A stretch of 42,156 bases of DNA, from NCBI GenBank assembly GCA_947473045.1, contig CANJCO010000044.1, forward strand, positions 1-42,156, written 5' to 3'. Shown piece after piece: positions 1 through 42,156 of the stretch (its first letter is position 1; every line of letters begins with the position of its first letter). The translations under genes were made by a program, and so were the position numbers. This DNA comes from Myxococcales bacterium (lineage in GTDB: Bacteria > Myxococcota_A > Polyangia > Polyangiales > Polyangiaceae). Under the pieces are notes generated by a model that worked only from the letters and a program-made list of their open reading frames with translations, made no database searches and had not been told where the DNA came from.

Positions 1-383
1 GTCCATATCCACGACTGATGCCCGGCGGACTCGGCGAGACCCTCCGGATAGAATGCCAATCGTGGTCCGACGACAAAGAGCGCGAAAAGAAGCGCGTAAT
101 ACAGCGGGAAGATTCGAAGCGCCCTTCGTATATAGAAATGGCGCAGCGCAAACGGAAGACCTCGCGCCGACAGCAGGCCGCCGGTGATCAAGAATCCCGA
201 AAGCACAAAAAACAGGTCGACACCGAAGATGCCGTAATTGGCAATTTTGACGACAACCCGTTCCGCTGCGTTCGCCGGGGTGGCGTCACCGATGAAGTGC
301 ACGGCCAGCACCATCGCTATCGCCACGCCGCGCAAGCCGTCGAGAGCGGGAATGTGAGCCGGCGTCGCCAGACGGGCGCTCAT
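1..383 (-). CDS. Acyltransferase-3 family membrane protein (partial, C-terminus beyond window)
   Basis: Only the first 127 residues are in the window; the gene runs off the left edge. It begins with the standard opening of the acyltransferase-3 family (OafA/NodX/YrhL-like): IPALDGLRGVAIAMVLAVHF, with the conserved His at about residue 29. FGVDLFFVLSGFLIT follows near residue 57, then the basic FYIRRALRIFPLYY motif. These proteins are polytopic inner-membrane enzymes that move acyl (often acetyl) groups onto sugars of surface polysaccharides. The ATG overlaps the stop of the glycosyltransferase gene in an ATGA, so it is probably translationally coupled and the last visible gene of the polysaccharide run. 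It is a second member of this family in the locus (the other is at 4658-5755). The transferred group cannot be told from sequence. Confidence 0.9.
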   Translation of the reverse strand, partial: MSARLATPAHIPALDGLRGVAIAMVLAVHFIGDATPANAAERVVVKIANYGIFGVDLFFVLSGFLITGGLLSARGLPFALRHFYIRRALRIFPLYYALLFALFVVGPRLAFYPEGLAESAGHQSWIW

Positions 384-1711
384 CGAGCCGCCCGACGGCC
401 GAGCAGCCTGGCGTGGAACTCAGCGAGGCGACCCACAGCGTCCGCCCACGAATAGTCGCAAGCGACGCGGGCGCGCGCGCGCGCTCCGAGCGCATCGCGG
501 AGCTCGGGTGCCCCGAGCAGCCGGAGGGTCGCGGCGGCAAAAGCCTGCGGCGTGTCGCCGACGAGGATTTCCCGCTCATGCCCAAGTTCCAGCCCTTCGG
601 CGCCGAGCGACGTCGACACCACCGCAGCCCCCATCGACATGGCCTCGAGGATTTTCAAGCGCGTGCCGCCGCCGAGCCGCAGCGGCGCGATCACCAATGA
701 AGCGCGCGTGATTTCGGCTCTGACGTCGTCGACGAGGCCGGTGACTTCGACCTGCGCGCCGGCGAGCGCCAGCACCGACGCGGGAGGCTTTCGCCCCACG
801 ATGCGAAGCCTCACGTCCGGTCGCGCCGCGGCGATGATCGGAAGCACCTCGCGCACGAAGTAGAGCGCGGCGTCGGTGTTTGGGAAGTAGTCCATCGCGC
901 CGAAGAAGAGCAGCGTCGCTGGGTCGCTCGCTGCGCCGGGAGCTCGCTTGAAGTAGTCGACGTCGACACCGTTCGGCACGATGGTGCGCGCCGCGTTCGG
1001 AGCGTCGCGGGCAAGCAGCGCGATGTCCCGTGGTGACGTGACGACGCATCCATCCATGCGTCGCCAGCTTCGCCGCTCCTCCGCGCGCAGCTTCCGCCAA
1101 CCGAGCGCGCAATAGGCGCGGCGCAACAGGCCCGCCTCGGACCGCGCTACACGTCGGAGCATATCGTACTCAATGTTGTGCTCATCCAAACACAGCAGCG
1201 GACGGCTTGATCCATACCCGCGCACGCGGTAACCGGACATATACGGAAATTCGAACTGAACGACGTCAAAGTGCTCCCGCGACAGCCATGAATCGAGCGC
1301 ACGCTGAACGTCCGCGTGCTCATGCATCAACCGCTCGTAGCTGCGGTTCGATGCGATCGATGCGAGCTGCAGACCGCGCTTGGCGGCGAGGCCTCCTGCC
1401 CGCGGGTTGCGAATCACTTCGACGCGCTCGCAATATTGCTGCGTTGCGCTGAGCGAATCGCCCGACGCCGGCTCGGCGTCCGAAAGCGATAGCAGGCTCA
1501 CGCGCTGCGTACGGGCCAAACCGCTCATGAGCGCGTGAATACGCTGCTGTCCACCAAAGCGGGGCGGACTCGGCAAATAGGGAGTTACGAACAGGACGCT
1601 TCGTGGGCGGCCCGACGACGCCGCAGTCGACGTCGGAGACGCTGGTCGACTACTTGCACTACGTGCCCGCTCAAGCGACTGCGGAGCGCGCGCGCCCGCA
1701 GCCGCGACCAC
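380..1711 (-). CDS. Glycosyltransferase family 4-like (GT-B fold)
   Basis: Predicted GT-B glycosyltransferase that would add a sugar during exopolysaccharide or O-antigen repeat assembly at the cytoplasmic membrane face. The N-terminal Rossmann domain opens with SVLFVTPYLPSPPRFGGQQR. The linker has VPNGVDVDYF, and the C-terminal donor-binding domain has LFFGAMDYFPNTDA, LRIVGRKP, then PLRLGGGTRLKILEAMSMG, the typical E-x7-E-type nucleotide-sugar segment. The start is uncertain. GTG at 1711 gives 443 residues with a Ser/Pro/Ala/Arg-rich lead of about 36 residues but no clear ribosome site. The frame stays open to an ATG at 1945 that overlaps the upstream stop as ATGA, but that extension is Gln/Glu/His-rich and looks like the antisense of the small membrane protein at 1727-1894. 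The domain call is firm; the 5' end is not. Confidence 0.85.
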   Translation of the reverse strand: MVAAAGARAPQSLERARSASSRPASPTSTAASSGRPRSVLFVTPYLPSPPRFGGQQRIHALMSGLARTQRVSLLSLSDAEPASGDSLSATQQYCERVEVIRNPRAGGLAAKRGLQLASIASNRSYERLMHEHADVQRALDSWLSREHFDVVQFEFPYMSGYRVRGYGSSRPLLCLDEHNIEYDMLRRVARSEAGLLRRAYCALGWRKLRAEERRSWRRMDGCVVTSPRDIALLARDAPNAARTIVPNGVDVDYFKRAPGAASDPATLLFFGAMDYFPNTDAALYFVREVLPIIAAARPDVRLRIVGRKPPASVLALAGAQVEVTGLVDDVRAEITRASLVIAPLRLGGGTRLKILEAMSMGAAVVSTSLGAEGLELGHEREILVGDTPQAFAAATLRLLGAPELRDALGARARARVACDYSWADAVGRLAEFHARLLGRRAAR

Positions 1712-1726
1712 GAGTTGGGGGACCCC

Positions 1727-1894
1727 ATGCAGAAAGTGCTCTTGATGTCGGTCTTGTTCGCCCAGGTGCTCATTCCCATTTTGGCGTCGAGACGCCAGAA
1801 TTTGCGCGCAGGTCTGGGGCGGGCGCTCATCGGCGTGCTCGCCTTCAACGTGCTCTACCTCGCGGCGCTGCTGATCATCTACCCCCGCCTCTAA
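1727..1894 (+). CDS. Small two-helix membrane protein, 55 aa, opposite strand to the polysaccharide run
   Basis: A 55-residue reading frame with two clean hydrophobic segments (about residues 3-20 and 32-51) separated by a basic loop, SRRQNLRAGLGR. It ends in IIYPRL. It has a good ribosome site (GGGGGA about five bases before ATG). By hand count 48 of 55 codons end in G or C, compared with about two thirds for the minus-strand frame across the same bases, which favours this frame as the coding one. It sits between the family-2 and family-4 glycosyltransferase genes but points the other way, with its 3' end facing the family-2 gene. I do not recognise a family. It could be a small membrane accessory of the polysaccharide machinery. 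The alternative is that the glycosyltransferase extends through it from 1945. Confidence 0.6.
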   Translation: MQKVLLMSVLFAQVLIPILASRRQNLRAGLGRALIGVLAFNVLYLAALLIIYPRL

Positions 1895-1941
1895 TCGCGT
1901 GGCCGACGGGCCCGTCGGTGTCACCAGGTGCAATCGCTGCT

Positions 1942-3162
1942 TCATGACCAACTCCCGCCGCCGGACTGGGAGGCTCCGGCAGGCGCCCTTCGCGTGGTTC
2001 GTATCCACTCTCCGGCTGCGCGCCCCCTGCGTCGCAGTCGCACAATCAGCTTCCAGACGACATAAGCCGGCGCCATGGCGAGGGCCGACAGGCCGCGCGA
2101 CCCCGTACCCGACAGGGACCACCCGCGCAGGGCGTAAGCGGCGAGGGCCACGCCGAACACCAGCCACGGCGCGACCCCCAGCGCGGCTGCCGGCTGGAGC
2201 CACGCGAGCGCGCACGACGCCGCAGTTCCGATCCCAACGGCGAGCGCGAGCCATGAAAGTGGGGGGACCAGCAGGTCAATCGCCAGGTCGAGGCGCACGG
2301 CGCCCACGACGCCTCTCCCAAGCAGCATAGGCACCAGCGTCCGCGCGAGCGCCGCCCGCCCCGACTCCCAGCGAACACGCTGAGACTCCGACGACTTCGC
2401 ATCGACGGGCATGGAGCCGAAGACGCGCGCGTCGCCGGCATACTCCACGCGCACCCCGGCGACACCGAGGCGCGCGCCGTACTCAACGTCCTCCGTGAGC
2501 GAGGTCGCATCCCACGGAACGCGCCTGAGCGTGCGCGCCGTAAACGCCATGCCATTGCCGCGCAGTCCACACGAGACGCCAAGTCGCTCCCTGGCGCGCG
2601 AACGAAGCTCATGAAAGGTCGAAAATGCGATCGCCATCAGGCGGGTACGCCACGACTCATCGGGGTTGCGAACGGCGTAGTCTGCCTGCATCGCTTCCGC
2701 TCCACGCGCGAAGCGCGTCCCGACGCGGAGCAGAAAGTCGGGCGCGACGACCGTGTCGGCATCGACCACGACGACCGCATCGGACCACCCCTCCCTGAGC
2801 AGCCCGTCGAAGGCGAATGCGAGCGCGTGCCCCTTGCCTCGAGCCTCGGGAACGGTCCGCAGAATGACGCAGGCACCCGCGGCGGTCGCGCGCTGCGCAG
2901 TATCGTCGGTGCAGTTGTCGGCGACGACGAATATGCGATAGCGAGATCTCGGGTAGTCGACGGCGGAGAGACTGGCGAGCGTGCCCGCTATGCCGAGTGA
3001 CTCGTCGTGTGCCGGAACCACGATATCGATTTTTGGATAGGCCGTGCATGTCGGCGTCGCGTCGGGACGGCCCGATAGCGCCGTGAGCAGCGCCAGGTAT
3101 CCGCACGCGAGCGCGATCGGAATGGCGACCACGATCAGAACGAGCTCCGCCGCGAGGATCAC
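1942..3162 (-). CDS. Membrane glycosyltransferase family 2 (cellulose-synthase-like)
   Basis: 406-residue GT-A glycosyltransferase. An N-terminal membrane helix (about residues 2-28) is followed by the catalytic domain: IDIVVPAHDES, the DAD metal/nucleotide motif at residues 134-136 (VVVVDADTVV), the acceptor/base motif LTEDVEYG and a Q-x2-RW motif (SQRVRWESG). Several hydrophobic segments close the protein. Order and motifs match bacterial cellulose/hyaluronan-synthase-like family-2 enzymes that act on undecaprenyl-linked or growing glycans at the inner face of the membrane. The GTG start at 3162 is chosen because it overlaps the upstream stop as GTGA and directly precedes the hydrophobic helix; the longer frame upstream lacks family character. 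Which sugar it transfers cannot be inferred. Confidence 0.9.
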   Translation of the reverse strand: MILAAELVLIVVAIPIALACGYLALLTALSGRPDATPTCTAYPKIDIVVPAHDESLGIAGTLASLSAVDYPRSRYRIFVVADNCTDDTAQRATAAGACVILRTVPEARGKGHALAFAFDGLLREGWSDAVVVVDADTVVAPDFLLRVGTRFARGAEAMQADYAVRNPDESWRTRLMAIAFSTFHELRSRARERLGVSCGLRGNGMAFTARTLRRVPWDATSLTEDVEYGARLGVAGVRVEYAGDARVFGSMPVDAKSSESQRVRWESGRAALARTLVPMLLGRGVVGAVRLDLAIDLLVPPLSWLALAVGIGTAASCALAWLQPAAALGVAPWLVFGVALAAYALRGWSLSGTGSRGLSALAMAPAYVVWKLIVRLRRRGRAAGEWIRTTRRAPAGASQSGGGSWS

Positions 3163-4661
3163 CGCGGCCCCCTGCCCGCCGTCGCATTCGCGCGCGCGCC
3201 ACCGACGTTCGCCCACAGCCTGCCGGTAATTGCCAGAGCCGGCGCCACAGTGAAGACCGCTGTCCAGGTTCCAAGTCCCATGTCTCCGTAGCAGTGCACA
3301 AGGTAAACCACGACCACGACCAGCGCCGAAATCGCGCCTGCCCGCTCGCTCGGCGCGACCGCGAGACGTGCAGTCCGCGCTCCGAGGAATATGGCTACGA
3401 CAAACAGCACCGAAAGCAGGCTAAAACCGAGCAGTCCGCCGTGCGCCCACATGGCCAGAATGCTGTTGTGAGGAATGTACCGATACAGAGAATACGACGC
3501 AGAAATATCGGGTAGGCGAACGAGCTCGTCGTATCCGTGCCCGTATCCCGTGCCCAGGATCGGGTGGGTTCTCACCGTATAGACGAGGTCGTAGTTCTCC
3601 CAGTCGCGCCAGTTGGTCGAACCGTCCGCGCTCGAGTCGACCACCGAACGCAGGGTCTGCACCGGCGCAAATACGCCTGCGCTGGAGCCCCACCCGGCCG
3701 CTGCGTAAATCAGAGCGACCGGCGACGCGACAATGCTTGCGCGACTGAGCGCGCGCGACCTGCGGGTCGACGGCGACAATGCAATTACGACGGCGAGCCC
3801 AATGGCGAGCTCAACCCACACGAGCCTTCGGTGATTGGCCACCATCGCGGCCACAAGCAGCGGAATCGTCGCCAGCAGCAAGGCGCGCGTGCGTCGCGAC
3901 AGCTCAGCGTGAGCCAGCGTGGCGACGATGACGCAGCCGGCGTCCGCGAACAGCATGGAGTCGGCGTGCGTGGTCGCGTAGGCGAGCTCCGTCTGTCCGG
4001 GGGGAAGAGCGACCGTCGCATGGACGTAGATGGCCATCATCGACTTTGCGACGGCCGACGCAATGAGCACTCCCGCGCATGCCTGCAGCGACGCTCCGGT
4101 GGCGAACGCTGCGCGAAAGAGCAGAAATACCACCGGTAGGTAGACCATGCGCTGAACCTGCCAAAGTGAGCTCGCGACATCTGCGTCGCCGCGCGCCATG
4201 CCGTACGCCCACATTGCGGCTACGCAGCCCAGCACCAGCGCGGCGCAGGTCGCCAGCCATTGGCTCGAGGGGGGCGCAGCCGCACTCTTTGTCGACGCTG
4301 ACAACGCGCGCGTTGCCGCGATCAACACCAGGTATACGAGCACCAGATCGAGGCCCGAGAAGATCAGGGCGCGCGACGGCAGGGTGACGTTCAAGTGCGC
4401 CAGGAGCAGAGCTCCCAAGGTGTAGAGCGGCGATCGGAACAGACCCTGCGCGGGCACGTCGGCTGGATTTTCGAGGGTGAGCGCGGCCGCGGCGACCGCC
4501 AGCATCGAAATGCGCAAAGGCAGCCGCCACGCCGCGAAGAGCAGCGCGGCGATGGCAGGTGCCGCGATGGCGAGCCCGACGCCGCCCGAGCCATAGACCG
4601 ACGCGGCGATGCCCGCCGCGATCAGTCCCAGGACGAGCAGCCCAAACCCCAGCGACTTCAC
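3159..4661 (-). CDS. O-antigen ligase/polymerase (Wzy_C, WaaL-like) membrane protein
   Basis: 500-residue polytopic protein with about ten to twelve hydrophobic segments and a large periplasmic-type loop before the end. In that loop are the landmarks TGYGHGYDELVRLPD and YIPHNSILAMWAHGGLLGF, the Wzy_C/O-antigen-ligase signature with the PHN-x-hydrophobic core. NHRRLVWVELAIG in a middle helix is also typical. Such proteins either polymerise repeat units (Wzy) or ligate a finished glycan to a lipid or protein acceptor (WaaL, PglL); sequence reading cannot separate these. The adjacent Wzz-like gene favours a Wzy polymerase role. GTG at 4661 overlaps the preceding stop as GTGA and starts right before the first membrane helix. 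Confidence 0.88.
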   Translation of the reverse strand: MKSLGFGLLVLGLIAAGIAASVYGSGGVGLAIAAPAIAALLFAAWRLPLRISMLAVAAAALTLENPADVPAQGLFRSPLYTLGALLLAHLNVTLPSRALIFSGLDLVLVYLVLIAATRALSASTKSAAAPPSSQWLATCAALVLGCVAAMWAYGMARGDADVASSLWQVQRMVYLPVVFLLFRAAFATGASLQACAGVLIASAVAKSMMAIYVHATVALPPGQTELAYATTHADSMLFADAGCVIVATLAHAELSRRTRALLLATIPLLVAAMVANHRRLVWVELAIGLAVVIALSPSTRRSRALSRASIVASPVALIYAAAGWGSSAGVFAPVQTLRSVVDSSADGSTNWRDWENYDLVYTVRTHPILGTGYGHGYDELVRLPDISASYSLYRYIPHNSILAMWAHGGLLGFSLLSVLFVVAIFLGARTARLAVAPSERAGAISALVVVVVYLVHCYGDMGLGTWTAVFTVAPALAITGRLWANVGGARANATAGRGPR

Positions 4662-5755
4662 GGCGCGCGCGCTGGCAGCGCGTCCGCGGAAGTCCGTGGC
4701 AGCAGCGAGCGAAGCCTGGAGGCAGGGACCTCCACGAGGCGCTGCACCGCCCACGCCAGCGCGACCGAGATGGCGAGCGCGCACAGCGCACGAACGACCG
4801 AAACTCCCAGCGCAGGCGCCAGCGCCTCGAGCACCACGTGGTGCACGAGATAAAGCGAATACGAAAGCTTCCCGCCAAAAGCCGCGATCGGATGCCTGAG
4901 CAGGCGCAGCGGCGGCCAGTTCGGAAACCGAACGGCGACCACGAACAGGGGCCCGAGCGCGATCCCTTGAAGCGTATACCGCAGCGTCCCGCGAAACCAC
5001 GGGTCCCGAATCGCAAAAGACGCGATCAGCACTGCGGCCGACGCAGGAGCCCACAGGAATTTCCACGCGCGTTCGCTGACGCGCCCGGGCGGGTCGAGGG
5101 CCGGATTTTGCCATATCGCCATGGCGCAACCGAAAAGCAGCGAATCGCAGCGCGTGTCGGTGGCCAGATACGTTCGATCGGCGTTGGCGCCGCCGGACAC
5201 CAGCCATATTCGCCATGCGAGCACAGCGGCGCACGCGCCCCACACGACGATCGCCTGCGCCCGCCGATCGGAAACGCCGAGGCAAAGAAGCCAGTACGCC
5301 CACGGAAAGAGCAGATAAAAGTGCTCTTCAACGGCGAGTGACCAGTACACGCCGGTGCCCGAGGCGACGCCGCCGCCGCCGCGGAGCATCGCCCAGTAAT
5401 TGGTCACGTGCGCGGCCTGGGCCGCGACCGCCCGCGCCTCCGGGTGGCCAGCGGCTACTCCTGCGAAGGCCAGCAGCGTCGCGGCTGACAGCACAACGTA
5501 GAAAGGTGGCCATATCCGGATCGCCCTGCGCGCATAAAAACTGCGCATGTCGATAGTCCATCGCGCCTGCCACTCGAGTCGAAGCAGGGTCGTGATCAGA
5601 TACCCGCTCAAGAAGAAGAAGACCGTGACCCCAAACCCGCCGGGAACAACGCGCTCGAGTCCGGCATGTGCGGCGAATACGATCAAAAATGACAAGCAGC
5701 GAATGCCATCGAGTGAGGGGATGTGAAGCCGTACGGGTGACGCGCGGTCGCTCAC
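4658..5755 (-). CDS. Acyltransferase-3 family membrane protein (OafA-like)
   Basis: 365-residue, roughly ten-helix protein of the acyltransferase-3 family. It has IPSLDGIRCLSFLIVFAAHA at the N-terminus (conserved His in helix 1), FGVTVFFFLSGYLIT, FYARRAIRIWPPFY, then YWSLAVEEHFYLLFP, a strong family signature. The C-terminus has LSYSLYLVHHVV. It probably O-acylates a sugar of the polymer made by this locus, using an acyl donor from the cytoplasm. GTG at 5755 is chosen because it forms a GTGA overlap with the Wzz-like gene and starts just before the family domain. It lies in the same minus-strand run as an acyl carrier protein and an acyl ligase, so a carrier-bound acyl donor is possible but unproven. 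Confidence 0.92.
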   Translation of the reverse strand: MSDRASPVRLHIPSLDGIRCLSFLIVFAAHAGLERVVPGGFGVTVFFFLSGYLITTLLRLEWQARWTIDMRSFYARRAIRIWPPFYVVLSAATLLAFAGVAAGHPEARAVAAQAAHVTNYWAMLRGGGGVASGTGVYWSLAVEEHFYLLFPWAYWLLCLGVSDRRAQAIVVWGACAAVLAWRIWLVSGGANADRTYLATDTRCDSLLFGCAMAIWQNPALDPPGRVSERAWKFLWAPASAAVLIASFAIRDPWFRGTLRYTLQGIALGPLFVVAVRFPNWPPLRLLRHPIAAFGGKLSYSLYLVHHVVLEALAPALGVSVVRALCALAISVALAWAVQRLVEVPASRLRSLLPRTSADALPARAP

Positions 5756-7308
5756 GGCTCGGACTGCTCCGGAAGGAGCGCGACTTCGACCTCCGCGACG
5801 ACTGGCTCGTCGAGAATCGACTCGGCCTGCCACAGCTCCAGGATCGTGCCTTTTCGAAGGTCGGCGATGACCGCGGCGACCACAGACGAGGCCCCCGCGG
5901 CGGCGAGGGCGAGCAGCGCCACCAGCCACATCTTCGGCTTGAGCGGCTCGCGCGGCAGTCGCGCCGGGGTCACGACCGTATACCGGTATTTGAAGGCCGC
6001 CTGGGCTGTCTCGTAATCAATCTGCGCGGCCTGAATCTTCGAGCGCAAATCGGCATATTTGTCCATGGCGTCGAGCAGCTGCGCGCGCGCGTACACGACG
6101 CTCGGATCGCGCTCCTCGCGCAGCGCTCCGTCGAGGCCTGCGAGGTCAGCGGAGGCGCCGGAAGTCGGGTCGCGCAGCGCCCAGGCCCGCGCCGCGGTGG
6201 CCGTGAGTGTCGACGCTCCCGGTCCTGACGCGGACGCAGGCCGCACGTCGCGCTGCAAAAGCGAGTCGCGGTCGCGCCTCAGCGCGCTGACCTGCTCACG
6301 CAGCGCGACCATTTGCGCCGATTCTCCCGACATCGCCGCGATGGCCTGTTTCAAATCAACAATCGACGGATGGGCCTCGGTATACACAGTCTGCTCATCG
6401 GCGAGGCGGGCCTGAAGGTCGGCCAGACGGCGGCGGCGGAACTCCTCGAGTCCCTCGAGCGTGCGTTGGCGCGCGTCGAGATTGAGTTGAACCTGAAGCA
6501 GTGCCGGATCGTCGGCCTTGTCTCCCGGCGGCGGCGGAGGCGCGGGCAGCGAGCCCGGCGCGGTCGCTGGCGCCGCGACCGGAGCCAGCCGCGAGGCGCC
6601 GGGCCGGTCGGAGCGTCCGTGCTTCTGCTCGCGAACGCGCGCGACGGCCACGAGGGCACGGTCGACGTCGCCTTGAAACGCCGCGGCGTGACTCACGAGG
6701 ATCGTCATCGATTCCGACAGTGCGCTGATCTCCTGCGCGTGCTGCGCCTCGAGGTAGTCCTGCTGCGCAGCGTCCACGATGCGGCACGCCATCGGCCCAT
6801 CGGGCCAGTCGATGCCAATCGACACCGTGCTGGCCCCCTCGTTCGTCCACACTACGAGCCTCTTCTCGAGGCGCTCGACCATCCCGTCGATTTGCTCCTG
6901 CGGCGCCTCGCGCCGAACGCCGAGCGCCCGAAGCGCCCCGTCGCGCACGCGCTCGGAGACCGATCGGTGACCCTCCCAGTGCTCGACGAGGCCGCTCTGC
7001 TCGACGAGAGCGACCAGATTGTCGCGCCGAAGCACGGTCTCCGCCGCGGTGCGCGTGAGCGCCTCGGCGCCCGGTCCGTCGCCCCGCACGGTGAGCGCGG
7101 CGTTGCGGCGCGCCAGCACCTTCGCCTCGACGTGCCAGGTCTTTGGAAGCGCCGCGGCGACGAGCAAGGCGCCCCCAACGACCGATACCGTCACAAGCAG
7201 CACAAGTGCCCGGCGCCGCCGCAGGGCTCCGCCCACGAACGCGAGATAATTCCGAATGCGGGGGACATCGAACAACGCCTCGCCCCGCCTCTCTTCGAGG
7301 TCGTCCAT
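5752..7308 (-). CDS. Wzz/GumC-like polysaccharide chain-length/copolymerase protein
   Basis: 518 residues with the polysaccharide-copolymerase layout. There is a cytoplasmic N-terminus, TM1 near residue 35 (ALVLLVTVSVVGGALLV), a long periplasmic domain rich in charged coiled-coil segments, and TM2 near the C-terminus (KMWLVALLALAAAGASSVVA) preceded by the proline-rich PARLPREPLKPK. These proteins set chain length and bridge the inner-membrane polymerase to export. There is no C-terminal tyrosine kinase domain. A proline-rich stretch at about residues 230-255 interrupts the coiled coil. The start at 7308 is favoured over an ATG nine codons upstream because GGGAG lies eight bases before it. It overlaps the following acyltransferase gene as GTGA. 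Confidence 0.9.
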   Translation of the reverse strand: MDDLEERRGEALFDVPRIRNYLAFVGGALRRRRALVLLVTVSVVGGALLVAAALPKTWHVEAKVLARRNAALTVRGDGPGAEALTRTAAETVLRRDNLVALVEQSGLVEHWEGHRSVSERVRDGALRALGVRREAPQEQIDGMVERLEKRLVVWTNEGASTVSIGIDWPDGPMACRIVDAAQQDYLEAQHAQEISALSESMTILVSHAAAFQGDVDRALVAVARVREQKHGRSDRPGASRLAPVAAPATAPGSLPAPPPPPGDKADDPALLQVQLNLDARQRTLEGLEEFRRRRLADLQARLADEQTVYTEAHPSIVDLKQAIAAMSGESAQMVALREQVSALRRDRDSLLQRDVRPASASGPGASTLTATAARAWALRDPTSGASADLAGLDGALREERDPSVVYARAQLLDAMDKYADLRSKIQAAQIDYETAQAAFKYRYTVVTPARLPREPLKPKMWLVALLALAAAGASSVVAAVIADLRKGTILELWQAESILDEPVVAEVEVALLPEQSEP

Positions 7309-7386
7309 GTCTACTGCTCCCTGCGCGCCGGGCACGCAAAAATATGGTTCGCGGCCGCGCCGAATGCGCCAGCCCTGATTGCCGAC

Positions 7387-7665
7387 TTACTCGCCGGCCG
7401 CCGCGATAGAGGGCGCGGAAACGGGTCGCTGGCGCGACACCACGAACGACTCGATGCGAGCGATGGTATCCAGATTCTCGGGGACGATCTCGTCGTCGCT
7501 GATAATGAGTCCGAACCGCGATTCGAGAAACGAAATCACCTCGAGAACACCTGTAGAATCGACGATGCCGGCGTCGATGAGCGAGGCGTGATCTCCCAGC
7601 GACGCCGGGTCGCTCACGAAGAAGTTGTCGGCAATGAACGTGCGTACCTGAGTTCGAATTTCCAT
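7387..7665 (-). CDS. Acyl carrier protein
   Basis: 92-residue acyl carrier protein. The phosphopantetheine site is the DST motif with Ser37 (LIDAGIVDSTGVLEVISFLE), flanked by the acidic helix II and FGLIISDDEIVPENLDTI. The last 15 or so residues are an Ala/Pro/Ser-rich tail. The start is certain in practice: AAGGGGG precedes ATG by seven bases. It lies directly downstream of the AMP-forming ligase gene (28 bases apart), so the ligase is the probable loading enzyme. A free-standing carrier with its own ligase inside a polysaccharide locus suggests delivery of an activated acyl or amino-acyl group to a sugar rather than fatty-acid synthesis. Confidence 0.95.
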   Translation of the reverse strand: MEIRTQVRTFIADNFFVSDPASLGDHASLIDAGIVDSTGVLEVISFLESRFGLIISDDEIVPENLDTIARIESFVVSRQRPVSAPSIAAAGE

Positions 7666-7693
7666 CGTGTCCCCCTTTTTGTTGTCCGATATG

Positions 7694-9250
7694 TCAGGCA
7701 AGTCCGAGTTTAAGTATCTTCCCCGTTGCGGTTCGCGGCAGCTCGCCGCGCAGCTCGATGAAGCGCGGAACCATGAACGGGTCGAGACGCAAGCGGCAAT
7801 GACGCTCCACGTCCCGCGCCGTGAGCGTCGACCCACTCTCGAGGACCACGAAGGCCTTGATGGCTTGACCTAGCAACGCGTCGGCGACACCTACGACGGC
7901 GACCTCGCGCACACCCTCGAGGTCGACGATGGCCGACTCCACCTCTTTTGGAGCGACCTTCTCACCGCGTGACTTGATAATGTCGTCCATACGAGCGACG
8001 AAGTAGACGTAGCCCTCTTCGTCGAGCCTGCAATAGTCTCCGGTATACAAGACGAGCTCCCCGGCGAGCGGCCCAGGGCGGAGCTTTCGCGCCGTCTCCT
8101 CGGGCTTCTCCCAATACCCGCGCATCACGGTGGCGCCCCGCACGACCAGCTGCCCGACCTCTCCCGGGCCGAGCCTGCGATCTTCCTCGTCGACGACCCA
8201 CACCTCCGTGTTCGGTATGGCGATCCCGACGCTCGTCGGCTTGCGATCAAGGTCTTTGGGAGGCAAGTACGTGCATCGCTTGCACTCCGTGAGCCCGTAC
8301 ATTGAGTAGATGCGCGCGTCCGGAAACAGCTTGGAGAGCATGCCGATGTGCTTCACCGGGAGCGCTGCGGCCGTGTTGGTCACGTAGCGCACGCGCGAAA
8401 AGTCGTACTCGGGCAGCGACTTCATATCGGCCATCATCGCGAAGATCGTGGGCACTCCTGGAAAACCGGTTACGCCTTCGGTGACGACGCGCCGGAGAAC
8501 ATCAGCCGGGTATGCGAACGAGCGCTCCAGAAGCAGCGTAGCGCCCAGCTTGAACGTCATGATCATCTGATACAGGCCGTAGTCGAACGACAGCGGAAGT
8601 ACGGCGAGCACGACGTCGTCGTGACGACTCTCGAGATAGGTTGTAATCGAGGTCGCAGCGGCCTGCATGTTGCGGTGCGTAAGCATCACGCCCTTCGGCT
8701 CACCGGTGCTGCCCGACGTATAGATAATCGCCGCCAGGTCGACGTCGATCGAACGCCGCTCCGGGGCGTTCGCGCCGCCGCCGCGAACTGCGTCTTCGAA
8801 TGGCAGACAGCGCGCCGGGCGAAGCGGCCCCGCGAGCTCGCCAGCGAGCACGACGAGCACCTCGGGCGCGCCGGCGATCGCGGGCATGAACGAAGCTGCG
8901 ACGCGCGCGTCGGCGACCAGCGCCGCGGCGCGACAGTCGCTGAGCATGTAGCTGAACTTCTCGGGCCGCGTCTGCGGATTGACGGCGACAGCCACGCCGC
9001 CCGCCTTGAGGGTCGCCCAGAATGCGATCACCGCCTCGACGCTGTTTTCGAGCAGCAGCATCACCCGATCACCTCGGCAAACCCCGTGCGACTGCAGGGT
9101 GCGCGCCAGCGCGTTCGCGCGCGCGTCGATGTCGGCATACGTGAGCCGCTCCGACTGACAGACGAGCGCGACCTTTTGCGGAAATTTGCTCGCCGCGTCT
9201 TCGAGGTAGTCGTGAAGGAGCGGAACGGCGGCGTTCATTGAATGCTTCAT
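7694..9250 (-). CDS. AMP-forming acyl/amino-acid ligase (ANL superfamily)
   Basis: 518-residue adenylate-forming enzyme. The ATP-binding A3 loop is IIYTSGSTGEPKGVMLTHRN at about residues 175-195. Other landmarks are YSMYGLTECKRC (A5), YTGDYCRLDEEGYVYFVARM (A7) and the catalytic lysine near the end in RTATGKILK (A10). It activates a carboxylate as an acyl-AMP and transfers it to CoA or to the phosphopantetheine of a carrier; the neighbouring carrier gene favours the latter. The overall pattern resembles the ligases found with carrier proteins in exopolysaccharide/exosortase-type loci (from memory). ATG at 9250 overlaps the asparagine-synthase stop as ATGA; an ATG four codons later is the alternative. 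The acid it activates cannot be read by eye. Confidence 0.93.
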   Translation of the reverse strand: MKHSMNAAVPLLHDYLEDAASKFPQKVALVCQSERLTYADIDARANALARTLQSHGVCRGDRVMLLLENSVEAVIAFWATLKAGGVAVAVNPQTRPEKFSYMLSDCRAAALVADARVAASFMPAIAGAPEVLVVLAGELAGPLRPARCLPFEDAVRGGGANAPERRSIDVDLAAIIYTSGSTGEPKGVMLTHRNMQAAATSITTYLESRHDDVVLAVLPLSFDYGLYQMIMTFKLGATLLLERSFAYPADVLRRVVTEGVTGFPGVPTIFAMMADMKSLPEYDFSRVRYVTNTAAALPVKHIGMLSKLFPDARIYSMYGLTECKRCTYLPPKDLDRKPTSVGIAIPNTEVWVVDEEDRRLGPGEVGQLVVRGATVMRGYWEKPEETARKLRPGPLAGELVLYTGDYCRLDEEGYVYFVARMDDIIKSRGEKVAPKEVESAIVDLEGVREVAVVGVADALLGQAIKAFVVLESGSTLTARDVERHCRLRLDPFMVPRFIELRGELPRTATGKILKLGLA

Positions 9251-11238
9251 AGGACTCTATCGATGCAGGTTTTGGGCTCGACCACCGCGGTCGACGGCGA
9301 CGTCCTGACAAACGTGTGGTGGAGCAACTGGGTTGAGAGCGCGCCTACGACTGCCATGTTGTCGGCGTTTGAAAAGCGCTCCGAGCGATCGCTCCTCGCG
9401 CACTTGGCGCGCAAGGGCGCGATCGCGGCGGCGTCGAACACGCCGGCGTCCGCGATGGCTCGGTCCGACATCACCTCTTCCACCCAGTCGGGCACGTTCC
9501 GCCCCGCGAACGCGAGCGCGTCGGGTGCGCGGTAAGGCTGCTTTCGGCGCGCCACGATGGCCTCCGGCAGGTACCGCTCGGCCGCTCGCTTCAGCACGTG
9601 CTTCTCGTCGAGCACGCGCAGTTTGTACGCGTCGGGCAGCGAGTTCGCGAGCGCGAATACATTGGGGTCCAGAAACGGAAAGCGGCCCTCCACCGAGTGC
9701 GCCATCAGCATGCGGTCGCCTTGCGACGACAGGATGTATCCGGCGAGAATGGTGCGCAGCTCGAGGTACTGGTCCTGGGCCAGCGGACTCCATTTTCGAT
9801 ACTCGGTCGGCAACGAGTCGAGCAGCTCGGTCACCGCATCACGCGGTGATGTGTCGGCCTGAAGATTCTTCGAGAAGATGCGTTTAACAGCGCTGGTGCT
9901 CCTCCAACGCGTTTGGTGACCGAATCCGGGCTCGCCGCTGGTGCCCAGCTGCCGGCCGAAGAACTGCCGTGCGATGGCCTGTTGCGCGACCGGTGACCGC
10001 GCGAGGTACGGATAGAGCCGCTCGAGCAGGCGCGGCCGCGACGAGGACGCCGGCTGTCGCGCCCAGAAGCGTCTTACCTTGGCCTCGCGAAACAGGTCGT
10101 AACCGGCAAACAGCTCGTCTGCGCCCTCACCGGTGAGGACGACCTTGATGCCCGCGCGGTGAACGTGCTTGGACAGCAAGTAGAGCGGCGCGGGCGCAGT
10201 GCGCAGCAGCGGCCGCTCGGCGTGCGCGATCACGTCAGGGAAGACGCGCGCGATATCCATGTTTGAAACTGCGACCTCGGTATGGCAACTTCCAAGTCGC
10301 GCGGCCATCATTCGCTGAAATCCGCTCTCGTCGTATTCGCTGTCGTCGAACCGAAGCGAGAACGTTCGCAGCGGTGCTCCGAGCGCGCGCTGCGCCATGG
10401 CCGTGACCAGGGAGCTGTCGAGTCCGCCCGACAGGTAACTTCCCACCGGAACGTCCGCGCGGAGCAGTCGCAGCCGCGTCGCCTGCGCCAGCGCTTCGTC
10501 GACCGCGACCACCGCGTCGTCGATCGAGCCGCGAAAGGCCCGTCCTCCGTTCGAGGGGAAGGCCGGCGTGGCCGGTTGGCGCGTCGTCGACCCATGAGGG
10601 GACTCGACGCGCACGGCGCCCGGCGGCAGCTCGGTCACGCCCACGAACACCGTTTGCGGGGCGACGCTGCTCCAGAACGTGAAGGTCTGGTCGAGACCCA
10701 CCGCGTCGAGGGCGCGCGGAATCGACGGATCAGCGGCGAAGATCGCCTTGATCTCGCTCGCGAAGTGGAGCCGGCCCTGGTGCACGCACACGTAGAGCGG
10801 ACGGACCCCGAGCGGATCGCGCGCCAGGACGAGGACGTGGCGCACGGAGTCCCACAGGCCGATGGCGAACTGCCCATTGAACCGCGAAAACGCTTCGACG
10901 CCCCACTCCTCGTACGCGTGAACGATGACCTCGGTGTCACTACGGGTCTTGAATTGGTGGCCGAGCGCTATGAGACAATCTCTCAGCTCGATGTAGTTGA
11001 ATATCTCTCCGTTGTAGGTAACCCAGACGCTCTCGTCCTCGTTCGACAGCGGTTGCTGGCCGCCGCCAACATCAATGATGGAGAGCCTCGCGTGCGACAG
11101 CCCCGCGCGCGCGTCACGGTAGAGACCGAACTCGTCCGGTCCGCGATGCCGCAGGGCACCAGCCATGCGCAGCAGCGCTTCGCGCGAGGGGCCGCGGGTG
11201 TCGGGTCCGAGCGCTACGATTCCAGCGATGCCGCACAT
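9247..11238 (-). CDS. asnB: Asparagine synthase-like glutamine amidotransferase
   Basis: 663 residues. The N-terminus MCGIAGIV supplies the class-II glutaminase nucleophile Cys2, with RHRGPDEFG and the NGEIFNY signature. The C-terminal synthetase domain has the PP-loop SYLSGGLDSS at about residues 265-275 and the GEGADELFAGYD and GRFPFLDPN signatures. It uses ammonia from glutamine to convert a carboxylate to an amide through an acyl-AMP. Length is in the normal range for this family. In a polysaccharide locus beside a second amidoligase, it may amidate a uronic acid or an acid bound to the polymer rather than aspartate; that is inference from context. It starts three bases after the NadE-like gene and overlaps the ligase gene as ATGA. 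Confidence 0.92.
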   Translation of the reverse strand: MCGIAGIVALGPDTRGPSREALLRMAGALRHRGPDEFGLYRDARAGLSHARLSIIDVGGGQQPLSNEDESVWVTYNGEIFNYIELRDCLIALGHQFKTRSDTEVIVHAYEEWGVEAFSRFNGQFAIGLWDSVRHVLVLARDPLGVRPLYVCVHQGRLHFASEIKAIFAADPSIPRALDAVGLDQTFTFWSSVAPQTVFVGVTELPPGAVRVESPHGSTTRQPATPAFPSNGGRAFRGSIDDAVVAVDEALAQATRLRLLRADVPVGSYLSGGLDSSLVTAMAQRALGAPLRTFSLRFDDSEYDESGFQRMMAARLGSCHTEVAVSNMDIARVFPDVIAHAERPLLRTAPAPLYLLSKHVHRAGIKVVLTGEGADELFAGYDLFREAKVRRFWARQPASSSRPRLLERLYPYLARSPVAQQAIARQFFGRQLGTSGEPGFGHQTRWRSTSAVKRIFSKNLQADTSPRDAVTELLDSLPTEYRKWSPLAQDQYLELRTILAGYILSSQGDRMLMAHSVEGRFPFLDPNVFALANSLPDAYKLRVLDEKHVLKRAAERYLPEAIVARRKQPYRAPDALAFAGRNVPDWVEEVMSDRAIADAGVFDAAAIAPLRAKCARSDRSERFSNADNMAVVGALSTQLLHHTFVRTSPSTAVVEPKTCIDRVL

Positions 11239-11241
11239 GGT

Positions 11242-12324
11242 TCAGACCTCCTCGACCGGGTCGATGAGCATCGGCCGCTGGTGCAGGTAGGTGCTGCCTC
11301 GGCGCTTGGCTGCGATATCGCGGTAGACGCGCTCAACCTGCTCCGGAGAAAGGGCGAGCAGCGGAGCCACATCAACCGCCGCGAGTCCGTGATTGCAGCC
11401 GTAGAGGCAAGCGTCCATGCGGCGAAGGTCGATTGAAAAGTAGAACTCTTCCTGCGTCTGAGGCAGCGAATAAGTGTCGGTTGTCGGCGTCGAGCTGGTT
11501 ATCTCGTGGGGAACTCCGAGGTAGGTCGCCAGGGCGTAGACTTGACTCTTGTACAGGTGCGCGATGGGCTTGACGTCAGCGTCGCCATCGCCGTGTTTCA
11601 CGAAGAAACCCTGATCATACTCCAGCCGGTTGGGCGTTCCGGCGACGGCATACCGAAGCCGGTCTGCGTGGTAGTATTCAATCGTTTTTCGTATGCGCTG
11701 CTTGAAGTTGGTGGCCGCGACGAGCGCTTGATACGCGTCTGTGGGCATGCGCGCCGTCTGCTCCGACCCGTGCGGAGACTGCACTGTCAGTCGATGAATA
11801 TTGAGCCTGTTGTCACCCAAAATGGGTGGCAGGGTGAGCTTGCAGCGCCAGCCCTCTGCGTATTCAGGAAAGACCTCGCGGATGGCTTCGATCTGCCGGG
11901 TGTAACATCCCAGCGCGGTGAGCGCTGGCGCGATGTCCTCGACGACGGTGGCTACGCCGAGCGCGGTCGCCACCATGGTGCCGAGGCGCAGCGCATCGGG
12001 AGATGAATCGCGCTCCGGCATGAGCACACCGAGCACGTTCTCAGACCCGAGGGCGCGGGCGCACAGCGCGGCGACTACGGAGCTGTCGACGCCGCCGGAC
12101 AAGCCCACGACAGCCCCGCGACGGCGCAGCACGCTGCGCACCTGATGGGAGAGCACCTGACAGATATGGGAGGTGACCTGCGCCGGATCGATGACGAGAG
12201 AATCGTACGGCGACTGAATCTCGCGGGGCCCACGAGGAGCGGGGTGCGGTGCGCCGTTACCTCCCAGGCCCGCGGCGGTCGGCTCGCTTACTTCCGGAAT
12301 GTGGTTTGCAACAGGGATCTGCAT
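11242..12324 (-). CDS. NAD synthase-like ammonia-dependent amidoligase
   Basis: 360-residue member of the NadE branch of the PP-loop (N-type ATPase) superfamily. GAVVGLSGGVDSS at residues 70-82 is the ATP pyrophosphatase loop. YAVAGTPNRLEYDQGFFVKH and DGDADVKPIAHLYKSQVY match the NadE deamido-NAD/ATP site. There is no glutaminase domain, so ammonia would come from solution or from the AsnB neighbour. It could be ordinary NAD synthase, but its place at the head of a polysaccharide run suggests a dedicated amidation role. The first 44 residues look unlike the family. The ATG at 12324 shares bases with the divergent start at 12323, and no other ATG, GTG or TTG start lies between it and the catalytic core. 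Confidence 0.85.
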   Translation of the reverse strand: MQIPVANHIPEVSEPTAAGLGGNGAPHPAPRGPREIQSPYDSLVIDPAQVTSHICQVLSHQVRSVLRRRGAVVGLSGGVDSSVVAALCARALGSENVLGVLMPERDSSPDALRLGTMVATALGVATVVEDIAPALTALGCYTRQIEAIREVFPEYAEGWRCKLTLPPILGDNRLNIHRLTVQSPHGSEQTARMPTDAYQALVAATNFKQRIRKTIEYYHADRLRYAVAGTPNRLEYDQGFFVKHGDGDADVKPIAHLYKSQVYALATYLGVPHEITSSTPTTDTYSLPQTQEEFYFSIDLRRMDACLYGCNHGLAAVDVAPLLALSPEQVERVYRDIAAKRRGSTYLHQRPMLIDPVEEV

Positions 12325-13546
12325 GAAACCACTCAGTGCAAATGCCGTGCTCTGCCTCTCCCGCAGGGCCCACGGCGTATCCGTCGATGGAAAGGTATGG
12401 CTGCGCGGCGAGGGCGAGCTGCGGCTCGGCAAACGGGTGCGCATGGACGCACGAGCCGCGCCCATCGAGCTGAACGTCGAGCGCGGCGGCGTGCTCGAGC
12501 TCGGCGACGACGTAGAGATCGGGCCCGGGGCATCGATCGAGGTGCAGCGTCTGGTGACCATCGGCGCCCGCAGTCGCATCGGCGCCTTTAGCAAGACGCT
12601 CGACGGGCACTTTCACGCGCTCGAGGGCGACAGGAGCAGGAGGCCGCCGCCTGGCCGCGTCGTCGTCGAAGATGACGTCGACGTGGGTCCTCACGCGGTG
12701 CTGCTCCCCAACGCGCACATCGGGCGCGGCTCGGCCGTTCGCGCCGGCGCGGTGGTCTCCCGCAGGTTTCCTGACTACTCCTCAATCGGCGGCATCCCCG
12801 CGGCTGTCAGGGGGCGCACGCGACGAAGCGCGGGCGTCGATCTCTCGGTTATCGTCGCAGTGACGGCGAACGGCGCGGGCTTGCAGACGGCCCTGCGTAG
12901 CGCGCTTTCGCAGACGGGACCAAAGTTGGAAGTACACGTCGTCGACGACAGCGAAGGCGGGGGCGCGCGCGACGCAGCGCTGGGCGACGGCGACCGGCGC
13001 GTCTCGTACATGCGGATGCCTCTCCACGAGGTCGGTCGCGCGGCGGTGCCAGCCAATCTCGGACTCGCCGCGGCGCGCGGAGACTTCGTTCATTTTCTTC
13101 CCGACTCCGGGGTGGTGCGGCCGGGCGCGTACGCGGAGCACGTCTCCGCGCTGCGAGACAACCCCGCCGCGACGCTCACCGTGGCGACCATCGCCCGATT
13201 GCGCGACTCGTCCACGCGGACGGGAAAGATTGAGCTGCTGTCGCGCCTGCTGTTTGGTGGCTCGCCTCCAGCGACCTCGGGCAGCATCTACCGGCTGGAG
13301 GCCCTGCTCCGCGCAGGCGGGCATGATCCGCAGGTCGGGCCGGACGCAGACCGCGACTTGCAGCTGCGCGTACTGCGCGCCGGCGGGAGCGTCTCGGTCG
13401 ACGGTCAGCTTGTGAGCTCGCGCGGGCCGGTCCGTCGCAGCAGGCCTGGGGAGCGGATGCTCCGAGCCTACCGCCAGCAGCGCGGCGACGCTGAATTCTG
13501 GGCACTTCGTGTGCTGCGTGGCCTCGATGAGGCAACGTCGTGGTAG
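12323..13546 (+). CDS. Fusion: hexapeptide acyltransferase + glycosyltransferase family 2
   Basis: 407-residue two-domain protein. Residues 1 to about 168 form a left-handed beta-helix of hexapeptide repeats (LELGDDVEIGPGASIEV, VTIGARSRIGAF, VVEDDVDVGPHAVLLPNAHI) ending in SSIGGIPAAVRG, as in O-acetyltransferases of surface sugars. From about 172 it changes to a family-2 glycosyltransferase: VDLSVIVAVTANG, LEVHVVDDSEGG, NLGLAAARGDFVHFLPD and a later DADRDLQLR. An AGGG sequence seven bases before ATG supports this start. A single chain would couple sugar transfer and acylation. The glycosyltransferase half has a weakened DxD position (LPDSG), so its catalytic competence is open. It overlaps the next gene by seven bases. 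Confidence 0.85.
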   Translation: MKPLSANAVLCLSRRAHGVSVDGKVWLRGEGELRLGKRVRMDARAAPIELNVERGGVLELGDDVEIGPGASIEVQRLVTIGARSRIGAFSKTLDGHFHALEGDRSRRPPPGRVVVEDDVDVGPHAVLLPNAHIGRGSAVRAGAVVSRRFPDYSSIGGIPAAVRGRTRRSAGVDLSVIVAVTANGAGLQTALRSALSQTGPKLEVHVVDDSEGGGARDAALGDGDRRVSYMRMPLHEVGRAAVPANLGLAAARGDFVHFLPDSGVVRPGAYAEHVSALRDNPAATLTVATIARLRDSSTRTGKIELLSRLLFGGSPPATSGSIYRLEALLRAGGHDPQVGPDADRDLQLRVLRAGGSVSVDGQLVSSRGPVRRSRPGERMLRAYRQQRGDAEFWALRVLRGLDEATSW

Positions 13547-14115
13547 CGCTCGCCTCCGAAGCCTCGCGCTTCGCACGCCTGCTCGTTGGAAGCCCCCGGG
13601 CGGCACTTGCGCGCGTCTCCCGCGGCCTCGGCGTCGCCCGCGCCGCCTACCAGTTTCGGCGCTGCGATTGCGGCGAGCTTGTGTTCGCGGAGGGGCCCGT
13701 GCGGGTCGTCGCCGACGGTCATCTTACCATCGGCGCAAGAGCCCAATTCTCACGCGGCCTGCTGCAGACCGAGCTCCTGTGCGGCGAGGGCGCGGAGCTC
13801 GTCATTGGGGAGTATGCGCTCGTCAATTATGGATCGTCCTTTCGCGCGCTGAGGAGCGTGCGCGTCGGCGCGCGATGCCGCGTCGGCTCGATGGTGAGCG
13901 TGCGCGATCACGACGGAGATCGCACCGCGCCGGTGCGCATCGGAGACGACGTGTGGCTCGCCCACGGCGCCGCCGTCGAGCCGGGTGTCACGATCGGCGA
14001 CGGTAGCATCGTATCGACTCGAAGCGTGGTGTGCGACGACGTCCCGCCCCGGTCGCTTGCGATCGGCAATCCGGCTACGTCCATTCCGATCGACGCCGTG
14101 CGGCGAAAGCGTTAA
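13540..14115 (+). CDS. Hexapeptide-repeat O-acyltransferase (LbH/WbbJ-like)
   Basis: 191-residue left-handed beta-helix acyltransferase. The helix coils run from about residue 55 (LTIGARAQFSRG) through VIGEYALVNYGSS, VRVGARCRVGSM with the catalytic-type His in VRDHDGD, and RIGDDVWLAHGAAVEPGVTI. It closes with SLAIGNPATSI. This is the pattern of acetyltransferases acting on sugars or sugar nucleotides. The start is GTG at 13540, with AGG eight bases upstream inside the preceding gene. It overlaps that gene by seven bases, so the two are one unit. With the fusion and the two acyltransferase-3 proteins, the locus encodes four acylation enzymes. Confidence 0.9.
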   Translation: MVALASEASRFARLLVGSPRAALARVSRGLGVARAAYQFRRCDCGELVFAEGPVRVVADGHLTIGARAQFSRGLLQTELLCGEGAELVIGEYALVNYGSSFRALRSVRVGARCRVGSMVSVRDHDGDRTAPVRIGDDVWLAHGAAVEPGVTIGDGSIVSTRSVVCDDVPPRSLAIGNPATSIPIDAVRRKR

Positions 14116-14170
14116 TCGCCCGCAGCGCTCCGGTGGCGCCGCTGGCACAACAGGCGCATGCTTGGCGAAC

Positions 14171-14986
14171 ATGCGCCTCGCCCACGTCTCCGACGCCCAC
14201 CTGCTCGACCTCGCCGCGAAGCCCTCGTGGAAAGATCGCGTGGTCAGCGTCGGGCGACCTCTCGACGCGGCGCTTCGGTACGGGAGGCTCCTCGCCGCGC
14301 TGCGAAGGGCCGCGCAGAGCGCCGCGCATGTGCTGATCAGCGGTGATCTGGCCGAGACCGGATCGCTCGGCCAATACGAGTCGCTCGCGATGGCGCTGGA
14401 CGCGAGCGGCCTCGACGCCGGTCGGGTGACCATGTTGCCAGGCAATCACGATCGCTACGACGCGGACGATGCGTGGGAGCGCGCGCTGCGCGGACCACTG
14501 GCGCCGTGGGCGCAAAGTGCCGCGCACTCCGCGCAGCATGTGGCTATCGAGCTGGGGAGCGCGCGACTCGTGGCGTTCGACGCGAGCCGCACCCAGAACA
14601 TTCTCAGGAGCGCCGGACATGTCTGCGACGCGCTGCTTGAAACCCTGGCAGGCGAAGCGCGCGCGGCGGCGGCGGCCGGCAAGCACCTCGTGCTCGCGCT
14701 GCACCACCCTCCCCACCTCAGCGGAGTGCGCGCGTGGCACGCGATGAACGGGCTGCTCGGCGCGCAGAGACTGATCGACATGATGCGCTCCTGGGCGGCG
14801 ACGACCCTGCTTCACGGCCACACGCACACCGAGCGAATGGTCGCGATCGGGCAGCATCGTGCGTATTCGGCGAGCGCCACCGTCTCCGAGGGAGCCCGCG
14901 GCGTCGCCTTTTACGACGTCGGCGAGCGCTCGCTCACCCGCGCCGCGCCGACGAGCCTCGTCAACTCCCGGACCTCGTCGAAGTAG
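14171..14986 (+). CDS. Calcineurin-like metallophosphoesterase
   Basis: 271 residues carrying all metal-binding blocks of the calcineurin-like superfamily in order: HVSDAHL at the N-terminus, ISGDLAE, PGNHDRY, a HHPPH block and LLHGHTHTER near the C-terminus. It should hydrolyse a phosphoester with two metal ions. No signal peptide is evident, so it is cytoplasmic. The family contains UDP-diacylglucosamine hydrolase, cAMP phosphodiesterases and lipid-linked phosphatases; this one cannot be placed further. Its last 26 bases overlap the 3' end of the convergent MMPL transporter gene, a tight tail-to-tail arrangement between the polysaccharide and lipid regions. Confidence 0.9.
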   Translation: MRLAHVSDAHLLDLAAKPSWKDRVVSVGRPLDAALRYGRLLAALRRAAQSAAHVLISGDLAETGSLGQYESLAMALDASGLDAGRVTMLPGNHDRYDADDAWERALRGPLAPWAQSAAHSAQHVAIELGSARLVAFDASRTQNILRSAGHVCDALLETLAGEARAAAAAGKHLVLALHHPPHLSGVRAWHAMNGLLGAQRLIDMMRSWAATTLLHGHTHTERMVAIGQHRAYSASATVSEGARGVAFYDVGERSLTRAAPTSLVNSRTSSK

Positions 14987-17435
14987 CGCGACTCGCCGCG
15001 ATCTTGCTCGCCGCGACAACCGCCGCCGGAAGCGCCACGAGCGCCGCCGACAAACATGCGACCTCGCCCACGACGGCAAACAGGCCGAACAGATGCAGCG
15101 CGCGGTTGTCCGCGAACAGGAGCGACGAATAGCCGATAATCGTGGTCAGCGAGCAGAGCGCGACTGCCCCGCCGGTCGTACGCAGGGCGCCGGTCAGATC
15201 GCCGGTCTGACTCGCTCGACTAAACACGTTAACCGCATAGTCGACGCCGATTCCGAACGTAATCGGGAATGCGATGAAGTTCGCAAAGTTGACCTTGGCG
15301 CCCATAAACATGGTCGCAGCGAGCATCCACGTCACGCCCACCACCAGAGAGGCGATCACCCAGATTGTCGCGCGGCTGCGCCGAAACACAGCTACGACTA
15401 CGAACGCGACACCGACGAAAGCCAGCAACGTCACGCGAGGACCGTCGCGCGCGACGCACGAGACAATGTCGCTCGACAGAGGAAGCCCCCCCGCCACCCG
15501 TGGCGGGCGACCTCCCATTTTTTGGGCGGCCGACGACGACGCATTGCGCAGCCCCGCGATGAAACGACGCAGCGTCTCGCCCTCCCACAGCGCGCCCCGA
15601 AGTGACGGGAACACGAGCACGATGCGCCCGCTCTCGCCTCCCGACTCACGCAGGCCGGCGCAGAGCGCGCGCGGCACGTCATCGAGCTGAAATACAGACA
15701 GCTCCCTGCGACCCAGCCACGCCTCCACGCGATCGCGCTGAGCCGCGCTGAGCCCGGCGCGAACGCGCGGCGTCAGGTCGAGCTTCATCTCACGAACAAG
15801 CGCGATCTTTGCGGCCTGCCCTGTGGGCACCACGTCGTCGATGCTGCGCACCCGCGCCACCGTATCGCCCAGCTCCGGAACGCCGGCGCGGAGGGTGGCA
15901 GCGACCGCGCGAGCCTCGGCTGCGCTGTCGGTGAGCACCGCCACCGGCGTTAGGTACTGGCCCATCACGGCGTTCATGCGGGCCCCCCAATAGGCTTCAC
16001 CGCGCGTCCACGTGTCGCGGCGACGGAGCTTCGACAGATCGGTCTCCATGTCGGCAGGCCCAAATCCGCTTACCTGGGCGCATGCCAGAACGAAGAGCGC
16101 CAGCGAGGCAGCGGCCACGATGACGGGCGCGCGCCCAACCAGTCGCGCGAGCGCGCCGGAGAAGCGCCCGCGCCCCGGCTGAGTGGATGGAAGCCGGCCG
16201 CGGTCCACCCACGCTGCGAGCGGTGGCACCAGCAAAAAGGCGCACACCCAGCTGGTAAGCATTCCGAGTCCGCCAATCACCCCAAACTGCCGAAATCCCT
16301 CAAACTGCGTGAACGCGAGCGCCGCATACGACACGCTCGCGGCGAGGGCGGCGGCGAGCGTGCCTCGGCGCGCGCCGGCCACCGCGACGACAAGCGACTC
16401 CTCAACTGGCGATCCAGCGCGCCGCTCCTCGACATAGCGGGCGAGGAGGACAATTCCGAAGTTGACCCCGTTGCCGACGATGATCGAGCCGAGAAAAGCG
16501 GTATTGGCGTTGAGAACGCGTACCCCGAATGCAGGGAGCGAGGCGATGGAGAACGCGTAAACCGTCGCGAGCATGAGCGGAGCAACGAGCACCAGCAGCG
16601 CGGGCAACCACCTGAAATACAGGACAATCACCACCCCAACCGCCACAAGCACCACCGCCGACGTCCACGAAAGATCGTCCATGAGCGCCTCGGTCTCCTC
16701 GACTGATGCGGCCACCTCCGCAGCGAACCCGACACGCATCCCTGGCGCGTAGGCGGCGACGCCCCCCAGCGCGGCGATATCCGACTTCACCTTTGCGAGC
16801 AGCGCGCGATCGCGAGCCACCGACGCCGGACCTCCCCCGACGTCGATAAGCATGAGCGACGTCGCCTGCTCAGCGCTTGAGAAGCGGCCCTGCGGCAGCG
16901 TCGACGCCGAGCGCTGCGCGTATTTTTCCTCGAGGTCGGTCACGTCGATGGGCGGGGGCGGCGCGTCCTCGTCGAGTAGGGTTCCTTGCGCGCGTGACAC
17001 CTCCCAGTCGCGCCTCGCCACAATTCGCTGGCGCACGCGCTCGAGGTCGTCCAAATCGACGTAGAGCGGAGCGCGATCGGACAAGAAGGTTCGTTCCTCG
17101 GCAGTGCCGACGCTGACGCCCGATACCCACAAAGCGGGATACTGCTTTACCCGGCGCGCGAGGTCGTCGATGAACCGCTCGGCGGCCGGCACGTTGCCCC
17201 CGCTCGCGGTGTCGACCACCACGGCGAGGTGCGACAGGCCGGGGGCGCGCATGCGAAGCTCGGCGAGGGCGACCACGCTGGGGGCGTCGCGCGGGAGCAG
17301 CTGCTCGAAGTCTGCGTCGAGGCGGGCGTACAGCGAGGCGGTGCGCTGGGCGGCGGGCAGTCCGAGCGCGAGCGCGAGGAGCCAAATCCAGCGGCCATAT
17401 TGTAGCACGAATCGCACGTAGGCGCGCGCGGTCAC
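14961..17435 (-). CDS. MMPL/RND-family lipid exporter (HpnN-like)
   Basis: 824-residue RND-superfamily protein with the MMPL layout. TM1 (WIWLLALALGLPAA) is followed by a periplasmic loop, about five helices (LVAVGVVIVLYFRWLPALLVL, NANTAFLGSIIVGNGVNFGIV), a second loop after SGFGPADMETDLSKLRRRDT, and a second helix bundle (FANFIAFPITFGIGVDYAVN). The paired GNGVNFGI and GIGVDYAV helices supply the proton-relay positions. Close kin move hydrophobic molecules such as hopanoids or mycolates to the outer membrane. As the last gene of the inositol-lipid operon (GTG at 17435 overlapping the pgpA-like stop as GTGA) it is the natural candidate to export the operon product. That substrate assignment is inferred from position only. 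Confidence 0.9.
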   Translation of the reverse strand: MTARAYVRFVLQYGRWIWLLALALGLPAAQRTASLYARLDADFEQLLPRDAPSVVALAELRMRAPGLSHLAVVVDTASGGNVPAAERFIDDLARRVKQYPALWVSGVSVGTAEERTFLSDRAPLYVDLDDLERVRQRIVARRDWEVSRAQGTLLDEDAPPPPIDVTDLEEKYAQRSASTLPQGRFSSAEQATSLMLIDVGGGPASVARDRALLAKVKSDIAALGGVAAYAPGMRVGFAAEVAASVEETEALMDDLSWTSAVVLVAVGVVIVLYFRWLPALLVLVAPLMLATVYAFSIASLPAFGVRVLNANTAFLGSIIVGNGVNFGIVLLARYVEERRAGSPVEESLVVAVAGARRGTLAAALAASVSYAALAFTQFEGFRQFGVIGGLGMLTSWVCAFLLVPPLAAWVDRGRLPSTQPGRGRFSGALARLVGRAPVIVAAASLALFVLACAQVSGFGPADMETDLSKLRRRDTWTRGEAYWGARMNAVMGQYLTPVAVLTDSAAEARAVAATLRAGVPELGDTVARVRSIDDVVPTGQAAKIALVREMKLDLTPRVRAGLSAAQRDRVEAWLGRRELSVFQLDDVPRALCAGLRESGGESGRIVLVFPSLRGALWEGETLRRFIAGLRNASSSAAQKMGGRPPRVAGGLPLSSDIVSCVARDGPRVTLLAFVGVAFVVVAVFRRSRATIWVIASLVVGVTWMLAATMFMGAKVNFANFIAFPITFGIGVDYAVNVFSRASQTGDLTGALRTTGGAVALCSLTTIIGYSSLLFADNRALHLFGLFAVVGEVACLSAALVALPAAVVAASKIAASRATSTRSGS

Positions 17436-17896
17436 GGGATGATCCCCCCCGCGCGCAAGACCGCGAAAATCGCCGCGACGTAGGCGCCGGCACCGACGTC
17501 ATCGAGCACGATGCCGTACCCGCCCGGCAGCTCCGACTCGAGCAGGTGCACGGGCCATGGCTTGAGGGTGTCGAAGACTCGGAACGCCACGAGGCCCGCG
17601 AGGGCGTACCGCCAGTCGTTTGGGCACGTGAGCAGGGCGACGAGCACACCGGCGACCTCGTCGATCACGACGATCTGCGGATCGCTCACGCCGAGCTCGC
17701 CCGCCACCAGACTCGACGACCATATGCCCACTACAGTGACCACGACTGCACCGGCTGCCACGAGCCATACGCCTCCTGCAGCGCGCAGCAAGAAGTAGAG
17801 CGGAAGCGCAGCGACCGAGCCAGCCGTTCCGGGAGCGATCGGCACGTAGCCGGCCCCGAACCAGGTCGCGAGGGCGCGCGCGATTCGTTGCCTCAT
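17432..17896 (-). CDS. PgpA-family phosphatase (phosphatidylglycerophosphatase A-like; candidate phosphatidylinositol-phosphate phosphatase)
   Basis: 154 residues with the full PgpA pattern: APGTAGSVAALPLYFLL, the acidic IVVIDEVAGV, FRVFDTLKPWPV and GGYGIVLDDVGAGAY. There are four predicted helices; this is an inner-membrane enzyme. PgpA removes the terminal phosphate of phosphatidylglycerophosphate. In bacteria that make phosphatidylinositol by way of phosphatidylinositol-phosphate, a PgpA relative does the equivalent step. Here it lies downstream of an inositol-phosphate synthase and a CDP-alcohol phosphatidyltransferase, so phosphatidylinositol-phosphate is the more likely substrate (inference). 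ATG at 17896 overlaps the upstream stop as ATGA and starts the family domain directly. Confidence 0.92.
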   Translation of the reverse strand: MRQRIARALATWFGAGYVPIAPGTAGSVAALPLYFLLRAAGGVWLVAAGAVVVTVVGIWSSSLVAGELGVSDPQIVVIDEVAGVLVALLTCPNDWRYALAGLVAFRVFDTLKPWPVHLLESELPGGYGIVLDDVGAGAYVAAIFAVLRAGGIIP

Positions 17897-18807
17897 GCCG
17901 CGCTCCGAGCGCCAGTGTGGCCGAAGCGCGTCACGGCCCACGCGACAAGCGCATAAGACGCGGCGCAGTAGACAATGCCCAGAACGACATCGATAAGCCA
18001 GTGATGGTCGAGGTAGACCGCGGCAAAGGCCATAAGGGCCGCAAAGCCGCACGAGGCCGCGCGCGCCCAAACCGAAAAGCTGCGCCAGCCCTCGGCGACG
18101 ATGAGCGCCGGATACGCGACGTGCAGCGATGGAACGCTACCGAATACGTCGTTGGATCGCCCGTACAGGCCGCGAAAATAGGAAAATCCGAGCCACGCGT
18201 CGACGCGCAGCAGGTTCGGTCCCGCGCTCGCGACCGCGCCGAGGTCGACCGCGCAACCCCTTTGGTGAAAGTACCAGGGAGGCGCGGCGGGATAGACATG
18301 ATACGTGGCAAATCCAAGTACGTTCATTACGAAGAAAGTCCAGCCAAAGCGCGCCATGGCGCCGCGGTCGCCGCGCAGGGCGAGCCCCAGGGCGAACGCG
18401 ACGGTCACCGCTACGAACGTGCCGTACGGCAGCGCGCAAAGCCGGTCGAGCCACGCGGAGGGATGACGCTGAAGCCAGTCGTGGACTGTCTCGCCACCAC
18501 TGCCGAACAGCAGCGCGTCGAGCGCGCGCAAGTCGCAAACGTGCACCCGGCCCGCCGACAGGCCCACATTCTTGACGTACCGCATCGCGTCGTAGAGCAA
18601 GCCGACGAGCACGAAAGGCAACATGGACACCATCAGGCGGCGGCTGCGCCAGTGGGCAAACGCGAGCGCGGGGCCGACCACCACGCACGCCGCGTACTCC
18701 CACCTGTGCTCGCCGGCGATGAGTCTCGAGGCCCCCCATGCGACCATCGGCGCCGCACCCCCGATCGCAAGGGCGCGCGCGGACGCACGCTCGGGAGGCG
18801 CAGTCAC
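17893..18807 (-). CDS. PAP2/Aur1-like membrane enzyme (candidate inositol-phosphoceramide synthase)
   Basis: 304 residues with about eight hydrophobic segments. The PAP2 catalytic blocks are in the second half: SVPSLHVAYPALI (first catalytic His) and YLDHHWLIDVVLG (second His and Asp). They follow YHVYPAAPPWYFHQRG, a stretch found in the inositolphosphotransferase (Aur1/Ipt1-like) branch rather than simple phosphatases. Such enzymes move inositol phosphate from phosphatidylinositol to ceramide, releasing diacylglycerol. In this operon that is the best fit, though a plain lipid phosphatase is possible. GTG at 18807 overlaps the aminotransferase stop as GTGA and was preferred to a TTG four codons upstream. 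Confidence 0.82.
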   Translation of the reverse strand: MTAPPERASARALAIGGAAPMVAWGASRLIAGEHRWEYAACVVVGPALAFAHWRSRRLMVSMLPFVLVGLLYDAMRYVKNVGLSAGRVHVCDLRALDALLFGSGGETVHDWLQRHPSAWLDRLCALPYGTFVAVTVAFALGLALRGDRGAMARFGWTFFVMNVLGFATYHVYPAAPPWYFHQRGCAVDLGAVASAGPNLLRVDAWLGFSYFRGLYGRSNDVFGSVPSLHVAYPALIVAEGWRSFSVWARAASCGFAALMAFAAVYLDHHWLIDVVLGIVYCAASYALVAWAVTRFGHTGARSAA

Positions 18808-20213
18808 GCGTCGCGCCAAAAGCCGTCTGCTTTTGCCCAGTCGAAGACTTCACGCAAAATCGCGATTCCGTTCGCTGCCGTCGCCGAATCGATGGTCAGC
18901 GCGGGCTGGAGGCGCAGGCGCGGCGCGTAGCTCATGGTGAGCAGGCCTCTGCGAAGACTCTCCTTGAAGATCCGCAGGCTCGAGCTGGCAGACAGCGGCG
19001 CTCGGGTCGCCTTGTCGCGCACGAGGTCGATTCCGAGCATCAGCCCCCGGCCTCCCACGTGGCCGACGAAGGGATAATCGTCTACGAACGCTTCGAGCTC
19101 GCGCAGCATCGCAGCGCCAACGCGGCCCGCGTTTTCGACGAGCCCCTCTGAATCGATGGCCGCGAGCGTAGCCGCCCCCGCCGCCGCCCCAAGCGGATTA
19201 CCGCCGTAGCTCGAAGACGATCCCGACGCGTTCGACCACGGCGCCGCGCGCGCGATCGCATCCGTCGTAAGAATCCCGGTGAGCGGAAACCCGCCACCGA
19301 ACGCCTTCCCGAGCGTGACGATATCGGGCATTGCGCCGGAGTGGTCGACACCCCAGTACCGTCCGGTGCGACCAAACCCGGTAATCATTTCATCGGCAAT
19401 CAGCAGGGCGCCGTGCTCATTGGCCAGATCGCGTATCGCGGGCAGAAAGTCGTCCGGGGGCGCTACGTTTCCTGCGGTTCCCTGAACAGGCTCGACGATG
19501 AAGGCAGCGATGCTGCCTCCAGACGCTGCCTTGAGTTGCTTGCGGCCAATCTCGACGCAGGCCAGGCCACACGAGGGGTGCCGAAGCGACATCGGACACC
19601 GGTAGCAGTCGGCATACGGGATTTGGTGGCCGCCCGGCGCCAGCGGTCCGACTCCCGATTTGGCGGACGACCCGAGCAGCGACATGGCGCCGAGTGTCTT
19701 GCCGTGAAACCCGCCCCAGAAGCTCACGACCTCGTGTTTGCCGGTGGCGCTCTTGGCGAGCCGAAGGGCGCTCTCCACCGCCTCTGCGCCGCTGGTGTAG
19801 AGCTGAAGCCGGTGCAGCTCGCGCCGCGGTGCATGGTCGGCGACGCGCTCTGCGAGGTCGACGCGCGGCTGCGTCGTGAAGGCGCCGACGCTCAGACGCG
19901 CCGCCTGCCTCGTGATCGCTCCGACGACGGCGGGGTGACTGTGGCCGAGCGATCCGACGCCGATGCCGCCGATGAAGTCGAGCAGGACGTTGCCGTCGAC
20001 ATCGACGAGCGAGCTGCCGAAGCCGCTCTCGATGGCGACCCCCGACAGCAGGGCATATCCTTGCAAACCCGGGGCGATGTGCTCGTCTTCGCGCTCGCGC
20101 AGCTCACGACTCCTGGGGCCCGGAACGGCGGTGCGCAAGTGCACCCTCTGATCGCGCCACAGCGCCCGATGGGCGTCTCGCGAGCGGACCTGATCGTGCT
20201 CAATGACCTGCAT
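18804..20213 (-). CDS. Class-III PLP-dependent aminotransferase
   Basis: 469-residue fold-type-I enzyme of the ornithine/GABA aminotransferase class. Landmarks are LYTSGAEAVESALRLA, FWGGFHGKTLGAMSL, the PLP-ring Asp274 in LLIADEMITGFGRTG and the Schiff-base Lys303 in TLGKAFGGGFP. It also has a four-cysteine insert, C203-x2-C206-x8-C215-x3-C219, just after the substrate/cofactor domain start. This could bind a metal. The substrate is unknown. Its place between an oxidoreductase/phosphatidyltransferase pair and an Aur1-like enzyme suggests amination of a ketone or aldehyde made in this pathway, such as an inositol head group or a lipid precursor. The start is well supported by GGGAGG four bases ahead; it overlaps the upstream gene by 14 bases. 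Confidence 0.9.
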   Translation of the reverse strand: MQVIEHDQVRSRDAHRALWRDQRVHLRTAVPGPRSRELREREDEHIAPGLQGYALLSGVAIESGFGSSLVDVDGNVLLDFIGGIGVGSLGHSHPAVVGAITRQAARLSVGAFTTQPRVDLAERVADHAPRRELHRLQLYTSGAEAVESALRLAKSATGKHEVVSFWGGFHGKTLGAMSLLGSSAKSGVGPLAPGGHQIPYADCYRCPMSLRHPSCGLACVEIGRKQLKAASGGSIAAFIVEPVQGTAGNVAPPDDFLPAIRDLANEHGALLIADEMITGFGRTGRYWGVDHSGAMPDIVTLGKAFGGGFPLTGILTTDAIARAAPWSNASGSSSSYGGNPLGAAAGAATLAAIDSEGLVENAGRVGAAMLRELEAFVDDYPFVGHVGGRGLMLGIDLVRDKATRAPLSASSSLRIFKESLRRGLLTMSYAPRLRLQPALTIDSATAANGIAILREVFDWAKADGFWRDA

Positions 20214-20997
20214 GGCTGACCTCCCGGGTCGTCGTCTTGTGGGCGCGCAGCGCGGCTGCGAGGGACCGAAATCGGCTAAGCGCCGAGGTGTTGGCGATCA
20301 CCGCGATGCCGGTGAGGGCGACCGCGAGCGGCGTCAGCGCGAGGGCGCGAGAGGTCGAAAAACACAGCAGCACGCCCGACGCGGCCGAGCCGAGCACCAG
20401 CACCATCGCGCGCTCCGGGCGACGCATCGAACCTCCGGGCACCGCGAGGTGCAGCGGGCCGCGGGCGTACACTTCGGCCTTCGCCGACGCTAAGGTGACG
20501 TGCTGCGCTCCCGCCGAGGCCGCCAGCACGAGCGCAAGGAGCGGCAGTGAGTCGCGCCATCCGAGCGCGAGTCCGAGGTAGATCGACGACTCGCACGCGC
20601 GATCGACGGCGCTGTCGATCACCTCGCCCGCCTCGGATGCAGTGCCCGTTGCGCGGGCGACCAACCCGTCGATGGCGTCGCATGCAAACGCGAGCGCCGC
20701 GAACAGCGCGCCGCCGCCGTAGTGCCCCGTCGCGAACGCCACGCCGGACGTCGCCGCGAGCGGCAGCGACGCCATCGTCACGGCGTCTGCAGAGACTCCG
20801 GCACGCGCAAGGCCACGCGCGATGGGCTGCAAAGCCCAGTAACCCGCCGTCGCCGCGCCACGTCCCAGCAGCACGCCCTCGACGAGTCGGTCGACGCGAG
20901 CGTACGACGGTCGCGCCGCCCGGCCGACCGACAGCCACGCGAGTGCCCCGATCGCGAGCAGCATCAGGAGGATCATCGAGGAGAGCAGGTCGATCAC
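20200..20997 (-). CDS. CDP-alcohol phosphatidyltransferase (candidate phosphatidylinositol-phosphate synthase)
   Basis: 265-residue membrane enzyme with a textbook CDP-alcohol phosphotransferase motif, D-x2-DG-x2-AR-x8-G-x3-D-x3-D, read here as CDAIDGLVAR, then G, then VIDSAVD. Four to six membrane helices surround it. The family joins a CDP-linked lipid or alcohol to an acceptor alcohol. With inositol-phosphate synthase as a pathway partner, the likely reaction is CDP-diacylglycerol plus inositol-1-phosphate to phosphatidylinositol-phosphate. GTG at 20997 overlaps the upstream stop as GTGA and comes just before the first helix. It might instead make another phospholipid head group. Confidence 0.88.
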   Translation of the reverse strand: MIDLLSSMILLMLLAIGALAWLSVGRAARPSYARVDRLVEGVLLGRGAATAGYWALQPIARGLARAGVSADAVTMASLPLAATSGVAFATGHYGGGALFAALAFACDAIDGLVARATGTASEAGEVIDSAVDRACESSIYLGLALGWRDSLPLLALVLAASAGAQHVTLASAKAEVYARGPLHLAVPGGSMRRPERAMVLVLGSAASGVLLCFSTSRALALTPLAVALTGIAVIANTSALSRFRSLAAALRAHKTTTREVSHAGH

Positions 20998-22046
20998 GCC
21001 GGGCTCCGCTGCGGCGCCGACGCCAGCGACCGCGCCTGGCCTCCCTGCCGCGACGAGTCGTACGCGCCGGCGATCGACTCCATCGCACGGACGGAGTCTT
21101 CGGTCTCGCGCGACACCCAGTCGCCGACGCGAATCGCGCGAGAAAAGCCAGACAGCACCCCCTCGAACCAGGGGCCGTGCCCCGCGTCCGACCACTCCGA
21201 CGGCAGCTTGCTGCGCTCGACGCGCGCGAGGCCGTCGCGGTCGCGGATCACCAGCTCGAGGTCGTCGTCGTCGACGCGAATCGCCCCGCGCTCGCCGTGA
21301 AGCGTGTATATTACACGCCGCATGCCGGCGTTCCACGTGAGGTGCGCGCGGAGGCGACCCGTCGGAAAAGAAGCCGCCAGGCTGACCTCGTCATCGACGC
21401 CCACGCCCGCTTTCGACTCCGCCCACGCCGAAACCTGCGTCGGGTAGGAGCGGAGCCACTCGAACGCCAGATACAAAGTGTGAGGTCCGTGATCCATCAG
21501 CACGCCTCCCCCGGCGAACTGGGCGTCACGCCTCCAGTCGGGATGCCACTCCCGTACCCCCTTGGCGTGCCCCGTGCGAAAGGTGCTCATCGTCACGAGG
21601 TTGACCGCGCCGATTCGCCCGCGTTCGATGACGCTCTGAACGGCGCGAACCACGGGCGCGTGACGGTAGCTGTGCGCGGGATAGAGCACGCGCTTCTCGC
21701 GCGAGGCCAGCGCGGTCATGGCCCGCGCCTGATCGGCCCCCAGGGCGAGCGGCTTCTCGCAGAGCACGTGCAGCCCCTTCGCGAGCGCCGCCGAAGCGAC
21801 GCGCGCGTGCTCGGACGGGGGCGCACAGACGTCGACGAAATCGAGCCGCTGCGCGAGCAGCATCTCGTCGCACGTCGCGTAGATTTGCGCGTCGGGAAAG
21901 GCGCGCTGGGCGAGCGGCCTCCGCAGCGCGCACGTCTCTGCGATCGCCCGAATTTCGAAGCGCGATCCGCAAGCGCGATACGCCGGCGCGTGCCCGTTTT
22001 CGGCGATGTATCCGAAGCCCACGATGCCCCCTCTCAACGTCTCCAT
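20994..22046 (-). CDS. Gfo/Idh/MocA family NAD(P)-dependent oxidoreductase
   Basis: 350 residues. The N-terminal Rossmann fold is GGIVGFGYIAENGH. The family motif EKPLA appears as VLCEKPLALG, and the substrate-side helix includes GGGVLMDHGPHTLYLAFEW with a His two turns after the catalytic-type Asp. Members oxidise or epimerise sugars and inositols. Being directly after inositol-phosphate synthase, an inositol or inositol-phosphate dehydrogenase role is a reasonable guess; a sugar dehydrogenase for a glycolipid is the alternative. ATG at 22046 is supported by GGGGGA six bases upstream; the stop of the preceding gene lies 13 bases away. Confidence 0.87.
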   Translation of the reverse strand: METLRGGIVGFGYIAENGHAPAYRACGSRFEIRAIAETCALRRPLAQRAFPDAQIYATCDEMLLAQRLDFVDVCAPPSEHARVASAALAKGLHVLCEKPLALGADQARAMTALASREKRVLYPAHSYRHAPVVRAVQSVIERGRIGAVNLVTMSTFRTGHAKGVREWHPDWRRDAQFAGGGVLMDHGPHTLYLAFEWLRSYPTQVSAWAESKAGVGVDDEVSLAASFPTGRLRAHLTWNAGMRRVIYTLHGERGAIRVDDDDLELVIRDRDGLARVERSKLPSEWSDAGHGPWFEGVLSGFSRAIRVGDWVSRETEDSVRAMESIAGAYDSSRQGGQARSLASAPQRSPA

Positions 22047-22059
22047 GACCAATCCCCCG

Positions 22060-23394
22060 TCACGCGGCTGGCGCGGCAATTTGCTCGAACTCTTCGGACA
22101 GCTCCTGCTCGGTTGGCGACGGCGTCGCGGCGAGCTCGCGGTCTCCCATGAGGCGCCGCAGCTCGTTTTTGAGCATGCGCATCTGCAGAAACAGGTTGTG
22201 AACCGACGCGTCGCCCGGGCGCGCCATGGGCGCCTTGAAATAGAAGCTCAGCCAGTCCTGGATTCCGACGCCCCCGCTGCGCTTCGACAGGTCGAGCAGC
22301 AGCGCCAAATCGAGCACGAGCGGCGCCGCCAGAATCGAGTCACGGCACAGAAAGTCGATCTTGATGGCCATGCTGTAGCCAAGCCAGCCAAACAGGTCGA
22401 TGCAGTCCCAGCCTTCTTTCGAGTCACCGCGAGGAGGGTAATAGTCGATTCGAACTTTATGAACCATGTCACCATACAAATCGGGATTTTCGGCGGGCTC
22501 GAGAATCGAGTCGAGCACGCCCAGCTTCGACGCCTCTTTCGCCTTGAAAGCCCCGGGATCGTCCAGCACTTCGCCGTCGCGATTGCCAAGAATATTGGTC
22601 GAATACCAACCATGCAGACCGAGGCTTCTCGCGCGGAGTCCTGGTGCCAATATGGTCTTCATCAGCGTCTGACCTGTCTTGAAGTCCTTCCCGGCTACCG
22701 GCACCCGCTGCTCCCGCGCGAGCGCCTGCGCTGCCGGAAAGTCGACCGCTAGATTCGGCGCGCCGTTCGCGAACGGGACTCCCTCCTGCAGGCACGCCCA
22801 CGCGTACAATTGTGAATTGGAAATCGCCGCGTCACTCTTGCGGAGCCCGTCCTCGAACGCCGCGACTGACTGATGAACCGCCGTCGGCACATGATGCACC
22901 TCGGTAGAGCCGCACCAGATGGCCACGGCGCGATCAGCCCCCTTGCTGGCGATGAACTCACGAATATCGGCGCGGAGCTGTTCGACCATATCCGCCTTGT
23001 TGGGCGCGCGCTTCACATGGGTTCCACTGAGTCGCTTCACCCACTCCGGGTAAAATGCGCCGCGCATGGGCTTGATGGCCGACAGTTCGTCGCGCACCAG
23101 CGCCAGATGCTTGTCGGAGAGAACCTTGGCGTGCTCGGCGGCCTCGAAGGCGGACTCCGGAAAGATATCCCACCCGCCGAATTCGATTCGGTCGAGCGGC
23201 TGCAGCGGAACGTAGTCGCACACGCGGTGCGAGCCATCCCGGGTCCTCACCGATCCCATCTGCGTGAGGGATCCGACCGGCGCCGCGAGTCCGCGACGCG
23301 CGAGCAGAACGCCGGCGATGAAGGTCGTCGCGACAGCGCCCATCCCCGGCAAGAGGACAGCCAGCTTTCCCTGCGGTTTATCAGGCGTATGCAT
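22060..23394 (-). CDS. ino1: myo-Inositol-1-phosphate synthase
   Basis: 444 residues. The NAD-binding loop is LAVLLPGMGAVATTFIAGV. Family blocks are VPVAGKDFKTGQTLMKT with the active-site lysines, YSTNILGNRDGEVL and KIDFLCRDSILAAPLVLD. It converts glucose-6-phosphate to myo-inositol-1-phosphate and commits carbon to inositol. This looks like the longer bacterial type that accompanies inositol-lipid genes. The ribosome site decides the start: AAGGA lies six bases before the ATG at 23394 but abuts the ATG at 23400. It is the first gene of the seven-gene operon that runs to 14961 and is divergent from the flippase-like gene. Confidence 0.95.
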   Translation of the reverse strand: MHTPDKPQGKLAVLLPGMGAVATTFIAGVLLARRGLAAPVGSLTQMGSVRTRDGSHRVCDYVPLQPLDRIEFGGWDIFPESAFEAAEHAKVLSDKHLALVRDELSAIKPMRGAFYPEWVKRLSGTHVKRAPNKADMVEQLRADIREFIASKGADRAVAIWCGSTEVHHVPTAVHQSVAAFEDGLRKSDAAISNSQLYAWACLQEGVPFANGAPNLAVDFPAAQALAREQRVPVAGKDFKTGQTLMKTILAPGLRARSLGLHGWYSTNILGNRDGEVLDDPGAFKAKEASKLGVLDSILEPAENPDLYGDMVHKVRIDYYPPRGDSKEGWDCIDLFGWLGYSMAIKIDFLCRDSILAAPLVLDLALLLDLSKRSGGVGIQDWLSFYFKAPMARPGDASVHNLFLQMRMLKNELRRLMGDRELAATPSPTEQELSEEFEQIAAPAA

Positions 23395-23534
23395 CAACAT
23401 TCCTTCCGGGTTCGGACGTCACTCGCTACGGCGGTGTGGTGCGACGGTCGTGCCAGCGTGCGACGCAGGGCGCGGATCGGGATTTCGCGGGCGGGATTGC
23501 CCAGAGGGCGCGCGTGGCGGCGGGCCGACGGTTG

Positions 23535-23574
23535 CCCGGTGCGGGAGCCGTATTGGCACGCGCCGCGCACCGGG
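23535..23574. promoter_or_regulatory. Inverted repeat just upstream of the flippase-like start
   Basis: A perfect 9-base dyad, CCCGGTGCG (23535-23543) and CGCACCGGG (23566-23574), is separated by 22 bases. It sits in the 187-base divergent region between ino1 and the flippase-like gene. The right arm ends seven bases before ATG 23582, so as RNA the stem would cover the ribosome-binding region; as DNA the arms could be an operator. No sigma-70 promoter elements could be read with confidence around it. GC-rich chance pairing is possible. Confidence 0.3.
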
Positions 23575-23581
23575 TGCGCCC

Positions 23582-24529
23582 ATGCAGTTCATGGAAATCG
23601 CCCGCGCTCGCGGTGTCCGAGCGCTCGTTGCGTGCGTCGTCACTGCGGGCCTGTGCTTCGCCGCGCTTAGCGCGTCGCAACAGCCGCCCGGGGCCCTTCT
23701 CGCCCGAATCGGCGGGACGTCTCCCTTCGCGTTTTTCGTGGCCGCAGCAGGCTGGTTGGTGCTCGTTTCGGTGCAGTGCCTTCGCTGGCACCTCGTGGCG
23801 TCGCGTGTCGGAAAGCTCTCATTTTCTGAGGCTTTGGCGCTTCGTGCGATTGGCAATCTGGCCAACACAGTCCTTCCTGCGCGCGGAGGGGACGCCGTTC
23901 GCGTCGAGCTGTTTCGCGCGCTCGCGTCGACGTCGCGCGCCGCGGTTGTCGGCGCCGAGCTGGCCGACGTGTGGCTCGACAAAATCGGCTGGCTGCCGTC
24001 GCTGCTGCTGGTTTGCGCGGTCGGCTCCCCCCCGGCATGGGCGGCCCGCGCGGCGATGCTGATGACCGTACTCATCGCGGCCGCATACGCGCTCGCAACG
24101 TGTGCGCGTCGGCTCGCGCGGCGCCCCGACTGGCTCGAAGCCGTGCTGACCGGGATCGCGCCGCCAGGGCGCGCCGGCGCATGGCTCGCGCCGCTGCTGA
24201 TCACGCCGCTGCCCTGGTTGCTCGAGACCGCGGTGCTCATGGGAGTCGGTCGCGTGGCCGGCATCGAGCTTGGGCCCACCGGCGCCTTCGTGCTGCTCAC
24301 CGCGCAGAACCTGGCCCTGATCGTGCCAACACCCGCGGGGCTGGGGGCCGCCGAGGCGGGCGCCGCCAGCGCGCTCGTGGCCCTTGGGTTCCCGCGCGAG
24401 GCGTCGCTGACCTTCGCGGTCGTGTATCGGCTCGGCCAGCTCGGAGCGATCGTCGTCGCCGGGGTCGTCGCGGCGCTGCTGGTCGCCCGCAAGCTAAAGC
24501 GTGCGCGGGCGCTCGCTCCCGCGCGGTGA
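23582..24529 (+). CDS. Flippase-like membrane protein (lysylphosphatidylglycerol synthase TM/UPF0104 family)
   Basis: 315-residue polytopic protein with about eight helices. It has the UPF0104 pattern: a first helix after the start, SVQCLRWHLVASRVG, AIGNLANTVLPARGGDAVRVELF (the N-x-hydrophobic-P-x-R-G-GD-x-R motif) and IVPTPAGLGAAEAGAASAL near the C-terminus (the P-x-G-LG-x-x-E motif). Relatives move lipids or lipid-linked sugars across the inner membrane. It is divergent from the inositol-lipid operon, so flipping its product is an attractive guess. The ATG at 23582 has only a weak ribosome site (GGGTG); a second ATG lies nine bases on. Confidence 0.87.
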   Translation: MQFMEIARARGVRALVACVVTAGLCFAALSASQQPPGALLARIGGTSPFAFFVAAAGWLVLVSVQCLRWHLVASRVGKLSFSEALALRAIGNLANTVLPARGGDAVRVELFRALASTSRAAVVGAELADVWLDKIGWLPSLLLVCAVGSPPAWAARAAMLMTVLIAAAYALATCARRLARRPDWLEAVLTGIAPPGRAGAWLAPLLITPLPWLLETAVLMGVGRVAGIELGPTGAFVLLTAQNLALIVPTPAGLGAAEAGAASALVALGFPREASLTFAVVYRLGQLGAIVVAGVVAALLVARKLKRARALAPAR

Positions 24530-24598
24530 CCGCAGCGGGCGGTGGGCGCCTCGCAGAAGTCTCACGCGCCCGCCCGATCGTTGATATTATCCTCGGCG

Positions 24599-26011
24599 AT
24601 GTCCGAATCGCAAGTCGTCGGCAGGTACGTGCTGTGCGGCGCCCTCGCGTCGGGCGGAATGGCGACCGTGCACCTCGGGCGGCTGCTCGGCGCCGCCGGT
24701 TTCTCCCGAACGGTCGCCATCAAGCGAATGCACCCGCAGTTCGCACAAGACCCTGAGTTTGCGGCCATGTTTCTTGACGAGGCCCGCCTCGCCGGGCGCA
24801 TTCGGCACCCGAACGTCGTGTCGGTAATCGACGTGGTCGCCGATGGTGGCGAGATGCTTCTCGTCATGGAATACGTTCAAGGTGAGTCGCTCGCGAAGCT
24901 GCTCAGCTGCGCCCGCAAGCGCGGCGAGCGCGTGCCCGGCCCCATCGCGGCCGCGATCGTTTGCAACGCCCTCGACGGCCTGCACGCCGCGCACGAGGCG
25001 CGCGACGAGCTCGGAGAACGGCTCGGCATCGTCCATCGCGACGTCTCGCCGCAGAATGTGATGGTCGGCACCGATGGGTGCGCGCGGGTGCTCGATTTCG
25101 GGATCGCAAAGGCCGCCGGACGCGCGCAGGTCACGCGCGAGGGACAGCTCAAGGGCAAGCTCGCCTACATGGCGCCTGAGCAGCTCAACGGCTCCGTAAC
25201 CGAGCTGAGCGACGTGCACGCCATGGGCGTCGTGCTCTGGGAGACGCTGGTCGGAAAGCGCCTGTTCGCGGCGGATACCGAAGGCCACGTCGTCACGAAA
25301 GTACTGACTGCAACGGCGGCCGCTCCAAGCGTCGCTGCACCGGGGACGTCCGACGCCTTTGACGCCGTCGTGCTCCGAGCGCTCGCGAAAAACCCGGCCG
25401 ACCGCTTCGACTCTGCGCAGGCGATGTCGATCGCGCTCGGTGCGTGCGCCAAAAAAGCCGAGCCGCATGAAGTGGCCGCGTGGATCCAGCGCGTCGCCGG
25501 CGACCTGCTCACGGCGCGGGCGGTCGTCCTCGCCGACGTAGAGAGCAACCCGTCGCAGACGCGCCCTACCGTGCTGCCCGCGGCAACCACGGCCGCGGCG
25601 GCCACGGCCACGGCCACGGCCACGGCCACGGCAACCGCGGCGACCGACACGCGCGGCGACCTCTCAAGCGACGCGCTGCTCAGCAAGCCGCCCGGGGCGT
25701 GGCCTTTCCGCGCCCGGGTTCTGGCCGCGGTCGTCGCGCTGGCGGCCGCGCTTACGTTTGCGGCACTGGCCCTGCGGAGTCCGCCAGCCACGAGTGCTGC
25801 GGCACCGGCGCCGGGCCCATCAGCGTCCGCTGTGGCAACCGCCGCCGCCCCGAGCGCTTCTGCAGCGCCCGCGTTCGACGCATCGGTCGCAGCGAGCCCG
25901 ACGGGCGCTCCCGCTCCCTCGACCTCCCAGTCCCCAAGGGCTACCCTCCCAACTTCTGCGCCGCCCCGCTCGCGCCCGCAATCCCCCGCAGCACTCCCGG
26001 ATCACCTATGA
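24599..26011 (+). CDS. Transmembrane Ser/Thr protein kinase (Hanks type)
   Basis: 470 residues. The kinase domain spans about 9-290: ATP loop LASGGMATVHLG, TVAIKRM (Lys), the catalytic loop IVHRDVSPQNVM, LDFGIAKAAG and YMAPEQL. HRD is followed by Val-Ser instead of the usual x-Lys, a variant common in myxobacterial kinases. An Ala/Thr dipeptide run at about 334-345, coded by a GGCCAC repeat, leads to one membrane helix (about 365-390, VLAAVVALAAALTFAALAL). The outer tail of some 75 residues is rich in Ala, Pro and Ser with no recognisable sensor domain. It overlaps the PEGA gene as ATGA, so the two are probably made together. Its signal is unknown. Confidence 0.94.
   Translation: MSESQVVGRYVLCGALASGGMATVHLGRLLGAAGFSRTVAIKRMHPQFAQDPEFAAMFLDEARLAGRIRHPNVVSVIDVVADGGEMLLVMEYVQGESLAKLLSCARKRGERVPGPIAAAIVCNALDGLHAAHEARDELGERLGIVHRDVSPQNVMVGTDGCARVLDFGIAKAAGRAQVTREGQLKGKLAYMAPEQLNGSVTELSDVHAMGVVLWETLVGKRLFAADTEGHVVTKVLTATAAAPSVAAPGTSDAFDAVVLRALAKNPADRFDSAQAMSIALGACAKKAEPHEVAAWIQRVAGDLLTARAVVLADVESNPSQTRPTVLPAATTAAAATATATATATATAATDTRGDLSSDALLSKPPGAWPFRARVLAAVVALAAALTFAALALRSPPATSAAAPAPGPSASAVATAAAPSASAAPAFDASVAASPTGAPAPSTSQSPRATLPTSAPPRSRPQSPAALPDHL
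25600..25629 (+). repeat. Hexanucleotide microsatellite (GGCCAC)5 inside the kinase gene
   Basis: Five perfect tandem GGCCAC units, flanked by imperfect ones, code for an alternating Ala-Thr run in the juxtamembrane linker of the kinase. As the unit is six bases, slippage would lengthen or shorten the linker by two residues without breaking the frame. Confidence 0.9.
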
Positions 26012-26916
26012 GAGTCTCCCCGCTCCCGCTCGCGCTGCTGCTGACGATCGCAGCGCCCACGTCGCTCTTCGCTGCCCCCCCGGTCAGCCCGGCCACAGCG
26101 CTCAAGCAGAGCGGCGACGACCTGCTGGCCCGCAGGCAGTTCGTCGAGGCGCTCGACGCCTACGAGCGCTCCTTCGCAATCGATCCGAACCCTGCCCTTC
26201 ACTACAATCGTGGACGCGCGCTCGAGTTTCTCGCCCGTTATCCCGAGGCCGTCGACGCCTTCAAGCGCTTCGCGGCGGAGGCGCCTGCCGACCTCAAGGC
26301 CAAAGTTCCGAACCTCCCGGGGCACGTCGTCGAGCTCGAGGCGAAGGTCGCAACGTTCACCCTCGTCGCCAACGTACCCGGGGCGCGCGTCCTGTTCGCC
26401 GGTCGGGAGGTTGGCCGTGTGCCGCTGACTGGCCCGGTCCGCGTGAATGCGGGCACGGCGACGCTCGAGGCCGTCGCGGAGGGTTACGTCGACTACCGAC
26501 AGGAGGTAACACTCGCGGGAGGCACCGCCACCGCCATCAACGTCGAGTTGTCAGCGCGCGACGTCGCCAGCTACCTGCTCATCAAGAGCCCGGTCGCGTC
26601 GGCGCGCGTGTCGATCGACGGAAAGTTCGTCGGCCTAGTGCCGGCCGAAGCAACGCTCGCGCCCGGACCGCACCCCGTGCACGTCGAGCGCGACGGCTAC
26701 GACAGCGCCGACACGCAGATCGTCCTTCGCAAAGGCGAGCGGCGCGAGGTGTCGATCGACTTGAGCCAGGCGAAGCCGATTTACGCGCGCTGGTGGTTCT
26801 GGACCGGCATCGGCGTCGTCGTCGCCGGAGCCGCGGCCGGCGCTTCGTACTACGCGCTCACGACCGAGCGCGCGGCGCCGTCGGGCAATTTTTCTCCGGG
26901 GCAGCTCTCGTTCTGA
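26008..26916 (+). CDS. Secreted TPR/PEGA-domain protein with C-terminal membrane helix
   Basis: 302 residues. It has an export signal at 1-22 (LPLALLLTIAAPTSLFAAPP). A TPR-like helical pair follows at about 30-80, ALKQSGDDLLARRQFVEALD and YERSFAIDPNPALHYNRG. Two PEGA-type beta modules come next (about 108-180 and 185-255: VPGARVLFAGREVGRVPLTG; SPVASARVSIDGKFVGLVPA). A final helix is at about 268-285 (WWFWTGIGVVVAGAAAGASYY). PEGA modules are surface or periplasmic domains of unknown ligand, common in myxobacteria next to kinases. The ATGA overlap with the kinase suggests it works with it, perhaps as a sensor or an envelope anchor (inference). Confidence 0.88.
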   Translation: MRVSPLPLALLLTIAAPTSLFAAPPVSPATALKQSGDDLLARRQFVEALDAYERSFAIDPNPALHYNRGRALEFLARYPEAVDAFKRFAAEAPADLKAKVPNLPGHVVELEAKVATFTLVANVPGARVLFAGREVGRVPLTGPVRVNAGTATLEAVAEGYVDYRQEVTLAGGTATAINVELSARDVASYLLIKSPVASARVSIDGKFVGLVPAEATLAPGPHPVHVERDGYDSADTQIVLRKGERREVSIDLSQAKPIYARWWFWTGIGVVVAGAAAGASYYALTTERAAPSGNFSPGQLSF

Positions 26917-28019
26917 ACTCGCAGACCTCGCGCCCGAGCCGCCTGCGTGGCGCCGCGGAATTTTTGCTCGTCGGCGGATTCACCCCCCTCGCGATCGCGC
27001 TTTCTTGGGCGATTCGTCACAGGTTTCCGCTCAGCGACGCGGAATACGCAGCCGGCTTGCTCACGTTCTGCGCCGCATTCGTGGTCAACGATCCCCACTT
27101 CACCGTCAGCTATCTGCTCTTTTACAGGGGGTTTCGCGCGCGAGCCCTCGGTCCCGCCTTCGCTGGCGCGCAGCGCGTCCGGTACTGGTTCGCCGGGGTG
27201 ATCGCGCCGATCGCGCTGGCTGCGTGGGCGGTCGCCGCGCTGGCATCGCGCTCGCCCCTCGCGCTCGGGCTGATGATCCAGCTGATGTTCTTCTGGGTCG
27301 GCTTTCACTACGTCAAGCAAGGCTTCGGCGTGATGCTTGCGTTGAGCGCCCGGCGGGGAGTGACGTACTCGCCGGCGGAGCGCACGGCGATCGTCGCGCA
27401 CGCCCTGGCCGGCTGGGCCTACGCGTGGGCCACCCCGTACGATCCCGGGCGCGAGGTGATCGAAAAAGGTGTAATCTACAACACGATCGCCCATCCGCGC
27501 TGGCTCGAGCCGCTCACCCTCACGTGCCTCGTCGTCACGGCGATCGCGCTCTCGGTCGCGCTCCTCGCGAAGTGGCGCCGCGACAGGAGGCTGCCGATTG
27601 GCACTCCGCTCACAGCGCTGCTGTGCAGCATCTGGGCGTGGTCGATCTTCTCCGGCCGTGACCCGCTCGTGCGCTACCTCGTACCCGCGCTCCACTCGCT
27701 GCAGTACCTGTATTTCGTCTATTTGATGCGCGGCAACGAGGCCGCCGAGCGAGAGGGCCCGCCGTGGTTCGAGGCGACGCGAGCGCAGAAGCTCACTGCG
27801 CTTTTCGGGGGCTCAGTCGCGCTCGGCGCGCTCGTGTTTCACGCGGGCCCAAGCGCGCTCGACGCGGCGGTCGTTCCGCGTGCGTGGCGCTTCACCGACC
27901 TCGGCGCCACGCCATGCTTCGCCGCGCTCTACGCCTTCATCAACTTGCACCACTACCTTATCGACTGGGTCATCTGGCGGAGAGACAACACCGAGACGCG
28001 CTACCTGCGGGTGAGCTAA
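26913..28019 (+). CDS. Unrecognised polytopic membrane protein with His motifs
   Basis: About 368 residues and nine or ten hydrophobic segments. Four histidine-bearing stretches lie in or near helices: NDPHFTVSYLLFY, FFWVGFHYVKQGFG, LHSLQYLYFVYLM and FINLHHYLIDWVIWR. This distribution is what one sees in membrane metal- or haem-dependent enzymes, but I do not recognise the family and give no function. The start is unusual. No ATG or GTG fits; CTG at 26913 forms a CTGA overlap with the PEGA stop, matching the four-base overlaps used elsewhere here. TTG at 26964 is the alternative but would cut into the likely N-terminus (RLRGAAEFLLVGGF). The downstream glutaredoxin-like gene begins one base after the stop. 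Confidence 0.8.
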   Translation: MNSQTSRPSRLRGAAEFLLVGGFTPLAIALSWAIRHRFPLSDAEYAAGLLTFCAAFVVNDPHFTVSYLLFYRGFRARALGPAFAGAQRVRYWFAGVIAPIALAAWAVAALASRSPLALGLMIQLMFFWVGFHYVKQGFGVMLALSARRGVTYSPAERTAIVAHALAGWAYAWATPYDPGREVIEKGVIYNTIAHPRWLEPLTLTCLVVTAIALSVALLAKWRRDRRLPIGTPLTALLCSIWAWSIFSGRDPLVRYLVPALHSLQYLYFVYLMRGNEAAEREGPPWFEATRAQKLTALFGGSVALGALVFHAGPSALDAAVVPRAWRFTDLGATPCFAALYAFINLHHYLIDWVIWRRDNTETRYLRVS

Positions 28020-28020
28020 C

Positions 28021-28416
28021 GTGCCCCGCGCCATGTCCAACGCAAGCTCCCATCGCGTCATCCTCGAACCCGCCCACATCGCGCCCGCAGCCGCTGAAGA
28101 AGTCGCCGCGTTCCACGCCGACATCATCGCCGAAATCACCGCGGCCATCGCGAAGCACCCGGTCGTCGTCGTAGGCATGGCCCAAAACCCGCACGTCAAG
28201 AAGGTGCGCGCCGCGCTGACCGCCGCCGGCGTTACGTTCGAGTACCTCGAATATGGCAGCTACTTGTCGAAGTGGCGCGAGCGCCTCGCCATCAAGCTCT
28301 GGAGCGGATGGCCGACGTTTCCTCAGGTCTTCGTGGGCGGCACCCTCGTCGGCGGCGAAACGCTCACCGTCGCTGCGATCGCCGACGGATCGCTCGCGAA
28401 GCGCATCAGCGGCTGA
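28021..28416 (+). CDS. Glutaredoxin-like protein lacking all cysteines
   Basis: 131 residues with a glutaredoxin fold: VVVVGMAQNPHVKKVRAAL at about 48-66, then GVTFEYLEYG, and the glutathione-binding WPTFPQVFVGGTLVGG at about 97-112. The active site that is normally CPYC or CGFS reads NPHV, and the protein has no cysteine anywhere. It therefore cannot do thiol-disulfide exchange or hold an iron-sulfur cluster by the usual Cys. It may be a binding-only relative. The GTG at 28021 is preferred to the ATG four codons later because GGTGAG sits five bases ahead of it. It ends the plus-strand run, six bases from the convergent hydrolase gene. Confidence 0.85.
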   Translation: MPRAMSNASSHRVILEPAHIAPAAAEEVAAFHADIIAEITAAIAKHPVVVVGMAQNPHVKKVRAALTAAGVTFEYLEYGSYLSKWRERLAIKLWSGWPTFPQVFVGGTLVGGETLTVAAIADGSLAKRISG

Positions 28417-28422
28417 GACGAT

Positions 28423-29352
28423 TCACACGCCGGCGCTGCGCCGCGCGGCCGCGACAAACGCCAGGCCTTGCGCGTTGAGCTCCACGTCGAGCGCAAGCAG
28501 CGCTCGCTCGGCGTCGCCGAATTCGGGCGCTTCGGCGGCGATCGCTTCGCGCCAGCGGTCGGCGAGGCGCGCCTCCATCGCGGGGAGCGGCTCGTCGCCG
28601 CGCGCAGCCTCGTCGACCCACGCCTCGGCGCGATCGATGAACCGAAGCACCTGCGCGGCGATGGCGGGCGCGTCGTCGTGAGCGCCGAAGTGTGTGGGAC
28701 ATACGAATCGCTCGCCGAGCGAGAGCACCGTGGCGACGCTGCGTCTGGCCGCGCCTGCGTCGAAGTTGGTAGGGCTCGTCGACGCCATCGCGAACAGGCC
28801 GCGCCCTTGAAGCGCGGGATAAACGAGGCCAAACGTGTCGCCCGTATACACGCTAAAAACAGCCGGATCGTCGATCACGATGTGGTGATTGGCGTGCCCG
28901 GCAGTGTGATGAGCAACGAGCCGGGAACCTCCCAGTTCGAATGACTCGCCGTCCGCGAGCGCCCGCACACGCTCCGGGGCGATGCTCCCAACGACGCCAT
29001 AAAGCGCCGCAAATCGGGCCTCGCCGTAGACAGACGTCGCGCTCGCCACGAGCCGGGTCGGATCGACCAAATGCCGCGCCGCCCTCGGGTGGGCGAGCAG
29101 CGTGGCGTTCGGGCAGGCGTCCATGAGCGCCCCAGCGCCCGCGGCATGATCGAGGTGCGCATGGGTGACCACCACATAACGCACGTCTTCCGGGCGCCGG
29201 CCGTGCGCGCGGAGTGCCGCCAGCAACTTTGGCAGGGCGTGCGCGGTGTGGGCCTCGATGAACGCGCACTCGTCCCCTGCTACGCGCAGGTAGCAGGCAG
29301 TGAACTCCGGCGTCGTATCGGCGTCGATGGTATGGCGCGCGTGGGCCGTCAT
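28423..29352 (-). CDS. Metallo-beta-lactamase-fold hydrolase
   Basis: 309 residues with the metal sites in order: THAHLDHAAG (HxHxDH), HHTAGHANHH, YTGDTFG and PTHFGAHDD. It resembles the glyoxalase-II-like/alkyl-sulfatase-like branch that hydrolyses thioesters or other esters. There is no signal peptide, so it is cytoplasmic. The C-terminal 80 residues are helical (AQVLRFIDRAEAWVDEAARG) and may form a lid or dimer surface. ATG at 29352 was chosen as it follows the lipoprotein stop by four bases; the nine-codon longer form would overlap that gene. The substrate is unknown. Confidence 0.88.
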   Translation of the reverse strand: MTAHARHTIDADTTPEFTACYLRVAGDECAFIEAHTAHALPKLLAALRAHGRRPEDVRYVVVTHAHLDHAAGAGALMDACPNATLLAHPRAARHLVDPTRLVASATSVYGEARFAALYGVVGSIAPERVRALADGESFELGGSRLVAHHTAGHANHHIVIDDPAVFSVYTGDTFGLVYPALQGRGLFAMASTSPTNFDAGAARRSVATVLSLGERFVCPTHFGAHDDAPAIAAQVLRFIDRAEAWVDEAARGDEPLPAMEARLADRWREAIAAEAPEFGDAERALLALDVELNAQGLAFVAAARRSAGV

Positions 29353-29356
29353 CGGC

Positions 29357-31303
29357 TTATGGCAGATTGCAGGGGCCACCGCAGACCGAGGTCACTTGAC
29401 CGTCGGGCCTGCAAAACGCGGCGATCTGATCGAGCGCCTTTTGGCTCGCCCAAACCGAGTCGTGCGCCCCGTTGTCTTTCGGCAGCGAAGTGTCGTCGTC
29501 GGGCGGGAGCGGCGTTTTGTGTGAGTTCCACTGGGTGTAGGCCGAATCGAGCGGGGCGGCGGCAGTCGCGAGCCCCGGCACCGGCTCACTCAAGTCGAAC
29601 CCCGTGAGCCCCATGGTTCGCGCGAGCACGCGCGTCGACACGTTCGCGACCTGGGCATCTCCGATCGCCTCCTGAACCAGGATGCGCTTCACAGGAACTC
29701 CGGGAAGCGGATCGGAGAGGAGGTGCGGGGCATACGACGCCGGATCGGTGTGGTCCCACTCCGATTGCGTGTAGGCCATCGCGATCTGACGATCGAGCGG
29801 ATCGGGCAGCAGAATACCGAGCACGCGGCCGAACTGCCCCAAATCGGCCGAGCGGTAGATCATGAGCGACCACTCGCTGCCGGGCACGTTCAGAACGCCG
29901 CGCACCACATCGGGAGTGAGCCCCATGAACGTCGTTCCCTGAATGCCGCCGTTCGAGACACCGAAATAGTAGGCGGCCTTGCCGTCGGTGATCGGCTTGG
30001 CGCCCAGCGCGAGCGCGGGGTCGTCCTTTATCTTCGTCAAGAACGTGCGCGTCATCACCAGCGCGTTGAGCTGCGCCTGCTGAAGCCGATCGGTGATCAC
30101 GTAGAAGTTGTTCAAATCGGCGGTGAGCAGATCGGGCAGCACCTGCACGTCGGACGACGAGAGCCCGATCCAGTCGGTCGCGACGAAGATGGTGCACAGC
30201 CCGTCGGCGGCCGCCTGCGCAGGACCGCCCGTGATTGTCGACTTCGCATTACCGAACAGCCCGTGCCCGAAGACCACCGCCGGGAGAGGCGCCGTCGCCA
30301 TTTGGGCGCACTTCGGGATGGTGATCGTGACCGGGACATCGACGATCGCGCGCATCACCGGGTTGCCGTCAGCGTCGAGCTTCATGGTGGACTTGCCGCT
30401 GTCGTCGGCGAGGTACGAGGGCACCTTCACGGTTGCGTCGATGACCGAGAGCGTGTGCGGCCCGGTGCCTGGCGTCACCGCCAGGATCGAGTATCCCAGC
30501 TCCCCTTTTTCGAGCGCCGCGAACGCATCATCGCGCATCTTCACAAGGTTGCCGGTGGCAGTCTTGTCGCTCGCCGTGACCACGTCCCACGCGAGCGACA
30601 GCTTCGACCGATCGACGCCAGCTTTGCCGAGCACGCCGAAGATTTCCTCGTAACGCGAAGCCAGCGGCTGCAGCGATTTCGACAGGGTGGTGCGGTCACG
30701 GAGCGCGCGGAAGGGCGCCGGAGCCAGGGGAAGTCCGGCCGCATCGCGCAGACCAACCAGCGCAACAATGTAGCGCTTTCCAGCTTTCAGCCGCACGAGC
30801 GGGTGAATGAGGAGCCCCTGGCGCTGGCCGTCGCGCGTGACGTTGGCGTCGACCTCGGCGAAGGCGAGCACGCGCTCGCCGGTCTCGTAGTCAATGACCT
30901 GAACCGGCGAGGCAGGCTGCAGCGACGGAGAAGGATCGCGCCAGCCGAACAGCTGCGACTTGTCGACGCCCGCCGCGAAGTAGGCAACGAAGGGCGTAGC
31001 CGGGGAAAAACCGTCTTTTCGGTTCATGCGCTCGACGCTGAGCGCAGTCCCCGAAGCCTGCACCGGAAGCGCGCCGGTCGCCGGAAGCGACACGCGGTAG
31101 CCGGTCGCGCTCGCGCTGTCCGCGCGCTCGAAAAATGCCGACGGGAACGGCGTGAGGCAATCGTCACCAATGACGGGATTGCAGCCGGCTGCAGCCTCGG
31201 GCGGCGGGGGCGCAGCAGGCGGAGCGGGTTCGCTGGCGCTCGAACACGCAACAGCCACCGCGAGTGAATACGCCAAGGCAAAGAGTGGAGCTTTTGCGTT
31301 CAT
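29357..31303 (-). CDS. Secreted lipoprotein with alpha/beta-hydrolase core
   Basis: 648 residues. A lipoprotein signal (LFALAYSLAVAVAC, Cys20 of the mature end) is followed by a Pro/Ala/Glu linker. It then has about 300 residues of beta-rich sequence with FPSAFFERADSASATGYRVS and an alpha/beta-hydrolase core: PAVVFGHGLFGNAKS (oxyanion-type HG) and GVSNGGIQGT, a G-x-S-x-G nucleophile elbow. The end has a possible disulfide cluster (CRPDGQVTSVCGGPC). It is likely an outer-membrane-anchored esterase or lipase of the family common in myxobacteria. The acid and His positions could not be fixed by eye. It stands between the cysteine-rich lipoprotein genes and the metallo-hydrolase, same strand. Confidence 0.82.
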   Translation of the reverse strand: MNAKAPLFALAYSLAVAVACSSASEPAPPAAPPPPEAAAGCNPVIGDDCLTPFPSAFFERADSASATGYRVSLPATGALPVQASGTALSVERMNRKDGFSPATPFVAYFAAGVDKSQLFGWRDPSPSLQPASPVQVIDYETGERVLAFAEVDANVTRDGQRQGLLIHPLVRLKAGKRYIVALVGLRDAAGLPLAPAPFRALRDRTTLSKSLQPLASRYEEIFGVLGKAGVDRSKLSLAWDVVTASDKTATGNLVKMRDDAFAALEKGELGYSILAVTPGTGPHTLSVIDATVKVPSYLADDSGKSTMKLDADGNPVMRAIVDVPVTITIPKCAQMATAPLPAVVFGHGLFGNAKSTITGGPAQAAADGLCTIFVATDWIGLSSSDVQVLPDLLTADLNNFYVITDRLQQAQLNALVMTRTFLTKIKDDPALALGAKPITDGKAAYYFGVSNGGIQGTTFMGLTPDVVRGVLNVPGSEWSLMIYRSADLGQFGRVLGILLPDPLDRQIAMAYTQSEWDHTDPASYAPHLLSDPLPGVPVKRILVQEAIGDAQVANVSTRVLARTMGLTGFDLSEPVPGLATAAAPLDSAYTQWNSHKTPLPPDDDTSLPKDNGAHDSVWASQKALDQIAAFCRPDGQVTSVCGGPCNLP

Positions 31304-31382
31304 GTTCAAGCGCGAAGTAGGCAGTCGTTGCCGCCCAAAGGCAAGCACGTTCGGGAGCCCGCCGGGCCGGGAAGGCGCGCGG

Positions 31383-32786
31383 CTAGTTGCAGCCCGTGAC
31401 CTGCCACTCGAAGATCACAGGGTTGCTCTGCTGGCCCTGCGTGTTGGTCGCATAGAGGTCGAAGAGACGCACTTGCGTCGTCGTGACGGGGCTCGTGAAG
31501 CTGTAGTCCCAGTCGTCGAGCTTCGCGCTCACCGATCCGTCGGTGACCCACGCCGCGCCGTTCCACCACTGCACCGTCGCCGCGCCGAGCGTTCGCCCAA
31601 TGGCCGCACACGCGTTGGTGACCGTCGCGCTCTGCGTGTCCATGTGCATCTTCACGAGGGTCCTGGGAGCCGACCATGTATACTGCACCCATGCGCCGCC
31701 CGGGCTGCTGCCCGCGGAAATCCACGCAAATTGCGAGCACTTCGTAGCCTCGACCACGCCGTCGTTGCAGTTGACCGCCGTGTACGGCGGAGAATTGCCG
31801 CCTCCGCTGATGCTCGCGGTCGCCGTGAGCGCGACGTTGGCGTTCGAGCACGTCGTGCACTTGCCGCCTGAGCAGGTCAGCCCGCTTGCGCAGGCTGCGC
31901 CGCAGCCGCCGCAGTTGTCGCGGTCGCCGCTGAGGTCGACGCACGCGCCTGCGCAAAGGGTGAGCCCGACCGAGCATTGGATCACGCAGCTGCCTGCGAC
32001 GCATTTCTTGCCGCCGCTGCACGCGAGGCCGCACGTGCCGCAGTTGGCGTTGTCGGACGAAGTCGCCGCGCAATACGGAGCGCCGCCGTCGCCGCCCGGA
32101 CACAGCTGCTCGCCCGCTCCGCAGTTGCCAGAACACTTGCCGCCGGCGCACACCTGCCCCGCAGAGCACACGACTCCGCACCCGCCGCAGTTGGCGTTGT
32201 CGTCCGCGATCGACGCGCAGTACGGGGCGCCGCCGTCGCCCGCGCAGAATGCAGCGCCCGCTCCGCAGCTGTCGCCGCACTTGCCCGCCGCGCACACTTG
32301 ACCCGCGCCGCAGGCCGCGCCGCAGCCGCCGCAGTTTGCGCCGTCGGTCAGCGGATTGATGCACGCGATGGCCCCACCGTCACCGACGCACAGCGTCTGC
32401 GCTGCCGGACACTGCGCTTTGCATGCGCCCGCCGAACACAGCTTGCCGGCTTCGCAGGCCGCGCCGCACGCCCCGCAGTTCTTCGGGTCGACCTTCGCGT
32501 CGACGCACGATTGACCGCACTGGGTGGCGCCCGCAGAACACACCGTCGCGCAGGCGCCCTTGTCGCAGACCTCGCTCGCCGCGCAAGTCGCGCCGCACGC
32601 CCCGCAGTTCTTCGGGTCGACCTGCACTTCAGCGCAGTCGGCGCCGCACACGAGCTCGCCGGCCGCGCACGTCCTGGGCGCGGGCGAGATGTCACCCGAA
32701 CATCCAACAATGGCGACACCCACCCCCACGAGAGCCGCGAGGGCAGCTTTGGTGAGCACGGTCCAACGGCTTCCGACTGGGTTCAT
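31383..32786 (-). CDS. Cysteine-rich lipoprotein with six modules and C-terminal discoidin-like domain
   Basis: 467 residues. The lipobox is VAIVGC near residue 32. Six tandem modules of the form NCG-x-CG-x2-C-x2-G-x2-C-x2-G-x-C follow; several include a DGGAPYCA insert and a DNANCG spacer. From about residue 313 the sequence changes to a beta-sandwich of the discoidin/F5-8C kind (ANVALTATASISGG, TLVKMHMDTQSATVTNACAA, QVRLFDLYATN) that may bind carbohydrate. It is expected on the cell surface or in the periplasm, with disulfides. Automated annotation of such modules is often misleading, so I name no function. The ATG at 32786 overlaps the preceding paralogue as ATGA. Confidence 0.88.
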   Translation of the reverse strand: MNPVGSRWTVLTKAALAALVGVGVAIVGCSGDISPAPRTCAAGELVCGADCAEVQVDPKNCGACGATCAASEVCDKGACATVCSAGATQCGQSCVDAKVDPKNCGACGAACEAGKLCSAGACKAQCPAAQTLCVGDGGAIACINPLTDGANCGGCGAACGAGQVCAAGKCGDSCGAGAAFCAGDGGAPYCASIADDNANCGGCGVVCSAGQVCAGGKCSGNCGAGEQLCPGGDGGAPYCAATSSDNANCGTCGLACSGGKKCVAGSCVIQCSVGLTLCAGACVDLSGDRDNCGGCGAACASGLTCSGGKCTTCSNANVALTATASISGGGNSPPYTAVNCNDGVVEATKCSQFAWISAGSSPGGAWVQYTWSAPRTLVKMHMDTQSATVTNACAAIGRTLGAATVQWWNGAAWVTDGSVSAKLDDWDYSFTSPVTTTQVRLFDLYATNTQGQQSNPVIFEWQVTGCN

Positions 32787-33727
32787 TGGCACACCCCGCT
32801 CACGCACTTGGTAGCGTTTTGAGGACACGCGCTGCCACACTTTCCGCAGTTGTCGCGCGCAGTCTGAACGTCAACGCACAGGTTTCCGCACGCCGTGAGC
32901 CCCGGGCCGCACGCCACCGCGCACTTGCCGCCCGCGCACTGCTGGCCCTGCGCGCAGGCAGCTCCGCACACGCCGCAGTTGGCGTTGTCGGTGTCGGTAC
33001 GCGCGCAGTAGGGCAAACCGCCGTCGGGCACGCACCGCGTCTCGTTGGGCCCGCACGAATCGCCACACTGGCCGCCGCCGCACACTTGACCTGCGCCGCA
33101 CGGCGCTGCGCACTTGCCGCAATTGGCGTTGTCGGTGGCCGTCTGCGCGCAGTACGACGCGCCGCCATCCTGATCCGCGCACAGGGTGCCTCCCGCGCCG
33201 CAGTTGTCGGTGCAGGCTCCGGCGAGGCACGCCTGACCGGCGCTGCACGCCTTGCCGCAAGCGCCGCAGTTGGTCACATCGGCCTTGGTGTTGGCGCAGT
33301 AAGCGCCGCCATCGGCCGCGCAGAGCGTGACGCCTGCCCCACAGCTGGACACGCACGCGCCCTTGAAGCAGACGTCGCCCGATTTGCACGCGACACCACA
33401 GTTACCGCAGTTGGCCGGATCGTCGGCGAGATCGACGCAGCCCTTCGAGCAGACCGAGAGGCCGCCGACGCACCCGGCCGCGCACTTGCCGGCGCTGCAG
33501 ACCTCTGCAGATTTGCACGCGGTCGCGCACGCTCCGCAATGCGCCGCGCTCTTCTGCACGTCGACGCAAACGTCGCCGCAGCGCGTCTGCGCTCCAGGGC
33601 ATGAGGGAGGCTCGGGCGGCGGTGCGGTCGCGGTGGCGCAGGCCCACAGCGCGGCGGTGAGGCCGCCCGCCGCAAGCGCGCGCGCGGCGCCCCTTGCGAT
33701 TGGCAATGATGAAACGGGCATTGGCAT
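32783..33727 (-). CDS. Cysteine-rich lipoprotein, six modules, paralogue of its neighbour
   Basis: 314 residues. The lipobox is AALWAC near residue 30, followed by a Thr/Pro spacer and six cysteine modules built like those of the adjacent gene (for example NCGNCGVACKSGDVC and NCGVCGAACAQGQQC). It ends after the sixth module without any other domain. The two genes probably arose by duplication, one gaining or losing a binding domain. An ATG two codons later is an alternative start; GAG five bases before 33727 favours the longer form. The upstream 151 bases to serA show no feature I can support. Confidence 0.87.
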   Translation of the reverse strand: MPMPVSSLPIARGAARALAAGGLTAALWACATATAPPPEPPSCPGAQTRCGDVCVDVQKSAAHCGACATACKSAEVCSAGKCAAGCVGGLSVCSKGCVDLADDPANCGNCGVACKSGDVCFKGACVSSCGAGVTLCAADGGAYCANTKADVTNCGACGKACSAGQACLAGACTDNCGAGGTLCADQDGGASYCAQTATDNANCGKCAAPCGAGQVCGGGQCGDSCGPNETRCVPDGGLPYCARTDTDNANCGVCGAACAQGQQCAGGKCAVACGPGLTACGNLCVDVQTARDNCGKCGSACPQNATKCVSGVCQ

Positions 33728-33878
33728 CTTATCTCACTTCGCTATCACAAGAGCGGAGACGCGGCGCATCAACGCGCCTGAACGGGCACCGAAACACCGA
33801 CGCGCGCGGCCTGGCGCGAAGTCGAAGCTCCCGCGCAGCCCCCGTTCGCAGGCACCAAACGCGACGCGCTCGGGCCGG

Positions 33879-35078
33879 TCAGCACGCCTTCGCGCTGACC
33901 TGAATGACCTTGTCCTGCATGCGCGCGATCTCCTGAATGAGCCCCTCGGGCGGCGCCGCCGAAAGCTTGATAACGGCGACCGCCGCCTTCGCGCCTGAGA
34001 AGATCGTGTTCGTCATGTCTTCGACGTTGAGCCCGTGATTGCGGACGATCTCGAGCACCGCCGCGAGCACGCCGACTTTGTCGTAGTGACGCACGAGCAG
34101 CTGCACCTTGGCCGGCGTGTGCTGCTCGATGTTCACGCAGTTGGGGACCTGCCCCGTGGTCACAAACGCGCGACAGATGCGCACGGCCTCCTCGGCGATC
34201 GCGTTCTGCGCCTGCTCGGTGCTCGCGCCGATGTGGTGCGTGCCTACGAAGCCCGGGAGCGACGCGATGTCGCCCCCGAATGCGCCCGTCGCGCCTTCGG
34301 GCTCCGGGTCGAACACATCGAGCCCCACGCGGATCCCCTTTTCGCGCATCGCCCGCTCGAGCGCGGGTTGGTCGACGACACCGCCTCGGCTCGTGTTGAT
34401 GAACACTGCGCCGCGCTTCATGCGTGAGAAGAACTCGACGCCGAACATCTTCTTCGTCTCGGCGACTTGCGGCACGTGCACGGTGACAATGTCGGCCAGC
34501 TCCGCCAGCTCGAAGAGGGAAGCCGGAGCGCGCGCCCCGTGGGCGGCGAGCACCGAGGGCTGCGCGGGCACCGACCACGCGAGCAGGTCGAGCTCGAACG
34601 CGGCGGCGCGTCTCGCGACGGCCTGCCCAATCGCGCCGAAACCCACGATCCCGAGCGTCTTGCCCTTGATGCCGTCGGCCTTGCTGTACTCCTTCTTGTT
34701 CCAGCTGCCCGCGAGCAACTCGGCCGTGCCTGCCGGTATGCGCCGATCGACCGCCAGCATGAGCCCCATCGCGAGCTCAGCCACCGCGACGCTGTTTTTG
34801 CCGGGACAGTTGGCGACGTAGATTCCGCGCTCACTCGCGGCCTCCACGTCGATGGTGTCGACGCCCGCGCCGGCCCGCAAAATCAGCTCCAATTTGTCGC
34901 CGCGCACGATCACTTCGCGCGACACCTTCTTGCTGCGAACGACCAGGATTTGCACGTCGCTCACCCGCTCGGCGAGGGCGGCAGCAGACAGCTCAGGCTC
35001 GTAGTCGACGGCGAGGCCGAGCGACCGGAACTGCGCGATGAAGCTCTCGGGAAATTTGTCGGCGATGAGAAGGCGCAT
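33879..35078 (-). CDS. serA: D-3-phosphoglycerate dehydrogenase with ACT domain
   Basis: 399 residues. The NAD fold motif is GKTLGIVGFGAIGQAVARRA. Catalytic blocks are INTSRGGVVDQ (Arg), FDPEPEG (Glu) and LPGFVGTHHIGASTEQAQ (His). A C-terminal ACT domain (KVGVLAAVLEIVRNHGLNVE) suggests serine feedback or oligomer control. It oxidises 3-phosphoglycerate, the first step of serine synthesis; serine also feeds sphingolipid bases. Length fits the type that lacks the extra allosteric domain. ATG at 35078 is chosen; no strong ribosome site is seen and a TTG six codons upstream is possible. Divergent from the CoA-transferase gene with 63 bases between. Confidence 0.93.
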   Translation of the reverse strand: MRLLIADKFPESFIAQFRSLGLAVDYEPELSAAALAERVSDVQILVVRSKKVSREVIVRGDKLELILRAGAGVDTIDVEAASERGIYVANCPGKNSVAVAELAMGLMLAVDRRIPAGTAELLAGSWNKKEYSKADGIKGKTLGIVGFGAIGQAVARRAAAFELDLLAWSVPAQPSVLAAHGARAPASLFELAELADIVTVHVPQVAETKKMFGVEFFSRMKRGAVFINTSRGGVVDQPALERAMREKGIRVGLDVFDPEPEGATGAFGGDIASLPGFVGTHHIGASTEQAQNAIAEEAVRICRAFVTTGQVPNCVNIEQHTPAKVQLLVRHYDKVGVLAAVLEIVRNHGLNVEDMTNTIFSGAKAAVAVIKLSAAPPEGLIQEIARMQDKVIQVSAKAC

Positions 35079-35141
35079 CCGCAGAGCGTACTTCAACCGC
35101 GACCTTCACGTTCGGTCTGTTCAGTGCGCTATGCTCACCGC

Positions 35142-36440
35142 ATGAAGAGGCTCACTGGATGGGAGTCGCGCGCGGGCACCGCCAGCGACGTGATGCGGCA
35201 CATAGCATCGGGCTCGCGCCTGTTTGTGCACGGCGCCGCCGCGACGCCCGAGTCGCTGCTTGAAGCGCTCGCGGCCCGCACGGAGTTGGAGGCCGTCACG
35301 CTCTTCCATCTGCACACGACGGGCAAGGCGCGCTTCGCGGACCCGCAGCACGAAGGCCGCTTCCGATCGGTGTCGCTATTTGCCGGCACCGAGCTTCGCG
35401 AGCCGATCGCGGCGGGGCGCGCCGACTTCATGCCCATCTTCCTGAGCGACATCCCGCGACTATTTTCCTCGGGACAAATTCCGATCGACGTCGCGGTGCT
35501 GCAGCTTTCGCCGCCCGATGAAAATGGCCACTGCACGCTCGGCACTTCGATCGACGCGGCCAAGTCGGCTGCGGATTCGGCCCGCATCGTGGTCGCTGAA
35601 ATCAACGAGCAAATGCCCCGAACCCACGGCAGGTCGATCGTGCCGTTCGACCGCGTGACCGCGTTCATCCACACCGACAGGCCGCTGTTCGCGCAGCAGC
35701 CGACCGAGGAGACTGCCGCCGACGCGCAGATCGGCGAGCTGATTGCAGGGCTCGTCGAGGACGGATCGACCCTGCAAATGGGCATCGGCGGCATTCCGGA
35801 CGCGGCCCTCAAGCGGCTCGGCGGCAAGCACGATCTCGGCGTTCACACCGAGATGTTCTCCGACCACGTCGTCGACCTCGTACGCGCGGGCGTCGTCACC
35901 AATCGCTTCAAGAAAATTCACGCCGGGCGCACGGTCACCAGCTTCGTGAGCGGCACGAAAAAGGTCTACGACTTCGTCGACGACAACCTCGAGGTCGAGT
36001 TCCATCCGTGCGATCGCACCAACGACGCGTCGATCATTCGCGAAAACCCGAAGGTCGTCGCGATCAACTCGGCGATCGAGGTCGATCTCACCGGACAGGT
36101 GTGCGCCGACTCGATCGGCTACCAAATCTATTCGGGCATCGGCGGACAGATGGACTTCATTCACGGCGCGGCGCTGTCTTCGGGCGGAAAGCCCATCATC
36201 GCGCTTCCCTCCACCGCCGCGCACGGTCAGGTCTCGCGCATCACCGCCGCCCTGAAAACAGGAGCCGGAGTCGTGACCACACGTGGACACGTGCACTGGG
36301 TTGTGACCGAGTACGGCGCGGTGAACCTCCACGGCAAGACGCTGCGGGAGCGCGCGCAGGCGCTCATCTCGATCGCGCATCCCGATTTCCGCGGTGAGCT
36401 CACGCGCGCCGCCGCGCAGACGCGCCACTTTGTGTTTTAG
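35142..36440 (+). CDS. Acetyl-CoA hydrolase / CoA-transferase (4-hydroxybutyrate CoA-transferase-like)
   Basis: 432-residue class-I CoA-transferase. There is the N-terminal CoA-transferase domain (SRLFVHGAAATPESLLEAL), then the catalytic half with LQMGIGGIPDAALKRL and HTEMFSDHVVDL, whose Glu forms the glutamyl-CoA thioester. Later blocks are SGIGGQMDFIHGAALS and HWVVTEYGAVNLHGK. It moves CoA between acetyl-CoA and an acid such as butyrate, 4-hydroxybutyrate, propionate or succinate. Which acid is not clear. The stop overlaps the stop of the convergent phospholipase-D-like gene. TATGCT seven bases before the start could be a minus-10 element, but no partner was found. Confidence 0.93.
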   Translation: MKRLTGWESRAGTASDVMRHIASGSRLFVHGAAATPESLLEALAARTELEAVTLFHLHTTGKARFADPQHEGRFRSVSLFAGTELREPIAAGRADFMPIFLSDIPRLFSSGQIPIDVAVLQLSPPDENGHCTLGTSIDAAKSAADSARIVVAEINEQMPRTHGRSIVPFDRVTAFIHTDRPLFAQQPTEETAADAQIGELIAGLVEDGSTLQMGIGGIPDAALKRLGGKHDLGVHTEMFSDHVVDLVRAGVVTNRFKKIHAGRTVTSFVSGTKKVYDFVDDNLEVEFHPCDRTNDASIIRENPKVVAINSAIEVDLTGQVCADSIGYQIYSGIGGQMDFIHGAALSSGGKPIIALPSTAAHGQVSRITAALKTGAGVVTTRGHVHWVVTEYGAVNLHGKTLRERAQALISIAHPDFRGELTRAAAQTRHFVF

Positions 36441-37603
36441 CGACCCGGGAGCCCGCTCGCATAGCGGCCGCCGAAGTCGTCGTCGAACACGGCCTGCAGC
36501 CGCGGAGGGATACCCCCGCCCTCGATGAACACGCTCACGTTGCGGCTCTTCGTGAAGTAGTCACCCTCCCAGTTGCTGGTGCCGACCCACGCGCGATCGC
36601 CATCGAAGACGGCGAACTTGGCGTGCGCGACGCGCGCAAACGGAACGTCGCCGCCCGACCACGGCGGCACGGTGATGATGCGCAACGCGCACCCGGCGTC
36701 GGCGAGCGCTGCGAGGGACGCCTCCTTCGCTCCCCAGCTCGAGATCGCGAGGCGAACGCGCACGCCGCGGACAAGCGCGCGGCGAAGGGCGCGGTCGAGA
36801 TCGGTCCACGGGGCGCCGTCGCGCGTGGTCGTCCGGTAGGTGAGCAACTGCACGTCGACCGAGGCGGTCGCGCCGTCTATCCAGGAGATCAGAATCGGCA
36901 GGTCCCAGGCCGCTTCACTGGGCAGATATCCGCTCGGGCTCGCCGCCAGCGTCACGCGCGCGCCCGCGATCGTCGCCACGGGGGGCACCTTCCACACCCC
37001 CTCCCAGCGCGAGGCCGGTGCTCCGGCAGCGACATCCCAATCGGCGAGGAAGAGACTGCCGAGCGCTCCGGCCAGCACCTCGGATCGCATGCGCACCCCG
37101 ACCTCCTGAATGTGCTCGAGCGAGCGCCAGTCGAAATTTTGGCTGCCCACGTAGCCGTCGCGCCCGTCCACCACGAAATACTTGGCGTGCAGCACGCCTC
37201 CCATCGACGCCTTGACGTCGAAGCGACGCACCAGCACCCCCGGAAGGGCCCCGAGCGCATCGACCGTCTCGGGATATTTCGCATAGAAAACTTCGTCCAC
37301 GAGCAGGCGCACGCGCACGCCGCGGGCAGCGGCGCTCCGCAGCTCGTCGATCACCGCGTGCAGGCGGCTCTGCGGCGCGTCGCTCACGTAAAATTCGGCG
37401 AGATCGATCGACCTCGAAGCGCCGCGGATCATGGCGAGCCACTCGTCAGCGGCGTCGGGTAGGTCGGCGTGCCCGAGCGTGGTGCCGATCGGTGCAGACT
37501 CCACGAGCGCGATCCCGGGCGGCGCTGCCGAAGCAGGCGTCTTGCCGCCGGGAGCGCACGCGCTCACAAGCACCGCAATCGCCGCGATCGCGCGTCGCCT
37601 CAC
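36437..37603 (-). CDS. Phospholipase D-like lipoprotein (two HKD motifs)
   Basis: 388 residues. The very short lipoprotein signal is RRRAIAAIAVLVSAC with lipid-carrying Cys at residue 16. Two PLD half-domains follow, each with a full HxKx4D motif: HAKYFVVDGRDGYVGSQNFD (about residues 145-165) and HAKFAVFDGDRAWVGTSNWE (about 325-345). It should hydrolyse or transfer phosphodiesters, as phospholipase D, cardiolipin synthase or some nucleases do, outside the cytoplasm. GTG at 37603 overlaps the upstream stop as GTGA and places the signal peptide correctly; the longer frame does not. Confidence 0.9.
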   Translation of the reverse strand: MRRRAIAAIAVLVSACAPGGKTPASAAPPGIALVESAPIGTTLGHADLPDAADEWLAMIRGASRSIDLAEFYVSDAPQSRLHAVIDELRSAAARGVRVRLLVDEVFYAKYPETVDALGALPGVLVRRFDVKASMGGVLHAKYFVVDGRDGYVGSQNFDWRSLEHIQEVGVRMRSEVLAGALGSLFLADWDVAAGAPASRWEGVWKVPPVATIAGARVTLAASPSGYLPSEAAWDLPILISWIDGATASVDVQLLTYRTTTRDGAPWTDLDRALRRALVRGVRVRLAISSWGAKEASLAALADAGCALRIITVPPWSGGDVPFARVAHAKFAVFDGDRAWVGTSNWEGDYFTKSRNVSVFIEGGGIPPRLQAVFDDDFGGRYASGLPGR

Positions 37604-38838
37604 GCGCCGGCGTCCTCGGTCACATCGAAGCGCATCCCCGCCGCGCGCAGGCGCGCGATGAGCGCATCGCCCATGCACGACGCCGGCGTCAGCACCCCGC
37701 CGCCCGGAGGCAGCTCGTCTTTCGCGAGGCAGACTGCGCTCTCGGCGATCATCCGCGCCGTGGCCGCGTAGCCCGGATCCCCCTTGCCGGCCACTGTTCC
37801 CACGAGCCGCCGGCCGTCACAAAGGCCCACGAGCTTCACTTCGAAGGAGCCGCGCTCGCGGGCCTGCTTCGACGGCCCCTCGCCGGGCGACGGCAGGGCC
37901 ATCTTGAGCACGTCACGCGTTGGGGCGATCGCGGCGAGCGCCATCGCTGCGCCGGTGCCCACCGAGGTGGCCGTCGCGCGGAGCCAGCCGGCAGCGCCCG
38001 CCCCGGTGGCCATCACCTCGGCGTAGCTGAAATTGCGGCCCCACGCATAGCCGAGCAGCGCGTTGCTGCGACGCACGACGCGCGTGTTGATCGCAGCCAT
38101 CACGAACGGCCCCGTCCACTGCGCCAGGCCGGCGTCGTAGCGTGCCGTCTGCTGATCGGCGCCGTCGGGCCCGCGCTCGCCGGGCGTCAGGGCATAGGCG
38201 TCGAAGGCGAGCTTGCGAACGCGCGGATCGCGGCCCGCGCTCTCCATGAGGTTCATCATGCTGGCGATCGTGCCGCCGCTCACTCCGCCCTTCGCCTTCA
38301 TCACGTAGAAGCGCACTTCGGAGCAGGGGGCCCCGTACTTCTCTGTCGCGTAGCGTTGCAGCATGAGCACGCCGAGATCGCTCGGGATCGAGTCGAAGCC
38401 GCAACAGCAGACGATGCGCGCGCCCGAGGCAACAGCGCCGGCGTGGTGGGCGTCGATCATATCGCGGATAAAGGGCACTTCCCCCGTGAGATCGCAGTAG
38501 TCGGTGCCGTGCGCCACGCAGGCCGCCACGAGCTCGCGGCCGTGAATCGCGTACGGGCCGACGGTGGAGAGCACCACGCGCGCCCGCGTGACGACGGCGC
38601 CCAGGCTGGCGCGATCGCTGGCGTCGCCGACGATCAGCGGAAGTTCCGCCGCGGCCGGATCGATGGCGGCGAGCGACCTCCGAACTTCTTCGAGCTTCGC
38701 CAGGCTTCTGCCTCCGATGCCCCAACGCAGCTCGCGCGAGGCCCCGTACCGCTCGACGATGAACTCGGCGACGAGGCGCCCGGTGAATCCACTGGCGCCC
38801 CAAACAATGACATCGAGGTCGCGGTCTGCGTTCTTCAT
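37600..38838 (-). CDS. Saccharopine dehydrogenase-like NAD(P) oxidoreductase (trans-acting enoyl reductase type)
   Basis: 412 residues. The N-terminal Rossmann motif is DVIVWGASGFTGRLVAEF. The following ARVVLSTVGPYAIHG, THYCDLTGE-like block (GTDYCDLTGEVPFI) and CCCGFDSIPSDLG are marks of the branch that holds the mycobacterial trans-acting enoyl reductases and lipid-related saccharopine dehydrogenase homologues. It is not a lysine-pathway enzyme. A role in lipid or polyketide reduction is plausible. A hydrophobic patch near AAMALAAIAPTRDVL may contact membrane. ATG at 38838 leads directly into the fold. It is joined to the phospholipase-D-like gene by a GTGA overlap. Confidence 0.88.
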   Translation of the reverse strand: MKNADRDLDVIVWGASGFTGRLVAEFIVERYGASRELRWGIGGRSLAKLEEVRRSLAAIDPAAAELPLIVGDASDRASLGAVVTRARVVLSTVGPYAIHGRELVAACVAHGTDYCDLTGEVPFIRDMIDAHHAGAVASGARIVCCCGFDSIPSDLGVLMLQRYATEKYGAPCSEVRFYVMKAKGGVSGGTIASMMNLMESAGRDPRVRKLAFDAYALTPGERGPDGADQQTARYDAGLAQWTGPFVMAAINTRVVRRSNALLGYAWGRNFSYAEVMATGAGAAGWLRATATSVGTGAAMALAAIAPTRDVLKMALPSPGEGPSKQARERGSFEVKLVGLCDGRRLVGTVAGKGDPGYAATARMIAESAVCLAKDELPPGGGVLTPASCMGDALIARLRAAGMRFDVTEDAGA

Positions 38839-38882
38839 GCGTGCGTGCTTAGGCGCGCCGCAGCATCGTCGCAAGCGTGGGC

Positions 38883-38925
38883 ACAAAAAGGAAAACGCCC
38901 CGAGCTCGCTTGAGCCCGAGGCGTT
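38883..38925 (-). terminator. Rho-independent terminator of the RRM protein gene
   Basis: Read on the minus strand, GAGCCCGAGGCGTT (38912-38925 as written on plus) pairs with AACGCCCCGAGCTC (38894-38907) over 14 positions with two mismatches and a four-base loop. The stem is followed by TTTTCC and TTTTTG. It lies 26 bases after the RRM gene stop and before the reductase gene, so it separates the two. Confidence 0.8.
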
Positions 38926-38950
38926 CCCGCTGAACCTGACTTACGTCAGA

Positions 38951-39364
<414 letters not shown>

Positions 39365-39695
39365 TTTCCGGTTCTCTCTAGGGCTCTCGAGACGGCACCC
39401 GAGGGTGCTTTTAGTAATGCCTGCCATCCGCGTGAGCCAGTCGGGAAGGGAGACGCGCGGCGCAAACTTCGCCGCTTCACACGTGCGTCGCCAGAGGCAC
39501 GACTCGGAGGTACATCCCGAAGAGAGCGTGTCAGCCGGAGAGTGTCGTGACTCCGCTAAGATAACCGAAAGCGGGCCCGCGGCAAGCGAATGTCACCGCG
39601 TCCCGCAGCGGGCGGGCCGATGCCGGACCGGCAAGTCGAGCGCCTACGCGCCGAATCAGCACGTTTTTGCGAAATTGCCGGCCGCGCCGCAATCG
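39365..39695. other. 331-base intergenic region (leader of the RRM gene)
   Basis: No gene seen on either strand. The part next to the RRM start holds a small dyad, GCACC-cgag-GGTGC (39389-39404 region), with TTTT on its plus-strand side, and the promoter-like pair described separately. The far end holds the 3' flank of the ComEC-like gene. A long leader of this sort is typical of temperature-controlled RRM or cold-shock genes, but no specific structure could be proved. Confidence 0.5.
39558..39585 (-). promoter_or_regulatory. Possible sigma-70 promoter for the RRM gene
   Basis: On the minus strand, TTGCCG (minus-35-like, 39580-39585) and TATCTT (minus-10-like, 39558-39563) are 16 bases apart, each matching four of six consensus bases. 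It is the only such pair I found in this gap. Transcription would begin near 39550. Confidence 0.3.
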
Positions 39696-40841
39696 TCATC
39701 GACGTAAAAAAACGCCGTCCCCAACGCTGCTCAGCACGACATCTCCGTCGCGAGCGGTGATCCACAGCCGCGCGCTGGTCCGCGCGTCGATCCAGTGCGA
39801 CTCCTCGCCCTCCTTGCCGCAGCCGCCGGTCGCGTCGAACGAGGCAACGGTTCCCGTTGGCGCGTCGCCGAGCTCGGCGGTCAGACGCTCCACGACGCTT
39901 CTGCGCGGATGGCAGTACCCGGCGTTGGTCCCCTCGCCGCGCTTGCCGGCGGAAATGACCGCGTACTTTGGCGCCACGCGCGCGAGAAACGCCGGCGAAG
40001 TCGAAGTGTCGCTGCCATGGTGCCCGACCTGCAGCAGGGTGACGTGCCCGCGGGGGTCGAGCCCATCCTCCTCGCTGCGCTGGGCGTCGCCGACGAAGAG
40101 CACGCTCGAAGCGCACTGGTCGATGCGAAGGCCGATGGAGCAGTCGTTCGCGTCGCGCGCACACGCATGCGGCCACCGCTCGGGCACGATCGCCGTGAGC
40201 CGCGCGGAGGGAGAGCTCGTCAGCGCCGCAGCCTCGTTACCGGGCCCAATCGACGTCACGCGCGTGCCCCGCGAAGCCGCGACGTCGTGCATGTGGCGCA
40301 CCTCGCGCTTGCCTGGCTCTTGCCCGTTGTCGACCAGCTGGCCCACCGAAAAGCGAGCCATGACGTCGGCGGCGCCTCCCAGGTGATCGGAGTGCTGATG
40401 GGTGATCCACAGCAAATCGATCGGGTGACCTCCCAGATCGCGTTCGAGGTCCGCCATGAGCCGCGAATGCCACCCCGCGCAGGCCCCATGGCACTGCTGG
40501 GAGCTGCGAGCGGGATCATCGCCGGTGTCGACCAGCACCCTGCGTCCGTCGGCCAACTCGACGAGCGCGGCGAGCCCCTGCCCGACGTCGTAAAAGCGAA
40601 CCGTCATCGCGCCGCAGGCCCCGGGCGCGGCAGGCGCAGCAGGCGCCGTCAGGGGCGACGGAGCGGGGATCGACGAGGCCGCCGGGATCGGGGAGGCCGC
40701 TGGCGAGGGCGCGAAAGGCGCCTCGCGCGAAGCGGCGGTGTGCGGGTGGCGGGCGACAGGTGGCGCCTTCCTCGGCGAATCGGCCCGGCACGACACGAGC
40801 AGCGTCGCCGCAACGAGGGCGACGAAGCGAGCGCCCGTCAC
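39696..40841 (-). CDS. ComEC-like metallo-beta-lactamase domain lipoprotein
   Basis: 381 residues. The lipoprotein signal is FVALVAATLLVSC (lipobox LVSC, Cys near residue 18), followed by a Pro/Ala/Ser linker of about 60 residues. The hydrolase domain then has VRFYDVGQGLAALVEL, LVDTGDD, ITHQHSDHLGG, VLFVGDAQ and VGHHGSDTSTS. That order matches the C-terminal domain of ComEC/Rec2, but the competence membrane region is absent. It may be a secreted nuclease or phosphodiesterase. GTG at 40841 overlaps the asd stop as GTGA and begins the signal peptide. A cysteine cluster (CARDANDCSIGLRIDQC) may form disulfides. Confidence 0.9.
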   Translation of the reverse strand: MTGARFVALVAATLLVSCRADSPRKAPPVARHPHTAASREAPFAPSPAASPIPAASSIPAPSPLTAPAAPAAPGACGAMTVRFYDVGQGLAALVELADGRRVLVDTGDDPARSSQQCHGACAGWHSRLMADLERDLGGHPIDLLWITHQHSDHLGGAADVMARFSVGQLVDNGQEPGKREVRHMHDVAASRGTRVTSIGPGNEAAALTSSPSARLTAIVPERWPHACARDANDCSIGLRIDQCASSVLFVGDAQRSEEDGLDPRGHVTLLQVGHHGSDTSTSPAFLARVAPKYAVISAGKRGEGTNAGYCHPRRSVVERLTAELGDAPTGTVASFDATGGCGKEGEESHWIDARTSARLWITARDGDVVLSSVGDGVFLRR

Positions 40842-41947
40842 GAAGCGAGCGCGATCTGCAGCATGCGCCGCAGCGGCTCGGCAGCGCCCCACAGAAGCTG
40901 GTCGCCGACAGTAAATGCTGTCAGGTAGTCGGGCCCCATTTTCATCGTTCGCAGCCGGCCAATCGCCACGTCGAGCGATCCCGAAATCGCGGCCGGCGTC
41001 AGGCCGCGCCGCGTAGCCTCGGGCGTATTTTCGATCACCTTCGCCCACGGATTCGACTCCCGAATGCAGGCCTCGACTTCATCGAGCGGAACCGCCCGCT
41101 TGAGCTTGATGGTGAGCCCCTGCGAGTGGCAACGCATCGCCCCCACGCGCACGCACAAGCCGTCGATCGGCAGCGGCGGATCGAGTCCGAGAATCTTGTT
41201 CGCCTCGGCGCCGGCCTTCCATTCCTCCCGGGTCTGTCCGCCCGCGACGGCGCTGTCGATCCAGGGGATGAGGCTGGCCGCGAGCGGCGCGCCAAAATGG
41301 GAGGTCGGGAAGTCAGGCGAGGCCATCACGTCCCGGACGCGCTGATCGAGCTCGAGCACCGACGCTGCCGGCTCCGTCGCCAGCTCGCCTGCGCCGCCGC
41401 CGATCGCGCGCATCTGCTGCACGAGCTCCTGCATGTGACGAGCGCCCGCGCCCGACGCCGCCTGATAGGTCATCGAGCTGATCCACTCGATCCACCCCTG
41501 GCGGATCGGCCCGGCGAGCACCATCAGCATCAGGCTCACCGTGCAGTTGCCGCCGATGAAGTCGCGCACGCCGCGCGCCACCGCGGCCTCGACCCGCTCG
41601 AGGTTCACCGGATCGAGCACGATGACGGCGCTGTCGTTCATGCGCAGCGTCGACGCCGCGTCGATCCAGATTCCCTGCCAGCCCGCCGCCCGCAGCGCCG
41701 GATGAACGCGCTGCGTGTAGTCGCCCCCCTGGCAAGAGACGATGACGCCGAGCGACGCAAGCGCCGCGAGGTCGTGCGCGTCGCCAACGGGCGCGACGGC
41801 CTGGCCGATGCTCGGTGCCTGCGCCCCAACCTGGGAGGTCGACAAGAACACAGGCTCGAGTCCGCGCCAGTCTCCGCAGGCGCTCATGCGGCCCAGCAAA
41901 ACCGAGCCGACCATCCCGCGAAAGCCTACAAACCCTACGCGCTGCAT
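40838..41947 (-). CDS. asd: Aspartate-semialdehyde dehydrogenase
   Basis: 369 residues, the length of the enteric type. The NADP loop is VGFVGFRGMVGSVLLGRM. The active-site Cys is in FIGGNCTVSLMLM (about residue 134) and the catalytic His in RVGAMRCHSQGLTIKL. It makes aspartate semialdehyde for lysine, diaminopimelate, threonine and methionine. ATG at 41947 begins directly at the cofactor fold. Upstream are about 60 plain bases and then the hairpin element at the window edge. It is translationally coupled to the ComEC-like gene by a GTGA overlap, an odd partner that probably reflects packing rather than function. Confidence 0.96.
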   Translation of the reverse strand: MQRVGFVGFRGMVGSVLLGRMSACGDWRGLEPVFLSTSQVGAQAPSIGQAVAPVGDAHDLAALASLGVIVSCQGGDYTQRVHPALRAAGWQGIWIDAASTLRMNDSAVIVLDPVNLERVEAAVARGVRDFIGGNCTVSLMLMVLAGPIRQGWIEWISSMTYQAASGAGARHMQELVQQMRAIGGGAGELATEPAASVLELDQRVRDVMASPDFPTSHFGAPLAASLIPWIDSAVAGGQTREEWKAGAEANKILGLDPPLPIDGLCVRVGAMRCHSQGLTIKLKRAVPLDEVEACIRESNPWAKVIENTPEATRRGLTPAAISGSLDVAIGRLRTMKMGPDYLTAFTVGDQLLWGAAEPLRRMLQIALAS

Positions 41948-42008
41948 TCGCGCATTTTGCGCACGATCGCGCCAATCGAGCAAGGTCACGCACGCCGCGC
42001 GGAGCCTG

Positions 42009-42038
42009 CTATCAGGGTGTTGAAAAACACCCTGATAG
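42009..42038 (+). repeat. Outer palindrome 1 of the hairpin element
   Basis: CTATCAGGGTGTT, loop GAAA, AACACCCTGATAG. The stem is perfect over 13 pairs and in plus-strand RNA is capped by a GNRA-type tetraloop. Confidence 0.85.
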
Positions 42039-42039
42039 T

Positions 42040-42117
42040 AATTGGCGAAGCCAATTGCGTGGGGTGGGGACCCCGAAAAACCGCGTTTTTCGGGGCGGGG
42101 AGGTGCATACCTCCCCG
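42040..42117. repeat. Three inner hairpins of the element
   Basis: AATTGGC/GCCAATT (42040-42056), CCCCGAAAAAC/GTTTTTCGGGG (42071-42095) and CGGGGAGGT/ACCTCCCCG (42096-42117). The second and third abut with no spacer. The middle stem has an internal A5/T5 block but no T-run after it, so it is not a standard terminator. Confidence 0.8.
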
Positions 42118-42128
42118 AGATGAAAGGC

Positions 42129-42156
42129 TAGCAGGCCGTTCTTCAACGGCCTGCTA
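42129..42156 (-). repeat. Outer palindrome 2 of the hairpin element, at window edge
   Basis: TAGCAGGCCGTT, loop CTTC, AACGGCCTGCTA. Read on the minus strand the loop is GAAG and the arms resemble palindrome 1, so the two face each other as imperfect inverted ends. Confidence 0.8.

Follow-up and report, generated by a model that had tools for sequence, protein, structure and literature searches.

A candidate Polyangiaceae operon for making and exporting an aminated-inositol phospholipid

What lipid would a bacterial operon make if, beside the enzymes expected of an inositol-phospholipid route, it also carried a dehydrogenase and an aminotransferase? Seven minus-strand genes at 14961–23400 (Table 1) raise this question in a 42,156-nucleotide stretch of DNA from a Myxococcales bacterium, hereafter the window. 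The first-pass annotation had read them as a complete inositol-lipid route with its own exporter. Its inositol-lipid core and exporter are borne out here: the PAP2 protein leads to AUR1 and phosphoinositol dihydroceramide synthase, the CDP-alcohol phosphotransferase (CDP-AP) leads to phosphatidylinositol-phosphate (PIP) synthases, and an MMPL gene is present. The word "complete" fits less well, as it leaves the dehydrogenase and the aminotransferase, both absent from sister operons of the phylum, without a role. On balance we lean towards a phospholipid with an aminated-inositol head group as the product that the operon makes and exports, a reading drawn from gene families, operon structure, conservation and residue changes.

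A seven-gene operon and its inositol-lipid core

Each of the seven proteins exceeds the curated cut-off of a fitting Pfam family, and the gene order is not due to chance, because a synteny survey, as the first-pass annotation had proposed, found the same order again in relatives; the single-strand, seven-gene operon is thereby upheld. The description of its junctions as four-base or short overlaps holds for four of them, with four-base overlaps at MMPL/PgpA (17432–17435), PgpA/PAP2 (17893–17896) and CDP-AP/dehydrogenase (GTGA at 20994–20997) and a 14-base overlap at aminotransferase/CDP-AP (20200–20213), and depends on the start codon for the other two: PAP2/aminotransferase is a gap from start 18747 and a 16-base overlap from start 18819, and dehydrogenase/ino1 is a 13-base gap from ATG 22046 and a 20-base overlap from TTG 22079. 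A scan of 23300–23700 found neither promoter nor terminator. Among the matches listed, the operon proteins score under the cut-offs of named NCBIfam models, including the MMPL protein against TIGR03480 HpnN (168 bits).

Table 1. Genes of the operon and its divergent neighbour, with window coordinates.
Feature	Coordinates	Strand	Support
ino1, myo-inositol-1-phosphate synthase, 446 aa	22060..23400	-	PF07994 278 bits, PF01658 106 bits
Gfo/Idh/MocA dehydrogenase, 350 aa from ATG, 361 aa from TTG 22079	20994..22046	-	PF01408, PF22725, PF02894 above cut-off
CDP-alcohol phosphotransferase, PIP-synthase-like, 265 aa	20200..20997	-	signature motif, NCBIfam, Foldseek, residue tally
Class-III PLP aminotransferase, 469 aa	18804..20213	-	PF00202 316 bits
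PAP2_3/Aur1-like membrane protein, 284 aa; start may be 18819	17893..18747	-	PF14378 78.3 vs 27 bits
PgpA-like phosphatase, 154 aa	17432..17896	-	PF04608 135 bits
Predicted MMPL/HpnN-like RND exporter, 824 aa	14961..17435	-	PF03176 84.5 bits
LPG_synthase_TM (flippase-like) membrane protein, divergent neighbour	23582..24529	+	PF03706 79.9 bits

The ino1 gene is the sole match of its kind in the genome at E <= 0.001. Counted over carriers only, with no non-carrier baseline, Ino1 is present in 14 of the 16 genomes with the whole or partial operon, including some where it is not adjacent, and missing from G035 (82% complete) and G183 (98% complete). The PAP2 protein lies over the PF14378 PAP2_3 cut-off but under the general PF01569 cut-off. 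Its sole NCBIfam match is phosphoinositol dihydroceramide synthase (NF052609, 142 bits against a cut-off of 480), and a phmmer search of the PDB (E <= 0.1) returned two AUR1 sequences and nothing else (best E 6.4e-14), so that profile comparison places it as Aur1-like and the undecaprenyl-specific reading is rejected. The motifs PSLH and DHHWLID, which we take to be the catalytic His/His/Asp motifs of PAP2 enzymes, are invariant in eight aligned sequences save at positions 5–6 of the second. Since no other gene of the genome matches PF04608, the PgpA-like product might also serve phosphatidylglycerol.

The CDP-AP retains the complete signature DxxDGxxARx8GxxxDxxxD (residues 107–132). Its NCBIfam scores, 79.9 bits for archaetidylinositol-phosphate synthase and 69.5 bits for PIPSynth, are both under cut-off; the PIP synthase equivalog NF045883 demands 170 bits, a value passed in none of 187 Myxococcota genomes. 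All 18 Foldseek matches at E <= 0.001 are PIP synthases or AF2299, and the protein groups with PIP synthases by sequence and by predicted fold. A glycerol-specific enzyme is rejected, phosphatidylglycerophosphate synthase appearing at E 0.17 behind PIP synthases, AF2299, IPCT-DIPPS and phosphatidylserine synthase; neither the CDP-AP nor the PAP2 protein thus groups with glycerol- or undecaprenyl-specific families. A housekeeping role is likewise rejected, because the genome holds three further CDP-APs: a pgsA over its cut-off, a pgsA/cls-like protein below cut-offs and a pssA-like protein at 106.6 of 107 bits. We regard it as very probable that the operon is dedicated to an inositol phospholipid.

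A ceramide acceptor is a weaker element. The genome search for serine palmitoyltransferase (SPT) gave one SPT-like candidate outside the window, at G000:C33, with 309 of 640 bits for NF047600 and slightly more, 319, for the BioF model; a second BioF-type gene adjoins a gene that resembles bioD by eye. The link to ceramide is weak as a general feature of such operons, because relatives of the SPT-like protein (E <= 1e-80) occur in 7 of the 16 genomes with the whole or partial operon and a strong PAP2 match (>350 bits) lies near 14 of the 53 aminotransferase/CDP-AP loci described below.

The divergent neighbour, in a longer frame, reaches 45.6 bits against the TIGR00374 cut-off of 43.2. Both Bacteroidetes inositol-lipid clusters have in their vicinity a gene that carries the annotation lysylphosphatidylglycerol synthase (PMC9246714); by analogy with BT_1521, the neighbour is possibly associated with the operon and may share its function.

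Genomic partners and phosphotransferase residues

Synteny was surveyed over the best 80 of 249 aminotransferase relatives, sampled by similarity to the aminotransferase, with family HMMs built from the window and loci L014–L024; several of L026–L105 are, judged by length, the same contigs as HMM-building loci (for example L027/L016, L029/L015, L035/L021, L036/L018 and L039/L024) and match by construction. An operon-type CDP-AP (at least 90 bits) lies within 6 kb in 53 of the 80, where the further partners are the dehydrogenase (41 loci), PAP2 (33), GtrA (30), MMPL (23), ino1 (22) and PgpA (11). In twelve of the 53 the 6-kb range contains no dehydrogenase above 400 bits; nine of these twelve have an incomplete flank. 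Relatives of the aminotransferase also occur outside this kind of operon: the remaining 27 loci have no operon-type CDP-AP nearby, and many of them share another gene neighbourhood, one without ino1. Among the 187 Myxococcota genomes, the window's included, the aminotransferase (E <= 1e-120) occurs in six and by coordinates stands beside a CDP-AP in every one. The dehydrogenase reaches E <= 1e-60 in five of the 187; genome G118, with aminotransferase and CDP-AP, is not one of them. Named strains carrying the genes are Minicystis rosea DSM 24000 and Anaeromyxobacter oryzae Red232. In Polyangia-type loci where ino1 is local, the dehydrogenase is flanked by it and the CDP-AP; in Bdellovibrionota-type loci (e.g. 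L042, L052, L068) it stands directly before ino1. The phylum also contains sister operons with ino1, CDP-AP, GtrA, MMPL, PAP2 and PgpA but neither dehydrogenase nor aminotransferase.

We then compared CDP-APs linked to the aminotransferase with unlinked ones, in alignment-based counts over frames of at least 75 bits with a complete signature, identical core stretches entered once (98 rows, 99 with the window); the low-scoring CDP-APs (31–55 bits) beside second-type aminotransferase loci and two L054 fragments were left out. An enzyme counts as "unlinked" when the DNA examined around its gene contains no aminotransferase; that DNA reaches only some 1.5 kb to either side for 24 of the 42 and covers wider regions for the other 18. 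Of the columns compared, the one just after the motif's second glycine separates the two groups best, with Glu in 57/57 linked and Ala/Gly in 42/42 unlinked enzymes; the three low-scoring enzymes examined (L090, L101, L104) have Ala/Gly there. At the position of Lys135 in the mycobacterial PIP synthase MtPIPS, a residue that may touch the inositol ring (PMC4634129), 50 of the 57 linked enzymes carry Thr/Ser, and 41 of the 42 unlinked carry Lys/Arg; the other seven linked enzymes keep Arg, and A. oryzae Red232 belongs to the Arg-keeping branch. The window's enzyme has E125 and S171 at these two sites. The phosphate-binding Arg155 is kept in 55/56 linked enzymes (one gap) and 42/42 unlinked, and a conserved Asn236/Arg242 stretch lies in the region where a counterpart of MtPIPS Arg195, the second phosphate-binding arginine, would be expected.

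Two features temper this pattern. In the tree the linked enzymes fall into one clade (SH-aLRT 93, one change); the pattern thus counts as a single event in evolution, and drift within that lineage may account for it. Glu125 lies on a predicted helix (122–146) with two signature aspartates (residues 128 and 132). In RsPIPS the stretch of TM3 bearing the signature forms part of the lining of the nucleotide site, and it is TM4–6 that enclose the acceptor pocket, so that contact between Glu125 and the head group is hypothetical.

Could the operon simply follow Bacteroides in making phosphatidylinositol and inositol phosphoceramide, while the dehydrogenase and aminotransferase do other work, such as tuning the inositol isomers or the amino-acid supply? 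Every enzyme family of that route is present, the CDP-AP keeps its signature and Arg155, and ceramide phosphoinositol has been reported in Myxococcus xanthus, according to a citation within PMC9246714. We nonetheless find this unlikely: the dehydrogenase is the commonest partner of the aminotransferase/CDP-AP pair (the 41 of 53 loci above), both extra genes are missing from the sister plain operons, and the linked clade is altered where the enzyme may touch the ring.

The dehydrogenase and the aminotransferase

The AlphaFold model of the dehydrogenase (pLDDT 92.8) has 50 listed fold neighbours (Z 33.7–37.5), among them levoglucosan dehydrogenase, GenD2, WlbA, scyllo-inositol dehydrogenase and KanD2, with scores too close together for the substrate to be told from them. 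Against the inositol 2-dehydrogenase model (IolG, TIGR04380) it scores 54.6 of 355 bits, which marks it by sequence as a Gfo/Idh enzyme other than IolG. GenD2 (6nor) is a relative in both sequence and fold. Few genes of the set are as well conserved as the aminotransferase (52–71% identity in eight relatives), and its Lys303, Asp274 and Arg434, presumed functional residues, are identical in 9/9 aligned sequences. It reached no NCBIfam cut-off among the best 25 of 69 matches. On a Streptomyces plasmid, a 34% relative of the dehydrogenase has a class-III aminotransferase nearby, but the likeness of the latter to the window's is just 25%, and this pairing is set aside as evidence.

By sequence, the best match of the aminotransferase among solved structures is an archaeal "4-aminobutyrate aminotransferase" entry, with racemases and ethanolamine-phosphate phospho-lyase also among the matches. 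The pair might aminate a target outside the inositol ring, for instance the lipid backbone or a further substituent that is attached later, or the aminotransferase might work like those class-III enzymes that are racemases or phospho-lyases; a second group of loci, in which its relatives keep company with HAD, NTP-transferase and radical-SAM genes and no ino1 occurs in the stretches examined, points the same way. The dehydrogenase, however, adjoins ino1 in both Polyangia-type and Bdellovibrionota-type loci, and the CDP-AP is altered at an acceptor-side position, which makes a non-ring target rather improbable. Epimerisation of inositol phosphate by the Gfo/Idh enzyme, through oxidation and re-reduction to a lipid of scyllo- or another isomer, with amination as a side or regulatory activity, has in its favour the scyllo-inositol dehydrogenase among the fold matches, but would leave so conserved an aminotransferase without a role and is very improbable.

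Proposed route and comparison with known systems

For an aminated-inositol head group, Ino1 would convert glucose-6-phosphate to inositol-1-phosphate, on which the Gfo/Idh/MocA enzyme would oxidise a single free hydroxyl of the ring, giving a ketone; the aminotransferase, probably with glutamate, would turn the keto-inositol phosphate into an amine. A CDP-AP adapted to the aminated acceptor would couple it to CDP-diacylglycerol, the PgpA-like phosphatase would strip the spare phosphate from the lipid head group, the Aur1-like PAP2 protein could transfer the phospho-head-group to ceramide, and the MMPL protein would carry the lipid towards the outer membrane. What each enzyme acts on, in what order and at which ring position, is our inference, as are the ceramide acceptor and export. 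The broader proposal, that Myxococcota and Bdellovibrionota, groups known for predators, make phosphatidyl-aminoinositol, and some lineages aminoinositol phosphoceramide, through an inserted dehydrogenase–aminotransferase pair and a refitted phosphotransferase active site, seems to us evenly poised.

If true, this would be an undescribed class of amino-bearing membrane lipid with new head-group chemistry, whose amino group would alter membrane surface charge and, speculatively, could matter for cationic-peptide resistance, predation or self-recognition. A search of titles and abstract starts in open-licence PubMed Central found no aminoinositol or inosamine lipid, which is no proof of absence, and inositol lipids are relatively rare in Bacteria, according to PMC9246714.

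Conversion of a ring C–OH to C–N by a dehydrogenase and a PLP aminotransferase has been demonstrated in gentamicin biosynthesis by GenD2/GenS2 with GenN; GenD2 and GenS2 yielded no product unless a third enzyme was present (PMC4340712). There, too, a Gfo/Idh-type dehydrogenase is paired with a PLP aminotransferase, and the substrate is an antibiotic sugar rather than the lipid head group proposed here. The nearest solved folds to the window's CDP-AP are the mycobacterial and Renibacterium PIP synthases (PgsA1, RsPIPS), with which it shares the signature motif and Arg155 and from which it differs by Lys135 to Ser (Ser171), Ala86 to Glu and, unlike the 56 other linked enzymes, Ser132 to Thr. Plain Myxococcota ino1–CDP-AP operons (e.g. 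L142, L144, L145, L151, L153, L154) have the same families, MMPL included; unlike the window's, they lack the dehydrogenase and aminotransferase and carry Arg at the Lys135 and Ala/Gly at the Ala86 position.

The closest characterised counterpart is the B. thetaiotaomicron cluster BT_1522–BT_1526, in which BT_1522, BT_1523, BT_1525 and BT_1526 are PAP2, PIP synthase, PgpA and MIPS, and BT_1524 is a GtrA protein whose deletion gave no inositol-lipid phenotype by TLC (PMC9246714). The window's operon brings together the same four: a MIPS, a full-motif PIP synthase-type CDP-AP, a PgpA-family putative PIP phosphatase and a PAP2 counterpart of the PI-dihydroceramide synthase. GtrA is found in relatives but is none of the window's seven genes, where the CDP-AP and aminotransferase genes overlap, and the window's CDP-AP is changed at the Ala86 and Lys135 positions and scores under the NCBIfam equivalog cut-offs. 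The words "dehydrogenase" and "aminotransferase" do not occur in the main text of PMC9246714 on the Bacteroides cluster; the operon described here adds a Gfo/Idh/MocA dehydrogenase, a class-III aminotransferase and an MMPL protein.

Identities of the operon genes

Each of the seven operon genes has a Pfam match over cut-off, in the order that the first-pass annotation gave. The described joining by four-base or short overlaps holds for four junctions (4, 4, 14 and 4 bases), and the remaining two vary with the choice of start codon. The CDP-alcohol phosphotransferase starts at a GTG that overlaps the end of the Gfo/Idh/MocA dehydrogenase gene (20997), giving 265 residues; a 378-residue frame from a mechanical listing was set aside. 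The genome assembly spans 5.15 Mb in 138 contigs, and the window makes up one of them.

PgpA, MMPL/HpnN-like and ino1 memberships are clear in Pfam. In NCBIfam, the phosphotransferase scores highest with archaetidylinositol-phosphate synthase (79.9 bits) and phosphatidylinositol phosphate (PIP) synthase (69.5 bits), both under cut-off; in a fold search with its AlphaFold model (pLDDT 93.9), all 18 matches at E ≤ 0.001 are Mycobacterium and Renibacterium PIP synthases and AF2299, the first phosphatidylglycerophosphate synthase appearing only at E 0.17. The only NCBIfam model that the PAP2 protein matches is phosphoinositol dihydroceramide synthase, at 142 bits against a cut-off of 480, and AUR1 provides its only PDB sequence matches. 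The two proteins therefore do not group with glycerol or undecaprenyl enzymes, and the earlier reading of an inositol-lipid route is right in outline. It left unexplained the most interesting part, the dehydrogenase and the class-III aminotransferase: neither is known to be required anywhere in the synthesis of phosphatidylinositol or inositol phosphoceramide. The product most likely carries an aminated inositol head group; no description of such a lipid was found in titles and abstract openings of the open-licence PubMed Central literature.

Coordinates of the operon, its surroundings and related loci
Feature	Coordinates	Content
Operon	14961-23400, minus strand	seven genes
Window, beside operon	3159-14986	surface-polysaccharide-type genes: O-antigen ligase/Wzy_C, Wzz, AMP-ligase, asparagine synthase, NAD-synthase-like, hexapeptide-glycosyltransferase fusion, another hexapeptide transferase, metallophosphoesterase
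Window	23582-24529	LPG_synthase_TM protein, divergent from operon
L018, relative	6260-7465	phosphotransferase and GtrA domains in one protein
L019, relative	10924-12078	radical-SAM gene between phosphotransferase and aminotransferase
L090, L104, L077 and similar loci	6118-14041, 4305-14318, 3525-14138	HAD hydrolase, NTP transferase, unassigned protein, aminotransferase, second HAD hydrolase
L025, Streptomyces sp. NBC_01601 plasmid	5856-13532	Gfo/Idh (34% identical), class-III aminotransferase, nucleotidyltransferase-family, adenylyl/cytidylyltransferase-family, NUDIX
L109, on contig C33 of the window's genome	1732-9233	AMP-ligase, SPT-like enzyme, lipid A-type acyltransferase; by eye, two acyl-carrier proteins and two ketosynthases

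Linkage and precedent of the two extra genes

The aminotransferase search profile was an alignment of nine sequences, relatives 52-71% identical to that of the window. Of 249 related loci, the 80 best by aminotransferase similarity were analysed; to judge by title, most belong to Myxococcota/Deltaproteobacteria, Bdellovibrionota (Bdellovibrio, Oligoflexia, Bacteriovoracaceae) or Candidatus Binataceae. An operon-type phosphotransferase lies within 6 kb of the aminotransferase in 53 of these 80, and within the same distance are the dehydrogenase in 41 of the 53, PAP2 in 33, GtrA in 30, MMPL in 23, ino1 in 22 and PgpA in 11; for the 29 with complete flanks, the respective counts are 26, 19, 21, 14, 14 and 7. 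Across 187 Myxococcota genomes, the window's own included, the aminotransferase (E ≤ 1e-120) occurs in six and the dehydrogenase (E ≤ 1e-60) in five, with the phosphotransferase adjoining each time; the module is thus rare in the phylum yet holds together. Of 16 genomes that carry all or part of the operon, 14 contain ino1 at some location, a count over carriers alone.

The analysis also covered 20 regions, 9.7-19.5 kb long, that surround other PIP-synthase-like genes. In several, such as L142, L144, L145, L151, L153 and L154, ino1 and the phosphotransferase are accompanied by GtrA, MMPL, PAP2 and/or PgpA, with both extra genes absent; the aminotransferase is present in two of the 20, L157 and L158, the latter without the dehydrogenase. 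Plain ino1-phosphotransferase-MMPL operons, often with GtrA, PAP2 and PgpA added, occur in other Myxococcota at those six loci and at L141, L148 and L150; one single-contig 8-Mb sequence (G193) has both L141 and L142.

Relatives of the aminotransferase recur in a second neighbourhood (L090, L104, L077 and similar loci), with a Gfo/Idh gene 1.7-2.8 kb further and a divergent phosphotransferase that has a long N-terminal part and forms a cluster in 12 loci. No ino1 lies within the stretches examined, a radical-SAM gene adjoins in L104, and the neighbourhood is possibly another amino-alcohol phosphodiester pathway. The Streptomyces plasmid cluster is possibly of aminocyclitol type.

A precedent comes from gentamicin A2: in vitro, the dehydrogenase GenD2, the PLP aminotransferase GenS2 and the N-methyltransferase GenN together replace one of its ring hydroxyls with an N-methylamine, and all three are required for product (PMC4340712). 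The 50 entries listed as fold matches of the operon dehydrogenase's AlphaFold model (pLDDT 92.8) score Z 33.7-37.5. They include GenD2, WlbA, KanD2, scyllo-inositol dehydrogenase and a homologue of inositol dehydrogenase; these fold matches indicate family, not substrate. Arg157, His160, Arg172 and Arg173, invariant in 30 sequences, would suit a phosphorylated substrate.

Residue changes in the phosphotransferase

Two arginines of the M. tuberculosis PIP synthase, Arg155 and Arg195, bind the phosphate group of the substrate inositol phosphate, and Ser132 touches the bound anion as well. Lys135 is a possible ring contact, and the K135A variant is partly inactive (PMC4634129). We aligned 98 phosphotransferases, then 99 including the window's: 57 linked to a nearby aminotransferase and 42 with none in the DNA examined (about 1.5 kb each side for 24, wider regions for 18). 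Among well-filled columns, the best discriminator is the position that directly follows the second glycine of the signature (86 in the mycobacterial numbering, counting back from Asp93): Glu in 57 of 57 linked rows, against 37 Ala and 5 Gly in the unlinked ones. At the Lys135 position, linked rows have Thr (33), Ser (17) or Arg (7), and unlinked rows Arg (24), Lys (17) or Gln (1). A hand-picked set of 18 unlinked sequences, of operon type or in some other way not part of the main PIP-synthase branch, shows Ala 17 and Gly 1 at position 86 and Arg in all 18 at the Lys135 position. Arg155 is kept, as is Ser132 in all 56 linked rows of the 98-sequence alignment, with Thr in the window; the window's residues are Glu125 (position 86), Ser171 (Lys135), Thr168 (Ser132) and Arg196 (Arg155).

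An acid gained and a base lost would be the change to expect for an amine on the acceptor; the Glu125 position may lie nearer the nucleotide than the acceptor. The 56 linked rows of the tree fall into a single clade (SH-aLRT 93, one change); because this is a single evolutionary event, the residue pattern is beyond statistical test. In the tree as drawn, the seven rows with Arg at the Lys135 position (L017, L105, L158 and the Anaeromyxobacter-type branch) stand at the base of this clade, an order in which the glutamate would have been gained first.

Lipid anchor and likeness to the Bacteroides cluster

The genome holds one SPT-like alpha-oxoamine synthase (G000:C33), adjoining an AMP-ligase and a lipid A-type acyltransferase. 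It scores 319 bits with the BioF model and 309 with serine palmitoyltransferase models, all below their cut-offs; the genome has a further BioF-type gene at another place, next to one that by eye resembles bioD. The C33 protein is a candidate serine palmitoyltransferase, not proof of one, and its cluster could serve sphingoid-base or other alpha-oxoamine lipid synthesis. A strong PAP2 (>350 bits) is nearby in 14 of the 53 phosphotransferase-bearing loci; since many carriers are without one, the general product is probably a glycerophospholipid, and ceramide transfer probably a variant in operons such as the window's.

In Bacteroides thetaiotaomicron, inositol lipids are made by BT_1526 (MIPS), BT_1523 (the CDP-alcohol phosphotransferase, PIP synthase), BT_1525 (PgpA family, PIP phosphatase) and BT_1522 (PI-dihydroceramide synthase); deletion of the GtrA protein BT_1524 left inositol lipids unchanged by TLC, and BT_1521, a lysylphosphatidylglycerol-synthase homologue, lies near both Bacteroidetes clusters (PMC9246714). 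An LPG_synthase_TM gene neighbours the window's operon, in divergent orientation. The fused protein of L018 hints at a direct partnership between GtrA and the head-group synthase, and the radical-SAM gene of L019 perhaps marks further head-group modification. The MIPS, phosphotransferase, PgpA and PAP2 families of the Bacteroides cluster are all present in the window's operon, and GtrA, the BT_1524 family, sits between phosphotransferase and aminotransferase in its relatives.
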